64,000 nucleotides of DNA from Dermabacter indicis (lineage in GTDB: Bacteria; Actinomycetota; Actinomycetes; Actinomycetales; Dermabacteraceae): NCBI GenBank assembly GCA_001403775.1, contig CYUG01000011.1, positions 333,051 through 397,050 of the forward strand. The letters run 5' to 3'. The translations under genes and the position numbers were made by a program. How positions within the stretch are numbered: the first letter of the stretch is position 1; each line of letters starts with the position of its first letter. Positions 1 through 64,000 of this stretch are shown one piece after another. The notes below the pieces were generated by a model. It did not search any database. It was not told where the DNA came from and worked only from the letters and a program-made list of their open reading frames with translations.

Positions 1-299
1 AGAAGCACAAGAAGCAGCTTGCCCTCCACGGCGTTGAGACCGGCAAGGTCGTGCGCATGGAGAACGGCGAGACGCTCGAAATTCACGAACCGCTCAGCGA
101 GTACGACCGTTGGGTTCTCGTCAGCTACGACAACCACCGCCCGCTTCAGAAGGGCGAGGGTGTTTCGTCGCTGCGTGCGAAGGCGTCGAGCTTCTTCTTC
201 AAGGATCGCGTCGAACCTGCCACCCCGGCGGAGCTTCGCGCGGCGCTCGAGCACTCGGGTCACGAAGAGCACAAGATTAAGGCTCTCGTGGGTAGCTGA
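1..299 (+). CDS. qcrB: Ubiquinol/menaquinol-cytochrome c reductase cytochrome b subunit, C-terminal end (partial)
   Basis: Only the last ~98 codons are inside the window, read from base 3. The visible tail (ETGKVVRMENGETLEIHEPL followed by YDRWVLVSYDNHRPL) matches the cytoplasmic C-terminal extension of actinobacterial QcrB, the cytochrome b of the bcc complex that passes electrons from menaquinol to cytochrome c and on to the aa3 oxidase. No transmembrane helix is expected in this part. The oxidase genes ctaC, ctaD and ctaF lie convergently about 4.3 kb away. In many actinobacteria these two clusters are close together, so the intervening ArsR/MFS genes and IS element look inserted. The call rests on the tail only. 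Confidence 0.8.
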   Translation, partial: KHKKQLALHGVETGKVVRMENGETLEIHEPLSEYDRWVLVSYDNHRPLQKGEGVSSLRAKASSFFFKDRVEPATPAELRAALEHSGHEEHKIKALVGS

Positions 300-332
300 T
301 CGCGCGCCCTTCCCGAATTCCATAGAGGTTGT

Positions 333-376
333 GGGGGTTTGCCACTGAGCTTCGGCTCGGGCAAGCCCCCGCCTTT
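333..376 (+). terminator. Rho-independent terminator after qcrB
   Basis: GGGGGTTTGCC (333-343) pairs with GGCAAGCCCCC (360-370) with one G-T wobble. An inner GAGC-TTCG-GCTC tetraloop stem extends it, and a short CTTTG tail follows. It lies 34 bp after the qcrB stop codon. Confidence 0.8.
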
Positions 377-897
377 GTGCGTCTGGGCTTCTTCTGTTTC
401 GCCTCCTACCTCCCTACCACGTCTCCGTTCTCCTCTCTTCTGTCCCCCTCTTCCCTCCTAACCGGATTGAGGGCAGTCAAATTTCGTACTTCGTGTGGCG
501 GTTTTACCTCGAAAGTCCGACGGTTGCTGGGCTTTCTTGCATGGGCGCCTCGCGCCACGAAACCGGCAAGAGGTCCAGAGGGAGCACAGCCAATTCGCTC
601 GCACACAGTAAAAGACCTCAGGTCCGCCCGAACCCCCATGTGAACTTTTCTACTCCCTACCCCACCAGCAGAGAGTCTGTCGCCCCCTGCCCTGGGCGCT
701 CTGTGCTTTGCACAAGCACAGAGCTCAACCGGATACTCGGCTACACCGGCCAACTGCTGGAAACTCCGCGATTGTTGCGCGAGATCCCCTATCAATCGCG
801 TCTCCCGAGCCGTGACCCGCCGGAGCACTTCTAGGATCACCGCGAGAACTCAGATCGTCTGAATGGATCGGCGTCAACTCACTGACAGCGCTCGGAA
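377..897. other. Intergenic, no supported gene
   Basis: About 520 bp between the qcrB terminator and the ArsR operators. Open frames exist on both strands but have no ribosome-binding site and no recognisable domain, and their composition is Arg/Pro/Ser-rich. This may be flanking debris of the ArsR/MFS insertion. Confidence 0.4.
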
Positions 898-944
898 TCG
901 TGCAGCGATTCCTGTACGATATTCGTGCAGCAATTCCTGCACGA
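898..944 (+). promoter_or_regulatory. Two tandem operator palindromes upstream of the ArsR-type gene
   Basis: Two 22-bp dyads sit 3 bp apart. The first is TCGTGCAG (898-905), a 6-bp spacer, then CTGTACGA (912-919), with one mismatch. The second is TCGTGCAG (923-930), spacer, CTGCACGA (937-944), a perfect match. Centre spacing is 25 bp. The second dyad ends 14 bp before the ATG at 959, as expected for autorepression by the downstream winged-helix regulator. Confidence 0.75.
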
Positions 945-958
945 TTCATGGAGGTACG

Positions 959-1285
959 ATGACACCCCGCAAATATCACCACCCGAATCCGGACGAAATC
1001 AGTTTGCCTAGGGTGCTTGCCGCCCTGAGCGACCCTACGCGGTTAGAAATGATCTGCCGCCTGGCCGACGGTCAAGAGCACGACAGCCTTGAGCTCGCGG
1101 ACGATCTCCCCCGTTCGACGCTGACATACCACACGCGCATGCTGCGAGAGGCAGGAATGACCTGGACGAGGAGCGAGGGCCGCTCATGCCTAATACAGTT
1201 GCGGCGCGAGGATCTCGATCAGTTGTTCCCAGGGGTTCTCGCGGCAGTACTCGCAAGCGCAGACTGCAGGGAGGTACAGGAATGA
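959..1285 (+). CDS. ArsR-family winged-helix transcriptional regulator
   Basis: This 108-aa protein has the ArsR/SmtB layout: an LSDPTRLEMICRL helix, a recognition region around DLPRSTLTYHTRMLREAGM and a wing containing RSEGRSCLIQLRRE. The start at ATG 959 is preferred because GGAGG precedes it by 5 nt; a longer frame from 863 would run through the operator palindromes. No metal-binding Cys cluster is evident; one Cys lies in the recognition-helix region and one near the C-terminus. It is translationally coupled to the MFS exporter (ATGA overlap at 1282-1285), so it probably represses that exporter and itself through the two dyads at 898-944. The inducer is unknown. Confidence 0.85.
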   Translation: MTPRKYHHPNPDEISLPRVLAALSDPTRLEMICRLADGQEHDSLELADDLPRSTLTYHTRMLREAGMTWTRSEGRSCLIQLRREDLDQLFPGVLAAVLASADCREVQE

Positions 1286-2427
1286 TGCGTCGACTGTGGC
1301 CATTCGTGTTGGGCAGCGTCGCCCTCGGCCTAGACGCCTATGTTGTGGCGGGACTTCTACCCGACGTCGCATCTTCATTGGGAACTGGGGAAGCCGACGT
1401 TGGGTTAAGCGTTGCGGCATTCACGGGCTCCTACGCAGTCTCGGGCCCCTTACTTGCGGGACGCGCTGGGCAGCGGTCGCGACGCAGTTTGGTTACCGCT
1501 TTGCTGGTATTCACGATAGCGAACCTGATCACAGCACTGTCACCAACGATTGGGGTCTTCCTAGCCACTCGTATACTCGCTGGCGCGGCAGCAGGCGTGT
1601 ATTCGCCACTGTCGTCCGCGGTGGCCTCCGAGGTTGTGGATCAACAGCGTCGAGGTCGTGCGGTGGCTATGGTTCTTGCCGGTCTGGCAGTCGGTACCGT
1701 GTTCGGCGTGCCCATCGGACTTTTCCTGGCCCGACTGTGGGGGTGGCGCGCGGCGATACTACTGATCGTGATCATTGGCTGCGCTGCGCTAGCCGGCATA
1801 ACGCTGCGCGGCGGCGAACTACCGTCAATTCCGGCGTCGAGCACTGCTGACCGACTGCGATCCCTCACAAGCCCACGGAATCTCCTCACGGTTTCAGTGA
1901 CGCTTCTCACCGCGGTGGCTTCCTTGGGGCTCTACACCTACCTGACCGTCGTGCTGTCCGCCGGAAGTCTAGCGTCGCATCAGAGCCTGGGGATTTGGGT
2001 CTGGGGACTCGGTGGGGCGCTCGGAGCTCTAGGCATCGGATGGCTCGTGGACAGGTGTGACCCCTTGCGTTTGAGCGCTGTCATCCTCGCCGGCCTGACA
2101 TTCGCGCTGATCGGCATGACTCAGGAGCATCTGCCAGGGGTCACCGTGGTGAGCCTGTTCATTTGGGGGCTGTGTGGTTGGTCATCCCTGGCGCCCCAGC
2201 AGCATGTGCTCCTGCAGGCGAATCCAGCAGATGGTGCCACGGCTGTGGCTGCTAACGCATCAGCCAACTACCTGGGATCGGCACTAGGGGCGACTCTTGG
2301 CTCGTTGTTGGTGGCTGCGCACGTGGCGCCGGACGTGCTATGCGGTTCCGCAGCTGGCGTTGCCGCACTCGCATTCCTCTGCCAGGTTATTCGACAACGG
2401 ATGGGGTTCCACAGCGTAGACGCGTAA
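1282..2427 (+). CDS. MFS drug-efflux-type transporter (DHA1-like)
   Basis: A 381-aa protein of about 12 predicted membrane segments, the usual length for DHA1 exporters. The first helix holds LGLDAYVVAGLLPDVA, typical of the AraJ/Cmx/NepI group, and a motif-C-like glycine-rich stretch occurs around LAGLAVGTVFGVPIGLFLA. ATG 1282 overlaps the stop of the ArsR gene and has GGGAGG just upstream; the frame extends further upstream but lies inside the regulator. It likely exports a drug or toxic metabolite across the cytoplasmic membrane under control of the coupled ArsR protein. The substrate cannot be read from sequence. Confidence 0.8.
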   Translation: MMRRLWPFVLGSVALGLDAYVVAGLLPDVASSLGTGEADVGLSVAAFTGSYAVSGPLLAGRAGQRSRRSLVTALLVFTIANLITALSPTIGVFLATRILAGAAAGVYSPLSSAVASEVVDQQRRGRAVAMVLAGLAVGTVFGVPIGLFLARLWGWRAAILLIVIIGCAALAGITLRGGELPSIPASSTADRLRSLTSPRNLLTVSVTLLTAVASLGLYTYLTVVLSAGSLASHQSLGIWVWGLGGALGALGIGWLVDRCDPLRLSAVILAGLTFALIGMTQEHLPGVTVVSLFIWGLCGWSSLAPQQHVLLQANPADGATAVAANASANYLGSALGATLGSLLVAAHVAPDVLCGSAAGVAALAFLCQVIRQRMGFHSVDA

Positions 2428-2874
2428 CCCAACATGTTTTCAAGCCACTCCATCGCTTCTCGATTCACCGGCCCGCGCTCTACTAGAACTCGCCCAGCGC
2501 CCAAGCTCCCCCCCCGACTGCCAGGGAGCCTCGCCGACAGCGAAGCGCTAGCGCATTACTCGCGCCTAAGGCAGTCCAAGTGGAACCGCAGTTGACGACC
2601 CACCAACACTCCCGCAATACCGACTCATCCACGGCAGTGGATAGCTCCTCGTCGCCATCACCCTCGCTGCCAGCATTTCCCCTATCGGGCAAGGGCTCAA
2701 TAGGCACCGTGCTGTTTCTGCTCAAACGAAGAAACAAGCCTACCGCCAACACCTGCGGCGCGGCGGAGCTAGACCCGCAAAGTTGGGCCTGATGCCCGCA
2801 CATTGGGCCATATCGAGCCAGCCCAATCGACAATCGAACGTTTCCAAAGAGTCCCGCCTGTGTGGGGCAAGGGT
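2428..2874. other. Intergenic, no supported gene
   Basis: About 450 bp between the MFS exporter and the IS481 flank. Short frames on both strands lack ribosome-binding sites and domains. No terminator hairpin was seen after the MFS gene. Confidence 0.4.
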
Positions 2875-2889
2875 TACGTTCTTACCCGC
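2875..2889 (+). repeat. Left 15-bp direct repeat flanking the IS481-family element
   Basis: TACGTTCTTACCCGC here is identical to 4322-4336. The two copies directly abut the terminal inverted repeats, so they are best read as a target-site duplication. Confidence 0.8.
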
Positions 2890-4321
2890 TGTCATGAGTC
2901 GCGTCATGCTTGACGCATGAGTCGCGACATGCTGGACGGGCCGGCATCCCAGTTGTTTTTGTTCTGGGGTGCCGGTTTTGTTCATTTGGGGTAGAGCGGT
3001 GGGTCGCCGTGTTTCCAGTAGGCCTTTTGGTAGTCGCGGGCGGTGTCGATGTAGTGCTCGGTGAGTACTTCTCCGGTTTCAACCAGTGATGTGATGATGT
3101 GGTTGTCGGTGATGACCATGAGAATTTTCTTGTGTTTGTAGGCGCGTCCGATGCCGAGGTGGAAAAGTTTGCCGGCGTAGCGCACGCTGACTTTGCCGTT
3201 TTTGTCGATTGTGTCGTTTCGGGTTCGCCATTCTTCTTTGGGGTTGTTGTTGGGTGTGGCTTTGACTCCGGTGGTGTATGCCTGCTGTGGGGTGCGTCTG
3301 CCCAGGGCGCGGTGGGGTCGGGTGCAGTTGTAGTATTGGCGAAACTCATTGAGGAGTTGTTGCAGCTCATCAATGTTTTGTGCTGGGGGTCGGGCTTTAA
3401 TCCATTTTTTGAGGGTTTGGTGGAACCGCTCAATTTTTCCTTGGGTTTGAGGGTGGCCTGGCCGGCCGTTTTTCTGTTGGATTTTGTGTGCGACGAGCAC
3501 TTTTTCGAAAGCGTTTCTCCCACCTTTGCGTCCGGCTAGGCGTGCGGTGAATACCAGTGCGTTGTCCGTAAGCGTGGATGCTGGCGGGTCGTATGTGTGG
3601 ATTAAGCGTGTGAGTTCGGCGGCGACGGCGGGGCCTGTGAATGCGGCGGCCGCGGTGATTGACAACAGGTATCGCGAGTGGTCATCGAGGAAGTCGAGGA
3701 CTTCAATGCGTGTGTTGTCGGCAAGGAAGAGGTGGGTGATGTCGGCTTGCCAGCATTCGTTGGGCATTGCGGCCTCGAAGCGGATGTAGGAGCTTTTTGG
3801 CTTCTTTTGCGGCTGCGGGGTGATCAGGCCTTCGTTGGTGAGGATGCGACGGATCGTCGAAGTTGACGGGGTGCGTTTGCCGGCCTGTTCGAGGTGGTAG
3901 GCGATGGTTTCGGGTCCTGCGTCAAGTCCGTGCCGGGTGAGCTGTTTGCGGATATCGATGATTTCGTTGCGCAACGCGTCCGGTACCGCGTGTGGGTGGG
4001 TGTGAGGGGCACGTGATTTCGGTGCGATTGCCTCGGCGCCGCCTGCGTCGTAGGCGTTGAGTATCTGGTGGACGCGTTGGCGTGAGATGCCAAAGCGTTT
4101 GGCGACGTTGGTGGGTGTGCCGCCTTGGTTTTGAACGGCTCTGACGATGGCGAGGTTGCGGTTGGGACTGTTCATGGTGTCAACCATGTCCCGACTCACC
4201 AGTCAAGCGTCACCGACACGAGTGAGGTAACCCTAAGTGTCAACAGTGACGCGACTGACCTGTCAAGGATCACAACGCCTTCCCCAGGCACACCCCGTCA
4301 AATATGTCATGACCTCGGACA
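2890..4321 (-). mobile_element. IS481-family insertion sequence, 1432 bp
   Basis: The ends begin TGTC. The left end at 2890 and the reverse complement of the right end at 4321 match in about 17 of 26 positions (shared GTC..G.CAT..TTGACG pattern), forming imperfect terminal inverted repeats. One transposase gene on the minus strand fills the element. An 11-bp motif, CATGAGTCGCG, occurs twice in the left end and could be a transposase-binding repeat. The flanking 15-bp duplication shows a simple insertion with both ends intact, so the element may still be active. Confidence 0.8.
2982..4175 (-). CDS. IS481-family DDE transposase
   Basis: A 397-aa protein with an N-terminal helix-turn-helix (VAKRFGISRQRVHQIL) and an rve-type integrase core. 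The catalytic triad is visible as D in CWQADITHLF, D in TLTDNALVF and E in QGKIERFHQTL, followed by the family signature RPHRALGRRTP. ATG 4175 (MNSPNRNLAIVRAV) is chosen; an in-frame ATG at 4199 adds eight residues. No frameshift or internal stop is seen, so the gene appears functional. The AT-richer, Lys/Asn-rich coding sequence differs from the surrounding genes, which is consistent with transfer. Confidence 0.9.
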   Translation of the reverse strand: MNSPNRNLAIVRAVQNQGGTPTNVAKRFGISRQRVHQILNAYDAGGAEAIAPKSRAPHTHPHAVPDALRNEIIDIRKQLTRHGLDAGPETIAYHLEQAGKRTPSTSTIRRILTNEGLITPQPQKKPKSSYIRFEAAMPNECWQADITHLFLADNTRIEVLDFLDDHSRYLLSITAAAAFTGPAVAAELTRLIHTYDPPASTLTDNALVFTARLAGRKGGRNAFEKVLVAHKIQQKNGRPGHPQTQGKIERFHQTLKKWIKARPPAQNIDELQQLLNEFRQYYNCTRPHRALGRRTPQQAYTTGVKATPNNNPKEEWRTRNDTIDKNGKVSVRYAGKLFHLGIGRAYKHKKILMVITDNHIITSLVETGEVLTEHYIDTARDYQKAYWKHGDPPLYPK

Positions 4322-4336
4322 TACGTTCTTACCCGC
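4322..4336 (+). repeat. Right 15-bp direct repeat flanking the IS481-family element
   Basis: Identical to 2875-2889 (TACGTTCTTACCCGC). It is probably the second half of the target duplication. Confidence 0.8.
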
Positions 4337-4499
4337 CTTAGCAAGGATGAGTGGCGTGATGGCTTCGTGGGCGGATTGCACAATTCCCAAATTCCGAAAT
4401 CACGCCATCCACAACTAGCCCGGCCAATCCACCTTGCGTCCCACCACTTACGGCAATCTCATCCACGAGACATCGAGGTTCTCGCGATATCGAGCAAAG

Positions 4500-4531
4500 T
4501 GCCCGGCCGACTCTTTCGAGTCAGCCGGGCA
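4500..4531 (-). terminator. Terminator downstream of ctaF
   Basis: TGCCCGGC-C-GACTC (4500-4513) pairs with GAGTC-A-GCCGGGCA (4518-4531) around a TTTC loop. The stem is near perfect and lies about 57 bp beyond the ctaF stop. The T tract on the minus strand is weak, so termination may be moderate. Confidence 0.65.
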
Positions 4532-4587
4532 TTCGCTATGTCGCCGACATCAGCGCCCTGTTTCACGGGCGTCTCGAAGCCTTACTC

Positions 4588-5004
4588 TTAGTGGCTGTTG
4601 TGCCCCACCGAGTAGGCCATGACCCACATGACGACGCCGATCATGCCGATGACCACGCCAAGGGCGGTGATCCAGTAGGCGATGGGAAAGCCACCGAAAG
4701 CAAGCGAGGCGCCCACGGCGCACACGAGCGGCGCCCAGCTGTAGGGGGCGAAAACGCCCTTGTGGCCGGCTTCTTCGTGTACCTCGGCGTTCTCATCGTC
4801 TTGGGCACCACCGCCGTAACGGCGCTCGCTCATCCAGACGTAGATCGCGATCATCCAGCACATCGCCGCGAGGGCGAAGAGCGCCGGAACGCCTACCCAT
4901 TCGATCCCGCCGGGATCGACGTTGAGGGTGAGGAGGGTGTAGACGACACCAACGACGGTGACGAAGCAACCGATGAGGGCGAAGATGATGACGTTGGCAC
5001 GCAT
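4588..5004 (-). CDS. ctaF: Cytochrome c oxidase subunit IV (actinobacterial type)
   Basis: A 138-aa protein with four predicted membrane helices (residues ~5-27, 38-57, 90-108 and 112-132) and a charged cytoplasmic loop RRYGGGAQDDENAEVHEE. This matches the actinobacterial CtaF family, the small fourth subunit of the aa3 oxidase in the bcc-aa3 supercomplex. It directly follows ctaD (2 nt between the ctaF start and the ctaD stop), so the three oxidase genes form one operon ending at the hairpin at 4500-4531. Confidence 0.9.
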   Translation of the reverse strand: MRANVIIFALIGCFVTVVGVVYTLLTLNVDPGGIEWVGVPALFALAAMCWMIAIYVWMSERRYGGGAQDDENAEVHEEAGHKGVFAPYSWAPLVCAVGASLAFGGFPIAYWITALGVVIGMIGVVMWVMAYSVGHNSH

Positions 5005-5006
5005 TC

Positions 5007-6719
5007 TTACTTACCTCCGTGGGCGTTGGCGAGTGCTGCTTCGTCGCGGTCGACATGCACCTGGTCAACGGCGGCGACTTCGGGGAACTTCTGGTCGAAG
5101 GCCGGGCGCTCCGAGCGGATACGCGGCAGCTCAACGAAGTTGTGGCGCGGGGGCGGGCACGACGTGGCCCACTCGAGGGAAGCACCGTAGCCCCACGGAT
5201 CGTTGACCGTGACCTTCTGGCCTTTCATGTGGGTGAGCACCACGTTGAGGAGGAACGGGAGTGTCGAGGCGCCGAGGATGAACGCACCGATCGTGGAGAA
5301 CTGGTTCATCCACTGGAAGCCGTCCTCAGAGAGGTAGTTCATGTAGCGGCGAGGGGCGCCTTCGACACCCATGAAGTGCTGGATAAGGAAGGTCATGTGG
5401 AAGCCCACGAGAAGGAGCCAGAAGTGGACCTTCGCGAGGTCCTCACGGAGCTTGTAGCCGAACATCTTGGGCCACCAGAAGTAGAACCCTGCGAACATTT
5501 CGAAGGCGACCGTGCCGAAGATGACGTAGTGGAAGTGGGCGACGACGAAGTAGGTGTCGCTCAGGTGGAAGTCGAGCACCGGGGTCGAGAGGATCACGCC
5601 GGTCAGGCCACCGAAGAGGAAGGTGGTCATGAAGCCGAGTGTGAAGAGCATCGGCGATTCGAACGTGATGGATCCGCGCCACATGGTGCCAACCCAGTTG
5701 AAGAACTTCACGCCCGTGGGGACGGCGATCATCATCGTCATGAACGAGAAGAAGTCGAGCATGACGGCGCCGGTCGTGAACATGTGGTGGGCCCACACGG
5801 TCACGGAGAGGGCGGCGATCGAAATGGTCGCGTAGACCAGGGTTTTGTAGCCGAAGATGGGCTTGCGACTGAAGACGGGGATGATCTCCGAGGCGATGCC
5901 GAAGAACGGGAGTGCGAGCACGTACACCTCGGGGTGGCCGAAGAACCAGAAGAGGTGCTGCCAGAGGATCGGCCCGCCGTTCGCGGGGTCGAAGATGTTC
6001 GCGTCGAGCACGCGGTCGGCGCCGAGGGCGAAGAGCGCGGCGGCGAGCGGCGGGAAGACCATGAGGATGAGAATCGACGTGATGAGGACGTTCCACGTGA
6101 AGATCGGCATGCGGAACATGGTCATGCCGGGCATACGCATCGTGATGATGGTGGTGATGAAGTTGACGGCGCCGAGGATGGTGCCGAAGCCCTGCATGCA
6201 CAAACCGAAGGCCCACAGGTCACCGCCGAGGCCCGGCGTGAAGGTGGTGTCGGAAAGAGGCGCGTAGGCGAACCAACCGAACGAGGCTGCACCCTGAGGG
6301 GTGAGGAAGCCTGCGCAGGCGATAAGGGCACCGAAGCCGGTGAGCCAGTACGAGAACATGTTCAGGCGCGGGAACGCCATATCGACCGCACCAATCTGGA
6401 GCGGAAGAAGATAGTTCGCGAAGCCGGCGAACAGCGGCGTGCCGAACATGAGCAGCATGATCGTGCCGTGCATCGTAAAGAGCTGATTGTACTGCCCCTT
6501 CGACACAACGACCTGGAGACCGGGCTCCCAGAGCTCAGCGCGGATCAGGAGCGCGAGCACACCGCCGAAGCAGAAGAAGAAAAAGGCGGTCGCCATGTAC
6601 ATGATGCCGATCGTCTTATGATCGGTCGTGGTGAGGAGCTTGAAGAACTGGTTGCCCTTCTTCGTCTCAGGCTGGGCCGGAGCGAAGCGGCGCGTGGTAT
6701 CTGCGGTTGTAGTGCTCAA
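5007..6719 (-). CDS. ctaD: Cytochrome c oxidase subunit I (aa3 type)
   Basis: A 570-aa heme-copper oxidase core subunit that reduces O2 to water at the heme a3-CuB centre and pumps protons. The low-spin heme His is in [12 protein letters not shown]. The CuB ligand and cross-linked Tyr are in [11 protein letters not shown], followed by WAHHMFTTG, and the heme a3/a His pair is in [11 protein letters not shown]. Length and helix pattern are normal. The start overlaps the ctaC stop by 3 nt, indicating translational coupling of ctaC-ctaD-ctaF. Confidence 0.97.
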
Positions 6720-7624
6720 TTTTTGGCATCCTCACGACGGTTTTCGATGCGGCGGTCGGAATCGTCCTTCATATTCCAGGACTTTTGGAGACGGTTGAGG
6801 TCGTTCGAGAGCTGTCCCTCGTTACCCTTGGCTCGCAGCTCCTCCATGTGCTTGTCGAACTCTTCCTTGGAGACGACCTTGACGTTGAAGAGCATGTCGG
6901 AGTGGTACTCGCCGCAGAGCTCGGCGCACTTGCCGGCGTAGGTACCTTCAATCTGCGGGGTCACCTGGAAGGCGGTGGTGTGGCCGGGGATCATGTCCTT
7001 TTTGTAGAGGAAGTCCACAACCCAGAACGAGTGGATGACGTCGCGCGAGTCGAGCTGGAACTCGACGGTCTCGCCAACGGGAAGGTAGAGGGTGGGGAGA
7101 TCTTCGGCCGCGCCTTCTTCGCCGGTGCGGAACGATTGGACGCCCGGGTCCTCGTGGACGTCGGCGTCGACGTAGTTGAAATCCCAGCTCCACTGCTTTG
7201 CGACGACGTTGACCGTGACGTCGGGGTTCGGGTCGAGGCGCTCGATCTCGGAGATGTCACGCTGCGTGAAGTAGAAGAGGGTCATGATCATGATGACCGG
7301 GATAAGCGTGAAGGTCAGTTCGATCGGTACGTGGTAGCGCAGCTGAACGGGGAAGCCCTTGTCGTTCTTTTTGCGTCGGTACGCGATCGCGCACCAGAAG
7401 ATGAGGCCCCACACGAGGAGACCGACGGCGAGGAGGGTGATCCACGAGCCGTTCCACATCGTGATGATGCGGTCGGTGTGATTCGTGATCTGGTGAGTGG
7501 TGTCACCGGGGAGGAATCCTCGCTGCTGCTCTTCCGTGCAGCCCACGAGAGCAAGCGCCGTAAGGGCGAAAGCGGCGATGGCCTTCGGCATCCGGCGGCT
7601 GCGTTCCGGGGTTTGGGGGATCAC
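6716..7624 (-). CDS. ctaC: Cytochrome c oxidase subunit II
   Basis: This subunit accepts electrons from cytochrome c at the CuA centre and passes them to CtaD. The GTG at 7624 is chosen because GGAAGG lies 7 nt upstream, whereas the ATG at 7639 has no ribosome-binding site. The product is 302 aa: a lipoprotein signal with lipobox ALVGC (Cys ~29), two membrane helices and a cupredoxin domain. The CuA ligands are in [14 protein letters not shown] (two Cys, His, Met), with a further His in DVIHSFWV. First gene of the ctaCDF operon. Confidence 0.95.
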
Positions 7625-7959
7625 AGGCTGACCTTCCATGTATCGCGTGGCGAATCGGCTGCGGGGAGATTCGCGCTCGATTGTGCGGTTATCTGGGGCT
7701 CGTCCATCCGGGCTGGCACGAGGCAGACGCCAGGATCGGGACAAGAGTCCTTAGTCATCATACGCGACTCGCCACCAAAAGTTGCCTTCACTGCCCTTTT
7801 TCGCGGATTCGTTGGGGTTTGCTCAGTCACGTTTGAACCGGTCGGGGCGTTTTTATCGGGGTTCGGGGTCGGCGGCGGGGTCCGACGGCTGCGTACTTAA
7901 AGGATGAGTGGGCCACCGTATGTGCAGCAGCCCACTCGTATGACTCAAAAGGACTGTGC

Positions 7960-8316
7960 TCAGGCGAAGGAATCTCCGCATGCGCACGAGCTCGAAGCGT
8001 TGGGGTTATCAATCGTGAACCCCTGCTTTTCGATCGTGTCGGAGAAGTCGATCGTCGCGCCGGAGAGGAACGGGATCGAATTCTTGTCCACAACGACCTC
8101 TACCCCGCTGAAGTCCACGGTCGCATCTCCTTCGAGCAGGCGCTCGTCGAAGTAGAGCTGGTAGATGAGCCCCGAGCAGCCGCCGGGCTGGACGGCGATG
8201 CGAAGCCGTAGGTCGTCGCGGCCCTCCTGCGCGAGCAGCTGCTTGACCTTGTCGGCAGCAACGTCGGTGAGGGTCACGCCGTGGGCGGGAGCCGTCTGCG
8301 TTTCGGTCGTAGTCAT
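7960..8316 (-). CDS. erpA: Iron-sulfur cluster insertion protein, A-type carrier
   Basis: A 118-aa HesB/IscA-type protein that carries Fe-S clusters to apo-enzymes in the cytoplasm. The three conserved cysteines are present: one in QPGGCSGLIYQL and two in the C-terminal SSSCACGDSF motif. Length is typical. GGAGG lies 6 nt before the ATG. It stands alone, upstream of the ctaC operon in the same orientation. ErpA is the usual name in actinobacteria, but IscA-like paralogues cannot be excluded. Confidence 0.9.
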   Translation of the reverse strand: MTTTETQTAPAHGVTLTDVAADKVKQLLAQEGRDDLRLRIAVQPGGCSGLIYQLYFDERLLEGDATVDFSGVEVVVDKNSIPFLSGATIDFSDTIEKQGFTIDNPNASSSCACGDSFA

Positions 8317-8418
8317 GGTTCCTCCGTTGAATCCGGGTAGGTGACGCTTGAAGCAACTGTACGCGGGTAAGCCTCAAACGGTCTATGCCGCGTGGGCGCC
8401 CCCCACGTCGCGCATTAC

Positions 8419-9792
8419 TCAGGCCGTCTCCTTGGGGTCGAGCTCGGCGGCGCCGAGCAGGATGAGCGCTTCGGCGACGCATACGCGCTCGAAATCGCCG
8501 AGGTGGAGAGATTCGTCAACACCGTGCGCACGCGAGTCCGGGTCTTCAACGCCGGTCACGAGCACATCTGCCTTCGGGAACAGCTCGAGAAGGTCCGAGA
8601 TGAACGGGATCGAGCCGCCGAGGCCCGTGTCCACGGGTTCGACGCCCCACGAATCGTGGAACGCGCGGCGCGCGAGATCCATTCCCGCGCTGCTCGCGGG
8701 TGCGAGGAACGGTTTGCCCGCGTCGACCTGAGTGAAGGTGACTTTGGCGGCGGCGGGAGTGTGCGCTTCGACGTGCTTTTTCAGTACCTCGGCCGCATGG
8801 GCGGGATCCTCTCCCGGGGCAATGCGAACGCTTACCTTGGCGCGCGCTTTCGATACGAGGGTGTTGGAGGCTTGCTGCACTGGCGGTGCATCAATGCCGA
8901 TCACCGAGATCGCGGGCTTGGTCCACAGGCGCGAGGTGATCGACCCATCGCCCGCGAGCGGCAGCCCCTCGGGAACGCCGGCGTCGCGGCGGAAGTCCAC
9001 CTCGTCCATGTCGACCTTGGGGGCCTCGGCCACGTGGAGCCCCTCCACCGCGATCGTGCCGTCCTCGTTGTGGAAGGTCGTGAGGATGCGCGAGAGCTGC
9101 GTGAGAGCGTCAAGTACCGGACCGCCAAACATGCCCGAGTGCACCGAGTAGTCGAGGACCTGAACATCGAGCTCGAAGGCCACGACACCGCGAAGGCTCG
9201 TCGTGAGCGCGGGGCGTCCCACGGCCCAGTTCGAGGAGTCGGCAACGACGATGATGTCGCTGCGCATGATGTCCTGGTGCTTCTCGAGGAAAGGACGGAA
9301 CGTCTCGCTTCCGTATTCCTCTTCACCTTCCACAAACACGACGATGCCCACACCCGACTCTTCGAGCTCATCCTTGAGGGCACGAAGCGCAGTCACGTGC
9401 GCCATCACGCCGGCCTTGTCGTCGGCGGCACCGCGGCCGTACAGTCGGCCGTTGCGCTCGGTTGCCTCGAACGGCGGCGTGGTCCATTCGGATTCATCGC
9501 CCACGGGCTGCACGTCGTGGTGGGCGTACAGCATGACGGTCGGCTTACCGGGCTTTGCGGGGCGACGCGCGAGAACCGCGGGGGCGCCGCCTTCGACGGA
9601 ATCGATGCTCACCTCGGGCATGCCAGCATCCTTGAGGAGCGAGGCAACCTTCTCGGCACTCGCCTTCACGTGCGACTGGTCGTAGCCGTCGAAAGCAATC
9701 GAGGGGATGGCGACAAGCGCTTTGAGATCCTCAAGCGCTTGTGGTTGAAGGGCCTTGACCTTGTCATTGATGGCGTCGACGCTGAGCGACAT
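8419..9792 (-). CDS. M20-family metallodipeptidase
   Basis: A 457-aa cytoplasmic zinc peptidase of the CNDP/PepV-like M20 group, which hydrolyses dipeptides. Metal-binding motifs are visible: MLYAHHDVQPVG (His, first Asp), GRGAADDKAG (bridging Asp) and FVEGEEEYGS (catalytic Glu-Glu). A lid/dimerisation domain separates the two catalytic halves. ATG 9792 follows GGAAGGAGAAGAGG; the longer upstream frame has no ribosome-binding site. It may process peptides imported by the transporters elsewhere in this window. Substrate preference is not determinable. Confidence 0.9.
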   Translation of the reverse strand: MSLSVDAINDKVKALQPQALEDLKALVAIPSIAFDGYDQSHVKASAEKVASLLKDAGMPEVSIDSVEGGAPAVLARRPAKPGKPTVMLYAHHDVQPVGDESEWTTPPFEATERNGRLYGRGAADDKAGVMAHVTALRALKDELEESGVGIVVFVEGEEEYGSETFRPFLEKHQDIMRSDIIVVADSSNWAVGRPALTTSLRGVVAFELDVQVLDYSVHSGMFGGPVLDALTQLSRILTTFHNEDGTIAVEGLHVAEAPKVDMDEVDFRRDAGVPEGLPLAGDGSITSRLWTKPAISVIGIDAPPVQQASNTLVSKARAKVSVRIAPGEDPAHAAEVLKKHVEAHTPAAAKVTFTQVDAGKPFLAPASSAGMDLARRAFHDSWGVEPVDTGLGGSIPFISDLLELFPKADVLVTGVEDPDSRAHGVDESLHLGDFERVCVAEALILLGAAELDPKETA

Positions 9793-9925
9793 TCCTCTTC
9801 TCCTTCCGCGCGGCGAGCGCAATACAGGTTTTGCCTCCACCGTATCCCTTGCAACCGTCGGAATTCCTCACGAAACCCCGTGCCAACCGCGCGAGTCCGA
9901 TCCCCGGGAGACTAAGATTGGCCGG

Positions 9926-10525
9926 GTGAATACCGAGACCACATCTGAGCACTCCCCTAGTACTGCTCCCGCTGAGCACTCCGCGACGACCCCGAAAAAG
10001 GGGCGCCCAACCCGCTCGCGTAAGGACGCCCAGGCTGCGCGCCGCACGCCTCTCGTGCCGAAGGACCGCAAGGAAGCGAAGCGCCGCTCCAAACAAAAGG
10101 ATCGCGCCGCTGCGAACCGAGAGCACCAAGCGCTGTTGGCAGGCGATGAGGATCACTACCCCGTGCAGCACCGAGGCGCCGATCGCCGCCTCGTGCGAGA
10201 TGTTGTCGATTCTCGCCACAACGTCGCCGAGTACTTCCTGCCGTTCGCGCTTATCGCGATGCTATTCCCCTTCGCCATGCAGCTCATCGACCCGGTGAAG
10301 TTCCAGGTCGTCTCGATCGTGTTCCTCGTTGTGCTGTGGGCAGGCATCCTCATCGTGGTGATCGACACGTTCCTCCTGCGCCGCAAGATCCGCAAGGTCC
10401 TCACCGAACGCTTCGGCGTGGTCCCGGCCGGCATGGTGTCCTACGGCCTTCTTCGGTCGACCAATATCCGCCCGTGGCGCATGCCAAAGCCGAAGATCAA
10501 GCACGGCGAGGCCCCGCGCCCCTAA
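9926..10525 (+). CDS. DUF3043 membrane protein
   Basis: A 199-aa protein with a long Lys/Arg-rich N-terminal region (residues 1-95, e.g. RKEAKRRSKQKDRAAANREH), then two closely spaced hydrophobic helices (~102-118 and 124-145) and the conserved ending LLRSTNIRPWRMPKPKIK. This is the DUF3043 family, confined to actinobacteria and of unknown function. GTG 9926 is chosen: a -10-like TAAGAT at 9913-9918 lies 7 bp upstream and no Shine-Dalgarno is present, so the mRNA is probably leaderless. It is convergent with aspS and shares the terminator at 10,541. Confidence 0.85.
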   Translation: MNTETTSEHSPSTAPAEHSATTPKKGRPTRSRKDAQAARRTPLVPKDRKEAKRRSKQKDRAAANREHQALLAGDEDHYPVQHRGADRRLVRDVVDSRHNVAEYFLPFALIAMLFPFAMQLIDPVKFQVVSIVFLVVLWAGILIVVIDTFLLRRKIRKVLTERFGVVPAGMVSYGLLRSTNIRPWRMPKPKIKHGEAPRP

Positions 10526-10540
10526 GCCTTCTTTAGACAC

Positions 10541-10582
10541 GAAGCCCCCGGCCCGAACCCTTGTTCGGTCACCGGGGGCTTC
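10541..10582. terminator. Bidirectional terminator between the DUF3043 gene and aspS
   Basis: GAAGCCCCCGG (10541-10551) pairs perfectly with CCGGGGGCTTC (10572-10582), and an inner CCGAAC/GTTCGG stem completes the hairpin. It lies between two convergent genes. Confidence 0.85.
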
Positions 10583-10597
10583 CCTGTGCGGCGGGTT

Positions 10598-12409
10598 TTA
10601 CTTCGCGATATCCGACGCCTGCTCAGCCTTCGCTGAGTCCTTGTCCTTTGCCTTCTTTTCGGGCTTGAAGTCCACGCCGGCCTCTCTACGCTGCTGCGGC
10701 GTGATCGGCGCGGGGGCCGCGGTCAACGGGTCGTAGCCGTTGCCGGTCTTCGGGAAAGCAATGACGTCGCGAATCGAATCGGTCTTCGCGAGGATCGACA
10801 CAATGCGATCCCAACCGAACGCGATACCGCCGTGGGGCGGCGCGCCGAACTTGAACGCTTCGAGGAGGAAGCCGAACTTCTCCTGTGCTTCCTCTTCTCC
10901 GATGCCCATGAGCTTAAATACGCGCTGCTGCACATCAGCCTGGTGGATACGGATGGAGCCGCCACCGATTTCGTTGCCGTTGCACACGATGTCGTAGCCG
11001 TAGCTGAGGGCTGAGGCCGGGTCGGTGTCGAACGTGTCGAGGAACTCCGGCTTCGGGGAGGTGAAGGCATGGTGAACGGCGGTCCATTCGCCGTGGCCCA
11101 CCGCAACGTCACCGGCAGCTTCGGCGTCGCCGGCCGGTTCGAACATGGGCGCGTCGACGACCCACACGAACGCGAATTCATCGGGGTCGATGAGACCGAG
11201 GCGGTCACCGATCTCGTTGCGCACAGCACCGAGGAGTGCTCGCGAGCTCTTGGCTTCACCCGCGGCGAAGAACACGCAGTCGCCAGCGCTTGCGCCCACC
11301 TTGTCGGCGAGGCCGGACTTCTCCTCGTCGGAGAGGTTCTTGGCAACGGGGCCACCGAGCGAGCCGTCCTCCTGGAAGAGAACGTAGGCGAGGCCCTTTG
11401 CGCCGCGCTGCTTGGCGAATTCCTGCCATGCATCGAGCGTACGGCGGGGCTGCGAGGCGCCGCCCTTCATCACGATCGCGCCCACGTACGGCGCTTGGAA
11501 CACGCGGAACGGAGTGTTCTGGAAGTACTCGGTCATCTCGGTGATCTCGAGATCGAAGCGGAGGTCCGGCTTGTCGGAGCCGTAGCGCGCCATCGAATCG
11601 CGGTAGGTGATGCGCTTGATCGGGGTTTCGATGTCGTAGCCGATCTGCTTCCACACGTTCACGAGCACCTTCTCGGCGAGCGCGATGACGTCTTCTTGAT
11701 CGGCGAAGCTCATCTCGACATCAAGCTGCGTGAACTCGGGCTGGCGGTCGGCGCGGAAGTCTTCGTCGCGGTAGCAGCGCGCGAGCTGGAAGTAGCGTTC
11801 CATGCCGCCGACCATGAGCAGCTGCTTGAAAAGCTGCGGCGACTGCGGAAGTGCGTACCAGGAACCGGGCGCGAGGCGCGCGGGCACGAGGAAGTCACGG
11901 GCACCCTCGGGTGTCGAACGCGTGAGCGTCGGGGTCTCCACCTCAACGAAGTCCTCTCCGAGGAGCACCTCACGGGCGGCCTGGTTGACCTTCGAGCGCA
12001 GGCGCAACGCATATGCGGTTTCCGCACGGCGCATGTCGAGGTAGCGGTAGCGAAGGCGCGCTTCCTCACCCACCTCACTGTGTTCATCGAGCTGGAACGG
12101 GAGCGCAGCGGCGGGGTTGAGCACCTCAACCTCGCTGGCGATGACCTCGATATCGCCCGTGGGAAGTGCCGGGTTCTCGTTACCCTCGGGGCGGCGCTCA
12201 ACCTTGCCGGTCACCTTGAGCACAAATTCATTGCGAAGGTGGTGGGCATCTTCTTCGCGCACGACGACCTGGGCAACTCCGGACGCGTCACGCAGATCAA
12301 GGAAGGCCACGCCGCCGTGATCGCGGCGCCTTCCGATCCAGCCGGTAAGGGTGACGTCCTGGCCGATGTGATCTGCCCTGAGATCACCGGCGCGGTGGGT
12401 GCGAAGCAT
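10598..12409 (-). CDS. aspS: Aspartyl-tRNA synthetase
   Basis: A 603-aa class IIb synthetase that charges tRNA-Asp. An N-terminal OB anticodon-binding domain (residues ~1-110, [19 protein letters not shown]) is followed by the catalytic domain with motif 2 ([20 protein letters not shown]), the bacterial insertion (GAD) domain and motif 3 ([10 protein letters not shown]). Length matches bacterial AspRS. The C-terminus has a short Lys/Asp-rich extension. Whether it is discriminating or also charges tRNA-Asn cannot be decided here. It is divergent from the DEAD-box helicase. Confidence 0.97.
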
Positions 12410-12968
12410 GAAGAATCCTTTGACTTCGGGTTGGTCGATGGTGGGCGGCGCGTCTCCACGGCCCGCGGCGAGCGGGGCGCAGCGCGAGAGGCCGCAATCC
12501 GCACCAGTTTAGCGCGCACCAGGTTCGGGTGCAGTCCGACGCTTGCTGGGCGAGCGTCGGATGCCCTTTGCTCCTGCATCCCCCTCCCCTCGTGCCTCCT
12601 CGTTACCTTCTCCCTCTTAAAAGTGGTGATTTTTCGCGCGAAGAGCCTGCTCCACGTCGTGAAGTAGCGATTTTTCAGCACTTTCTCCCGAGTCGCGAGG
12701 GCGAAATGGAACAGGGGACCAGATGGGGGTGACTATTGTCGCGCGCGGATCCCCTCCCCTCGCGCCTATCTCTTCCGTAAACTGGTTCCAGCACGTGTGA
12801 GCGCCTTTGAGGCGCGAGGAGAGTGGCGCCGATCCGGACGGCGCATTTTTGTGTGCGGGGACACCGCGGGGACGTGCTCAACAAAATGAGAGGCCGATGA
12901 ACGGCCCGCAAGTGTTCACGTGCGTTTTCCGGGGCGGGCGTGTGCGATGGCCCGGAAGGACCCGACAA
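12410..12968 (+). promoter_or_regulatory. Long divergent intergenic region with attenuator-like hairpins before the DEAD-box gene
   Basis: About 560 bp separate aspS from the helicase start. Close to the helicase, GCGCC-TTTGA-GGCGC (12801-12815) is followed by GCGCC (12826-12830) pairing with GGCGC (12840-12844), then ATTTTT (12845-12850), which is the form of an intrinsic terminator inside the leader. A four-codon upstream frame (ATG AGA GGC CGA TGA) follows near 12,884. This would suit leader-based control of the helicase; the transcription start is not known. Confidence 0.45.
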
Positions 12969-14855
12969 ATGCCGATTGATAGCACCGACCGTACTGACAC
13001 CACTCTCGAGAACCGCGAAGAAATCGCAGAAGCGCTCGAGATGGCCGCCACGGCAGAGTCGGAAACTGACGATACCGCGAAGACCGCCCCCGCACCCGAG
13101 GACTCGACCGAAGAGGAACGCGTGCGCTTCGATGATCTCGGCCTCCCGCGTGAGCTCCTCGCCGCTGTTCGCGACCTCGGGTTCACGCACCCCTCCCCCA
13201 TCCAGGAGCGAGCGATCCCCGCACTCCTTGAGGGACGCAGCGTTCTGGGCGTCGCCCAAACGGGAACAGGAAAAACTGCCGCCTTCGGCCTCCCCCTCCT
13301 CACGGAGGTCCACGCTTCGGATCGCTCGACGCAGGGGCTCGTCCTTGCACCGACTCGTGAACTCGCGATGCAGGTGGCCGAGGCCATTCAGTCATTCGCG
13401 ACCAAGCTCGACGGTGTCAATGTTGTAAGCGTCTACGGCGGCGCCCCCTATGGCCCGCAGGAACGAGCCCTCGCCCGTGGCGCCCACGTCATCGTCGGTA
13501 CTCCCGGGCGCGTGATCGATCACCTCAAGCGCGGCAATATTGTGCTTGATCACCTTGCGACCCTCGTTCTCGATGAGGCCGACGAGATGCTCCGCATGGG
13601 CTTTGCCGAGGACGTTGACGAGATTCTCGCCTTCGCCCCGCTAGAAAAGCGCATGGCGCTGTTCAGCGCGACGATGCCACCTGCGATCAAGCGCGTCGCC
13701 GAGGAGCACATGCCCGACGCCGTGAGCGTTGCAGTCGCGCGTCAATCAACAACCGTGACAAGCGTCGATCAGAAGTACGCCGTGGTGCCTTTTCGGCACA
13801 AGACCGGAGCACTGACTCGCATCGTGGAAACGACCGACGCGGACGCAACGATCGTGTTTGTGCGCACCCGAAGCGCCGCGGAAGAAGTCGGCACTGCACT
13901 CATTGCCCGCGGGATCGTGGCCGCGACGATCTCGGGTGACGTCCCCCAAAAGGAGCGTGAACGCATCGTCGAGCGTCTGCGTGACGGCTCGCTCACGGTG
14001 CTCGTCGCGACCGACGTCGCCGCGCGCGGCCTCGATGTCGAACGCATCGGCCTCGTGGTGAACTTTGACATTCCCTCCGAGCCCGAGGCATACGTCCACC
14101 GCATCGGCCGCACCGGCCGCGCTGGCCGCACTGGGCAGGCGATTACTTTCGTCGCGCCCCATGAAAGGCGGAAGCTGCGCAACATCGAGCGCACGACTCG
14201 TCAGGAACTCGAGGAAGTGCAGATCCCCTCACCGCTCGACGTCTCGCGCCACAAGATGAAGAAGGTTCTCGCGGATGTTCCCGCGCGCCTCGAGAAGGGA
14301 CGCCTCAACCTCTACTACGACCTCCTCAACGAGTTTCTTGCCGAAAACAATGTCTCTGTTGAGCAAGTTGCCGCGGCGCTCGGCGCGATGACTGTCGGCG
14401 ACGACGGTCCACGCGCGCACGAAGATGACTTTACGGGTGCGAGCTTCCGAGACAAGGGCGGCAAGGCCGAGCGCGGTGACCGTAAGGAGCGCGGCGAGCG
14501 CAAGGACCGTGGCGAAAAGCGTCCGCGGCGCTCGAGCGCAGGGTTTACGACCTACCGCATTGCCGTGGGGAAAAACCACGGCGTGCGCCCGCAAGCCATC
14601 GTCGGCGCCATTGCCGGTGAGGGAGGGCTCGACGGCCAGGATGTCGGCAAAATCGACCTGTTCCCCTCGTTCTCTCTCGTGGAGCTGCGCGATGGCGTCG
14701 ACGAGGCTGCGCTCGCACGCATCGGCCGTGCCCGCATAGGCGGCAAGCCCATGCGTATCCAGGTGGATCAGGGCCCGAAGAAGGGTGGAAAGTTCAAAAC
14801 CCGCAAAGGAAAGCGTTTCGACGACCGCGACGGAAAGAAGTCGAATCGCTGGTAA
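12969..14855 (+). CDS. DEAD-box ATP-dependent RNA helicase (CsdA/DeaD type)
   Basis: A 628-aa SF2 RNA helicase. The Q motif (FTHPSPIQERAIPALL) precedes motif I AQTGTGKT, Ia PTRELAMQ, II DEAD, III SAT and VI HRIGRTGR. A DbpA-type RNA-binding fold (FTTYRIAVGKNHGVRPQAIV onward) lies near the C-terminus, reached through a charged linker rich in Arg, Lys and Asp. ATG 12969 is preferred, with GGAAGGA 9 nt upstream; in-frame starts exist as far up as 12807 but would cross the leader hairpins. Such enzymes act on ribosome assembly and cold adaptation. Confidence 0.92.
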   Translation: MPIDSTDRTDTTLENREEIAEALEMAATAESETDDTAKTAPAPEDSTEEERVRFDDLGLPRELLAAVRDLGFTHPSPIQERAIPALLEGRSVLGVAQTGTGKTAAFGLPLLTEVHASDRSTQGLVLAPTRELAMQVAEAIQSFATKLDGVNVVSVYGGAPYGPQERALARGAHVIVGTPGRVIDHLKRGNIVLDHLATLVLDEADEMLRMGFAEDVDEILAFAPLEKRMALFSATMPPAIKRVAEEHMPDAVSVAVARQSTTVTSVDQKYAVVPFRHKTGALTRIVETTDADATIVFVRTRSAAEEVGTALIARGIVAATISGDVPQKERERIVERLRDGSLTVLVATDVAARGLDVERIGLVVNFDIPSEPEAYVHRIGRTGRAGRTGQAITFVAPHERRKLRNIERTTRQELEEVQIPSPLDVSRHKMKKVLADVPARLEKGRLNLYYDLLNEFLAENNVSVEQVAAALGAMTVGDDGPRAHEDDFTGASFRDKGGKAERGDRKERGERKDRGEKRPRRSSAGFTTYRIAVGKNHGVRPQAIVGAIAGEGGLDGQDVGKIDLFPSFSLVELRDGVDEAALARIGRARIGGKPMRIQVDQGPKKGGKFKTRKGKRFDDRDGKKSNRW

Positions 14856-15006
14856 AGCGGCGAGACTCGTCACAGCCCACCCCATACCGTCCTTTACAGG
14901 CACCATTGAGGCGTCCACGGTAGAGAAGGCCCCGATCTATATACACACATAAGTAACGTGTGTTTTCGCGGCCTCGATTCCCTCATCACGCCACGAAAGG
15001 ACTGGC

Positions 15007-16521
15007 ATGGACAACCCCGCATCCACCGCAGGGGACCGCTTTGTGCGTGAAGCCGAACGGGACAGCGCTATCCAGCAGGACAGCGCGTTCCTCGGCCACC
15101 CGCGCGGCCTTGCAACGCTCTTCGGACTCGAGATCTGGGAGCGCTTCTCCTACCTTGGATTCCAGGCGATCCTCGCCCTCTACTTCGCCGATGCCATCGC
15201 GAACGGCGGCATGGGCTTCGAAGAAGGAGTCGCCTCGAGCATCGTCGCCGCCTACGGCGCGCTCGTTTACCTGCTTTCTATCGTGGGCGCATGGATCGCG
15301 GACCGCGTGATCGGGACCTATCGCACCGTGCTGTTTGGCGGCATCATCATCGCGGCTGGCCACATCTTCATGGGCATCCCCACGGTGTTCTCCACGTGGT
15401 TCGGACTCGCCCTCATCGTTCTTGGAACGGGCCTGCTCAAGCCCAACGTCTCGACCAAGGTTGGCGAGCTTTACTCGAGCGAAGACGAACGCCGCGACGC
15501 CGGATTCTCGATCTACTACTCCGGCATCAACATCGGCGCTTTCCTCGGCCCGATTATCGCGGGCTGGCTCGGCCAGGAGATCGGTTGGCACTGGGGCTTT
15601 GGCGCGGCTGCCGTGGGCATGATCGCGGGCGTCATCCAGTACATCCTCGGATCGAAGCATCTCGCGGGCAATGAAGCGGCAGCACGCATCCGCGCAGCCT
15701 TCCGCGCGGACCGCGGCTTCTGGGCGACGATCGGTCTCATCGTCGCAGCCGTGATCGCCGCCGCCCTTTTCACCGTTCTCGCGGAGGACGGCATCAACGC
15801 CCTCGTGAACGTCATCTCGATCGTCAGTGCGATCGTGCCCATCGTGATGCTCCTGCTCATGGCCCGCTCCCCCAAAGTTACGAAGGCAGAGCGCGCGAAC
15901 CTTATGCCGTATTCGCTTTTACTCATTGCCCTTGTCGCCTACAACCTCATGTACTTCCAGACCGGCAATACCCTCAACTTCATGGCGCTCAACCGCACCG
16001 AGAACTCGCTGTTTGGCTGGGGCTACCCCTCGACGTGGTACATCTCCCTCACCGCTATTGTCGAGATCATCATGGGGCCGGTTCTCGCACTCCTGTGGGT
16101 CAAGCTCGGTAAGCGCCAGCCGCACGTCGCGGCGAAGGTTGGTCTCGGCACCGTGTTCGGTGGCGCCGCCTTCCTCGTGGTGGCGCTTGGCGCGAGCGTG
16201 AGTGGCGAGGCGGCGATGCTCTCGGCGATCTGGCTCGTGATCTGCTACATCTTCCTTGGCCTCGGCGACCTCGTGCTCCAAACGAGCGGTATGAGTGCGA
16301 CCACGAAACTCGCCCCACGAGCCTTCGCTTCGCAGACGATGGCCGTGTGGTTCGCGGCGATGGCTCTTTCGCAGGGCATCCAGGCACAGATCGTGAAGTT
16401 CTTTGATTACGACAATGCAGCCCTCTACTTCGGTATCCAGGGTGCTCTTGTCGTCGCCTACGGCGTGTTCCTCATGGCCATCACGCCGTGGCTTAAGAAG
16501 CGTATGACCCTCGTGGGCTAA
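15007..16521 (+). CDS. dtpT: POT/PTR2-family proton-dependent oligopeptide transporter
   Basis: A 504-aa MFS protein of the POT family that imports di- and tripeptides with protons. The ExxER proton-coupling motif is present in GLEIWERFSYLGFQAI, and the PTR2 signature region is at ELYSSEDERRDAGFSIYYSG. About 12-14 helices are predicted. ATG 15007 follows GAAAGGA. It is followed 45 bp later by an S15-type peptidase/hydrolase in the same direction, so uptake and hydrolysis of small peptides may be coordinated. Confidence 0.9.
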   Translation: MDNPASTAGDRFVREAERDSAIQQDSAFLGHPRGLATLFGLEIWERFSYLGFQAILALYFADAIANGGMGFEEGVASSIVAAYGALVYLLSIVGAWIADRVIGTYRTVLFGGIIIAAGHIFMGIPTVFSTWFGLALIVLGTGLLKPNVSTKVGELYSSEDERRDAGFSIYYSGINIGAFLGPIIAGWLGQEIGWHWGFGAAAVGMIAGVIQYILGSKHLAGNEAAARIRAAFRADRGFWATIGLIVAAVIAAALFTVLAEDGINALVNVISIVSAIVPIVMLLLMARSPKVTKAERANLMPYSLLLIALVAYNLMYFQTGNTLNFMALNRTENSLFGWGYPSTWYISLTAIVEIIMGPVLALLWVKLGKRQPHVAAKVGLGTVFGGAAFLVVALGASVSGEAAMLSAIWLVICYIFLGLGDLVLQTSGMSATTKLAPRAFASQTMAVWFAAMALSQGIQAQIVKFFDYDNAALYFGIQGALVVAYGVFLMAITPWLKKRMTLVG

Positions 16522-16566
16522 AAGCATCTCGCCAATTTTTCACTCAGAAAGGAGCACAGCTCTTTC

Positions 16567-18627
16567 ATGAAATACATCGACGATTTCCCCTATGACGTGA
16601 AAATCGTGGAGGACTGGATTCCTCTCGCCGACGGCACGAAGCTGTGGATGAAGGCGTTCATGCCCGTCACCGACGAGAAGGTCCCCGCTCTGCTCGAGTA
16701 CCTCCCGTACCGCGCGGGTGACTGGACGGCGCCTCGCGATCACGAGCGCCACCCTTACTATGCGGGTCACGGTTACGCCTCGATCCGCGTCGACATTCGC
16801 GGCCACGGCAACTCCGATGGCATCCCCGGCGACGAGTACGACGAGCAGGAGTTGAGCGACGGCGAGGAGGTTCTCGCGTGGATCGCGGAGCAGCCGTGGT
16901 GCACCGGCGACGTGGGCATGTTTGGCATTTCGTGGGGCGGCTTCAACTCGCTCCAGCTCGCTGCACGTAAGCCCCCGCAGCTCAAAGCAATCGTGACGAC
17001 GTGCTCGACGGATGACCGCTATGACAACGACGTGCACTACCTCGGCGGCTCGATGCTCGCCGTTGATATGCACGCGTGGGCCGCGACGATGCTCGCGTTC
17101 GAATCGCGCCCGTCTGATCCACGTGTGGTGGGCGATCGCTGGAAGGACCAGTGGCTGGATCGCCTCAACACGATGGAGCCGTACATTGACGAGTGGATGC
17201 GCCATCAGACTCGCGATGAGTATTGGAAGCACGGTTCCGCGTGCGAGGACTACGACAACATCGAGGCGGCCGTCTTCGCCGTCGGTGGATGGTTTGACCC
17301 GTACCGCGACACGGTTCTTCGCCTGTGCGAAAATCTCACGTCACGCGGCAAGAGCGTGAAGGGCCTCATCGGCCCGTGGTCACACCAGTACCCGGATCGC
17401 GACCTGCGCCCCGGGCCCCACATCGACTTCCTGGGGGAGACGCTCCGCTTCTGGGATCTTCACCTCAAGGGCAAGGACACGGGCTTCGAGGACGAGCCGT
17501 TGCTGCGCGCGTGGATGCTCGATTCGATGCGTCCGAGCTCGGTCTATGACGAAGTTGGCGGCACGTGGGTCGCTGAAGAGTCGTGGACAACGGAAGAGCG
17601 CCCGACCAAGAGTTTCGCTTTCTCCTCGGCAGACGCCCTCCCGGCAGCGGAGCGTTCGGGAAGTGAGATCCGCGTCAAGAGCCCTCAGGATACGGGCATG
17701 AGCGCGGGGCGCTACTTCCCCTTCGGCAACGCCGGTGATCTCCCCACCGATCAGCGTGCTGATGACGCGAAGAGCGCATGCTTCGACTTCGTTCTTGAAA
17801 GCGACGTGCGGATCCTCGGCAATGCCTCGCTTCGCTTGCGCGTCAAGTCGGCGCACCCGAAGGGGCAGGCGTACGTGCGCCTGACGGACGTTGCTCCCGA
17901 CGGTTCGTCCACGCTCGTGACGCGTGGCAACATGAATTTCTCGGCGCGCGAGGGTCGTGACAAGGCCGTCGAGATGCCTACCGACGAATGGGTGGACCTC
18001 ACCATCCCCCTCACGGGCATCGGCTACGTGGTCCCGAAGGGCCACACGCTGCGCGTGGCAATCTCGAGTGCCTATTGGCCGTGGGTCTGGCCTCAGCCGG
18101 GGGCCGACGGTTTCTCGCTCGATATCGAGAAGAGCGCCCTCGATGTTCCCGTGCGCGAGAACCCGGTCGAAGGCTCGGCCGCGGCGTCGCGCGATGCAGC
18201 CGTCGGATTCGGCGAAGCCGTGCAGCCCACTCCCCTCGACGTGAAGTATCCGGAGGCCGGAAGGGCCGGGGCGAGCAGGCCCGAGCGGCTCGTGCAGCAG
18301 GATGTGGTCAAGCGCGAGACGATGCTCCAGGTCGATCCGGCCTATGGCGGCACGCGCGTGTATCCCGATGGCCTGCACTACGACGAGGATACGGTCGAGC
18401 GTTACTGGATCACGTGGGATGATCCGCTTTCGGCGCGCACCGAGGCCGTGTGGAACGTAGCGCTGAGGCGCCCCGATCTCGACTGGGACGTGTCCCTGAC
18501 CGCGACGACGCGCATCACGTGCTCGGCTGAGTCGTTCACGACCGAATCGATCGTCGAATGCCGCGATGCCGGCGAGACTGTATTTAAAAAGCGGTGGAGC
18601 GAGGAGATCCCGAGGATCGCCTCCTAA
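16567..18627 (+). CDS. CocE/NonD-family hydrolase (S15 X-Pro dipeptidyl-peptidase-like)
   Basis: A 686-aa alpha/beta hydrolase with a C-terminal jelly-roll domain, the CocE/S15 architecture. The nucleophile Ser122 is in GMFGISWGGFNS, the acid Asp is probably in GGWFDPYRD and the His in IGPWSHQYPD. The C-terminal half contains the beta-rich region (GQAYVRLTDVAPDG, GYVVPKGHTLRVAIS). No signal peptide. AGAAAGGAG precedes the ATG. Its place after the POT transporter suits a cytoplasmic peptidase acting on X-Pro peptides, but ester hydrolysis is equally possible from sequence. Confidence 0.85.
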   Translation: MKYIDDFPYDVKIVEDWIPLADGTKLWMKAFMPVTDEKVPALLEYLPYRAGDWTAPRDHERHPYYAGHGYASIRVDIRGHGNSDGIPGDEYDEQELSDGEEVLAWIAEQPWCTGDVGMFGISWGGFNSLQLAARKPPQLKAIVTTCSTDDRYDNDVHYLGGSMLAVDMHAWAATMLAFESRPSDPRVVGDRWKDQWLDRLNTMEPYIDEWMRHQTRDEYWKHGSACEDYDNIEAAVFAVGGWFDPYRDTVLRLCENLTSRGKSVKGLIGPWSHQYPDRDLRPGPHIDFLGETLRFWDLHLKGKDTGFEDEPLLRAWMLDSMRPSSVYDEVGGTWVAEESWTTEERPTKSFAFSSADALPAAERSGSEIRVKSPQDTGMSAGRYFPFGNAGDLPTDQRADDAKSACFDFVLESDVRILGNASLRLRVKSAHPKGQAYVRLTDVAPDGSSTLVTRGNMNFSAREGRDKAVEMPTDEWVDLTIPLTGIGYVVPKGHTLRVAISSAYWPWVWPQPGADGFSLDIEKSALDVPVRENPVEGSAAASRDAAVGFGEAVQPTPLDVKYPEAGRAGASRPERLVQQDVVKRETMLQVDPAYGGTRVYPDGLHYDEDTVERYWITWDDPLSARTEAVWNVALRRPDLDWDVSLTATTRITCSAESFTTESIVECRDAGETVFKKRWSEEIPRIAS

Positions 18628-18642
18628 ACCCTCGTTTTTCCC

Positions 18643-18677
18643 AAGGCGGCGTCACTCCACCGAGGTGGCGCCGTCTT
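18643..18677. terminator. Terminator between the S15-like gene and the HTH gene
   Basis: AAGGCGGCGTCAC (18643-18655) pairs with GTGGCGCCGTCTT (18665-18677) with two imperfect positions. It lies between convergent genes, with CTTCTT on the plus side. Confidence 0.6.
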
Positions 18678-18678
18678 C

Positions 18679-19041
18679 TTATGCCGTTTCGCTACTGAGC
18701 TGCGAAACGCGTTGGCGTGAGATCCCGAGAATCGCCCCGATGTCGTCCTGACTGAGACCGTCGGCGCGCATCTTTCGAATGATCGAGCGGCGAATCTCGG
18801 AGGCCATCTTCTGTGCGGCTTCGGCTTCGGCGCTGGCCTGGTCTGCGCCACGCTTGGCGTCGTCGTACTCGGTCGTCACGCGGAGTGTCTCCCCCGCGTG
18901 TCCGGCGTCACTGAGAGCTCGCTCCACAAGAGGTGCGATCTGCGCAAATGTTCGGGCACGTACCCGAATGCTCTCCCCCTCAACCGTCAGTGTCGCATCC
19001 CATTCCCGTTCGCTGCGTACTGCGTGAACATCGATCGCCAT
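18679..19041 (-). CDS. Small helix-turn-helix protein
   Basis: A 120-aa protein. The N-terminal half (residues 1-65) resembles short actinobacterial domains that begin with MAIDVHAVRSEREWDATLTV; the middle is Ala/Glu/Lys-rich and probably helical. The C-terminus has a clear helix-turn-helix (MRADGLSQDDIGAILGISRQ, then RVSQLS). AGGAAGG precedes the ATG. It could be a DNA-binding regulator or a toxin-antitoxin-like antitoxin, but no partner gene is adjacent. Function unknown. Confidence 0.65.
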   Translation of the reverse strand: MAIDVHAVRSEREWDATLTVEGESIRVRARTFAQIAPLVERALSDAGHAGETLRVTTEYDDAKRGADQASAEAEAAQKMASEIRRSIIRKMRADGLSQDDIGAILGISRQRVSQLSSETA

Positions 19042-19191
19042 GGCTCAGCCTTCCTCGTTTCACCCCACTTCGATCAGCATGCCATAGCTTCTTGCACTTT
19101 CATCGCAATGACATCTAGCACCGTGCGTCGTGTGGAGCCCCCGCCTCCAGGTAGAGTGGAGGCATCACCCCTACCCACAAAGGAGGCACAC

Positions 19192-19356
19192 ATGACCCCG
19201 CCGAAGTACGCGCAGGCGTTCCCGAGCGCGAACGAGCACCAGAACACCACCGCTGCCAACGTCCGCGTCGAAGCTCGTATCGCAGGCAAGGGCGCCATCA
19301 CTCCCCCGCAGTTCGCCACACTCTTGCACGCGTGGCGCCTCCAAAAGCTCGCATGA
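19192..19356 (+). CDS. Small protein of unknown function (54 aa)
   Basis: The frame starts at ATG 19192 behind a strong AAAGGAGG (19179-19186) and reads MTPPKYAQAFPSANEHQNTT onward, ending in FATLLHAWRLQKLA. There is no membrane segment or known domain. Its stop overlaps the start of the SDR gene (ATGA at 19353-19356), which points to translational coupling and a real gene. Role unknown. Confidence 0.6.
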   Translation: MTPPKYAQAFPSANEHQNTTAANVRVEARIAGKGAITPPQFATLLHAWRLQKLA

Positions 19357-20207
19357 AAGGCGCACAGATCATGGGAAAGAACTTTTCTTCACCGCGGGGA
19401 CTACGTGGAAAAGTCGCGTTCATCACGGGCGCCTCGGGCGCGCTTGGTTCCGACGCTGCCCGGGCCCTCCATGCACGCGGCGTCCGCCTCGCACTCCTCG
19501 GCCGCAACACCGACAAACTTGAGTCCCTCGCACGCGAGCTCGGAGGCCCCGAGAATGCACTCGCGATCGACATGAACGTTCGCAACCTCGCCTCGGTCGA
19601 AGCGGCAGCGAAAAGCGCTGCCGAGCATTTCGGTGGGATCGACATCGTCGTCGCAGGGGCGGGCATGGTGACGACCGAGCTCGTCGAGGACTATTCGGCC
19701 ACGGGCTTCGTGGATGACATCGATACGAACCTCAATGGGGTGTGGCGCACCGTCAAGGCGACCCTCCCCTACGTGCGCGAGTCGAAGGGGCACATCAGCA
19801 TTGTTGCCTCCCTCGCCTCGTTCGTTCACATGCCGGAAATGTCGGCGTACTCGGCGTCGAAGGCCGGTGTTCTCGCGCTCGCAAACTCGCTCAGGCTTGA
19901 GCTCGATGGAAGCGGAGTCACCGTCGGAACCATTCACCCATCCTTCTTCGAGTCCGCGCTCGGCGATGCACTCACGACCTCCCCGCTGCTCAACCGGGCA
20001 AGCGGAAACTTCGGCGGTCTCTTTGCCCCCATCAAGCGTGAAGATGTCGTGGCGGCCATCGTGAAGAATATTGAGCGACGCTCGCGAGTCGCCGTGCTAC
20101 CACGGGCCTTCTCAGCTCTCGCGCTCGTGCCTGGGCTCGGTCAGCGCGTCATCGAACCGTATCTCACCCACAACCTGCGAAAAACCGCCGGGAACCTCGA
20201 GCGCTAA
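19353..20207 (+). CDS. Short-chain dehydrogenase/reductase (SDR)
   Basis: A 284-aa classical-type SDR with a Rossmann fold. The cofactor motif is TGASGALG (near residue 25), followed by an NNAG-equivalent VAGAG, a Ser in ISIVASLAS and the catalytic YSASK. An Arg at the end of strand 2 (LALLGRN) suggests NADP(H). The C-terminal extension (ALALVPGLGQRVIEPYL) is hydrophobic, so membrane association is possible. The start at 19353 overlaps the upstream small gene; ATG 19371 is an alternative. Substrate unknown. Confidence 0.85.
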   Translation: MKGAQIMGKNFSSPRGLRGKVAFITGASGALGSDAARALHARGVRLALLGRNTDKLESLARELGGPENALAIDMNVRNLASVEAAAKSAAEHFGGIDIVVAGAGMVTTELVEDYSATGFVDDIDTNLNGVWRTVKATLPYVRESKGHISIVASLASFVHMPEMSAYSASKAGVLALANSLRLELDGSGVTVGTIHPSFFESALGDALTTSPLLNRASGNFGGLFAPIKREDVVAAIVKNIERRSRVAVLPRAFSALALVPGLGQRVIEPYLTHNLRKTAGNLER

Positions 20208-20241
20208 CGCGGGAAACCTTCTTCGCGCGGGCTTCGGCGTC

Positions 20242-20838
20242 TCAGGCTTCGAGTTCCGGCTGTTCCGCTCGCGCTTGCTCGAACACTTCTTTCGCGGCAC
20301 CGAGGTTCACGATGCCAATGATGACGCCAACGACAACATCGGGAATGACCGAATGCCACGCGAGCGTCACAAGACCCGCAGCGATGATAAGGACATTCGC
20401 GAGCACGTCGTTGCGGGCGGCGAGCCATGCGCCCCGCACCAGGGTGCTCGTGCCCGTCCGCAGGCTCATGAGGAGCACTGCGCAGCACGCGTTGATCACG
20501 AGTGCGGCTAAAGCCGTGCCGGAAAGCGCGTATGGTTCGGGCGCAAGCCCCGTGGCAATTTTGTGAATCGCCATCGCAAACGCGGCACCAGCGGGGATAA
20601 GGATGAGACCGGCGAGGGCGTAGGAGGCTTTTCGCCTGCTCTCAACCGTCCACGTCAGCGCGAGCAGCACGAGGGAGTTGATGAGGAAGTCCTCGAGGAA
20701 ATCTGCCGCATCGGCGAGAAGCGAGGCGGATCCAATCGCGAACGCGAGAAGCGCTTCACCGAGACATCCTGCAAGATTCAGCAGAGCGACAATGAGGATA
20801 ATGCGACGGGCGCGGGGGCCAAATTCGGTGACGCTCAT
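20242..20838 (-). CDS. Short cation-diffusion-facilitator-like membrane transporter
   Basis: A 198-aa protein with six predicted membrane helices, resembling the membrane half of CDF transporters (czcD/zitB group). The helix-2 site reads ASLLADAADFLEDF, with Asp where many zinc CDFs have His. The helix-5 region reads RNDVLANVLII, so the metal site is non-standard. The cytoplasmic C-terminal domain of full CDFs is absent. The start at 20838, after GGGAGAGA, overlaps the stop of the upstream glycosylase-like gene. The ion transported cannot be inferred. Confidence 0.75.
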   Translation of the reverse strand: MSVTEFGPRARRIILIVALLNLAGCLGEALLAFAIGSASLLADAADFLEDFLINSLVLLALTWTVESRRKASYALAGLILIPAGAAFAMAIHKIATGLAPEPYALSGTALAALVINACCAVLLMSLRTGTSTLVRGAWLAARNDVLANVLIIAAGLVTLAWHSVIPDVVVGVIIGIVNLGAAKEVFEQARAEQPELEA

Positions 20839-21266
20839 ACTCTCTCCCATGGTTCGATTCCGCCCTCGATCACATGAAACATGGGGTGGGGTTTGAGCGT
20901 CGCGTCTTTGGGCGGAAACCCCAGCCACCCCGGATTCCGGTCACGCACTTTTCGCCGCAGGTGTTCGGCCTCGAAGGCGAGTTGGCCAGATGTCACGGGG
21001 ATAGCCCCTTCGAGATCGCCAGGGACGCTAATTTTCGAATGATCGAACGAGTAGCCGCGCGCATCCGCTTCATGGACAATACCCGTGAGGAAAGCCCCGA
21101 TGCTTGCACGGGGGTGCTCGCTCGCGCGGAAGCGCTCCAGTTGCGGATGGTTGGTGTAGCCCTTGGTGAGCCCCGCGAGGACTTTCTGGGCGAGCAATCC
21201 CTCGCGCCAGCACGCCACGAGTGCCATGCGATCGAGGTATTGAGGGTGGAGCGACCAGAGCCGCAT
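20835..21266 (-). CDS. Pyrimidine-dimer DNA glycosylase-like protein
   Basis: A 143-aa protein beginning MRLWSLHPQYLDRMALVACW and containing EGLLAQKVLAGLTKGYTNHP. This matches the small family annotated as pyrimidine dimer DNA glycosylase/endonuclease V-like (MSMEG_6728 type) that is common in actinobacteria. An N-terminal catalytic role after Met removal is known for T4 endonuclease V but is inference here. Its stop overlaps the CDF-like gene start (ATGA), an unusual operon partner. Confidence 0.7.
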   Translation of the reverse strand: MRLWSLHPQYLDRMALVACWREGLLAQKVLAGLTKGYTNHPQLERFRASEHPRASIGAFLTGIVHEADARGYSFDHSKISVPGDLEGAIPVTSGQLAFEAEHLRRKVRDRNPGWLGFPPKDATLKPHPMFHVIEGGIEPWERV

Positions 21267-21405
21267 GAGGCACCGCCTCTCGAGCGATGAAATAGATGTG
21301 AAAACAAGGCTTTCTCTAGAATATCGAGCCTTCTCACCCGTAGAGTGTGACGCAGATAATGAAAGTCATGGCTCCGCGTGCGGCGCCGCACCTGAGGAGG
21401 AACCA

Positions 21406-22125
21406 ATGTCTGCCCCCTTCGAACCCCAGGGCCACCAGAACCCCTCGCAAACACCTCAGTCATCGCTACCGCCCGCGCCCCCACAGAATTCCTCGCCCGG
21501 CGGCAAGGACGGCAAGGGTGGCAAGATTCTCATGTGGTCCTGCATCGCCATGGCGATTATCGCTTTCGCTCTCGTGGCCTTCGGCATCGCGGGCTTCTTC
21601 CTGTGGAAGAGCGCAGGCGACGACCCGGGAGCGAATGGCCCGTCGCCGCAAGATGGCACCACCACTTCCGCTTCGCACGGCGGGACGACCACGACCCCGC
21701 CTTCGACCGGGGGCACAACTCCTCCCACCGACGGCACCACCACGTCCGCGCCCGCCCCCAATAACGATCTTCCTCAGGATCCCGCGCAAATTGAGGCGGA
21801 TTTCTACGCGTCCCTCCCCCAGCAACTCGAGAAGTGGTCCACGAAGGATGTCGGCGGCGACCTCATCTATTCCGATGGCGACGGAGGCCGGATTAGCTTC
21901 CTCCTCGTCGATCCGAATGGCACCCCCGACGACCCGACCGGCGGCCGCGGTAGCGAGGTCATTTTTGAGCGTGGCTCGTGCGGACAAAACCGCAATAGGC
22001 CAGAGCACGTGACCTGCACGATCTACCCCAAGAAGTTCGATACCGCGATGTTCACGATGACCTCGAAGTACTCGAGCATCGAAGAGATGCAGCGCATCGC
22101 GACCGCCGTGATCGATATGCCGTAG
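21406..22125 (+). CDS. Single-pass membrane protein with extracytoplasmic domain (paralogue A)
   Basis: A 239-aa protein with a Pro/Gln-rich cytoplasmic N-terminus (1-38), one membrane helix (ILMWSCIAMAIIAFALVAFG, ~46-65), a Thr/Pro/Gly-rich linker (~75-125) and a C-terminal domain of about 110 aa with two Cys (FERGSCG and HVTCTIY) that could form a disulfide. GGAGG precedes ATG 21406. The C-terminal domain is recognisably similar to that of the next gene. Function unknown; probably anchored outside the cell. Confidence 0.75.
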   Translation: MSAPFEPQGHQNPSQTPQSSLPPAPPQNSSPGGKDGKGGKILMWSCIAMAIIAFALVAFGIAGFFLWKSAGDDPGANGPSPQDGTTTSASHGGTTTTPPSTGGTTPPTDGTTTSAPAPNNDLPQDPAQIEADFYASLPQQLEKWSTKDVGGDLIYSDGDGGRISFLLVDPNGTPDDPTGGRGSEVIFERGSCGQNRNRPEHVTCTIYPKKFDTAMFTMTSKYSSIEEMQRIATAVIDMP

Positions 22126-22181
22126 GTTCCCCTCCCGCCCCTCAGCCTCGCGTACAGCGCAGTACGGTTCACGAAAGCGAG

Positions 22182-22835
22182 ATGAATATGTCAGTTCCTC
22201 CCGCAGCAAATCAAGGCGGCCAGCAAAGTGCTAGCCCGCTGCTACGGATACTCGTCATCGGGTGCGCCTGCCTCGGCTTGGTTCTCGCGCTTGTCGTCGT
22301 CGTGGTGGGAATACCCGTCGCCGGTATCATCATTAACCAGCCGCGAGCCACGTCAAGCCCGGATCCCGCCCCGGCCACGAGCTCGACGGTGAGCGAGCAG
22401 CCGTCGGACCCAGCCCCCGCCGTTCCCAACCCGAACGGCACGGGGATTCCGAAGCCCACCCCAGGACGCGCCACGGAAACTTCCGGTGAACCCTTTGATG
22501 ATGTCCTCAACAACCGCCTCCCTGACGCCATCGGCGACTGGCAGCTTGCACACATCGGAACACGACCCGTGTACGTCCGTGCCGAGCAGCGAATCAGCAT
22601 TTTGGGCAGCACCAACACCGACAGTGTTGGTAAGGCGACGGCTGACAATCCCGCCTTGGACCTCGAAGGTGAGAAGGTCTTTGAACGCGGTGTGTGCGCT
22701 CCCCACCCAGATGGAAGAGGCGGCTTCCAGTGCTGGGTATGGGCCCCGGATGTTCCTCATACGGTTATGACCGTCCAAAGCCGCGACGCCTCTATGGAGG
22801 ACATGATCTCTGTGGCCGAGGCGGTGCGCGGCTAA
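22182..22835 (+). CDS. Single-pass membrane protein with extracytoplasmic domain (paralogue B)
   Basis: A 217-aa protein with the same layout as its upstream neighbour: a short cytoplasmic tail, one helix (~22-48, ILVIGCACLGLVLALVVVVV), a Ser/Pro/Thr linker and a C-terminal domain with the pattern LP-x-W-x-G, RIS, FERGVC and FQCWVW. Conserved positions include W, G, the two Cys and the ending SMEDMISVAEAV, comparable to SIEEMQRIATAV in paralogue A. This indicates tandem duplication. Function unknown. Confidence 0.75.
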   Translation: MNMSVPPAANQGGQQSASPLLRILVIGCACLGLVLALVVVVVGIPVAGIIINQPRATSSPDPAPATSSTVSEQPSDPAPAVPNPNGTGIPKPTPGRATETSGEPFDDVLNNRLPDAIGDWQLAHIGTRPVYVRAEQRISILGSTNTDSVGKATADNPALDLEGEKVFERGVCAPHPDGRGGFQCWVWAPDVPHTVMTVQSRDASMEDMISVAEAVRG

Positions 22836-22941
22836 AGCCCGCAGGGAGTCAGCCACCGGACACCATCACGGATTGTCTACAATCGGTGTAGGCTTTCGCA
22901 TACCCGCTCTCACTAGGGTCGGCATGACGAAAGGACACCCC

Positions 22942-24513
22942 GTGACTGCGAACGCCTCCTCCCCCGCAGCCCCACCCAAAGAAACTGAACCGAAGGGCTT
23001 CCTCGGGCTCATCGTCAGGGTCGGCAATAAGATCCCCGACATTACGACGCTCTTCGTCAGCGCTCTCGTGATCGTTCTCGTCGTCTCGGCGCTTTTGTCG
23101 CTCGTCCACTTCGATTACATTAATCCGGCGACCGACGAGAAGATTCACATCGTCAACATGCTCGCGCCCGAGCGTCTCGTCGAACTCATGACGACCGCGA
23201 TCACCAACTTCGCCACCTTCCCTGCGCTTGGCATGGTCATCGTGGCCACGATCGGCATCGGGATCGCGGACGGCTCCGGCTACATCAATGCCGCGCTTCG
23301 GAAGCTCCTCGCCTTCACGCCAAAATCGCTGCTCACGCCGATGATCATCGTGGCGAGCATGCTTTCGCACCTCGGCCCTGACACGGGCTACGTCGTGATC
23401 ATCCCCGTAGCGGGCTACATGTTTTACGCCGTGGGGAAACACCCTCTTGCAGGTATCGCTGCCTCGTTCGCAGGCATCGCCGGCGCCTTCGCCGCGAACT
23501 ACACACCCTCCGCCATCGATCCCGTGATTCAGGGCTTCACGGAGCCCGCGGCGCAGATTCTCGATCCGAGCTACAGCGTCAACATCCTTGCGAACTACTT
23601 CTACAGCCTTGGTGCAACTTTCACCGTGATTCCCGCGCTGTGGCTCGTGACGGAGAAGTGGGTCGAGCCGTGGCTGCAGAAGAACTTTCCCCTCGATGTC
23701 ACGTCCGATGACATCGAAAAAGTCGACACTCCCCTCACCCGGCGGGAGAACCGCGCGCTGTACATCTCTACGGGCGTCTTCCTCCTTGCCGTGATCGGGC
23801 TCGTGGCATCGCTCATCCCGGCCGACTCCGTGTGGCGCGCTCCCGAAACCGGATCGCTCACGGCCCCCGAAGCACCCATCATGAAGTCAATCGTCATGAT
23901 GATCTTCGTACTCACGGGTCTCGTAGGGCTCCTTTACGGATTCATCTCGGGCCGCTTTACGGGCCCCAAGGGCGTCTCGAAAGCCATGGAAACGATGACG
24001 GAAACTCTCGTTCCTCTCATCGTGTTCTACTTTTTCGCGGCCCAGTTCATGTGGGCGTTCAACCAGAGTCAAATCGGCTCTCTTCTCGCTGTCTCGGGCG
24101 CGGAATTTCTCCAAAACCTCAACCTCCCACCACAGCTGACGGTTCTCGGCATCATTCTTTTCGTGGCGTGCCTGAACCTCATCATCACTTCCGCTTCGGC
24201 GAAATGGGCGATCCTTGCGCCGATCTTCGTACCGATGCTCATGGGGGTGGGGGTTGCCCCCGAGCTTACGCAGGCCACATTCCGCGTGAGCGACTCCGCC
24301 ATCAACGTCGTGACGCCGATGTTCGCGTTCTACCCGCTCATCATCACCTACTGCCAGCGATACGTGAAAAAGTCCGGCATCGGTACTCTTTCGTCGATGA
24401 TGCTGCCCTACTCGATCGGCCTCCTGGTGACGCTCACGATCACGCTCTTCATTTTCTGGGGCTTCGATATTCCCCTTGGTCTCGATTCAAGCTACGTCTA
24501 CCCGCGCCCGTAA
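22942..24513 (+). CDS. abgT: AbgT-family transporter
   Basis: A 523-aa polytopic protein of the AbgT family (p-aminobenzoyl-glutamate import or sulfonamide/PABA export). Family hallmarks include FPALGMVIVATIGIGIADGS, HLGPDTGYVVIIPVAG and ITSASAKWAILAPIFVPMLM. GTG 22942 is chosen because AAAGGA lies 6 nt upstream; ATG 22924 has only a weak site. It is followed 24 nt later by a pepT-like peptidase, so the pair probably takes up and cleaves a glutamyl or small-peptide substrate. Confidence 0.85.
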   Translation: MTANASSPAAPPKETEPKGFLGLIVRVGNKIPDITTLFVSALVIVLVVSALLSLVHFDYINPATDEKIHIVNMLAPERLVELMTTAITNFATFPALGMVIVATIGIGIADGSGYINAALRKLLAFTPKSLLTPMIIVASMLSHLGPDTGYVVIIPVAGYMFYAVGKHPLAGIAASFAGIAGAFAANYTPSAIDPVIQGFTEPAAQILDPSYSVNILANYFYSLGATFTVIPALWLVTEKWVEPWLQKNFPLDVTSDDIEKVDTPLTRRENRALYISTGVFLLAVIGLVASLIPADSVWRAPETGSLTAPEAPIMKSIVMMIFVLTGLVGLLYGFISGRFTGPKGVSKAMETMTETLVPLIVFYFFAAQFMWAFNQSQIGSLLAVSGAEFLQNLNLPPQLTVLGIILFVACLNLIITSASAKWAILAPIFVPMLMGVGVAPELTQATFRVSDSAINVVTPMFAFYPLIITYCQRYVKKSGIGTLSSMMLPYSIGLLVTLTITLFIFWGFDIPLGLDSSYVYPRP

Positions 24514-24537
24514 ATCACGCGAGAAAGGATTTTCACC

Positions 24538-25791
24538 ATGACCACGAGCTCGATTCAGGACACCCTCGCCGAACGCTTTCTTCGCTATTCGGCAATTTCA
24601 AGCCAATCGGATGCCTCAGCCGAAACGGTACCGACAAGTGAGGGCCAGTGGGAGCTCGCACGTCTTCTCCAGAGCGAACTTGAGGAAGCGGGCGCTAAGG
24701 ACATTCACTTGAGCGACACGTGCGTGCTCACCGCGAAGATCCCCTCGACCCTCCCCGAAAATGCGGCGGTCCCGGCGATCGGTTTTTGCACCCACCTCGA
24801 TACGGTCGACGTCAACCTCTCCCCCGAGGTGAAGGCTCGCGTGATCCAGTACGACGGTGGGGATGTATGCCTGAATGAAGCGGAGGGTGTGTGGCTGCGC
24901 GAGAATGAGCACCCCGAAATCAGCCGTTATGCGGGCGAGCGGATCCTCGTCACGGACGGCACAAGCGTGCTTGGCGCCGACGACAAGGCGGGGGTCACGT
25001 CCGTCATGGAGGCGGCCGTGCGCCTGCTTCAGGATCCGACGGTTCCCCACGGAGACGTATACCTCAGTTTCGTCCCGGATGAGGAGATCGGTCTGAGGGG
25101 CGTGCGCACGATGGACCTCGAGCGCTTCCCCGTCCAGTACGCCTTCACGCTCGACTCGTGTGAACTCGGCGAGGTCGTGGAGTCCACCTTCAACGCGGCA
25201 AGTGCCACGATCGACATCGTGGGAGTTGCCGCTCACCCCATGAACTCCAAGGGGAACATGGTGAACCCGATCCTCATCGCACACGACATCATCGCGCAGT
25301 TTGATCGCGAGGAAACCCCGGAGTGCACGGAGGGCCGCGAGTCCTACATCTGGGTGAACGAGATCGAGGGAAACCAAACGACCGCGCGCTTGGGCATTGC
25401 CGTGCGTGACCATGACCTCGACGGTTATGAGGAGAAGAAACAGCGCATCCGCGACATCGCCGCGCGCGTTCTTGCCGAGAATCCTCGCGCAAAGGTGGCG
25501 GTCGAGATTGAGGATGTCTACGGCAACATCGAGGACGCAAAGACCGAAGAGAATGCGGTGGCGACCGACAATATCGTGAAGGCCATGGCGGAACTTGGTA
25601 TCGAGCCGATCAACCTCTCAATGCGCGGCGGCACCGATGGTTCGTGGCTTTCGCGCCAGGGGATTTTCACACCAAATTTCTTCACGGGCGCGCACAATTT
25701 CCACTCGGTTTTCGAGTTTCTGCCACTAAATGCCTTTGAGAAGAGCTTCGACATGGTGAACACGCTCATTCGCCAGGCGGCACAGCAGTAG
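24538..25791 (+). CDS. pepT: Peptidase T (tripeptide aminopeptidase), M20B
   Basis: A 417-aa cytoplasmic zinc aminopeptidase that removes N-terminal residues from tripeptides. Metal and catalytic motifs are present: GFCTHLDTVDVN (His, Asp), LGADDKAGVTS (bridging Asp), SFVPDEEIGLRGV (Glu-Glu) and a C-terminal MRGGTDGSWLS and GAHNFHSVFEF (His). GAAAGGA precedes the ATG. It forms an operon with abgT and ends at the strong hairpin at 25,813. Confidence 0.92.
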   Translation: MTTSSIQDTLAERFLRYSAISSQSDASAETVPTSEGQWELARLLQSELEEAGAKDIHLSDTCVLTAKIPSTLPENAAVPAIGFCTHLDTVDVNLSPEVKARVIQYDGGDVCLNEAEGVWLRENEHPEISRYAGERILVTDGTSVLGADDKAGVTSVMEAAVRLLQDPTVPHGDVYLSFVPDEEIGLRGVRTMDLERFPVQYAFTLDSCELGEVVESTFNAASATIDIVGVAAHPMNSKGNMVNPILIAHDIIAQFDREETPECTEGRESYIWVNEIEGNQTTARLGIAVRDHDLDGYEEKKQRIRDIAARVLAENPRAKVAVEIEDVYGNIEDAKTEENAVATDNIVKAMAELGIEPINLSMRGGTDGSWLSRQGIFTPNFFTGAHNFHSVFEFLPLNAFEKSFDMVNTLIRQAAQQ

Positions 25792-25812
25792 CCGTTTCCT
25801 GCTCTCGGCAAT

Positions 25813-25856
25813 GTGAAGGGCCGGCGGCCTCCCGCGGGAGGTCACCGGCCCTTCAC
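25813..25856. terminator. Bidirectional terminator between pepT and the LPXTG gene
   Basis: GTGAAGGGCCGG (25813-25824) pairs perfectly with CCGGCCCTTCAC (25845-25856), with an inner CCTCCC/GGGAGG stem. TTCTTT follows on the plus strand. Confidence 0.85.
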
Positions 25857-25877
25857 TTCTTTCGTGCGAGGAGGCTC

Positions 25878-28496
25878 TTAGCGGTTGCGTGCGGAGCGAG
25901 CAACGAGCGTCCCGCCCACACCGAGGAGCACGAGCGCTCCGAGCGCGGTCACGAGGTAGGCGCTGCCATCCACACCTGTGCGCGGAAGCGAGCGGTGTGG
26001 CTGTGCAGGCTCAGCATCACGGCTCGGGCGCGGCGCAGGACGCTGAGGATCGTGCGCGGGTGCGGGCGCAGGCTGCACGAGGCTACCGTCATCATCACCG
26101 GTGCTCGGAGCGGGATCAGCAGGTTCGGCGGGGTTCGGGTTCGACGGTTCCTGGCTGGTATCGCTGCCGGAAGTATCGAACGTGTCGCCCACGTTGCCGA
26201 GGCGGAGGAGCACGGTCTCGCCGGTTGCATCGTCGAGGCCATCGTTGTCGGTGACGGCGTACATCGAGCCGTCCTTCGCGACGGTGAAGCCTTCGAGCTT
26301 CTCCTGGGTCCAGCCGTTGGTTGCTCGGAGCTTCGGCAGAACATCGAGGACCTTGCCCTTGCCAAGCGCGATCGGCGCGCCGTTCGCCGCAGCCACCTCG
26401 TCTTCGCTTGGAAGCGCTACCTGCACAAGCTGCTTCACCTTGGCATCGGGGCCGTTGAGCTTATCACGCTCGATAAGCACAAGCGTGTTGTCGACGATCG
26501 TGAGTTCGGAAAGGCCCATCCAATCGCCCTTCGCATCCGTCGCGGTGAGCTCGACCGTGTACCAGTTCCATTCCTTGGTCGTGGTGTTGTAGCGACCGAT
26601 GCGTGCAACGTTACCCTCGGTTGCCTCAAGCGGCTTCGCACTCGGGTCTTCCCACAGCGGGCGCTGGATCGCGACGAAAACCTCTTCTTCGCCCTTCTCA
26701 TTGACGCGGGCGTCGATCCCCTCAAGACCCCACTTGCCAATGTGCGCGGATACGTCCTCCGGAAGGGCGATCTCTTCCTGGATGTTGAGGTCTGCATCAG
26801 TGCGCACGAGGCGGTTCTTGTCTCCCGTCTTGCCTTCAGAGGCAAGCCAGAAGCCGCCATCCTCGCGTTGGCTGAGGCCTTCAATATCGATATCCTCAGC
26901 TTGGGCATTGCCACGCTTGACGGCGCGGCGCTCGGTGATGAGAGCAGGTTCTTTCGAGGCATCGATCGTATAGACGTAGGCAACGTCAAGGGCCGAATCG
27001 GAAGCTGCGTAAAGCGTGGAGGCGTCGGACTTGCTCCCCGCGAGTGAACCGAGCGCCGTCCACGGAACCGCGTGGCCGTCTGCTTGCGTTGCCGAGACAA
27101 TGCTCGGCTGGGCGGTTTCGGGGGCATCGGCACCGAGCTTGTAGAGGTTGACCGCGCTGCGCACGCGCGCCGAGGCGTCATCAGTTTCGCTCGACACCGC
27201 GAGGATTCCGCGCTCGGGAATCGGGAGGATCCCCTCGGGGCCATTGGTCGTGAACAGAAGCTGCTCGAACTCGGGGTTTGCCGGGCTGTCGACGTTGTAC
27301 ACGGCAACGAAGTTCGAACGCTCGGAGGCGACGAACGCGTAGCGAGTGCCCTCAATCTCGGCGATCGCGAGGCCTTCGATCTCGGGGCCTTTCTTGCCGG
27401 CGCGCTTTTCATTGTGGAGACCGTACTTGTTCGCGATTTCCTCGATCGAATTGCCGGCATCCCACACGACTGTGCCGTCGGTGTCGAAGACAGTCCAGCC
27501 TCGTGAGCCGCCCTTCCAGTCGCCTTCGTTCGCGGTGGCGAGGTGCTCGTCACCCACCCACGCAATAGCGTCGGGCTCGCGAGGAACATCGCTGAGCTGC
27601 CCGGTCGGCTGGATATCGCCGTCCTTGTCCGCGTCGATGCCGCCGAGATTCACCGTGCCTGCGGTGAACACGCTCGTGATCTCGTTCGTGTTGAGATCGA
27701 TAATCGCAACGCCGTTGTTCTCCTGGAGCGTGACAGCGAGCTGGTTCTTCGAGTTAATCGACACGTATTCGGGCTCGAGATCCTCGGGGGTATCGAGGCC
27801 CGCATTCTTCACGATGTCGAGAACCTGTCCACTTTCGTCGGTGAAGTTCACCGGGACTGCGTTCCAGGTTGAAGGCTCGCCCTCGAGCTTGATGGTCTGC
27901 ACGAAGCCCGTGGGCATTTGCGGCAGACCGCCCTTGACGTCCTTGCGCTCTTCATCGCGCTGGTTTTCGATCGCGATCGCGGCAATCGAGCCGTCCTTGT
28001 TGATGGCGATCGAGTCTGGCTGGCCCTCGAGGTCGATCGAGGCGACTTTTTCTCGCGTGCTGACCTTGAGTACGTCGACGCGCCCCTTCGGATGCTCAAA
28101 GTCTCCGCCGGTCTCATCGATCACCACGAGCACGTAATCTCCGGCGACGGCAACCGAGGTGGGCTGGTCATCGGCGTGGCCAAGCTCGGCGAGGGAGACG
28201 CTGCCCGCACCTTTCGGGTGGTTCGGGTCCGTGATATCGAGAAATCCAATGCGTTTACCTGCAGCATCGGTATAGATGAGGGTTTTGCCGTCTTCGCTCA
28301 CGGTCGAAATTTCGGCAACGGTTTCGCTCGCGGGATCAACACCCTCGGGGGCATTCATGTACACCGGGAAGGTCGCGGTGCGGGCGAAGGGGCTTTCGAT
28401 GTTCTCGTCGCCATCGGCGAGAGCGGGAACAGCGAGGCCGAGACTGAGCGAGCACACAAGCGCGCTTGCAGCAAAAATAGAGGAGGTTCGCTTCAC
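25878..28496 (-). CDS. LPXTG-anchored surface protein with phytase/esterase-like beta-propeller domains
   Basis: An 872-aa secreted protein. GTG 28496 gives an n-region KRTSS and the hydrophobic signal FAASALVCSLSLGLAVPALA. Residues ~45-450 form a repeated propeller-like region (YTDAAGKRIGFLDITDPNHP, SIAINKDGSIAAIAIEN), and ~480-770 resemble the esterase-like phytase domain (IDIEGLSQREDGGFWLASEG, LEGFTVAKDGSMYAVTDNDG). A Pro/Asp/Ala-rich wall spacer follows, then the sortase signal LPRTG, a membrane helix and the tail RSARNR. It is probably covalently wall-linked, and phosphate or ester scavenging is possible. The earlier frame from 28586 lacks a ribosome-binding site. Confidence 0.8.
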   Translation of the reverse strand: MKRTSSIFAASALVCSLSLGLAVPALADGDENIESPFARTATFPVYMNAPEGVDPASETVAEISTVSEDGKTLIYTDAAGKRIGFLDITDPNHPKGAGSVSLAELGHADDQPTSVAVAGDYVLVVIDETGGDFEHPKGRVDVLKVSTREKVASIDLEGQPDSIAINKDGSIAAIAIENQRDEERKDVKGGLPQMPTGFVQTIKLEGEPSTWNAVPVNFTDESGQVLDIVKNAGLDTPEDLEPEYVSINSKNQLAVTLQENNGVAIIDLNTNEITSVFTAGTVNLGGIDADKDGDIQPTGQLSDVPREPDAIAWVGDEHLATANEGDWKGGSRGWTVFDTDGTVVWDAGNSIEEIANKYGLHNEKRAGKKGPEIEGLAIAEIEGTRYAFVASERSNFVAVYNVDSPANPEFEQLLFTTNGPEGILPIPERGILAVSSETDDASARVRSAVNLYKLGADAPETAQPSIVSATQADGHAVPWTALGSLAGSKSDASTLYAASDSALDVAYVYTIDASKEPALITERRAVKRGNAQAEDIDIEGLSQREDGGFWLASEGKTGDKNRLVRTDADLNIQEEIALPEDVSAHIGKWGLEGIDARVNEKGEEEVFVAIQRPLWEDPSAKPLEATEGNVARIGRYNTTTKEWNWYTVELTATDAKGDWMGLSELTIVDNTLVLIERDKLNGPDAKVKQLVQVALPSEDEVAAANGAPIALGKGKVLDVLPKLRATNGWTQEKLEGFTVAKDGSMYAVTDNDGLDDATGETVLLRLGNVGDTFDTSGSDTSQEPSNPNPAEPADPAPSTGDDDGSLVQPAPAPAHDPQRPAPRPSRDAEPAQPHRSLPRTGVDGSAYLVTALGALVLLGVGGTLVARSARNR

Positions 28497-28633
28497 GTCA
28501 GTGCTTTCTACGAGGTCCGGGACCGTTTTCGCGCGCCGGGGAAAGTTCACGCACGTCCCCATCATGCTCCTGTTCGGTAAACACACGGTTACGCGGCGGG
28601 GAGAGTTGGTTGAATCGCTTCGCTTTGAACAGC

Positions 28634-28676
28634 AAAAACGCGGCCCGACGGTACCGTGGGGTACCCTCGAGCCGCG
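28634..28676 (-). terminator. Terminator after the S9 peptidase gene
   Basis: CGCGGC (28639-28644) pairs with GCCGCG (28671-28676), with an inner GGTACC/GGTACC stem. On the minus strand the hairpin is followed by TTTTT (28638-28634). Confidence 0.75.
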
Positions 28677-28690
28677 CGTGAAGAAGTGCG

Positions 28691-30718
28691 TTATCCGAGA
28701 AGTTCTGGGTAGGCGGTCTCTACGCCTTTGACGTGGCGGTCAACGAAGGCAAGAACCGTCGAGTACCACGTGAAGGCGTTGTTCGGTGTGAGCACCCAGT
28801 GGTTCTCGTTCGGGAAGTAGAGGAAGCGGTGCGGGTTCTCTTCGGGGCTCTTCCCACTCGCGCTCAGGAGCTCAAACCATAGGCGGATCCCTTCGCCGAT
28901 GGGCACGCGGTAGTCCTTATCGCCGTGGATCACGAGCATGGGTGAAACGATCTTGTCGATCGAGTCGGCGGGGTTGTACTCGGCTACGTGGGAATCGTCG
29001 AGGTGAGCGCCCCAGTGCTGTGCGGCGTCGGTCGTGTGGCGGAGCTGGTCGATGTTCCACAGCGACGCGTGGGTCACGATGCAATCGAAGAAGTCTCCCG
29101 TGTGCCCGGCGACCCAATTCGCCATGTAGCCACCGTAAGAGCCGCCGAGTGCAGCCTTCTTCGTCTCGTCAATCTCGGGACGCTCAAGAGCCGCCTTCGT
29201 CGCGCGCATGATGTCATCGAATGGGCTCCCGCCGAGCTGGTCCCAGCCGCGGTCGATCATCTGCTGACCGTAGCCGGTCGAGATCGCGGGATCGGGAAGA
29301 AGTACCGCGTAGCCGCGCGCGACGGCCGTCCACGGGTTCCATCGCCAGCTCCAGCTATTCCACGAACCGAAGGGGCCGCCATGAATCCACAAGAGGAGCG
29401 GAACGGGATTCTCCGCGCTCGCGTCGCTCGGCAGGCACAGCCACGAGCGCACGCTCGTGCCGTCTTCTGCCTCGATGCTGAACTCGCTGAGGTCGCCCGG
29501 AACCGCCGGGGCCTCAAGCGCGGCATCGATGCGGCTCACCTCGCGTGCGTCGGGATCGAGCCGCACGGGAAGCGGAGGCTGATCGATTGCATCTTGAAGG
29601 GCGACGAGGCTCCTGTCGCGCTCGACGAGCGCGAGGGCGTCGTAGTGGAACTTCCCCTCGGTGAGAAGCTCAACCGTTCCCGTATTGACATCGAGACGGA
29701 AGATTCCTCCGCGACCCTCATGGTCGGCCGTAAAGTAGATGCTTTTGCCGCAAGGTGTGATCGCGACGCAGCCAATCCAGTCGGAGAAATTCGTCGCCGT
29801 CACAGTGCGCTCGCCGGTTTCAAGGTTGTAGATCGAGTACTCGAGCTTCAGCGGCACCGTTCGGCTCACGGCCTGCTCACGGGCGAGGAGGAGGTAATCC
29901 CCCGCGGGGCTCACCGCTTCGAGCATATGATGGGCGCCGTATTCTTCGGCAAGTGACGTGACGGATCCGGACTCAACGTCGATCTTCACCACGGTACTGA
30001 AAGAGCTGATCCCACGCACCGTGCGATTCAGCGTCGCGTAAATGAAGCGACCGTCGGAACTAATCTGGGCACCCGAGACCCGTTCATGAGGGGCAAAGTG
30101 GGTGAGCTGGCGAAGCTCGAGTTGGGCGTCGCCGTCCTCGGCATCGAGCGGCTCCGCCACGAAGATCTGGCTCACGGTGGGGCCAAGGTCGTGATCCCAT
30201 GCCCTCACGGGATAGCCGGTGTGGAGGATGCCCGTAAATTTCTTGTCTTCGCGCTCTTTCGCGATGCGAGCATCGTCTTCGGCGTCTTTCGCGTGAGGAT
30301 GAACCCCGCTCACGAGCGCGATGTGACCGCTTTCGCGCGCGATGCTGAGTCCGGCAAAGCCTGAGTGGCGCTTCGCGACGACGCGGGCCTCTCCCCCGCC
30401 GTTCGGAAGAAGAAACAGGCGCTGTTCGCTGTCGTCGTCGCCGGTCTCCCGCTTCGCGGTGAAAAGGATGTCGCCCTCATTGGTGATACCCGCGAGGGCC
30501 TCCCCTTCGAGGCCGCGCGTGAGGCGGCGTGGCTTGCGGGTGTCGCCTTCGCCGCACGGAAGCTCCCACAGAGCACTCACGTACGCGTTTTTCTTCTGGT
30601 TGAGTTCGGTGCGTACCGCAATGAGGCGGTCCCCTGCGGGAGAAAGCGCCAGGCCCGAAAAGCGCGGCTCGGAGACGAACTGTGTCAGGTCATGAAAAAT
30701 TGATGCTGTCTCAGTCAT
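28691..30718 (-). CDS. S9-family prolyl oligopeptidase-like serine peptidase
   Basis: A 675-aa protein with an N-terminal WD40-like propeller (residues ~1-400) and a C-terminal alpha/beta-hydrolase domain, the acylaminoacyl-peptidase/DPP layout. The catalytic Ser is in LGGSYGGYMANW, Asp in VIHGDKDYRVPIGEG and His in PNENHWVL. HGGPFGSW forms the oxyanion region. No signal peptide, so it should act on cytoplasmic peptides. The integrated-element boundary at 30,836 begins 118 bp upstream of its start, so its promoter region may have been changed by the insertion. Confidence 0.92.
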   Translation of the reverse strand: MTETASIFHDLTQFVSEPRFSGLALSPAGDRLIAVRTELNQKKNAYVSALWELPCGEGDTRKPRRLTRGLEGEALAGITNEGDILFTAKRETGDDDSEQRLFLLPNGGGEARVVAKRHSGFAGLSIARESGHIALVSGVHPHAKDAEDDARIAKEREDKKFTGILHTGYPVRAWDHDLGPTVSQIFVAEPLDAEDGDAQLELRQLTHFAPHERVSGAQISSDGRFIYATLNRTVRGISSFSTVVKIDVESGSVTSLAEEYGAHHMLEAVSPAGDYLLLAREQAVSRTVPLKLEYSIYNLETGERTVTATNFSDWIGCVAITPCGKSIYFTADHEGRGGIFRLDVNTGTVELLTEGKFHYDALALVERDRSLVALQDAIDQPPLPVRLDPDAREVSRIDAALEAPAVPGDLSEFSIEAEDGTSVRSWLCLPSDASAENPVPLLLWIHGGPFGSWNSWSWRWNPWTAVARGYAVLLPDPAISTGYGQQMIDRGWDQLGGSPFDDIMRATKAALERPEIDETKKAALGGSYGGYMANWVAGHTGDFFDCIVTHASLWNIDQLRHTTDAAQHWGAHLDDSHVAEYNPADSIDKIVSPMLVIHGDKDYRVPIGEGIRLWFELLSASGKSPEENPHRFLYFPNENHWVLTPNNAFTWYSTVLAFVDRHVKGVETAYPELLG

Positions 30719-30835
30719 GGAGCAAGCCTAGCGAGAAAAGCGCACAGTGTGCCGCGCGTCTCACCCAGAGGAAGTCGGCCCGCGACAAACGAAAAACCCC
30801 GGGCGACCATAACGGCAACCTGGGACTTTAGTTCG

Positions 30836-30878
30836 ACGTGGGCCTAGCGGAAGGCTTGTCGAAACTTGCCCCGCCGTT
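30836..30878 (+). repeat. Left 43-bp att-like direct repeat of the small element
   Basis: This 43-bp sequence, containing GGCTTGTCGAAACTTGCC, recurs at 37139-37181 with 41 of 43 identical bases. It marks the point where chromosomal genes stop and accessory genes begin, and the second copy lies directly after a serine-recombinase gene fragment, as expected for an attachment site. Confidence 0.8.
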
Positions 30879-30971
30879 AGCACGGATGAGTTCAATGCAC
30901 GACGCGATCCGGCGCTGCACAGGCGACTCGGTCGGCCGTGAGGTCTCTCGGGCCCATGGCACGATGAGCGC

Positions 30972-31409
30972 ATGCCCACGCCCGAACAGCGCCGTCACGA
31001 CCTCGCGCGGCTGCGGCGCGTCCGGGACCGGATCGACCGCGAGTTCGACCAGCCCCTCGACCTGGAGGACCTGACCCGCGGCGAGCACATCTCGGCCGGG
31101 CACCTGTCGCGACAGTTCACGACCGCCTACGGAGAGTCGGTGTACTCCTACCTGATGACGCGCCGCATCGAACGCGCCATGGTGCTGCTGCGGAACTCGA
31201 CCCTGTCGGTGACCGACATCTGCCTGCAGGTCGGCTTCGGCTCGCTGGGCACGTTCAGCACGTGGTTCGCCGAGCTGGTGGGCGTCCCGCCGTCGGCCTA
31301 TCGAGACGCCCCGCCCGCCACCGACCTCACGGGGCTGCCCCCGTGCGTCCTGCGAAAGGTGGACAGACCGATCAGGAATCGAGAAGCGCGGCCGCCGTTG
31401 GCTCCGTAG
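30972..31409 (+). CDS. AraC-family HTH transcriptional regulator
   Basis: A 145-aa protein consisting essentially of the AraC DNA-binding domain: HTH 1 around LEDLTRGEHISAGHLSRQF and HTH 2 around SVTDICLQVGFGSLGTFSTW, with the family ending VGVPPSAYRD. No effector domain is present, as in MarA/SoxS-sized regulators. It lies just upstream of the VOC-like gene, a common actinobacterial pairing, and probably controls it. Start ATG 30972 lacks a strong ribosome-binding site. Confidence 0.85.
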   Translation: MPTPEQRRHDLARLRRVRDRIDREFDQPLDLEDLTRGEHISAGHLSRQFTTAYGESVYSYLMTRRIERAMVLLRNSTLSVTDICLQVGFGSLGTFSTWFAELVGVPPSAYRDAPPATDLTGLPPCVLRKVDRPIRNREARPPLAP

Positions 31410-31419
31410 ATTTGATGCC

Positions 31420-31833
31420 ATAAACCTCGCCATTCACTCCAGCTTCCTGCCGCATGTCGACCCCGAGGAGTCGCTGCGCTTCTACCGCGACGTGCTCGGC
31501 TTCGAGGTGCGCCTCCACGTCGGCGAAGGCACCTTCCGGTGGATCACGCTCGGCTCCCCCGACCAGCCCGACACCAGCGTGGTGCTGCAGCCCCCAACCT
31601 GTGAGTCGGGCATTACTGGGGCCGAACGCCAGCTCGTGGCCGACATGATGGCCAAGGGTACGTTCGGGGCGATCAACCTGGCCAGCGACGACCTCGACGG
31701 ACTGTTCGAGCGCCTCGCGGCCTCCGCCGTCGAGATCGTGCAGGAGCCGCGCGACCAGGACTACGGATTGCGCGACTGCGCCGTCCGTGACCTCGCGGGC
31801 AACCTCGTCCGCATCCAGGCGAAGGAGAAGTGA
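31420..31833 (+). pseudogene. VOC (glyoxalase/bleomycin-resistance-type) protein with damaged start
   Basis: The frame from ATA 31420 reads INLAIHSSFLPHVDPEESL and continues FYRDVLGFEVRL, the normal N-terminus of a VOC protein, through to GNLVRIQAKEK. No in-frame ATG, GTG or TTG precedes the first strand. An ATG at 31415 is out of frame with it and reads ATG-CCA-TAA, as if two bases had been gained. GTG 31492 could start a protein lacking the first beta strand. The gene is therefore probably inactive or poorly translated. It overlaps the DUF1801 start. Confidence 0.6.
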
Positions 31834-32672
31834 CGTCCGGATTCTCGAAGGCCGAGCGCGAGGCCATGAAGCAGCGCGCCGAGGAACTCAGGGCCCAAAA
31901 GGGCGGCAATAAGCTCGCCAAGAACCTCGACGCGCTCATGGAGGCCATCGACAAGCTGCCCGACGGCGACAAGCAGGTCGCGGTGGCCCTGCACCAGGTG
32001 ATGGCCGAGGTGGCCGCCGACCTGGCCGGACGCACCTGGTACGGCATGCCCGCCTATGAGCGCGACGGCGATGTGATCGTGTTCCTGCAGGTCACCAGCA
32101 AATTGGGGACGCGGTACTCCACGCTCGGATTCAACCAGGGTGCCCGCTTGGACGACGGTGAGTTTTGGCCGACACACTTCGCGATCCCCGAGATGACCGA
32201 TGGGGTCAAGAAGCGCATGCGGGAGCTGTTGGAGCGGGCGGTCGGCTGCCCCCTGCTCCCGGAGGACCCGACAGATCGACTGGTGGTGCTCCCACTACGT
32301 CACGACCTCATAACCCTGGTGACGCTGGTCGTTGATGACGCCGTGCGTCATCGGTTGCGGGGGTCGAGTTCCCCACGAAGAAGGGCATTCCAGATGCCCC
32401 ACAGCACGACCAGGTGCAGCCACTCGGGCGCGCCACAGTCGATCAGGATCGTGCACACGTTGGCGACGGCAAGGTACGGGACACCGACAAGCATCGCCGG
32501 GACGCCCCACTTCACCCCTCGCCGGGTTCGCGTAGCTGCGAGCAGTCGGTTGCTCGGCATGTACTGCTGGAAGAAGCCATGGGCGCGGATGCTGAGCATC
32601 CAGATGGAACGGAACATGATCTGGCTCTCTCGTCACGCGTGGTACTCCGTCGAGGAGGCAGTACGTGGATGA
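31830..32672 (+). CDS. DUF1801 (iron-chaperone-like) protein with abnormal C-terminal run-on
   Basis: Residues 1-140 (e.g. ALHQVMAEVAADLAGRTWYG, then MPAYERDGDVIVFLQV) match the DUF1801/YdhG-like fold, which normally ends near RELLERAVG. GTG 31830 overlaps the upstream stop. After about residue 140 the frame continues about 140 codons antisense to a different, convergent gene (32348-32617), and that tail has no protein-like features. The original 3' end appears lost by rearrangement near 32,250. Function of the family is unknown. Confidence 0.55.
   Translation: MTSGFSKAEREAMKQRAEELRAQKGGNKLAKNLDALMEAIDKLPDGDKQVAVALHQVMAEVAADLAGRTWYGMPAYERDGDVIVFLQVTSKLGTRYSTLGFNQGARLDDGEFWPTHFAIPEMTDGVKKRMRELLERAVGCPLLPEDPTDRLVVLPLRHDLITLVTLVVDDAVRHRLRGSSSPRRRAFQMPHSTTRCSHSGAPQSIRIVHTLATARYGTPTSIAGTPHFTPRRVRVAASSRLLGMYCWKKPWARMLSIQMERNMIWLSRHAWYSVEEAVRG
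32348..32617 (-). CDS. Small membrane protein, sulfate-permease-annotated family
   Basis: An 89-aa protein starting MFRSIWMLSIRAHGFFQQYM, with two hydrophobic stretches (KWGVPAMLVGVPYLAVANVC and WLHLVVLWGIWNALL). This N-terminal pattern recurs in a small actinobacterial membrane protein family often labelled sulfate permease, although nothing in the sequence shows sulfate transport. It may be shortened at the C-terminus (ending LRGELDPRNR). It sits antisense to the run-on part of the DUF1801 frame. Confidence 0.55.
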   Translation of the reverse strand: MFRSIWMLSIRAHGFFQQYMPSNRLLAATRTRRGVKWGVPAMLVGVPYLAVANVCTILIDCGAPEWLHLVVLWGIWNALLRGELDPRNR

Positions 32673-33169
32673 GCGCCCGTAGGCCGTCCCGAAGGACCCG
32701 CAAGAGGGAGAAGCTGCCTCGCCTGCAATGTACGCCGCTTTCGCGCGTCTCCGCGAGATAGGCAAACACGGGCTCAGGAAGCAGACAGCCGACCATGCCC
32801 GGGATACCGCGATTGTGGCTTCGTCCCCGCGGCGACTGGTTGAGATGAAGTGGCGTGGTGATGACAGCCGCTCGTCTGCGCAACTGTGATCATGGCGATC
32901 GCCAGTAGGAGGTCTTTGCTGGCTGATTCTTTCAGGACCCCAGGATCTGCGAAGCAACGGGGATGGGAATCGGCGTGGCAACTGGGATTGGCAGCTGTGT
33001 GGCGATGGGGGTGTGGAGGTCGACGCCTTGATCCTGTGCCTGAAGCGACAGGACTAGCGAGTACCGGACCGGCAGGTCCCGTCGGTCCTTCCTGCTGTTG
33101 TTCTTCCACCAGCCTCCGACTGGATAGACCGCCACGTTGTTGCAGTGAGCGCGCTTGGCGCCGGTGCCA
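32673..33169. other. No supported gene
   Basis: About 500 bp with only short, low-complexity frames on both strands. It probably contains rearrangement scars between the DUF1801 region and the MFS remnant. Confidence 0.4.
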
Positions 33170-33492
33170 TTCCATTCTGAAGCGCCCAACTCGTGGCGAG
33201 GCCGGACATGACGAGTCCTGCAGTAAAGATTCCGAAGCCAGCCAGATACGGTCCGCGCGGGTTGTGCCGGTCTGCGGGGAAGCCGGCGATCACGGTGCCC
33301 GCGACACTGGCCAGCATCAGTGACGAGACCGCCCCACCCGTAGGTGTCCATCCCTCCCAGCTCTGAGGCGATGGCCGGCAGAGCCGTGGTCACCCCCAGT
33401 CCGTCGAACGCGACGATGCCCACCGAGACCAGCAGACCGACGGTGACCAAGCGCAGCGCGGGCGAGAACACACCTTCAGTAGTGGCGGTCAT
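33170..33492 (-). pseudogene. MFS transporter, N-terminal remnant with frameshift
   Basis: From ATG 33492 the frame reads MTATTEGVFSPALRLVTVGL and then IVAFDGLGVTTALPAIASEL, a clear first MFS helix. Near 33,310-33,340 the homology moves to another minus frame (VAGTVIAGFPADRHNPRGP, the MFS loop 2-3 motif), and coding similarity is lost beyond about 33,180. Only about 100 residues remain. The start overlaps the stop of the NAD(P)-binding gene, so it was once the last gene of that operon. Confidence 0.7.
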
Positions 33493-34157
33493 GCACGCTT
33501 CTCCATCGTCTCGTTGTCGGAACTGAACGTCGCCACGGCGAAGTGGATGTCCTCGCCGGGGTTCTCCAGTTCGTCGACGATGGCGATCGCGAAGTCCGCC
33601 GCACTGATGCGAGAGGTTCCGCGCTCGTCCACCAGGAGCGTGTCTGTGCCGCGTTCGTACCGTCCGGTTCGTGGTCCCGGTTCGAAGACCGCTGGTGGGC
33701 TGACGTACGTCCACCACTCATGTGGATGCTGCTGACAAGCGGTGAACTGGTCCAGGCTCGCCTGAGCGATGGTGCGCCACGCTGCCGGAACATAGGCAGG
33801 GTCGTCAAAGACTCGATGGCCCGGCAAGCTGGGCGACCACAGGGGTGCGGATCCGCCAACCACGATCACGCGAACATCGTGGAGCCGGGCGGCATCGAGC
33901 ACGTTCCGGGTGAGGGCAGGCAGGCTACTCTCCTGGCCCGGCGCGGGGCGGACGGCGACAACAGCCGCGTCCATGTCGGCCACAGCCGCTGCTACTGACG
34001 TGCTGTCTGCGACGTCGACGGCTCGGGACTCGACGTCGGCCGCACCGTCCGCGCGCGGGTGGCGGGATGCGGCGAGGACGTGGTGCCCGCGTCGTGCGGC
34101 TTCGTCGGTGATGGCAGAACCTGCCATGCCCGTGGCTCCAAAAATGGCGATCTTCAT
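33489..34157 (-). CDS. NAD(P)-binding protein (atypical SDR / NmrA-like)
   Basis: A 222-aa Rossmann protein with the N-terminal cofactor motif IFGATGMAGSAI. It lacks the YxxxK catalytic pair of classical SDRs, so it belongs with NmrA/BVR-B-like NAD(P)H-dependent proteins. Hallmarks include VIVVGGSAPLW and the C-terminal ISAADFAIAIVDELENP. It is translationally coupled with the upstream EamA gene (4-nt overlap at 34,154). Reductase or redox-sensing role; substrate unknown. Confidence 0.85.
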   Translation of the reverse strand: MKIAIFGATGMAGSAITDEAARRGHHVLAASRHPRADGAADVESRAVDVADSTSVAAAVADMDAAVVAVRPAPGQESSLPALTRNVLDAARLHDVRVIVVGGSAPLWSPSLPGHRVFDDPAYVPAAWRTIAQASLDQFTACQQHPHEWWTYVSPPAVFEPGPRTGRYERGTDTLLVDERGTSRISAADFAIAIVDELENPGEDIHFAVATFSSDNETMEKRA

Positions 34158-35068
34158 GCGTTGTCCTTTCGTCGATTCGGTGGTGGAAGTTGCCCCGAGG
34201 CCAGGGCGATCAGTGCCGTGGCGAAGCCGACAAGCTGGATCGCGGTGAGCGCTTCACCCGCGATGAGAGCGCCCAGTGCCGCAGCGGTCAGGGGTGAGAG
34301 CAGGCCGAGCAAGGCGGTCGGCGTGACGGGCAGATGGCGGATGCCCGCGAACCAGATCGTGTACGTCAGCAGCGCCCCGACGAGGCCGAGCCAGGCGTAT
34401 CCGGCGAGCGCGGCGGCGTCGATGCCGGGCGGGCCGTCGATCACCAGCGCGGGCAGCAGCAAGAGCAGCCCGGCTGCGGTGAGTTGCCATCCCGCCAGTC
34501 CGACGGCGCTCACGTTCACGGGGCGTCCCCACTTCTTGGTGAGCACGACGCCGGTCCCCATGGACACGGCACCCGCGAGGCCCGCCACCACCCCGAGCGG
34601 GTCCAGCGCGGCCTCCGGTCCGAGGACCACGAGGCCCACGCCCACCATGCCGGCCACGCCCCACAGCAGCCGCCAACCAGAGAGCTTCTCGTGCAGGATC
34701 ACGACAGCGAGGAACGCAATCACGATCGGCTGCACGGCGCCCAAGGTGGCAGCGACCCCACCGGGCAGACGCTGAGCTGTCACGAACAACAAGGGGAAGA
34801 ACGCCCCCATGTTCAGTCCGCCCAGCACCAGACTCTTCCACCACCAGTTGCCCCGGGGAAGTTGGCGGGCGATCGCGAGGGCGATCAGCCCGGCCGGAAG
34901 GGTGCGCATCAGCGCGGAGAACAATGGATGTCCCGGTGGGAGCAGGTGGGTGGTGACGATGTAGGTCGTGCCCCAGACCATCGGCGCAACGGCCGTGGTG
35001 GCAATCCAGCCGGCACGTGCCGCGGGAGTCGTCGCGCTGTCCGCGTCTGGCGCGGTCGTGGTGTTCAT
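34154..35068 (-). CDS. EamA/DMT-family exporter
   Basis: A 304-aa protein with ten predicted membrane helices in two EamA repeats (first from WIATTAVAPMVWGTTYIV, second from DPLGVVAGLAGAVSMGTGVV). This is the RhtA/YdcZ-like DMT group that exports amino acids or metabolites. ATG 35068 is chosen; a longer frame from 35128 has no ribosome-binding site and would overlap the divergent LysR promoter. It is divergent from the LysR regulator, which probably controls it. It overlaps the downstream NAD(P)-binding gene. Confidence 0.85.
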   Translation of the reverse strand: MNTTTAPDADSATTPAARAGWIATTAVAPMVWGTTYIVTTHLLPPGHPLFSALMRTLPAGLIALAIARQLPRGNWWWKSLVLGGLNMGAFFPLLFVTAQRLPGGVAATLGAVQPIVIAFLAVVILHEKLSGWRLLWGVAGMVGVGLVVLGPEAALDPLGVVAGLAGAVSMGTGVVLTKKWGRPVNVSAVGLAGWQLTAAGLLLLLPALVIDGPPGIDAAALAGYAWLGLVGALLTYTIWFAGIRHLPVTPTALLGLLSPLTAAALGALIAGEALTAIQLVGFATALIALASGQLPPPNRRKDNA

Positions 35069-35147
35069 GTGTTCCATCCTCACCCCCACACGGTCATGAG
35101 TCCAACACATGTTTGTCATTTCTGGCATGCACGGAGATCATGGATGA

Positions 35148-36068
35148 ATGGAGTTGCAGCAGATGCGCTATGCCGTGGCAGTCGCCGAGGAGCGGAGTTT
35201 CACCCGTGCCGCCGAACAGTGTTTCGTGGTCCAGTCAGCGCTGAGCCACCAGATCAAGGCGCTCGAACAGGAGATCGGGGTCCAGCTTTTTGCGCGCACC
35301 TCACGCCGCGTGGAACTCACCCCGGCGGGGGAGGCCTTCGTCCTGGCGGCACGGCAAAGCCTGGCCGCTGCCGAGCGTGCCGTCGTCGACGCCGCCGCAG
35401 CCGGCGGCGAGGTGCGCGGGTCTTTGAACATCGGAGTGATCCCCACCGTCACGGCCATCGACGTGTCGCACCTGCTCGCGTCTTTTCACACCAAACACCC
35501 CGCGGTTCGCATCGCGCTACGCACCGGAGGCAGCAAACAATTCCTGGGCGACATCCGCTCCGGTCAGCTCGACGTCGCCTTCCTCGGACTCGCGGAGAGC
35601 ACACCCCCGCACGGGGTCACCACCAGGGAACTCTCGAGAGAATCCCTGGTCGCGGTACTGCCAGCAGCACACCCACTGGCATCGAGCACGCACGTGACGC
35701 TGGAGGACCTCACCCACGAACGGTTCGTCGACTTTCCCAGAGGAACCGCCGGCCGGGCACAGGCCGACCTTGCATTCAGCGCGGCCGGCCTGCAACGCGA
35801 GGTGGCGTTCGAAGCGATGACCATCGATCTCATCCTCGGACTCATCCGCAACGGCCTGGCAACAGCCCTCCTATCCGCCCATGTTGTCCCCGCAGACCAC
35901 ACGCTGGCAGCAATCACCGTGCAGGACGCGCCACGGCGAGTGGAATACCTCGCCTGGAACGACTTCAACCCCAGCCCCGCCACCACCGCGTTCCTCGACG
36001 CCGTCACCCTCCATCACTCAGAGCACGCCGAGCATTCCGCGGACCTCTCTGACGAATCACCCTCGTGA
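35148..36068 (+). CDS. LysR-family transcriptional regulator
   Basis: A 306-aa LTTR. The N-terminal winged HTH (MELQQMRYAVAVAEERSFTR, then VQSALSHQIKALEQEIG) is followed by a type 2 periplasmic-binding-like effector domain (GSLNIGVIPTVTAIDVSHLL). Length is typical. The 79-bp gap to the divergent EamA gene should hold the operator, the usual LysR arrangement. The effector is unknown. Coding sequence ends just before a partial att-like sequence at 36,068. Confidence 0.9.
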   Translation: MELQQMRYAVAVAEERSFTRAAEQCFVVQSALSHQIKALEQEIGVQLFARTSRRVELTPAGEAFVLAARQSLAAAERAVVDAAAAGGEVRGSLNIGVIPTVTAIDVSHLLASFHTKHPAVRIALRTGGSKQFLGDIRSGQLDVAFLGLAESTPPHGVTTRELSRESLVAVLPAAHPLASSTHVTLEDLTHERFVDFPRGTAGRAQADLAFSAAGLQREVAFEAMTIDLILGLIRNGLATALLSAHVVPADHTLAAITVQDAPRRVEYLAWNDFNPSPATTAFLDAVTLHHSEHAEHSADLSDESPS

Positions 36069-36086
36069 CGTCTACCTAGCGGGATG
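36068..36086 (+). repeat. Third, partial att-like sequence
   Basis: ACGTCTACCTAGCGGGATG matches the first 19 bases of the right 43-bp repeat at 16 positions. It ends exactly where the truncated recombinase homology begins. Confidence 0.55.
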
Positions 36087-36087
36087 A

Positions 36088-37134
36088 AGCGCCCCCACCA
36101 AAGCGCCTCTGGGCTACCTCAACGTCCGCACCACCGATGCCCGAGGAAGCGAGTCCCGCGAGATCGAGATCGACCCCGAACGCGCCGACCTCGTCCGTTT
36201 CGCGTTCACCGCCTACGCCACCGGGGACTGGTCCCTGTCGCGCCTGGCCAAAGAACTCACAGCCCGCGGCCTGACCACCCGACCCACCCCCTCGCAGCCG
36301 GCCAAACCAGTCACCACCACCGGGCTGCACAAGATCCTGACCAACCCCTACTACCAGGGCACCGTCACCTTCTGCGGCGTCACCTACGAGGGCACCCACG
36401 AACCCCTCGTCGACGCCGAGACCTGGCTGCGCGTCCAAACCAACCTCGACGCCAACAACGCCTGCGGCGAACGACCACAGAAGTACGGCCACTACCTCAA
36501 AGGCACCCTGTACTGCGTCTGCGAAGCCAAGCTCAGGATCGAACGCCCCCGCGACAAGACCGGGGACCGCTACGAGTACTTCACCTGCTCCGGACGACGA
36601 CGCAAGACCACCAACTGCACTCGCTCCGCGATCCTCGCCGAACGCGCCGAAGCCGAGATCGAACGCACCTACCAGCGCAATTCCCTGAGCCCGGCTCAGG
36701 CTGAGCACGTCTGGAAGGTCCTCAACGACGTGTTCGACCAGCTCGAAGGATCCAGCGAGGACGAACGCAAGCTCCTGACTGCCCAGCGCGACAAGCTCGA
36801 AGCCGAACGCCTCAAACTCGCCCAAGCCCACTACGCCGACGCGATCCCCCTCGACCTCCTCAAAAGCGATCAAGACCGCATCCGCGCCAGCCTCGACCAG
36901 ATCACCACCTAGCTCGACAACCTCACCGACACCTACGCCAAGGCCCGAACAGGCTTGGACCAGCTCGCCGAACTCCTGGTCGGCCTCGACGACCTCTACA
37001 ACAAGTGCGAACCAGCCGAACGACGCATCCTCAACCGCGCCCTGTTCACCTGCATCACCATCGACGCCCCGGCGCGCGTCACCGCAGAAACAAAACTGCC
37101 CCGCCATCAAGCGGGGCAAGTTGCGATTTTCTAA
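36088..37134 (+). pseudogene. Large serine recombinase, N-terminally truncated with an internal stop
   Basis: The frame begins abruptly at APTKAPLGYLNVRTTDARG, the recombinase domain that follows the catalytic resolvase domain. The N-terminal ~150 residues, with the YxRxS serine, are missing. The zinc-ribbon region follows (KGTLYCVCEAKLRIER, CSGRRRKTTNC) and then the coiled coil. A TAG at 36910 interrupts it, and the frame resumes LDNLTDTYAKARTGLDQLAE to the stop at 37134. The 3' end forms a GCCCCGC/GCGGGGC hairpin (37098-37117) and directly abuts the right att-like repeat. Confidence 0.85.
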
Positions 37135-37138
37135 TCTT

Positions 37139-37181
37139 ACGTGGACCTAGCGGGAGGCTTGTCGAAACTTGCCCCGCCGTT
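37139..37181 (+). repeat. Right 43-bp att-like direct repeat
   Basis: Differs from 30836-30878 at two positions. It lies 4 bp after the recombinase stop, and Hachiman and the transfer genes follow. It may be the junction between two elements integrated in tandem. Confidence 0.8.
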
Positions 37182-37817
37182 GACTCTCATGGGTGTAGCG
37201 CACGAACACATCCGACAGCGAACTCGACGCTCTGCGTCTTCTGGAGCCACCCATACTCGCTGGCAGACAGACGCTCCCCATTGACGCAGCTCTACAGACA
37301 GCCCCAACCCGTTACGAGACGGCACCAAGCGATCCGAGATTGCATCTGATCTTGGTGGGAGTCGGCAACGACTAGCGCGGACGGGAGGTCCAACTGCGCA
37401 GTAGCTCAGCGTCGCAGACGGAGGTAGGCGAGCTGGCAAGCCGGCACAAACTACAGCTGGGTCGCTGGAGCGGCGGAACTCCCGCAGGTTCTCTGCCGGA
37501 GCAGTCAGAAGCTGGATGACAACGAGTGAGGCGGAAATCCGCGGCCTTCCTCAGGGCGAACGCTGACGCCCGCGCGCACGTGGTCCGCAGGTCGACGAAA
37601 CGGGCTCTCAAGCAAATTCGATGAGGCGCCTATGAAGGTGTTCTCAGGATCAAGATGGGAAGTAGATCGGGCACAAGCTCAGGTGCCCAGGCAGCTCATG
37701 CAAGACCGATTTCCACGTCATTCCAGGTCGCGGATCGTACAGAGTGCATCACACCGCCCCAGGCCTACATGGCCCTGGTCCGTTTCCGGCCACCGTCACA
37801 GAGACAGTGCCGACCAA
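37182..37817. other. No supported gene
   Basis: About 640 bp between the att-like repeat and the end of hamB. There are only short frames without ribosome-binding sites or domains, and no clear terminator for hamB. Confidence 0.4.
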
Positions 37818-40382
37818 CTATCCTGCGCGCCAGCGTCGCTCGGAAATAATTTGTCGTTGCGCCATGATCTCGCGTGCGGCGAAGGCAGGTAGTTCAAGCT
37901 GCTCCACGTCAACATTCTCGATCCAAGCTGTGCATGCCGCAGGAGAGAGCGCGGGATCCAGCACAAACTCCGCAATGGCGCGAGTAGTGGCCCTTGATAA
38001 CCCAATCGAGATGAAGGACATGTCAGTTGGCCGTGGCACTCCGAGTTCAAGCATCATCTCGATATCGACGACATCAACATTTATCTGCCGACCAAGTTCT
38101 CCCGCAGCTTGTGCCACGACGTCGGCAAAGCAGGATAAATACCTTGGAGCCTCAAAACACGCAATGTCCTCTACGTCCGCCATCACCTTGCGGATCAGGC
38201 TCGGATAGGAGACTTCCTTGCCTTGATCGCGTTGCCACCTCGCACGGTTGTCGATGATGACGCTAAGCGGCACGCCCCTCATCCAGTGAACGATGAGACG
38301 CGCGAGCGACAAGCGACGAGACTCCGGCTCGAACGATCCGCCCAGATGCTCAGCAACATAGTCCAGCGCGGTCTTGTACTCATCGAACGCATCATCGCTA
38401 GTTGGGGGTACGAGAGCAAGTTCCTCCGGGTGTCCGTTCGCCAAGACAGCCTCCAAGAGGCGCTGCATCGATGTCGGACTGATACCTGCGTGCTTCTTCA
38501 CCAGGGCCGGACGAATCCGGAGAGTTGGCGCCACACGCCCAAGTGCTTCAGCGATCCGGTCGGTGTCTTCTCCCCTTAATGCGACACCATGAATCCCAAT
38601 CAGATTCCCGTCAGACATGAAACGCCCAGCCAGCCAGTTGAAGGCTGATTCGAGCTCCGGAGGCGTCTCACGATCAGCTTTGCGTGCGCCACGGTCGATA
38701 TATTCGATCACGCTAGCTACGTTGGATAGTGTCGCAGTCGCCGCGGGAACGATCGATGACCGCTCTCGCCTCCCGGGCCTTTCAGGCCAAGCTCTCGCAT
38801 CTGAAGTATCGACACAGAATACATTCCCCTGAAATTCCGTCCCCCATCTACCAGCTCTTCCTGCCAGATTCCAAAAGTCTGGCATAGGCATATGCATCCT
38901 CGGCCCTTTACGTGGAGCACGCAGGAACAGGTTTCTGCACGGCAGATTGACGCCCTCAAGAAGAGTGGAAGTGCATACCAGGTATCTGATCTCCCCGCAC
39001 TTGAATAGCTCCTCGACCTTCGCCTTGAGCACGAGGGGCATGTCGCCATAGTGGAACGCGATACCCCGCTTGGCAAACTCGGCCAGCTGAAACCTCTCGT
39101 GCACGACACCTTTAGAAAAGTCGACCAATTCGCGAATGGCGTCAGAATCTATCGCAAGGTCTTCACCGAGAGCATCGAATATGGTTCGCGCAAACTTCTC
39201 CGCTTCAGCCGGCCCATTCGCAAAAACAAGATTCCCTGTGGAGAAGCCCCCAATCGCGGCAGCGATGAGAGGAACCTTCTGCCCAACGCCATCTGGGGCA
39301 AGGGGTAATTCAATCTCACCAACCTCCCGCTCCTCACCCTCATACACAAGTGAGAGCACATAGCGGCGCGGCTTCCGAGGGACTTGGTTGACGAAGACGA
39401 GGTTCTGATTCACTGTCACCGTCTCGCCGACAAGCGCGGCTTTGCGCTCCTGTGAAGTTGTGGGATCTAGCAGTACGCCGGGATTAGACGACAAAGGACT
39501 CGCGAACACTAACCGAATATTAGGGTCTCTGCGAAGGGCTTCGTCAAGCACTTGCGTTAGCAGTATACCGCGAGTGCCATCGGCGATCTTCTGAGCTTCG
39601 TCCACAAAGATCACTGATGGCTTAAACTGCGGCAACCGTTGGTGTAGGAGGTGAAGGCGCTCTTGCGTGAGCACAAAAACCTGTCGTTCGAAGTCAACAA
39701 TCTCAGGGTCCCACGGGAGAGTATGAACACCCACGCTTTCATCAAGTTTAGATCGGAAGACCTCGCTAACCTCTTCAACTAGGGCTCTGGTGGGCGCTAT
39801 GTATACCAGTCGCACAGGCGTCGCCCCTCGCAGTTCCGCAAGCATCCACTCACGAATGATGTACGACTTACCTGCGGATGTCGGCGCGGATACAGTTACC
39901 CAGTCATTGGCAGACGCAAGCTCCCAGAACGCCTTTTGGAAGGGATTTGCGTCGATAACGGCGCCGTTCGGAAGAGTTACCGTTAGTTCAGCCCGACGAC
40001 CAAGAGCATCAAGAACGAGTGCTGACGAATTCGCTTCGATCGATGTCAGGATACTCTCGTCACGATCGCGCGCTAAAGCGATTGCCGGCTGATTCCCCAC
40101 TCGATCTAGTAGAAGAACGGCGGCGGCGCGCTGCTCGTCGGTGCTTTGGCGTGACCGCAGGCAACCTTGCGCAACACGCAGCACGGCATCCTGGGCAACC
40201 TCATTCATTTCTGTTGTTAGCGCACTCGCGCACACCAAGAGGAAAGCCCAGTCAGGTTCAGGGGCAGGAGAAGCGGAGTCGTCTACCAAAGACACATCTG
40301 CCCGTACCGAACTAACCGCTATCTCTTCAAGTCCAGCTCGGAACCGGCTAAGGGCGAGCACCCGATCAGAAAACTCGCTCAC
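37818..40382 (-). CDS. hamB: Hachiman anti-phage system helicase HamB
   Basis: An 854-aa SF2 helicase. Walker A is APTSAGKS (~166-173), Ia IAPTRALVEEV, motif II DEAQ (~261-264), motif III-like FASPLSSN, motif V TSTLLEGVNLPC and motif VI AGRAGRWG (~507-514). Helicases of this Ski2/RecQ-like type with an adjacent DUF1837 gene form Hachiman, a two-gene phage defence system in which the helicase senses damaged or phage DNA and releases the HamA nuclease. GTG 40382 overlaps the hamA stop (GTGA), so the two are coupled. No lesions seen. Confidence 0.88.
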   Translation of the reverse strand: MSEFSDRVLALSRFRAGLEEIAVSSVRADVSLVDDSASPAPEPDWAFLLVCASALTTEMNEVAQDAVLRVAQGCLRSRQSTDEQRAAAVLLLDRVGNQPAIALARDRDESILTSIEANSSALVLDALGRRAELTVTLPNGAVIDANPFQKAFWELASANDWVTVSAPTSAGKSYIIREWMLAELRGATPVRLVYIAPTRALVEEVSEVFRSKLDESVGVHTLPWDPEIVDFERQVFVLTQERLHLLHQRLPQFKPSVIFVDEAQKIADGTRGILLTQVLDEALRRDPNIRLVFASPLSSNPGVLLDPTTSQERKAALVGETVTVNQNLVFVNQVPRKPRRYVLSLVYEGEEREVGEIELPLAPDGVGQKVPLIAAAIGGFSTGNLVFANGPAEAEKFARTIFDALGEDLAIDSDAIRELVDFSKGVVHERFQLAEFAKRGIAFHYGDMPLVLKAKVEELFKCGEIRYLVCTSTLLEGVNLPCRNLFLRAPRKGPRMHMPMPDFWNLAGRAGRWGTEFQGNVFCVDTSDARAWPERPGRRERSSIVPAATATLSNVASVIEYIDRGARKADRETPPELESAFNWLAGRFMSDGNLIGIHGVALRGEDTDRIAEALGRVAPTLRIRPALVKKHAGISPTSMQRLLEAVLANGHPEELALVPPTSDDAFDEYKTALDYVAEHLGGSFEPESRRLSLARLIVHWMRGVPLSVIIDNRARWQRDQGKEVSYPSLIRKVMADVEDIACFEAPRYLSCFADVVAQAAGELGRQINVDVVDIEMMLELGVPRPTDMSFISIGLSRATTRAIAEFVLDPALSPAACTAWIENVDVEQLELPAFAAREIMAQRQIISERRWRAG

Positions 40383-41404
40383 GAATTAACCTCGATCCGA
40401 AGCTCCGCCTTGATCGCCCTTCGAAATTCACCGATAGACGGCATTGGGAAAAAGAACACTTCGACAGCATGTCCAGTCAGGGAACGATTCTCAAGGCGAT
40501 TCCGCATTGATTTCACCCAGCCAATTATAGCTTTGTCCAGTTCGGTCTTCACTAATACTTCTTCACGTGGAAGCTTTGGATAGTTCTCATGCGCAAACCC
40601 GATAAGACAGGCACCACGCATCTCGACATTCGCCGAAAGGACCGATTTGTCGTTGAAGTACTCGAGCAGTCGGGCCGTCACCTCTGCGTTTCCAGCGTCG
40701 GCATAATGCCGGATCAGGAAGACATCCTGCTCATGAGCGGTACCCAACAGATACGGCGCGATACTGTCCATGCAATCTGTCATCGCGTTAGCGACCGAAT
40801 CATAGAGCTTTGCTTCACCCCAATAGACAGCTAGATCCCCGTTATCAAGGAGGTTCGCATGGACTCCGTCAGCACCATGATACTGCATCTCAGTACTCGT
40901 CTTTAGAGACATTTTGTTAAGGATCTGCGGTATCTGGAGCCCTTTTTCAAGTAGCGTATACAGAAGGAGTTCCGCGCCCTCCCCTGTATTGACCTGAGTC
41001 TGAGTGAATAGGCGTGCCGCTTCGTTAGCTAGACGAGTAATCTCCGGAATCTGCCTGTCTGGAGATAGTTGCCCAACCTTCTGAATTTCCGTCCGTGGGA
41101 TGCAGTAGTTGACGATTTGATTCGCAAGCTGCTGCGCTAGCACCTTGAGGCGAGGGACGCCTGAAGGGTCACTTCGAAGAAAGTGGCAGCGCACAATCGA
41201 GCGCGTGCCTTCAATAGCGATCGGTTCGCCGTAAGTAACAATCGAACTTTCTACTTCGTCCCAGCCGCCCCGCACGAGACGCTGAACCGCTTTGATCAAC
41301 GGCGCCTGTTCTTCAACCGCAGCCTGAGCCGCCTCGTTAATCATGCGATCGAGCCAATCTTGCTCCGGGCGGGCGAAGCGACGACACGCACTCCTGGGCT
41401 CCAC
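40379..41404 (-). CDS. hamA: Hachiman anti-phage system effector HamA (DUF1837)
   Basis: A 341-aa protein from GTG 41404; ATG 41344 is a possible shorter start, and neither has a good ribosome-binding site. The DUF1837 core shows GEGAELLLYTLLE (~141-153), KMSLKTSTEMQYHGADGVHA (~164-183) and YWGEAKLYDS (~194-203). The E...D...ExK arrangement resembles a PD-(D/E)xK-type nuclease active site. Known HamA proteins degrade DNA when HamB detects infection. The pair sits in the large element's left end, a common location for defence cargo. Confidence 0.87.
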   Translation of the reverse strand: MEPRSACRRFARPEQDWLDRMINEAAQAAVEEQAPLIKAVQRLVRGGWDEVESSIVTYGEPIAIEGTRSIVRCHFLRSDPSGVPRLKVLAQQLANQIVNYCIPRTEIQKVGQLSPDRQIPEITRLANEAARLFTQTQVNTGEGAELLLYTLLEKGLQIPQILNKMSLKTSTEMQYHGADGVHANLLDNGDLAVYWGEAKLYDSVANAMTDCMDSIAPYLLGTAHEQDVFLIRHYADAGNAEVTARLLEYFNDKSVLSANVEMRGACLIGFAHENYPKLPREEVLVKTELDKAIIGWVKSMRNRLENRSLTGHAVEVFFFPMPSIGEFRRAIKAELRIEVNS

Positions 41405-41715
41405 GAATCTTGTTGGTTCACCATCGACTTCCTCAGCTGAGGGTCGAGTGGACAGAAACGACCCGGGTCAGAGTCTCGCGTCAACCATTCTACCCGTATC
41501 GTCATGGCCATGACTGGGCGACACGTCGACGCCGACAGCCGTGTTGCTCCGAAGCCACAGGTCGGGTGCCGCTGTGCACAACCAAGGGGTACCGGTACCT
41601 CGCAGACTCCGACGTGCGGCACGGGCAGTCGCATCGATGGCAGTTAAGGGGCACGAGGCTGAAACAGGCGGCTCCAGATGACATAGCCCGGTCAGGAAAT
41701 TGTGGTGTCTCGCCA
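41405..41715. other. Intergenic between hamA and the relaxase C-terminal piece
   Basis: About 310 bp that should hold the hamAB promoter. A GGTACCGGTACC palindrome lies near 41,588. No gene supported. Confidence 0.4.
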
Positions 41716-43581
41716 TTACAGGTCGAGGTGCCGCGTCGCCTGGTTGGCGGACCGCCGAGGCTCGTTCTCGATGGTCGGGCGGGTCAGCGTTCGTAATGCT
41801 GTTTCGGCGCGGGCGTGGTCGATCTTCTGCGCTGTGCTCTCCGGTGGGGCGCCGAGCGGTGCCGGGTCGGTGATCTGGTAGCGATCACGGTAAGCGGCAA
41901 CGACGAGCGCGCTGCGTCGCCATTGCTGCCGCGCTCGCTCACCGGCGAGCATCGGACCGAGCGCCGTGGTCCAGGGCTCGTGGGTCTGGAGGGCGGTGTC
42001 GAGGACGGCTTCTGCTCGGGTTTCGATGAGTTGGCGACGCTCGGTCAGGGCTTGCTGCATGTCGGGGGTCATGGGGCCGGTGGCTTCGGGAATCAGGCCG
42101 GCGATGAGACGCAGGGCCTGGCGGGTGCGGCCGGAGCCGGCGGGTCGAGTAGTGACGCGGGCGAGGCGGTAGTGGATGACGAAGGCTATGTCGTCGGCGT
42201 CGGCGAACCCGCGCGCTGCGATGAGGCGTGGCAGGAGGGTGTCGACGTTGTGGTGGTTGGCTTCGGCCCGGCGCAGTTCCGCGGTCAGGACGCCGAAGGC
42301 GTCGGAGTCGATGACGGCTTGCGCTTGGTCGGTAGTGAGGCCGCTGGTGGTGAGGAGGGTGGTCCAGCGGTCGTGTTGGGCTGCGGCGGCGATGGTTTCG
42401 TATTCGGCGGCGAGTTGGGCGATCGAGCCCCACCGCTCCTGCTCGGCGGTGATGGTCTCGTGCGCCGACAGCTCAGCACCGCTGTGTTGGAGCACGCCGT
42501 AGAGGACCGTGCGGGCGGTGGCGTCGGGATTGTCGCCCGGATGCGACATGGCGTGATCATCGGGGCGGTCGAGGATGACGTAGGCCTGGTTCGATTCCCG
42601 TCCACGGGTCATGGCGACGTACAGGTTCTCCCTGGTGGTGGTGGGTTCGACGAGGACGTGGGCGGTGTCGGTGGTGAGGCCTTGGGCGCGGTGGGCGGTA
42701 ACGGCGTAGCCGAGGTCGACGTGATCGGCCACGTAGTCGGCGGGCAGGACGATGCTGTTGCCGAACCGGGCACCGGATCGACGAATCGTGACAGACCCAT
42801 CGCCGCGCACGGCGGTGATGGTCCAGGTTTGGTCGTTGCGGACCCAGCCGTGCCGGTTCCGCAGCCGCCGATCATTGTGGCGGGTGATGATCGTGTCACC
42901 CACGCCCACTGCCGATCCGTCGGACAGGGTGATTTCGGGGCCGGGTTTCAGCGTGCCGTCGAGGATGAGGTCGGCGCGGGCGCGGATGTTGAGGGCGCTG
43001 ACGTTCTCGCGGGTTTCGGCTATCAGCACCGACGCCAACCCCTGCTGTCGGTCGTGGCGCCAGGCGGTGTAGGCGGCATCGGTCATGGCCTCGGCGTCGC
43101 CATCGTAGATGCGGTCATGTGCCAGGTAGGTGTCGATGACTGGGGTGCGACCGTGCCGCAGTTGCAGGGATGCGGTCTTCTCCCAGGCGTGGGTGAAGCG
43201 GTGGACATCGACCAGTTCGGGGGCATCGTGGCGGTCGTGGATCAACAGGCTGAACGCACCCCCGGCATCGACGGACTGGAGCTGTGCGTAGTCACCGACC
43301 AGCAGCACCTTCGCCCCGGCCTCCTCAGCGGCCTTCGTGATCCGGTCGAGCGAGAGGGTGCCTGCGAGGGAGGCTTCGTCGATGATGACCAGCTGCCCGG
43401 CTTGGAAGGTGGCGCCGGTGTGTTGGTGGGCGGTCCACCACTTCGCCGTATTCTCCGTGGCGATTCCCAGATCGTCGGCCAGCACTTGCGCCGCCACCGC
43501 CGACGGGGCCAACCCCACCACCGACCCGGCACCATGCTCTGCTTCCCATGCCCGGCGCAAGGCGTTCATCGCCGTCGTCTT
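41716..43581 (-). pseudogene. MobF relaxase/helicase, C-terminal piece (separated by the nested element)
   Basis: From the AAG codon at 43581 this frame reads KTTAMNALRRAWEAEHGAGS, starting inside Walker A. It continues with the TraA/RecD-like SF1 helicase: Walker B VIIDEASLAG, motif III LLVGDYAQLQSV, and GYAVTAHRAQGLTTDTAHVL with the late motif YVAMTRGRESN. It ends with a helical tail at 41716, for 621 aa. The open frame extends to 43620 through element sequence (GRYAGQTRHVD). It joins in frame with the piece at 54,025-55,575 to give about 1138 aa, a normal MobF length. Confidence 0.9.
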
Positions 43582-43601
43582 GTCGACGTGTCGGGTTTGA
43601 C
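43580..43601 (-). repeat. Attachment junction, recombinase side
   Basis: Minus strand: arm GTCAAACCCGACACGTCGAC (43601-43582), then core AA (43581-43580), then relaxase GACGACGGCG. Together with the other junction it defines the attP arms. Confidence 0.8.
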
Positions 43602-43634
43602 CGGCGTACCTACCAGGCAACGAGGGAGGTCGTC

Positions 43635-45119
43635 ATGGACGGCACAGCAGCAAGCAGCGGTGTGGAGCAAGTGGTGGTGTACCTGCGCATCTCCGAGAAT
43701 CGTACCGGCGCAGAAGCCGGGGTAGAGCGGCAACGGCAGGGCTGTCTAGAGTTGTGCTCTCGGCTCGGGATCAGCGATCCGGCGATCTTCATGGACAACG
43801 ACATCTCGGCCTACTCGGGAAAGAAGCGCCCCGGATACCTCGATCTACTCGAACGGGTGAAGCTCGGGCCGTCGCGGATCGTCGCGTGGCATGTGGATCG
43901 CCTCTACCGTCGCCCACGCGAGCTGGAAGACCTCATCGACCTCGTGGAAGCCCATCCGATCAGGATCGAGACCGTCAAGGGCGGCGCGTTCGACCTGAAC
44001 ACCCACGAAGGACGTCTCATGGCGCGGCAGCTCGTCGCGATCGCTTCCTATGAGTCCGGGCACAAGGCCGACCGCATCCGCCGGGCGAACCAGCAGAAGG
44101 CCGAGCGCGGTGACTGGCACGGGGGTGCGAAGTACGGGTACGGCATCGGCGGCGTCCTCATCCCCGAAGAGGCCGCGGTGATCCGGGAGATGGCCGACCG
44201 GTTCCTCGCGGGACAGTCGGTGCGGCAGATCACCAGGTGGCTCAACCGCGACGGCGGGCCAACACCGCCATCGAAGGGCAAGAGCCGGTTAAACGTGTGG
44301 CACGAGAGCGCCGTCGGCTCAATCCTGTGCTCGGCACGCATCTCCGGGCAACGCGCCTACGAACCAGCCTCCAAGACGACCGCGACGTGGGAACGGCGCG
44401 ACCGGGCGATCCTGGGGCCGGGGAACTGGGAGGCGATCATCGCCCCGGACGAGACAGCGCGTATCCGGGCGGTGTTCAACCATCCCGACCGGCGCGTGGG
44501 CCGCTCGTCCAAGAGCCTGCTGGCAGGGCTGATCACCTGCGCCAAATGCGGCAACACCCTCGTCTCATCCGGGCTCCACCGGGGTGAGACCTCGATCGGG
44601 AAGCGACGCTTCTACCGCTGCCTCCCCCTCCCCGGTCGCTCGGAGCGCGGCGGACTCGTCGTGTCCGCACACGGCATCGAGACACTGGTAAGCGAGGCCA
44701 TGATCACCCGCCTCGCCGCGACCACACTGCCCACCGCCTCACCAGGTGAGGACGCGGGAGTGTCGGCGGCGATGGAGCAGATCACCGCCGCACGGCAGCG
44801 AATGGAGGACATGGCCCGCGACTACGGCGCGGGCCTCCTTTCCCGCACCGAGCTACACGCCGCGAAGACCGCCGCCACCGCGACCATTACGAATGCCGAA
44901 CTCGTGCTTGGGCGTAGTGCGAAGTCGTCGGCGTTGAAAGGCATCCCCATCGGCGACGAGCAGGCACTACGGCACGCTTGGGAGGTGGAGTGGTCGATCC
45001 CGCAGAAGCGGGCGATCATCGCCGCCCTGATCGACACCCTCATCGTCAAACCCGCAGAACCCGGCAAGACCGGGGCGAGGTTCCGGCCCGAACGTGTGGA
45101 ACTCACCTTCAAAGCCTGA
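43635..45119 (+). CDS. Large serine recombinase (integrase) of the nested element
   Basis: A 494-aa large serine recombinase. The resolvase domain shows YLRIS (catalytic Ser20), AWHVDRLYRRPREL, and FDLNTHEGRLMARQLVAIAS with the DRIRRAN region. The recombinase domain begins GDWHGGAKYGYGIGG, and the zinc ribbon has TCAKCGNTLVSSG and RFYRC. A coiled-coil segment follows, and the protein ends FRPERVELTFKA. ATG 43635 has GGGAGG upstream. It appears intact, unlike the recombinase of element A, and should catalyse integration at the Walker A codons of MobF genes. Excision would need a directionality factor. Confidence 0.93.
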   Translation: MDGTAASSGVEQVVVYLRISENRTGAEAGVERQRQGCLELCSRLGISDPAIFMDNDISAYSGKKRPGYLDLLERVKLGPSRIVAWHVDRLYRRPRELEDLIDLVEAHPIRIETVKGGAFDLNTHEGRLMARQLVAIASYESGHKADRIRRANQQKAERGDWHGGAKYGYGIGGVLIPEEAAVIREMADRFLAGQSVRQITRWLNRDGGPTPPSKGKSRLNVWHESAVGSILCSARISGQRAYEPASKTTATWERRDRAILGPGNWEAIIAPDETARIRAVFNHPDRRVGRSSKSLLAGLITCAKCGNTLVSSGLHRGETSIGKRRFYRCLPLPGRSERGGLVVSAHGIETLVSEAMITRLAATTLPTASPGEDAGVSAAMEQITAARQRMEDMARDYGAGLLSRTELHAAKTAATATITNAELVLGRSAKSSALKGIPIGDEQALRHAWEVEWSIPQKRAIIAALIDTLIVKPAEPGKTGARFRPERVELTFKA

Positions 45120-45141
45120 CACCCACCGCGCACCCGCGAGA

Positions 45142-45402
45142 TCAGTTCTCGGGGCGAGTGAGGACACGGAGCTTGGCCAGCGCCACCGTATCGGTCACTC
45201 CGACCGACACCCCGGAACGTTCACATGCCTCCCGTGTCCACGCCACGGGGTCGAAGCCTGGCGGCAGGCCACTCCGCGCCTGGCCCCGCCGCTCAGGCGG
45301 CGGAGGAGGTACGGACATTCCGGGCGTGCCGAGTGCTGCTGTGGTCGCCTTCATAACAGACAGGTGCGCAGCCGAACTACGACACGCGGTATCTGCGCTC
45401 AC
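45142..45402 (-). CDS. Small hypothetical protein convergent with the recombinase
   Basis: An 86-aa frame whose C-terminal half, LPPGFDPVAWTREACERSGV onward to TVALAKLRVLTRPEN, is well composed. The N-terminal part is uncertain, and ATG 45318 or 45354 could be the true start; none has a convincing ribosome-binding site. The position beside the integrase would suit a recombination directionality factor, but there is no motif to support that. Function unknown. Confidence 0.45.
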   Translation of the reverse strand: MSADTACRSSAAHLSVMKATTAALGTPGMSVPPPPPERRGQARSGLPPGFDPVAWTREACERSGVSVGVTDTVALAKLRVLTRPEN

Positions 45403-45442
45403 AAGCAGGCACTACATGTAGCTTTTTCTCTCGGGTTCACCC

Positions 45443-46309
45443 TCAGGCGTCGGCGCGGGGCTTGGCTGCCCAGATCGCGGCCAACAAGCCGGTGTCGCAA
45501 CGCAACGAGTCGAGAGGTTCCTCACCGAGCAGGCGCAGCAGAATGCCGTCGCCGGTCGGGGTGCCCGCATGTTTCCGATCAGGATGCCCGAGCACGATCC
45601 GCAACAGCGCCGTCCATGATCGTGACGGGATACCCAGCCGCTCTGGGGTGGCGCGGTCGCGGCGCAGCACCTCCACCGCATTCGCACGAGAGGTCAGGTC
45701 AGCGAGCCGGTAGGCGACGTGCTCGACGCAATCAGCCACGAGCACCGCATCCCACCCTGTTGAGACAAACAGCTCGACTATCGCCGACAACGCGGCGGCG
45801 ACGCGGACACGGTCGGCATCGTCGGGGTCGTCTTCGTCGTCGGTCACGCAGTTGACGGAGAAGGCGGGGTGGTAGTCGGCCAGGTGCTCCCGCTCGGCAA
45901 AGCGGATCGCATCGTGGAACCCCGCGATCCGGGACATGTGGCGCACCTTCCCGGACGAGACCAGCATCCCGGCCGCTCGAATCTCGACACCGCAGGTGAT
46001 CTGCACGGCCCGAGTGACCACCGCCCACGGATTGCGCGCCTTCCGTGTCGATGCGGCGAGCATGACCTCGAACGCTGCCGAGGCAATCTCCCAAGGGTCC
46101 AGGCCGTGTTTATGGGCCAATCGCCGGTACCTGGCTGTCGTGTAGCGCATCAGTTCCGCCGCTTCGCGATCAACCCGCCATGCTCCGGGGCCGGACTCAT
46201 GCAGCCGGATCAGCAGAGCGCGCAGCCTTTCCGGGCTCTCGAACCCGTGGCTGGCCGAGCCCGCCGAGGCCGCAGGATCGCCTGCTCCAGGTGCAGTGTG
46301 CTCGTCCAC
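45443..46309 (-). CDS. Conserved-looking element protein of unknown function (288 aa)
   Basis: GTG 46309 follows GGGAGG by 7 nt. Residues ~45-110 (AELMRYTTARYRRLAHKHGL, IASAAFEVMLAASTRKARN, PWAVVTRAVQITCGVEIRA) are helical and loosely recall sigma-factor region 2 or a replication/transfer regulator. The C-terminus (IPSRSWTALLRIVLGHPDRK through LLGEEPLDSLRCDTGLLAAI) is also helical. No membrane segment or catalytic motif is visible. Its ribosome-binding site lies in a perfect hairpin (see 46,317). It probably acts in maintenance or transfer of the nested element; I do not recognise the family. Confidence 0.65.
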   Translation of the reverse strand: MDEHTAPGAGDPAASAGSASHGFESPERLRALLIRLHESGPGAWRVDREAAELMRYTTARYRRLAHKHGLDPWEIASAAFEVMLAASTRKARNPWAVVTRAVQITCGVEIRAAGMLVSSGKVRHMSRIAGFHDAIRFAEREHLADYHPAFSVNCVTDDEDDPDDADRVRVAAALSAIVELFVSTGWDAVLVADCVEHVAYRLADLTSRANAVEVLRRDRATPERLGIPSRSWTALLRIVLGHPDRKHAGTPTGDGILLRLLGEEPLDSLRCDTGLLAAIWAAKPRADA

Positions 46310-46316
46310 GGTGACG

Positions 46317-46332
46317 CCTCCCGGAAGGGAGG
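46317..46332 (-). promoter_or_regulatory. Hairpin sequestering a Shine-Dalgarno sequence
   Basis: Minus strand: CCTCCC (46332-46327), loop TTCC, GGGAGG (46322-46317), then 7 nt to GTG 46309. The GGGAGG is the apparent ribosome-binding site of the 288-aa gene and is perfectly paired. Confidence 0.55.
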
Positions 46333-46569
46333 TGCACCACCAGCACCCAAACCAGGACGCGCAACAGCGGGCCGCTACGCCCGTCGCTCATCAGCAGGTG
46401 CGCCGCCTATCCCGCGCCGTCCACGACCTTGTCGGCGGGGTGCGACTCGCCCAGAAGCGGTCTTGCGTCCTTGCGCGCGAATGGGACTGATCCGAAGGTC
46501 ACCCCAGCGTTGCTCCCCGATGAACTGAGGGACCAACTCGCTGCAACGCTGGGACGCGCCCTCGGAACT

Positions 46570-47112
46570 TCAACCAGCGTTTCCATGACCCGCAGCCCCG
46601 TATTTGCGGGCGAGGCGTTCGAGTGTCGCCATTGTGCGGGTGGTGACGGGGACTTCGAGCAGAGACTCGAGAAAGCCTGTGACGTTGCCTGCGGTGTTCT
46701 TCGGCTTCCAGCAGGAGCTCCATGCGTGAGAGTCGTAAAGGCCTCGAACTTCCACAAGCCCGTCGGGACTGCGCAGCGGCACTGATATCTGCGGCTTGTC
46801 GATGGTGTCGAAGAAGGACACCATGAGTCGGTACACGTTCTCAGCGGGATCGACTTCCGGAGCATCATTCAGGAGACTTGCGATCTCCGTGAGGGATCGA
46901 GTGGCGAAGCTCTGGTGGAATCCTCTTGCGGTCAGGGTATTTCGGGCTTGACCAATCAACGGTTCGGGGTCGTCGGCATCGAAGACGACTGTTCCGTTGG
47001 TCTGGAAGCAACTCGCGACCGATGGGCCGCCGAAAGCGTCTACGAGCGCCGTCGCGGTGGGGCTTCCTGGGTGCCCGAGGTTGAGGTTTCGGAACAGTGC
47101 GACGTAGTTCAT
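46570..47112 (-). CDS. DUF1697 family protein
   Basis: A 180-aa protein of the DUF1697 family. The N-terminus MNYVALFRNLNLGHPGSPTA and the following ALVDAFGGPSVASCFQTNGT (first ferredoxin-like unit), with a second unit ending ERLARKYGAA, match the family, whose function is unknown. The start overlaps the stop of the upstream alpha/beta hydrolase by 4 nt. It is third in the MarR-linked operon. No lesions seen. Confidence 0.8.
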   Translation of the reverse strand: MNYVALFRNLNLGHPGSPTATALVDAFGGPSVASCFQTNGTVVFDADDPEPLIGQARNTLTARGFHQSFATRSLTEIASLLNDAPEVDPAENVYRLMVSFFDTIDKPQISVPLRSPDGLVEVRGLYDSHAWSSCWKPKNTAGNVTGFLESLLEVPVTTRTMATLERLARKYGAAGHGNAG

Positions 47113-47828
47113 GGGTTCTCTACCACCTCGATGATCTGTCGCGTCACGTCCTCGGGGGCGGTGACCATCGGCCAGTGAGAGCTATCGATCGTGCTCATCG
47201 TCCACCCGGTGGTGCTGCTCATGTCCGGTGCGACGGGAGGATGCGTACGCAGGCACTTCACGTAGTGCAGGCGCACGCCTGTTGCGAGGGTCGGGATGGG
47301 CTGCTCGATCGCGGGCTGGGCGTAGGTGCCGATCGGCTGCGGGGTCACATGCTCATCCAGCCAAGCGAGATCCCGATCGGTGATCCCATTGCCTGGGTAC
47401 ATCTGGTCGAGCTGATCGCGCGTGAACCAGGGCGTTGCGCCGTCGCGAGCGATGCTTCGCATGAAGCCCTCGGTTTGCGCGCCCATGGCATCGAACCAGG
47501 ATGCGCCGGGCTGCGGGAGCGCCGCGTCGAGAAAGATCACCGAGCGCAGATGCTGGGCGACCCGGCTCAGTGCTCCGGCCGCAACGTATCCGGCGAAGGA
47601 GTGCGCCACGAGGGTGGCGTCATCCAGACGGCTCACCTCGATGGCGAGGTCATCAATCCAGTCGGAGAGCGTGACAGAGGCAGGAAGCGTCTCGTCGTTG
47701 CCGGTCGTACGCAGTTGCGGCGTGACAACGGTCAGCCCACGCTGCTGGAGCAGCGGACTGACCCGGCTCCAGGCCCAGGGTCCGAGTCCGCCGCCACCGA
47801 CAAGAACGATAGGGCCGGGGGTGTTCAC
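47109..47828 (-). CDS. Alpha/beta hydrolase
   Basis: A 239-aa cytoplasmic alpha/beta-hydrolase. The oxyanion region is LVGGGGLGPWAW, the nucleophile Ser lies in LVAHSFAGYVAAG, and the catalytic His is in SSHWPMVTAPEDV. The fold and size resemble esterases of the MenH/EstB group. It overlaps both neighbours by 4 nt, so the epoxide-hydrolase-like gene, this gene and the DUF1697 gene are translated as one unit. Substrate unknown. Confidence 0.85.
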   Translation of the reverse strand: MNTPGPIVLVGGGGLGPWAWSRVSPLLQQRGLTVVTPQLRTTGNDETLPASVTLSDWIDDLAIEVSRLDDATLVAHSFAGYVAAGALSRVAQHLRSVIFLDAALPQPGASWFDAMGAQTEGFMRSIARDGATPWFTRDQLDQMYPGNGITDRDLAWLDEHVTPQPIGTYAQPAIEQPIPTLATGVRLHYVKCLRTHPPVAPDMSSTTGWTMSTIDSSHWPMVTAPEDVTRQIIEVVENP

Positions 47829-48922
47829 GAGTGTGCTCCTAACTGCGTTATCCGCTGCATGAAGAGGCTGAGGTCGTTGACCAGTTCTGTCGGCGAGTCG
47901 AGTGCGGCCATGTGCCCGCCGGTGCCGTGCTCATACCATCCGACGAGGTTGTTGTGCCGGTCCGAGACGGCGTGCGAAGCGAAGTCGGCCACGCCGAACT
48001 TGCTCACGGCGGTAGGCACCGGCGAGAACACAGGAGTTGCGTCCGGTCTGCTTGTCGCGTACAGCCGCATACTGGTGGCCGCGCTGTTGGTGAGCCAGTA
48101 CAGAGTGGCATTGGCGAAGATGAAGTCGTCTCCGATGCCGAAATCGGTTCCGAGCGCGGCCTGCCACAGGCTGTACTTGTCGAGTTGCCACGCGAGAAGT
48201 CCCACCGGTGAGTCAGCCAGAGCGAATGCGAGCGAGTCCGGCCGCTCTGCCTGGAGACGGAGGTAGGCGCTACCGTTCATCGCATAGCGCTGTAGGTCGC
48301 GCCATGCTTGGTCCTCGGCCGTGCCATCCGCGAGAAACCCGTGGAGTCCGGCGCTGACATGTACGCCAGCGATTCGATCAGGGGCGAGGGTGCCCATGGC
48401 GCGGGCGACCACGGAGCCCCAGTCCTCGCCGTGCACCGCGAAGCGGTCGAATTCGAGCACTTCCATCATCTTTAGCAGCAGCTTGGAAGAGTCCAATGCA
48501 GACCAGGACGCTCGCGGCAACGGGGATGTGCCGAAGCCTGGCATCGAGACCAGTACCAGCTCAGAACACACCGCGCGCAGCCCACCGATGACGCGATGGA
48601 ACATCAGAAACGATGTCGGCCAGCCATGAACAAGCAGCAGAGGGAGAACGCCCTCACCCGAAAAGCGCAAGACATGCAGGTCGATACCGTCGACTTGCAC
48701 CATCGCGTGCGACTCGGCTCCCGCGGCGCGCTCCGTTGGTTCGAGCCAGTCAATCCATCGCGTCACTGCCTCACCAACAACGAGGTGGCTCAGACCGTAG
48801 TCGCCGTCGACCAGGGACGCGGTGGCGGGAAGCCGCGATGCACGCAGCCGAGTGCGCAACTCACCTGCTGCCCAGTCGAGATTGGGCAGCACGCCAGACA
48901 GGAGTTGGTAGTATGCTGTCAT
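47825..48922 (-). CDS. Epoxide-hydrolase-like protein (EHN domain plus alpha/beta hydrolase)
   Basis: A 365-aa protein with the N-terminal EHN-type segment (YQLLSGVLPNLDWAAGELRT; TRWIDWLEPTERAAG) and a hydrolase core. HGWPTSFLMF supplies the oxyanion hole, Asp in VHGEDWGSVVARAMG is the nucleophile, and His is in GTGGHMAALDSP. This is the microsomal-type epoxide hydrolase family, which opens epoxides to diols. It is first in the operon and divergent from a MarR gene, with a palindromic operator between. The most likely role is detoxification or catabolism of a reactive compound. Confidence 0.85.
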   Translation of the reverse strand: MTAYYQLLSGVLPNLDWAAGELRTRLRASRLPATASLVDGDYGLSHLVVGEAVTRWIDWLEPTERAAGAESHAMVQVDGIDLHVLRFSGEGVLPLLLVHGWPTSFLMFHRVIGGLRAVCSELVLVSMPGFGTSPLPRASWSALDSSKLLLKMMEVLEFDRFAVHGEDWGSVVARAMGTLAPDRIAGVHVSAGLHGFLADGTAEDQAWRDLQRYAMNGSAYLRLQAERPDSLAFALADSPVGLLAWQLDKYSLWQAALGTDFGIGDDFIFANATLYWLTNSAATSMRLYATSRPDATPVFSPVPTAVSKFGVADFASHAVSDRHNNLVGWYEHGTGGHMAALDSPTELVNDLSLFMQRITQLGAHS

Positions 48923-48958
48923 ATCTATAGGCTACCGCGGCCTGACAGTATCCTGTCA
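48916..48958. promoter_or_regulatory. MarR operator between the hydrolase operon and marR
   Basis: TGACAG (48943-48948), TATC, CTGTCA (48953-48958) is a perfect dyad 11 bp before the marR ATG. A CTGTCA half-site lies at 48916-48921, overlapping the hydrolase start region. Both divergent promoters could be controlled from here. Confidence 0.7.
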
Positions 48959-48969
48959 ATCGGAGGAGC

Positions 48970-49413
48970 ATGGAGCAGGTCATCGACGCAACGCTGCACG
49001 CCATATGGGAGGCCAATCGTCTACTCCGCGACGAAGGCGAACGCATGGCCGCATCGGTGGGCCAGACCCATGCACGCCGCATGGTTCTTCAGACAGCCGG
49101 GTCGGGCGCCACCGTTCCCGACATCGCCCGTCGTTTACGCTTGCAACGCCAGAGCGTCCAGCGGGTAGCAGACCAGCTCGTCGAGGAAGGGTTTGCCTGC
49201 TACCAGGACAACCCCCGCCACCGGAGGTCAAAGCTTCTCTTGACGACACCGGCAGGTGATGACGTCCTGGACCGGCTGGCAGAAGTCCACGACGACTGGA
49301 TTCGCGAGATCGGTGAGCTTGCTCCCTCCGCGCCCTGGGACGAAATGCGTCGAGGCCTCGAAGGATTGGTTGACGCGCTCAAGACAAAGAATCCAGAAAC
49401 GCAGAACGAATAG
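48970..49413 (+). CDS. MarR-family transcriptional regulator (hydrolase operon)
   Basis: A 147-aa winged-helix protein. The recognition region is TVPDIARRLRLQRQSVQRVA, followed by DQLVEEGFACYQDNPRHRRS (wing) and LLLTTPAGDDVLDRLAEVHD (dimerisation). ATG 48970 follows GGAGGA. It is divergent from the three-gene hydrolase operon, with the TGACAG/CTGTCA dyad immediately upstream, so it probably represses that operon and itself until a hydrophobic ligand binds. Confidence 0.87.
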   Translation: MEQVIDATLHAIWEANRLLRDEGERMAASVGQTHARRMVLQTAGSGATVPDIARRLRLQRQSVQRVADQLVEEGFACYQDNPRHRRSKLLLTTPAGDDVLDRLAEVHDDWIREIGELAPSAPWDEMRRGLEGLVDALKTKNPETQNE

Positions 49414-49733
49414 CTCTCCGCCAGGCGGTTGCCCAGTTTCCTGGCGCGACGGGTGGCGATCAGGGTTGAGACCGACAGTGATAGGTACGGGCGTCCGCTG
49501 AACTCCGCTACCCCTGCAAGACGACGAACGCACGCGTCCTTAGCCACTATCATCCCAGTGATCTCGTCATCGCGATCACATGCTTGCCCGACCCCGCCAC
49601 CCGGCAGCCTCGCACCCCGCCGAAAGACACCCGCCGCAGACCCGCCCCGCGAGCTACCGACCTGTCACCCCTCGCATACTCCACTCCCTGCTCCAAAGGA
49701 TGCACGCATTTTACGGCGGGGCCGGGGTGCACA
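49414..49733. other. Intergenic, no supported gene
   Basis: About 320 bp between marR and the hairpin before the nested element's relaxase. This is a plausible location for an oriT, since MobF nick sites often lie just upstream of the relaxase gene. No nick motif recognised. Confidence 0.35.
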
Positions 49734-49763
49734 CCTCCCTCATGAGACCACTCATGAGGGAGG
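49734..49763 (+). promoter_or_regulatory. 13-bp-arm hairpin covering the relaxase Shine-Dalgarno
   Basis: CCTCCCTCATGAG (49734-49746), loop ACCA, CTCATGAGGGAGG (49751-49763): perfect pairing. GGGAGG at 49758-49763 lies 5 nt before ATG 49769 of the nested relaxase, so translation would be masked. A role as a nick-region hairpin is an alternative. Confidence 0.65.
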
Positions 49764-49768
49764 GCAGG

Positions 49769-52700
49769 ATGAAGGGCGGCGTGCTCTTGTTCCGCGGCAG
49801 CGGCGTGGCCGCGCGCCGGTACGTCGAGGCCGACCGTTCCCGCGCCGATGAGTACTACCTCGGCGCAGACGACGCCATAGCCGAGTACGCCGTGATCGAC
49901 GCGACCGGCGAGGTCACCGCCATCCGATCCCTGACCGCTGACGAGTACGAGGGGTGGGTGGACTGGATCAACCCCGTTACCGGGGAGTCGATGGGCACCC
50001 CGCGCAAGCCCGGCCAGGTGCGGAAGGGGTCGCCGTTGTTCGCGGAGATGACGATCAACGCCCCCAAGTCCCTGTCGGTCGCCGCCGCCCTGCACCCGAA
50101 GGTGTCGGAAGCGCTGGATGCCGCGCAGCGGGACGCAGCGCAGGAGATTCAACGGTTCCTCGGTCAGCACTCGGTCACCCTTGCGAGGCCGCGTGGTGCG
50201 CAGGAAGTCCTGCCCATAGAGCGCATGCAGACGGTCGCGATCACGCACAAGCCGAGCCGGGCGGGTGATCCGCACCGGCATATCCATTTCCAGATCGGCA
50301 CGAGGGTGTGGGCGGGAAGTGGCGCGCGCTGACCACAGCAGCCCTGTTCAAGCAGCAGGGAGCGATCCGCGCCCTCGGCACGGCGGTGATCGCCGCGCAC
50401 CCCCAGCTCGCCGCCACGCTCGCGGAGCACGGGTTGACGCTTGACCCGGTGACCGGTGAGGTGGTCGAACTGGAACCGTTCAACGCCTCCATGTCGAAGC
50501 GGTCGGCGCAGATCAAACGGAACCTGGACCGCATGGGGGCCGAGTGGCAAGCGGAGCATCCCGGCGAGACTCCCGGCCCGGCGCTCACGGCGCGGATGCA
50601 GGATGCCGCGTGGGCGTTCCAGCGCCCCAGCAGGAAGCCCGCAGACCTCAAAGACGAGCAGTGGTGGCGACAAGAACTCACCGATGCCGGATACGCCCCC
50701 GATACCCTCACCCGTCGTGCCGCTCAAGCCGCGGTGTCGGTGGATGATCTGGCAGTGCAGGACGTCGCCAGTCGTGCGCTGGATCGCTGCGCCGCTGCCG
50801 CATCCACCTGGACCCCTCACACCGTGGCCGAGCAGGTCGCGAGGATCATTACCGAGGCGGACGTACGGGCGACCCCTGCGCGGTTGCGGGAGTTCATCGA
50901 CCTGGCCACCGACCTCGCGACAGAGGATTGTTTCTCCGTGCTGCCGCCGGGAGCACCGGCCCCGAAGCATGTGGCGCACCTGACCAGCCTGAACGTGATC
51001 GCCGACGAGACCGCTCTCCGCGACCAACTCACCGCCGCGACGCCGGAACGAGAGCCGGAACACCCCGACGTCACCCGCAAAGCGCAAGCCGCCAGACTCG
51101 ACGCCGGGCAGACGGTCGCCGCCGCCGCGGTCGCCTCGACCGACCCGCTGGTGATCGTGGAAGGAGCGGCGGGCAGCGGGAAGACGACGATGTTGCGCAC
51201 CGCCATCACCGTTGGTGCCGAGCACGGCAGGCCGTCGCGAGTGGTCGCATCGACGCTGCGGGCCGCGCAGGTTGCCGAGGAAGAACTCGGGGTGCCCGCA
51301 ACGAGCGTTGCGGCGCTCGTGCATGCGCACGGGTGGCGGTGGAACGACGACGGCGTATGGACACGACTCGCACCCGGCGACACCGACCCTACAACCGGCA
51401 GTACCTACAACGGACCGCCCGAGAACGCGCGGCTGGATCGCAGGGTGCGGGTAATCGTGGACGAAGCCGGGATGCTCGACCAAGACACCACCCACGCCCT
51501 CCTCACCATCACCCAAGAAGCAGGCGCAACCGTCGCGCTCATCGGCGACCGCGCCCAGCTCCCCGCGGTCGGCCGGGGCGGGGTTCTCGACATGGCCGCA
51601 CAGATCAGGGGCCGCACCTACGACATGACCGAACTGCACCGCTTCGCTGATGCCGAGTACGTGGCCCTCACCCTCGCCATGCGGGACCGGGGGCACCCCG
51701 GTGCGATCTGATCCAAACTCGCAAGAACAACAGCGACCTCGGGGTCGCGAACCGGCAGCAATGGATCGTGCAGCACATCACCGACGAGGGGACCGTCTAT
51801 GCCCGAGAAGCAGCCAGCGGACGCAAGAGCCCCCGCACGGTTGCGCTCCCTGCCGAGTATCTGAGCGAGCACGCGCACCTGTCCTATGCCGCGACCGCCT
51901 ACGGCGTCCAGGGCGCAACCGTCAACACCGCGCACACGATACTGAGCGAGGCGACAAACGCGGCGGGCGTCTACGTCGGCATGACCAGGGGCCGCGACAC
52001 CAACCGGCTGCACGTCGTCGCGGAGAACCTCACGGATGCTCGGGCGCAGTTCATCGAGGCAATGGAACACGATCCCGCTGACCGTGACCTCGACCACGCC
52101 ACCGCCCAAGCCGTCGAGGCCGTGCAGGGCCTCGTCGCAGACGGCCCTGTCAGGCTGGTCACCGATGAACTCGCACCGCTCGACCAGGAGGTCGAGCGTG
52201 CCGAGCGGCGGGCGCAACGGTGGGAGCAGACTGCCGCCAGGCTCGATGCCCAACGCTCCGTGCATCGTGCCGAGGACGAAGAGCAGGCCGCCGCGCTCCG
52301 CAGAGCCGAGGCAGAAGCCGAGCAGATACGGGCCGAAGTTGCTCGACCGCTCACCGTTCAGGCCGAGCACGATGGCGCAGCCTACCTCGACGCCGTCGAG
52401 ACCGAGGCGGCCGCGAGTACACGGCTTGTCACCGCCCGGCGATTCGGCAGGCGCAAGGCCCGCACCGAGCACCACGCCGCGACCGAACAGGCCCGGACAG
52501 TCCGCGTGCAAGTACGTGAGGTCTGGGGTCTGGAGCCGCCTCGCAACGCCGAGGCCCTGCCGGGATGGGCGGCGCGGCAGGCCGAACAGCATGCCGAAGC
52601 CGACCCAAGCGTGATCGACGCCGCCCAGCAGATCGAAATCGCGAGAGCCGCTCGCGACCAAGTGCGGCGACAGCACGAGCAGGAACGTCGTGCGCTGCTG

Positions 52701-52994
52701 GTCAGCGAGTACGGAGCCGACCGGGCCCGCCACGCCCACCTTGGCATGCGCACCCCCAACGCGCACCGCCAAGCGCGAGACGCCAAGGCCCACGCCGCCG
52801 TGCTCCGCGCCGAGGCCGACGAACTCCGCAGCCTGCCCGTCAACGAGGCTGCACAGCGGATCGGAGCCAAGCGCGCCGAGCAGGAGCGCACCCGGCAACA
52901 TGCGGCACAGCGGGCACGGCAACTCCGCGACCCGTTCGAGCGCGAGCCCCACCGGCCCGACCCGGGCCACGACGGGCCGACACGCGGTCTGTGA
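49769..52994 (+). pseudogene. MobF relaxase/helicase of the nested element, frameshifted and internally deleted
   Basis: ATG 49769 reads MKGGVLLFRGSGVAARRYVE and continues through the relaxase domain, with the HUH-type motif DPHRHIHFQIG. At ~50,312 one G appears missing: expected VWAGKWRAL, observed VWAGSGAR-stop. The second frame runs KWRALTTAALFKQQGAIRAL through Walker A EGAAGSGKTTML and VIVDEAGMLD, to a stop at 51711. Homology then resumes in a third frame at DLIQTRKNNSDLGVANRQQW, with motif GAYGVQ-like YAATAYGVQG and VGMTRGRD, to 52994. A stretch of helicase is absent at ~51,700, so the gene is inactive. Confidence 0.9.
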
Positions 52995-53165
52995 CACCGC
53001 TCATTTACGCCCACGCAACCCGCGTGCGCTCAGAAGAACAGCAGCGCGCGGATCGAGTCGCAACAGAGCTCCGGCCCGACGCTCGTATCTCAGGGTGGCG
53101 TGTAGGTCGATCGTGCCTCCTACCGGCCACCAGAACGAGACGAGGCTGGCCGGGTAGGCTGGAAG

Positions 53166-53933
53166 GTGTCTCTCCCTCGCCACAAGATGATCCCCGTGCC
53201 TGCCGGGTCGATCGTGTTGCGGGATGCCAGGACGAAGACCTCGCGCACCGCGGAGCTACGGCAGTTCCACATTGCTTCCACCCCAGTGACGTGGGAGTTG
53301 TACTCGCGCGTGCTGGAGGCCCCGGTACCCGGCGATGAGGACGAGAACGCGCCTGCGCACTCGGTGTCGTGGCTGAACGCCGTGAGCTGGTGCAACGCGT
53401 TGTCCGTCAAGGCGGGGCTTGCTCCGGCTTACGACGTTGGCGACGCAGGGGTGTCCTGGGACGTGAGCGCTGACGGCTTTCGGTTGCCGACAGAGGCCGA
53501 ATGGAAGTGGGCCTGCCGCGCGGGATCGACAGGCCCGCACTACGGCCCGCTTCCGGACATCGCGTGGACCGATGCCGACGACGCGACAGGCACACAGCGC
53601 GTCGGACAGAAACAGCCCAACGCCTTCGGCCTGTTCGACATGCTGGGCAACGTGTGGGAGTGGTGCTGGGACTACTCCGACCCCGCCAGATACGCCGACT
53701 ATCGCGTACTGCGCGGCGGCGGACGGGCGGACAAGCATTGGAGCGTTCGCGCCTCAGTACGGCGAGGAAGCATGCCGGGAGCGCAACTGGATGACGTCGG
53801 GTTCCGCGTCGCACAGGGCGCCGCGGGAGAGGCTGCCTGTCACGCCGGTCAAGGCTGGTCGCAGAAAGCCGATCGAGATCGAGCGGACGTCGACGGCCCG
53901 GTTCCTGTCGGCTGGACACCGCTACGCACATAA
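53166..53933 (+). CDS. SUMF1/FGE-fold protein lacking the FGE cysteine pair
   Basis: A 255-aa protein with the formylglycine-generating-enzyme/EgtB-like fold: MIPVPAGSIVLRDARTK, SVSWLNAVSWCNALSVKAGL, DGFRLPTEAEWKWACRAGST, FGLFDMLGNVWEWCWDYSDP and RVLRGGGRADKHWS. The segment after RGG, where FGE carries its copper-binding Cys pair, has none, so formylglycine formation is unlikely. GTG 53166 follows a -10-like TAGGCT (53155-53160), suggesting a leaderless mRNA; ATG 53187 is an alternative. No sulfatase gene is nearby. It is the last gene before the right end of the nested element. Confidence 0.8.
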   Translation: MSLPRHKMIPVPAGSIVLRDARTKTSRTAELRQFHIASTPVTWELYSRVLEAPVPGDEDENAPAHSVSWLNAVSWCNALSVKAGLAPAYDVGDAGVSWDVSADGFRLPTEAEWKWACRAGSTGPHYGPLPDIAWTDADDATGTQRVGQKQPNAFGLFDMLGNVWEWCWDYSDPARYADYRVLRGGGRADKHWSVRASVRRGSMPGAQLDDVGFRVAQGAAGEAACHAGQGWSQKADRDRADVDGPVPVGWTPLRT

Positions 53934-54002
53934 GCGAATGATCCGCGACGCGAGCGGGCCGAGGCCAGTCGCACTCCCGAGTCTTTGAAGCTCAGGAGTG
54001 GC

Positions 54003-54024
54003 GTCAAACACGACATGTGGTATT
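54003..54024 (-). repeat. Attachment junction, SUMF1 side
   Basis: Minus strand: relaxase GCTGGG, core AA (54024-54023), then arm TACCACATGTCGTGTTTGAC (54022-54003). Seven terminal bases of the arm, read as GTCAAAC, are identical to the other arm. Confidence 0.8.
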
Positions 54025-55575
54025 CCCAGCCCCCGCCGGCCCCACCAACACATCCACCACCCGACCCGACACCGCAACCGACGCCAAAGCTGCCGCCTGG
54101 TCCAGGCCGAGCACCCGACCCTCGGCATCGGGCTTGCTCGTGATCGTTTCGACCGTGGCCAGGTCGATACTCGGGCCAGTCGTGGCACGGGCCCGGGTGA
54201 GAAGACGGTCCTCAGCCGAGAGCAGGGTGTCGGAGGAGAACACGGTCGAGTGGTTCGGGCGGAACACGCTGGTGCCGTCCAGGCGGCAGAACTCCACCGG
54301 ACTGGCGGTCAGTTCGGGTGGGGTCAGGCGCAGGGACGCGTGTTCGGCGGCGTCAGCGACCATGGCGGTGATGGCTTCGCGGTCCTCGACGGTGGCGAAC
54401 CGCCACCCCATCGTCTGGCGGGCGGCTTCGGCCATCAGGTTCCAGCGCCGCCACGTCGAACGCTTCTCACCGACCACCTCGACCACCGAGCGCCCCGCCT
54501 GTCCGATCAGGTCCAACGGTACATCATCAGCCCGCAACAGCAACTGCCGCTCCCCGACAGTGAAGCTCCGCACCCACACGGTGGCATCTGATGGTTGCCG
54601 TCCGTGGGTGGCCACATACTCGGCCACCAGCCGGTCCTTCTCCACCTCGATCTGCCGCGCCCGGGTGGAGAGCTCCGCCACCAGATCCTCGGGGACGTCG
54701 GTGATCGCCCAGGACGGGTTCCGGTCGCCGCCCATTTTCCGTGGCTCCCACGTCACGCCGAAGGTGCGGGTCATGTGGTCGGCGAACACGGCCTCGTGCA
54801 GCTCGGACAGGGCGACGACCGCGGCATGCATCGGCCGCCCATCCAGACTCCGCCACTTCCCATCCAACACCGTTTGGGACTTGTTGCTGATCACCACATA
54901 CGTGTGCAAGTGCGGGTCCCCGGCGCGGGAGTCGAAGTGATCGAACGCGGGCGCGATGTGCCCGGTGACGTCGACTTGTGCAACCGCGCCATCACCAGCG
55001 GTTGCACCGGCGCGGGTGGCTGCAACCTCGCGCTCCATGAACCCAACCACCGCCGTAACCGCCTCATGATGGGCTTGCGCGATCAACGCCTGCGTTCCCG
55101 CGTCTGCAACCGCCCACAACACCGACGCCGACTTCGGCACACTGAACAACGTGAAATCAAACCCCGCCACCGCACGCCGCGACCCCCGCGCCGCCTCCTC
55201 AGACTCGATCTGCGCCACCCTCCGACCCCGCTCCACAGGGCTCAGCGACGGGTCCAGTTCCGCGACACGGTCTGCAACCCGATCCGCCGTCGAGCTATAC
55301 ACCGGATACGCCCTCCCCAACGGCACACCGGTTATCGGGTCCCGCCCCATTCCCACCAGAAGCTGAAGCTGCGCCTCCGACACCTGCGCACCCGGCGTGA
55401 GTTCACCATGCCCCAGGGCGGCCACGCCCGAACCGAGCCAGCGCCCGGGTGGAGTGCCAGCCTCGGCGTAATAGCGAGTCAGCGGAGTCGACAGCGACCG
55501 GTCACCATCACCAGCCGCCACAGTGCGCAGCAGGTACGTGTAGCCGTCCCCGGCCGACATCACCCGCATCGACAC
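54025..55575 (-). pseudogene. MobF relaxase/helicase, N-terminal piece (separated by the nested element)
   Basis: GTG 55575 (or ATG 55569) begins VSMRVMSAGDGYTYLLRTVA, the typical TrwC/TraA start. The relaxase domain follows (RAVAGFDFTLFSVPKSASVL; HUH His motif in RAGDPHLHTYVV) and then the helicase up to VVDVLVGPAGAG, the Gly-rich half of Walker A. The open frame then reads six element residues (NTTCRV) to a stop at 54004. The relaxase half alone could still nick DNA, but the helicase is lost. No ribosome-binding site is clear, so the exact start is uncertain. Confidence 0.88.
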
Positions 55576-55698
55576 CGTCGCCCAAACTACCCCTCGCCCG
55601 GTCGTCACACAGGTGAGCTGGCAGCCACCGAACCTCGATCTGCAAGAGGCGTGGCAGCTCCGGAAGATGACGCGATCCTGGTGCCCGGAGGTAACCTC

Positions 55699-55836
55699 AT
55701 GGAGCTGGGCCTGGGGCGGCACGACATGGCTTTCTGGTCGTTGTGGCACAGAGGCTTGGTCTTGGATGCCGTCGGGGGCTTCGACGCGTACATCAGAGCC
55801 GAGACGCGAGAGGACAGCGACCGCGCGCTGGATTGA
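55699..55836 (+). CDS. Possible small protein divergent from the relaxase
   Basis: ATG 55699 follows GGAGGTAACCTC and reads MELGLGRHDMAFWSLWHRGL and on to ETREDSDRALD (45 aa). It has an aromatic, partly hydrophobic N-terminal half and an acidic tail. No family recognised. The good ribosome-binding site is the main support. Confidence 0.35.
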   Translation: MELGLGRHDMAFWSLWHRGLVLDAVGGFDAYIRAETREDSDRALD

Positions 55837-56177
55837 TTCCAAGCACAGGGGCTGCCGCCCTCACCACACGTGTCTGGATCGGGAGCTTACGGCCGACGGC
55901 TGCCTCTCGAACGGGAGGATCGCGTTGCTGATCAGCCACCCGGTGCCGGCCGCATCCTGCACGCTCCTGCCACAGACATGAAGGCCCTGGGCCGGACCGG
56001 GACCCACACACCAGTGATGGTGGCGTGACCAAATGAGGCACGGGTGACGACGGCACGCGGTGCCTCCGGGCTGACTGTCCCGAGTGAACTAGAGGGACCA
56101 AAGCGGCACGTTAGATCCCACCACACCCCAAATTCATTGGAGCCTGTTGACGCAGCGCGAGGCACCGCCTAATCTAG
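55837..56177. other. Intergenic, no supported gene
   Basis: About 340 bp between the small frame and the MarR-type operator. No domain, repeat or hairpin of note. Confidence 0.35.
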
Positions 56178-56188
56178 ATGCATGCACA
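56178..56188 (+). promoter_or_regulatory. Candidate operator of the efflux-cassette MarR gene
   Basis: ATGCATGCACA (palindromic TGCATGCA core), 31 bp before the marR GTG. The identical 11-mer recurs at 56688-56698 before the DsbA-like gene. Confidence 0.6.
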
Positions 56189-56218
56189 GGAATGTAAACC
56201 ACCGGAGGGGGTGAGGCG

Positions 56219-56644
56219 GTGCAGGAGCCAGGCGCTTCGTGGGCCACAGTTGTCACCACTGTTGGCGAGATCGAGGCCAGACTCAACAAGTGGTTGTCAC
56301 AGCGTCACGGATTGGGGCTGACCGACTATCGCGCCCTGTCGCTGCTCAGCGAGGAGCCAGATCGTGAACTGCGGATCACCGAACTGGCCACGCAGGTCGG
56401 GCTCAATCAGAGCTCTACCACCAGGCTTGTAGCACGCCTCGAAGCCAAGGGGTTGGTGGTGCGCGACACCTGCCCTGACGATGGTCGCGGCATTTACGCG
56501 GTTCTCACAGAGCCTGGCCTTGCACTCGTGCGCGACCTTACCGAAACCTATAACGAACGCCTCGGGGCGCTGCTCGCCAGCACAGTTGCCACCGACACCG
56601 CGAGAAGCCGCGCCTTCAACGCGATCATCAGCTTCTCCTCCTGA
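56219..56644 (+). CDS. MarR-family transcriptional regulator (efflux cassette)
   Basis: A 141-aa winged-helix protein from GTG 56219, with GGAGGGGG upstream. The HTH is LRITELATQVGLNQSSTTRL, followed by EAKGLVVRDTCPDDGRGIYA (wing). The C-terminal dimerisation helix is present but short. It is the first gene of a cassette with DsbA-like, deaminase and two SMR genes. Identical ATGCATGCACA sequences before this gene and before the dsbA-like gene suggest that it represses both promoters. Confidence 0.87.
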   Translation: MQEPGASWATVVTTVGEIEARLNKWLSQRHGLGLTDYRALSLLSEEPDRELRITELATQVGLNQSSTTRLVARLEAKGLVVRDTCPDDGRGIYAVLTEPGLALVRDLTETYNERLGALLASTVATDTARSRAFNAIISFSS

Positions 56645-56687
56645 CCCGAACCCCTACCCGAGCAAACCCAGTCTCCCACCCATTTAA

Positions 56688-56698
56688 ATGCATGCACA
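56688..56698 (+). promoter_or_regulatory. Candidate MarR operator before the DsbA-like gene
   Basis: ATGCATGCACA identical to 56178-56188. It lies 19 bp before GTG 56717. Confidence 0.6.
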
Positions 56699-56716
56699 TA
56701 CAGTAAGGAGAGATTT

Positions 56717-57331
56717 GTGTCTACACCCACCATTGATGTGTACGTCGACTATGTCTGCCCGTTCTGTTTCCTGGTCGAACCGGCTATCGAGGAACTGAAG
56801 CGTGACCGCGACGTGCAGGTCCGGGTGCGACCGTTCGAGCTGCGCCCCGACCCGGTCCCCACGCTGCGCCCAGAGGATGAGTACTTGCCGCGCGTGTGGC
56901 GCGATGCTGTCTACCCGATGGCCGAGCGCGTCGGGATCCCGGTGCGACTGCCGAGTGTCTCGCCGCAGCCTCGTACGGAGAAGGCGTTCCTTGTGCTGCA
57001 GCTCGCGCAGGAGCAAGGCCTTGCTGAGGACTACTCGCGGGCCATGTTCGCGGCCTTCTTCCAGGACGATCGCGACATCGGTGACGAGGACGTGATCGTC
57101 GATATCGCCGAAACCTTGGGCATGGACGCCGCTTCGGTCCGCCAAGCCATGAGCAGCCCGGAGCGGCTACGACAGCATCGCGCCGACCTGGCTCATGCCA
57201 CCGAAACCGTCGGCGTGACTGCGGTGCCCGGCATCGTGGTCGACGGCACCCTCCTCCAAGGCGTCCCCAGCGCGACCCGGCTGAAGAAGGCCGTTGACGC
57301 AGTGAGTACCTCCGGGGACTCGGATGACTGA
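56717..57331 (+). CDS. DsbA/FrnE-family thioredoxin-fold oxidoreductase
   Basis: A 204-aa cytoplasmic DsbA-like protein with the active site DYVCPFCFLVEP (CPFC) and the cis-Pro loop VTAVPGIVVDG, with an inserted helical domain between them, as in FrnE and 2-hydroxychromene-2-carboxylate isomerase relatives. GTG 56717 follows AAGGAGAG. It overlaps the deaminase gene by 8 nt. No signal peptide, so a role in cytoplasmic thiol redox or electrophile stress is more likely than disulfide formation in exported proteins. Confidence 0.87.
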   Translation: MSTPTIDVYVDYVCPFCFLVEPAIEELKRDRDVQVRVRPFELRPDPVPTLRPEDEYLPRVWRDAVYPMAERVGIPVRLPSVSPQPRTEKAFLVLQLAQEQGLAEDYSRAMFAAFFQDDRDIGDEDVIVDIAETLGMDAASVRQAMSSPERLRQHRADLAHATETVGVTAVPGIVVDGTLLQGVPSATRLKKAVDAVSTSGDSDD

Positions 57332-57791
57332 CTTCATGGCCGAGGTACTGACCCAGGCGGTTGCCGCGGCGTTGGCCCATGTCGAGGGTGGCGGGATTCC
57401 GTTCGTGGGAGTGGTGGTTGACGGCGACCGGGTGATCTCGGAGTTTGGCGTCAACCGCGTCCACGAAACGGGCGATCCAACAGCTCACGCCGAGATTGTG
57501 GCTATCCGTGACGCCCTCACCGTTTCTGGGCGCTCCCACCTTCGCGACGCGACCCTCCTGGCCACCGGTGAGCCGTGCGGCATGTGCTACCGATACGCCC
57601 TCGACGCCGGCATTACCGACATTCGGGTGGCCGTCACCCGCGACGAGGTCGCGGCACTCGGCTTCGACTACCGCAACAGCTATCCAGCGTTCGGCATCAC
57701 CGACACGATCCGCGACGCCCACATGCGCCCGCTGCGAGCTCCCGGTGACACCGAACCTTTTACCCGCTTCCTGTCTCTCCACAGCATCTGA
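57324..57791 (+). CDS. Cytidine/guanine-deaminase-superfamily protein
   Basis: A 155-aa zinc deaminase. The motifs HAEIVAIRDAL (zinc His and catalytic Glu) and EPCGMCYRYAL (two zinc Cys) are intact. The size and the PCxxC layout resemble guanine deaminase/tRNA adenosine deaminase relatives, but the substrate is unclear. ATG 57324 lies inside the 3' end of the dsbA-like gene. Its presence in an efflux cassette suggests modification of a nucleobase-like or guanidino compound. Confidence 0.82.
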   Translation: MTDFMAEVLTQAVAAALAHVEGGGIPFVGVVVDGDRVISEFGVNRVHETGDPTAHAEIVAIRDALTVSGRSHLRDATLLATGEPCGMCYRYALDAGITDIRVAVTRDEVAALGFDYRNSYPAFGITDTIRDAHMRPLRAPGDTEPFTRFLSLHSI

Positions 57792-57813
57792 CCCAACAGA
57801 AAGGACCCTTGCC

Positions 57814-58134
57814 ATGCAGTGGCTCTACTTAGCAATCGCCGTCGTCTTCGAAGTCACGGTCGGCATCGCGGCCGGAAAGGCCCAGGGCTTCCGCAATGTC
57901 CCCTGGACGATCGCGACCTTGATCAGCGGCGCCATCGCCACCTTCTTCCTCAGCCTCGCCCTGCTCACCTTCGACGTCGGCGTCGGCTATGCCCTTTGGA
58001 CCTCCCTCGCCGGGGTCGGAATCGTCATCGTCGGTGCCCTCTTCCTCAACCAACGACTCACCTGGAAAAAGCTCCTCGGCATCGCGATCGTCATCGTCGG
58101 CGTCGTCGGCCTCAACCTCGCCGGCACCGCCTAA
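57814..58134 (+). CDS. SMR-family efflux protein, first subunit
   Basis: A 106-aa protein with four membrane helices. The essential Glu is in helix 1 (LYLAIAVVFEVTVGIAAGKA), and the SMR signature FDVGVGYALWTSLAGVGIVI is in helix 3. ATG 57814 follows AAAGGA. Paired with a second, non-identical SMR gene 30 bp downstream, it probably forms a heterodimeric EbrAB/YkkCD-like antiporter for cationic drugs or guanidinium-type compounds. Confidence 0.9.
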   Translation: MQWLYLAIAVVFEVTVGIAAGKAQGFRNVPWTIATLISGAIATFFLSLALLTFDVGVGYALWTSLAGVGIVIVGALFLNQRLTWKKLLGIAIVIVGVVGLNLAGTA

Positions 58135-58164
58135 GTCACCCAACCACAGGAAAGGAAATCCGTC

Positions 58165-58578
58165 ATGACTACCACCAGCACCGACACCGCCACCAACGTG
58201 GAAACCAGCAACGCCGGGCCCTGGGCCGCGCTCCTGCTCGCAGGTGCTTTCGAGGTCGGCTACGCCCTCAGCGTCAATGGCAGCCAGGGCTTCACCAACC
58301 TGACGTGGTCTCTCGTCGCGCTCGTCTTCTTCCTGTGCACGCTGTTTTTCCTCAGCGTTGCACTCAAGCGCATCGATGTTGGCATCGGCTACGCCGTGTG
58401 GGCTGGAATCGGAGCCGTCGGATCAGCCGTTCTCGGGCCCGTCTTCTTCGAAGAGACCTTCACTACCACCAAGGCCATCTGGCTCGCAGTCATCATCGCC
58501 GGAGTCGTGTGGCTCAAACTTGCCGACAGCACAAAGCTTAAGACCGATACTGACGCAGCGACCCACGCCGAGCCGTGA
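58165..58578 (+). CDS. SMR-family efflux protein, second subunit
   Basis: A 137-aa protein. A hydrophilic N-terminal tail of ~20 residues is followed by four helices with the essential Glu in LLLAGAFEVGYALSV and the signature RIDVGIGYAVWAGIGAVGSA. The C-terminal extension is charged. The extended termini and the different loop charges fit the opposite-topology partner of a two-gene SMR pump. GGAAAGGA precedes the ATG. Last intact gene of the MarR cassette. Confidence 0.9.
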   Translation: MTTTSTDTATNVETSNAGPWAALLLAGAFEVGYALSVNGSQGFTNLTWSLVALVFFLCTLFFLSVALKRIDVGIGYAVWAGIGAVGSAVLGPVFFEETFTTTKAIWLAVIIAGVVWLKLADSTKLKTDTDAATHAEP

Positions 58579-58718
58579 CCACGCATCTGATGCGCTCCTC
58601 CCGTCGTGTCGCCGCCGCGGCGGGAGGAGCTTTCGCTTCCTTCTATATCTTCTAAACCAGCGCTCCCACAAGCCTTTCAGCCAGCACTCCCAGCGCCGGG
58701 CTGCGCGTAGGGATCGTC

Positions 58719-59601
58719 ATGCTTATCGTCGTTGCCGTACAACCGTTCGTGCTACTTCTCAGTCAGTATGTCTCGACGCGAGGGCGGATGGTCACAGCGG
58801 CGCTTGCAGCGATGGGCGCAGGGAACCTTGTCTTGCCCGCTGGTGGGCATTGGCTAGGAATGGCGCTGCTTGGTCTTGGGTTTGGCGTCTTCGTCGTAGC
58901 CAGTATCGCCTGGGCCAAAGAGACCGCCAGACCGGAACTGCTGGGCAAGGCACTCGGTGTGTACGGCTTCGGAGCGGCAATTGGCGGAGCGGTTGGGGCA
59001 CCCATTGGCCTCTGGCTCGCCCAGACGGTCGGCGTCTTCGGCACCGCTGTTGCAGGAGGAATACTTGCGTTCGGGTCCGTCCTTGTCGCAGTGCCGACGC
59101 AGACTGTGCCCGAGACCACCGGCGGCGTCACGCGGAGCGAGGACACCGAGTCAACAAGACCTGGTTTCCAGAGCTGGGCGACCCTCGTGGCGCTTGGTGG
59201 GCACCTTCTTGCCGTCACGGTGTATGCCTCGGCGCTGACCAGCCTATCTGGCTACTCGTCCTCGCAACCTTGGGAATCCCAGTCTCTCGCATGCGGCCGC
59301 CTTACCGGAGGATTGGCCACGAACACTTGGGCGCCATTTCATATAGGGGCCCGCGCTCGCCCTGCTTGTCAGTGCAGCTGCCGCATTCGCCTCGTTCACT
59401 ACGCCGTGGCAGAAGCTTGCGTTCAGTATCGTCGTTGGGGTCACCTCAGGAGCCACACAAACCATTGCTCTCACGATCCTGATGAACCAGGCAGGCACCA
59501 CGGCTGCCATTTCCAGAGCAAGCGCTGCCTGGAACATGTGCTTTGACATTGGGCTCGGGCTCGGCGCACTTGCGACTCTCTGGACCGATTTCCCCGCCTA
59601 G
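58719..59601 (+). pseudogene. MFS transporter, degenerate
   Basis: The first frame holds helices of a Cmx/AraJ-type MFS protein (MAALGLGFGVFVV-like MALLGLGFGVFVVASIAWAK; AIGGAVGAPIGLWLAQTVG) up to ~59,230. Homology then passes through another frame (PIWLLVLATLGIPVS) and ends in a third (ALALLVSAAAAFASFTTPWQ; AISRASAAWNMCFDIGLGLG) with a stop at 59601. The N-terminal helices are missing. At least two frameshifts make it inactive. It is probably the remains of another exporter in the cassette. Confidence 0.8.
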
Positions 59602-59797
59602 CTCGGCGGCATTCAGAGGACTACGCAACCTCCATTGAATGCAGCCCCGGGTGTGCGTCTCCATGCTCTTCCAGCGATCGGTCGAGCGCGACCAATGTCG
59701 AGCTGCCGGGTTCTCGCAGACCTGGCCCTATTGGGGACCTATACCGCTCTCATCCAAAACATACACACCGCTGCGCTCTAAAAGCCCTCAATCCGCC

Positions 59798-60220
59798 ATG
59801 ACTCCACTCCAAAGGCACGAAATCTCCGGCCGCCCCCGCAGGGCGAGGCCGGAGATAGAGGCTGTACTCACGGCAATGTCCAATGATCCGAGTCAACCGT
59901 GGTCAATCGCCCAGTTGACAGAAATGTTGTGCTTGTCGCCATCGGCATTGCATCGGGCATTCGCGAATGACGTTGGAACGACACCCATCGCTTGGTTAAG
60001 TCAGATTCGAGTAGCGAAAATGGCGCGCCTCTTACAGGAAACAAACGACTCGATAGTAGCGATCGGAAGGCGCGCGGGATGGAAGAACCGAGCCCACGCC
60101 TCTCGGCAGTTCAAAGCACGAACAGGGATCACGCCCTCCGAGTATCGCAAGAAGTACGACCGAGCAGGAGGACACATATGCCTCCTTTGCGGCCAGCCCC
60201 TCCCACCTACCGACGCATAG
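59798..60220 (+). CDS. AraC-type DNA-binding domain protein (possibly a fragment)
   Basis: A 140-aa frame with an AraC HTH pair: WSIAQLTEMLCLSPSALHRA and FANDVGTTPIAWLSQIRVAK, then IVAIGRRAGWKNRAHASRQF and KARTGITPSEYRKKY. The C-terminal addition GGHICLLCGQPLPP has a Cys pair. The N-terminal effector domain normally found in AraC proteins is absent, and there is no good ribosome-binding site, so this may be the surviving 3' part of a larger regulator from the decayed cassette. Confidence 0.6.
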   Translation: MTPLQRHEISGRPRRARPEIEAVLTAMSNDPSQPWSIAQLTEMLCLSPSALHRAFANDVGTTPIAWLSQIRVAKMARLLQETNDSIVAIGRRAGWKNRAHASRQFKARTGITPSEYRKKYDRAGGHICLLCGQPLPPTDA

Positions 60221-60455
60221 CGCGTGCTCGATAGACGCGCTTGAGTGCGGAATCGTCCCGACTTCGCCCCCAGTGCTGGCGGAGCGCAGTGAAGACTTGC
60301 TAGTCACGGTGTGACACGTCGGGTTCGTTGGGTTCCTGGCGGTCACTGTAGGGGTTCCTTGTTGTCCGTCTTATAGTGCTGGTGGTTCCGGCGTACCTGA
60401 TGGTCACCGGGTTGGTTCTTCGACCCGGTGGGCAGGTTCGCGGAAGGAGACCGGC

Positions 60456-61541
60456 ATGGCAACCTCGGGCAAAGATGCTCGCGCGGCGCGGGAGACGAAG
60501 CTTGATGCGCTGCGTGACCGGCTGACGGGTGCGGTCGAGCAGCTTGTCTCGGGTGAGGATTGGGCCCGAGCACTGGAGTTCGCGGCCCGGTTCCGCGCGC
60601 GGTCGTTCGCGAACACGATTCTGATTTTCACCCAGCACCAGGAGGCCTACAGGCTGGGTCTGGTGCCGAACCCGGTGCCGTCGCATGTCGCCGGGTATCG
60701 GCAGTGGCAGCAGTTGGGTCGTCAGGTGTCGAAGGGACAGCGAGGGTATCAGATTCTGGCGCCGGTGACGGGACGGTTCGCCTCAGCAACCCCGCAGGAT
60801 GCTGAGTCTTGGCGACGCCTTGGGAAGGGTGAGAAGCCGCGTGTGGGTGAGACGGTGCGCACGAAGATGGTCGGCGTCCGTCCCGCCTACGCCTGGGATG
60901 CGTCCCAGACCACGAGCGACCCGATTCCTGAGCCGCCGGCGCCGCGGTTGTTGGAGGGGCAGGCTCCTGCCGGGTTGTGGGAGGGCCTCGCCGCTCAAGT
61001 CCAGTCTGCTGGGTTTGAGCTGCGGCTGCTTGCGGATGCGTCGAAGATTTTCGGGGCGAATGGCCTGACCGACTACAACAACCGGGTGGTGTCGGTGCGT
61101 GCGGATATGGACCCGGCCGCGCAGGTGAAGACCCTGGCTCACGAGCTGGGCCACGTCCTGTTGCATGGCCCGGATGCGGGTGAGGCGCGACAGCATCGCG
61201 GGATCGGCGAGGTCGAGGCCGAATCGGTGGCGTTGATGGTGGGTGCCGCGCATGGCATGGATACCTCCGGCTACACCGTCCCGTACGTGTCGACGTGGGC
61301 GGCCCGGGTGGAGGGCCAGGACCCGGTCGAGGTGGTCAAAGCCACCGGGGAGCGGGTCCGCAAGACGGCTCTGGGGATTTTGGAGCAGCTCGACACGGTG
61401 CAGGTCGGCAACGGCACCCTATCCGGCCTGGAACGCGACACTCCCACTCGCGAACCCGCGACGCGACAGGCCCCGGCTGCGCCGGCGGTTGCGGAGCCGG
61501 TGAGGCGGGTGGTGTCGGGGCGTGAGGCGGTGGCGCTATGA
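60456..61541 (+). CDS. ArdC-like antirestriction protein with zinc-metallopeptidase domain
   Basis: A 361-aa protein. The N-terminal ArdC-type ssDNA-binding region (residues ~10-110: FRARSFANTILIFTQHQEAY; VSKGQRGYQILAPV) precedes a gluzincin-like domain with KTLAHELGHVLLHG and a downstream Glu in GIGEVEAESVALMV. ArdC proteins protect incoming single-stranded conjugative DNA from host restriction. ATG 60456 follows GGAAGGAG. It leads an operon with the prim-pol and DUF2637 genes, each overlapping the next. Confidence 0.85.
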   Translation: MATSGKDARAARETKLDALRDRLTGAVEQLVSGEDWARALEFAARFRARSFANTILIFTQHQEAYRLGLVPNPVPSHVAGYRQWQQLGRQVSKGQRGYQILAPVTGRFASATPQDAESWRRLGKGEKPRVGETVRTKMVGVRPAYAWDASQTTSDPIPEPPAPRLLEGQAPAGLWEGLAAQVQSAGFELRLLADASKIFGANGLTDYNNRVVSVRADMDPAAQVKTLAHELGHVLLHGPDAGEARQHRGIGEVEAESVALMVGAAHGMDTSGYTVPYVSTWAARVEGQDPVEVVKATGERVRKTALGILEQLDTVQVGNGTLSGLERDTPTREPATRQAPAAPAVAEPVRRVVSGREAVAL

Positions 61542-62458
61542 GCCTGAACCTCTTCCACCTGGCCCGGCTTCTCGCTGCTGGTTCGGACAGGTCGCTGGGG
61601 CGGGTGGCGGGTGATCTTGCTTCGGTGGGTGTGCCGGTGTTTCCGTGCGTGCCCGGGCAGAAGCGCCCGCTCACGGCTCGGGGGTTCCACGACGTTACCA
61701 CCGATCTCGCTCAGATCGAGCAATGGTGGGGTCGGTGGCCGGAGGCGAATCTCGGGCTGCCGACCGGAGCGGTCTCCGGTGTTGTGGTCGTGGATGTTGA
61801 TGTCCGCGAGCACGTGGATGGTCGGGAGAGTATGCGCCGCGCGCTTGATGCGGGTTGGGTGAGGATGCCGGTGTTCACGGTGGTCTCTCCCTCGGGTGGT
61901 CGGCATGGCTATTACCCGGCCACGCCAGGTGTGGTGCAGCGGTCGTGGCAGGCGGCCCGGGCCGGTGTGGATATCCGTGGGGATGGCGGCTACATCGCCA
62001 TCCCACCCTCACACACGGCCGTCGGCTCGTATCGGTTGGCGACGGTCCGGCAAGGAGCGGCGGCCGGGATCGACAGTGACGCGCTGCGAGCGTTCCTCGA
62101 CCCCCGCCCTGCCCTGCGACCGCGCGCTGCTGATCGCGGCATGGCTCAGAGCGCCCCTGGGGTGGTGGCGTCGCGGCTGACTGCGTGGGTGGCGGTTTTG
62201 GGTGAGGGTGAGCGGAATCGGGGGTTGTTCTGGGAGGCCTGCCGGGCCGCGGAACACGAGATCGCACCCGCCACAGCGGTGGATGCGCTCGGTGCTGCTG
62301 TCGCGCAGGCGGGGTTGGGGCCGCGTGAGATCGCCACCACTGTGCGGTCGGCCTACCGCACCACCTACCCGACCGCTTCCACAGCATCCAGGGATGCTGG
62401 GCCAGCGTCGGAGTCGCCGGTACGGGTGCCGGTGGGTGCGGGTTGGGGGCTGGCGTGA
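61538..62458 (+). CDS. Bifunctional DNA primase/polymerase (prim-pol) domain protein
   Basis: A 306-aa AEP-superfamily protein. The catalytic Asp pair is in VVVVDVDVREH, with the downstream SPSGGRHGYYP and VDIRGDGGYIAIPPS motifs. A helical C-terminal part (GERNRGLFWEACRAAEHEIA) resembles the primase C-terminal region. No helicase domain is fused. It probably starts replication or second-strand synthesis of the element after transfer. It overlaps both neighbours (ATGA at 61538; GTGA at 62455). Confidence 0.88.
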   Translation: MSLNLFHLARLLAAGSDRSLGRVAGDLASVGVPVFPCVPGQKRPLTARGFHDVTTDLAQIEQWWGRWPEANLGLPTGAVSGVVVVDVDVREHVDGRESMRRALDAGWVRMPVFTVVSPSGGRHGYYPATPGVVQRSWQAARAGVDIRGDGGYIAIPPSHTAVGSYRLATVRQGAAAGIDSDALRAFLDPRPALRPRAADRGMAQSAPGVVASRLTAWVAVLGEGERNRGLFWEACRAAEHEIAPATAVDALGAAVAQAGLGPREIATTVRSAYRTTYPTASTASRDAGPASESPVRVPVGAGWGLA

Positions 62459-63297
62459 GTGCGCGGCGGTGGGCGGTGTGGACGGCGGTCGCGGGGACGG
62501 TGTTCATCGCGATCGGGGCGTTCTGGCTGTCCTTCACCTCTCTGGCTGATCTCACGGCCCGTTCGGGCATCGGAGCGGGTCAGGCGTGGGCGTGGCCGCT
62601 GATCGTCGATGGCATCATCGTGGTGGCCACCGTCGCCGTGGTCGCTCTGGCTGGCCAGAAGGCCGCTTGGTATCCCTGGGCCCTGTTAATCGGCGGCGCC
62701 GTCGTCTCGGTCACCGCGAACACCCTGCACGCCATCGTCGCCGCCGACGGCGATGTCCCGGCCGTGTTGGCGGCGGCGATTGCTGCGGTTCCGCCCGTGG
62801 TGTTGCTGGCGATCACCCACCTCACCGTCATCCTCACCCACACCACCAACCCCGAGCCACAAACCATGATCTGGCAAACCATCGCCCAACAGCATGGCCA
62901 GCCCACACCCGGCCCAGGACCGGGCATAGAGGCTGGTTCACCAGCGGCACTCCCCCGGGCCGACAGCAGCGATTCGGCCAGCGCGGATGATGAGCCGCCG
63001 TCCTCACCTGAGCCAGATCCCGCTCCCATCGAACAAGCACACGAGGTACCCGAGACCGATCCATCAGCCCCGCCGGACTGCACAGAGGAGAAGACGGGAG
63101 CTGACGTTTCCGCGTCGGGGATGGCCGGGGTGGGTCGGCGGGAGCGGGCTGCCGGGCTGCGGAGTGAGGGGTGGTCGAACAAGCAGATTGCCGCCGAGCT
63201 GGGCGTGCATCCGTCCACGGTGGGCCGCTGGCTCACCTCCACACCAACGAGGATTTCTGAACCTGACACCAGCCCATCGATGAAGGAGACATCATGA
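62455..63297 (+). CDS. DUF2637 membrane protein with C-terminal HTH (SpdB-like)
   Basis: A 280-aa protein from GTG 62455, overlapping the prim-pol stop. Four membrane helices (~8-30, 43-66, 70-92 and 98-120) form the DUF2637 domain found on actinobacterial conjugative plasmids and elements, where it is linked to intramycelial or intercellular spread. A Pro/Glu-rich linker leads to a HTH of the Hin/insertion-sequence type (RSEGWSNKQIAAELGVHPST). Having both a membrane domain and a DNA-binding domain fits a protein that ties element DNA to the membrane. Confidence 0.83.
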   Translation: MSARRWAVWTAVAGTVFIAIGAFWLSFTSLADLTARSGIGAGQAWAWPLIVDGIIVVATVAVVALAGQKAAWYPWALLIGGAVVSVTANTLHAIVAADGDVPAVLAAAIAAVPPVVLLAITHLTVILTHTTNPEPQTMIWQTIAQQHGQPTPGPGPGIEAGSPAALPRADSSDSASADDEPPSSPEPDPAPIEQAHEVPETDPSAPPDCTEEKTGADVSASGMAGVGRRERAAGLRSEGWSNKQIAAELGVHPSTVGRWLTSTPTRISEPDTSPSMKETS

Positions 63298-63839
63298 GCA
63301 CCCACGAACACGAGCACGACCCCGTGGCACCGCCAGTCCACGACGACTACGGCCCACCCGATCCCGAAGAACTCGCCCTGACCACCCCCAGCACCCACGC
63401 CGAAAACCTCGACCAGGACGCCGCGAATGACCGGGATGGTCTTGCGCCACCCGAAATTCCGCCGGAAGAACTCGACGAGCAGCTCGCACCTGACATCGAC
63501 GGACCAGACGCGGGCTCCCCGGGGCTGGGTGAGGGGGCGGAAGGAGTGCCGGATGCGGTTAAGGCCCGCACCGCCCGGGCCACCAGCCGTCCTGTGAGTC
63601 GACAGGTGGGGCGGGGTGTGGAGTGGGTGCGTCCGGCCGATCTGCTGGCCCGGCATAGTGCCACGGTCGCTGGCCGCGGCATCCACTTCCAGACCGCGCT
63701 GAGTCAGAAAACCCGCCACGGCATCACGGTGGGTACGCGGCACGTGGGTGATCGGGCTGGACGGTTGGCGCCGTTGTCGGCCTTCGGCCGGGGCCAGGCC
63801 CAGTCGGTGCCGGGGCGGTCCGCAGTGGGGATGAGCTGA
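63294..63839 (+). CDS. Element protein of unknown function (181 aa)
   Basis: ATG 63294 overlaps the DUF2637 stop. Residues 1-85 are acidic, Pro-rich and probably disordered. The C-terminal half (VSRQVGRGVEWVRPADLLAR, then GRGIHFQTALSQKTRHGITV) is basic and conserved-looking. No known domain. Co-expression with the transfer operon suggests an accessory transfer role. Confidence 0.65.
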   Translation: MSTHEHEHDPVAPPVHDDYGPPDPEELALTTPSTHAENLDQDAANDRDGLAPPEIPPEELDEQLAPDIDGPDAGSPGLGEGAEGVPDAVKARTARATSRPVSRQVGRGVEWVRPADLLARHSATVAGRGIHFQTALSQKTRHGITVGTRHVGDRAGRLAPLSAFGRGQAQSVPGRSAVGMS

Positions 63840-63941
63840 GCGTGGTGACCAGCAATGACGACTCTCGCCAACGCCACCACGACACCACTGCCGCCGACAT
63901 CTGGGGTAGGGGTGCGCACCTGCTTGTCAGGAGGCACCACC

Positions 63942-64000
63942 ATGACCCACACCACAACACCAACCACCGGCACCGCTGAGACCGGGAGAACGTCGACAAC
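63942..64000 (+). CDS. Start of a further element gene (truncated by the window)
   Basis: ATG 63942 (MTHTTTPTTGTAETGRTST) follows CAGGAGGCACCACC, a good ribosome-binding site, and the frame is open to the window end. A longer in-frame start at 63855 exists. Too little is visible to identify it. Confidence 0.5.
   Translation, partial: MTHTTTPTTGTAETGRTST

Follow-up and report, generated by a model that had tools for sequence, protein, structure and literature searches.

Within the 64,000-bp stretch of the Dermabacter indicis genome analyzed here (hereafter the window), a nested mobile element carries a gene for a MobF/TrwC relaxase-helicase that is spread over three plus-strand frames between positions 49,769 and 52,994. 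The locus raises the question of what happened to this relaxase, and of whether an element that has lost it can still move. We consider it likely that the pseudogene represents the decayed relaxase gene of an integrative mobilizable element (IME) that sits inside the MobF gene of another element, that the IME could still excise, and that it is probably stranded in this genome.

Two lesions in the relaxase of the nested element

The three plus-strand frames hold successive parts of one gene. Fragment 1 (49,769-50,310) matches positions 4-168 of the Pfam TrwC model and fragment 2 (50,311-51,704) positions 172-284, so that the two are consecutive parts of one domain; fragment 2 also contains the start of the helicase, with an AAA_30 domain. 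Fragment 3 (51,705-52,994), which comprises the C-terminal helicase part and the tail, has no Pfam match alone, but in alignments it corresponds to the C-terminal half of full-length homologues.

When the gene is aligned with 11 homologues that are uninterrupted, drawn from eight genera and in some cases identical copies, both frame breaks fall where an earlier note on this DNA had seen them, and the nature of the first changes. That note had proposed a single missing G near 50,312 and had expected the residues VWAGKWRAL. All 11 homologues are instead longer by 4 bp at the break (50,310/50,311), which amounts to the loss of one tandem-repeat unit; the single missing G is thus rejected, with the same effect on the frame, and the intact proteins have a different string of residues there. 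The helicase segment reported absent at about 51,700 is indeed gone, and the alignment sizes the deletion (51,704/51,705) at 229 bp, or some 76 helicase codons. In intact relatives, a short stretch of similar sequence occurs at each edge of this deletion. TrwC and SF1 helicase domains lie in one frame in relatives such as locus L004, and do not in the window gene. Since three frames and a 229-bp gap mean that the gene can no longer yield its relaxase as a single protein, self-mobilization by its own relaxase is very unlikely, as the earlier note had held. Relaxase decay is by itself an ordinary finding.

An element within the relaxase gene of another element

The broken gene lies in an element of 10,443 bp net of its duplicated TT core (43,580-54,024), whose limits follow from the ends shared by its relatives and from the frame of the joined flanks. 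The core dinucleotides TT lie at 43,580-43,581 (attL) and 54,023-54,024 (attR), the former within the Walker A lysine codon of a second, minus-strand MobF relaxase gene, that of the host element. The N-terminal part of the host relaxase is at 54,025-55,842 (TrwC, E=9.5e-76) and its C-terminal helicase part at 41,716-43,579 (AAA_30 and TraI_hel_assoc_N). When the host flanks are joined, Walker A is in frame and a single uninterrupted ORF of 1,227 codons results. On the coding strand, the TT at which the crossover lies reads as both A residues of the lysine codon AAG, and attP is an inverted repeat. Judged from the sequence, the element evidently inserted in the Walker A lysine codon and thereby split the host relaxase gene, and its excision could restore the host frame.

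The element encodes a large serine integrase with an intact frame (IntA, 43,638-45,119, plus strand; Pfam Resolvase, Recombinase and Zn_ribbon_recom) and a conserved protein of unknown function (45,443-46,309, minus strand) that is present in IntA elements and in many elements of a second integrase, IntB. Its cargo consists of a DUF1697 protein (46,570-47,112), an alpha/beta hydrolase (47,109-47,828) and an epoxide-hydrolase-like protein (47,825-48,922) on the minus strand, and of a MarR regulator (48,970-49,413) and a formylglycine-generating-enzyme-like protein (53,166-53,933) on the plus strand. By eye, the conserved protein resembles a protein of the host element remnant (L114:62-757); neither of the two has a Pfam or NCBIfam match.

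Two features of an IME are seen in the window copy, namely an integrase of its own with definable attachment ends (a serine integrase, attL and attR with their TT core, and an inverted-repeat attP) and an element free of transfer channel genes, as its ORFs comprise the integrase, the conserved protein, the cargo and the relaxase. The third, a complete relaxase, is found in the related loci L004, L005 and L014 and is absent from the window and from the related locus L003. Because its relaxase is incomplete, we regard the window copy as a defective, IME-derived element.

A host element with no visible transfer channel

To the right of its relaxase gene the host element encodes ArdC-like, Prim-Pol and DUF2637 proteins. 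Beyond DUF2637 there follow a protein that by eye is like that of the 45,443 ORF, a ParB-like protein (named by eye and without a Pfam match), SCO6881 (matched below the curated cut-off) and SCO6880, which is truncated and matches over 349 of 477 model positions. Past the truncated SCO6880 the remnant adjoins housekeeping genes, by eye those for NadD, ProB, ObgE and Rne. The coupling-protein/VirB4 profiles PF02534, PF12846, PF19044 and PF12696, each of which matches in some control genomes, have no match in the whole genome (a 17-contig draft), and across the same genome TrwC matches only the two split genes, with no other TrwC-type helper relaxase. The earlier note had suggested that the element would depend for transfer on its host, or on excision after co-transfer. 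With the host relaxase split, SCO6880 truncated and zero T4CP/VirB4 matches for the four Pfam profiles in the 17-contig draft, dependence on the host is unsupported, and we reject host-driven transfer.

IntA and IntB elements in MobF genes

To place the element among its relatives we used the best 80 of 434 confirmed relatives of relaxase fragment 2. As these loci were collected by similarity of the element's own relaxase, and several are copies of one element, the fractions given here do not describe a random sample. IntA integrases are 93-96% identical among the window, L004, L005, L014 and L048, and all five of these insertions, the ones with both ends readable among the window and the best 80 of 434, rejoin a MobF Walker A. 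Where one end is readable, the left end lies in MobF in L003, L037 and L039 and the right end in L042, and no MobF flank is recognizable at the right ends of L006, L022 and L045. One further left end, from a Brevibacteriaceae genome (L108:1-1443), lies in the Walker A of an ABC-transporter ATPase (named by eye), and IntA is therefore not confined to relaxase targets. L004 and L005 share a 12,057-bp element that is 99.88% identical, within host relaxases whose C-terminal parts are 71% and 46% identical, respectively, to the window host protein. At a strict threshold, IntA turned up outside the window genome in 3 of 297 genomes from the order (G015, with 49% identity, plus G127 and G270) and, in a census of the class, in none of 394 genomes beyond the window's own, which makes it rare.

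IntB is about 30% identical to IntA and inserts at a TA in a segment of the MobF gene that we take to be helicase motif V. Each of the two serine integrases thus has a specific site in a conserved conjugation gene, Walker A for IntA and motif V for IntB. Among the 20 IntB copies with two ends (again from the best 80 of 434), 14 rejoin a clean MobF motif V (L033 and L044 having identical host flank letters), four lie elsewhere (L009, L010, L035 and L049), and L028 is a chimera of two relaxases. Each flank of this last copy (L028:2416-15844) is a motif V piece from a different relaxase, and the two pieces point in opposite directions, which suggests that it arose by recombination between two nested copies. 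IntB inserts in both orientations, as is expected from its palindromic core: L029 and L031 share an 8,884-bp element (99.99% identical) that lies in opposite directions relative to the host gene. The remaining one of the 20 copies, a Kocuria soli contig (L011:1-18596), has both its ends precisely at the IntB attachment core and holds the element without flanks, as would be expected of a circular or multi-copy element, of which it is at most suggestive.

An IntB census found the integrase in 7 of 396 genomes. Host MobF pieces are present at the census loci L117-L120 and, weakly, at L125, and none were found in the short flanks of L121-L124. The IntB attL pattern had no matches in the viral_contigs set. 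Beside the own-relaxase copies L045-L082, MobF pieces occur at just four loci (short pieces at L045 and L049, and also L048 and L063), so nesting is not shown for the more distant copies.

Near-identical IntB elements recur in several genera. The L029-type element is nearly identical in several genera and encodes an Erm-type 23S rRNA methyltransferase (L029:13179-13988) that scores above the curated cut-off of NF000499 and below those of the named Erm types. The own-relaxase genes of L007-L012 and L049, which come from several actinobacterial genera, show no difference across 3,600 bp; in L010 and L049, where both ends are seen, the element measures 18,596 bp, and its cargo in L010 includes MFS transporter, hydrolase and dehydrogenase genes.

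Relaxase integrity and a candidate oriT

Over query residues 75-1150, to which the count was restricted, the own relaxase is intact at 68 of 81 loci (the best 80 of 434 and the window), broken at nine and truncated at four. Breakage is thus not the norm of the family. It affects four of the seven IntA copies in MobF, the three intact ones being L004, L005 and L014, compared with two of the 20 IntB copies in MobF (L026 and L027, leaving 18 intact), although some of the relaxase frameshifts in draft genomes may be sequencing errors. The four broken IntA copies comprise the window and L003, which share the same lesions, L048, which has a frameshift, and L042, which has an insertion of about 1.4 kb.

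Just 5' of the window relaxase lies a conserved block (49,700-49,763) that is also kept in relatives whose relaxase is intact. It contains a perfect 13-bp hairpin, with 13 of 13 positions paired in the window (arms 49,734-49,746 and 49,751-49,763). Over 19 distinct rows of the alignment, 96.8% of cells pair, a value reached by 0 of 500 shuffles, and the covariation score was reached by 2 of 500; just two pairs change on both sides, a number reached by 68 of 500. From its position and conservation, we regard the block as a candidate oriT.

The same dead element in a second family

Brevibacterium mcbrellneri ATCC 49030 (L003; L109 and L110 come from this genome too) aligns to window positions 41,715-52,641 at 97.5% identity, and both relaxase lesions are present. 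The dead element therefore occurs in two families, the Dermabacteraceae (window) and the Brevibacteriaceae, and by one route or another it went on spreading after its relaxase was lost. The window genome shares its family with genome G011, a stretch of which is identical to Brachybacterium alimentarium (L055) over 300 bp. The two copies of the element differ at 60 of 9,062 positions (0.66%), as against 213 of 1,865 (11.4%) in the adjacent part of the host gene, and the aspS stretch of the window matches the B. mcbrellneri genome at only 73% identity.

The host DNA directly beside attL tells a different story from that farther out. Its first 105 bases contain no mismatches between the window and L003, as against about 10% farther out, and the same 105 bases show 12 to 42 differences in other pairs of IntA host flanks. 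The comparison covers the attL side, the L003 assembly having no right-hand junction. This tract weakens the idea that the dead element entered the two hosts cleanly and independently; given these identical bases, homologous recombination or composite transfer would be at least as likely as site-specific entry for the pair. In the own relaxase we counted 16 nonsynonymous and 7 synonymous changes between the copies, compared with 17 and 8 in the other genes of the element; pN/pS is similar in the two, and the changes are too few to show selection.

Stranded, carried along, or moved by others

In the account that we favor, a serine integrase evidently inserted its element at the lysine codon of Walker A in the MobF relaxase gene of another element. 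The 4-bp loss, of a kind that slippage would produce, and the 229-bp deletion, in either order and before or after this insertion, killed the element's own relaxase. As the integrase frame, both att ends and the oriT-like hairpin are retained, excision may still be possible and would restore the host frame, and it is possible that a relative's relaxase could mobilize the element in trans through the surviving hairpin. In this genome the element is probably stranded, since the profiles that would mark a transfer channel are missing for the host element as well.

How the dead element came to lie in two families is a separate matter. We lean slightly toward an explanation by decay, in which both elements are dead and the B. 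mcbrellneri copy arose through composite transfer and homologous recombination, the dead element itself never being mobilized. The truncated transfer region of the host, together with the absence of T4CP/VirB4 profile matches, is consistent with this, as are the 105-bp host tract shared with L003 and the pattern of changes in the relaxase, which resembles the one in the remaining genes of the element. However, the integrase frame, the att ends and both halves of the host gene are intact in the window, unlike what old decay would leave.

Alternatively, the element may persist as a passenger with an oriT and no relaxase, the relaxases of its IntA and IntB sisters acting on the conserved oriT-like block so that spread continues. 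Such a history would account for a dead element in two families that is far more alike than the host gene around it and the aspS stretch, and it agrees with the conservation of the upstream block in relatives with an intact relaxase. IntA and IntB insertions also occupy one host gene together in L037 and L039, and the relaxase is broken more often in IntA than in IntB copies, with the caveat that two of the four broken IntA copies share their lesions. However, the mismatch-free host tract past attL is more easily explained by homologous recombination or composite transfer than by a clean hop, and this genome holds no helper relaxase of the TrwC kind. We therefore regard this explanation as tentative and rather unlikely.

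A broader version of the same idea is that two distantly related integrases each came to target a catalytic helicase motif of MobF genes, that their elements have a relaxase module in common which lives by silencing the relaxases of resident conjugative elements and supplying its own, and that relaxase-dead cheaters, the window element among them, are moved by their sisters. We find this possible but rather unlikely; if true, it would describe a guild of relaxase-in-relaxase parasites across the Actinobacteria, some members of which carry an erm-type gene.

Finally, an assembly or sequencing error, which the earlier note had named as what would refute its claim and which a short indel in a G-rich repeat might invite for lesion 1, is very improbable as the source of either lesion, because identical lesions occur in the independent assembly of B. 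mcbrellneri, from another family and beside a host flank that differs by 11.4%, which argues against cross-contamination as well.

Relation to known nested elements

The nearest kind of element that we know of is the group of streptococcal IMEs whose serine integrases insert in traG, maff2 or snf2 of ICEs of the Tn5252 superfamily, as described in the available text of PMC5357655 and PMC5704250 and treated also in PMC7168690. According to the first two of these sources, and as here, a relaxase-bearing element with a serine integrase interrupts a gene of its host that is conserved and serves conjugation, a single ICE may hold several such elements or a single gene may be entered at two sites, hosts are often decayed, and excision has been proposed to restore the gene. 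As far as those descriptions extend, our elements differ in that their hosts are actinobacterial, that the target is the relaxase gene itself, that the intruder brings a relaxase of the same MobF superfamily as its target, and that the two integrases cut catalytic helicase motifs (the Walker A lysine codon and motif V).

Residence of a mobile element in a relaxase gene, with an effect on conjugation, is also known from Lactococcus lactis, where the available text of PMC6003770 describes the group II intron Ll.LtrB in the relaxase gene of a conjugative plasmid. On that description Ll.LtrB is an intron, unlike the serine-integrase element studied here. To our knowledge, it has no relaxase of its own.

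The state of the window element resembles that of the iOriT class of hitchers. In the part of PMC11389934 that deals with the iMOB and iOriT classes, gene loss can turn a relaxase-bearing element into an oriT-only one that needs the relaxase of another; in the window the relaxase is likewise lost, and movement by another's relaxase is putative.

In the available text of PMC3218068, which covers actinobacterial ICEs, the relaxase-nested arrangement was not found, and a literature search covering few subscription papers turned up no prior account of actinobacterial elements that target relaxase genes. In our view, elements inserting in catalytic codons of other elements' relaxase genes are a variation on a kind of nesting that is already known. 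The available text of PMC5357655 and PMC5704250 leaves it open whether an element nested in a conjugation gene rides along harmlessly or blocks its host. In the present case the blocked gene is the relaxase itself, two integrases enter it at defined codons, and cases of all three kinds, intact, broken and doubly inserted, are at hand, so that blocking, restoration by excision and dependence on sisters are all directly testable. The IntB branch extends the matter to near-identical copies across several genera, one version of which carries an erm-type methyltransferase gene.

The region beside the host relaxase also differs between the two genomes. Downstream of it in the window, HamA/HamB (Hachiman) are encoded at 37,818-41,404, and beyond the corresponding relaxase end in B. 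mcbrellneri there are SIR2 and HerA genes (L130:428-3731), so that a defence hotspot beside the host relaxase is possible.
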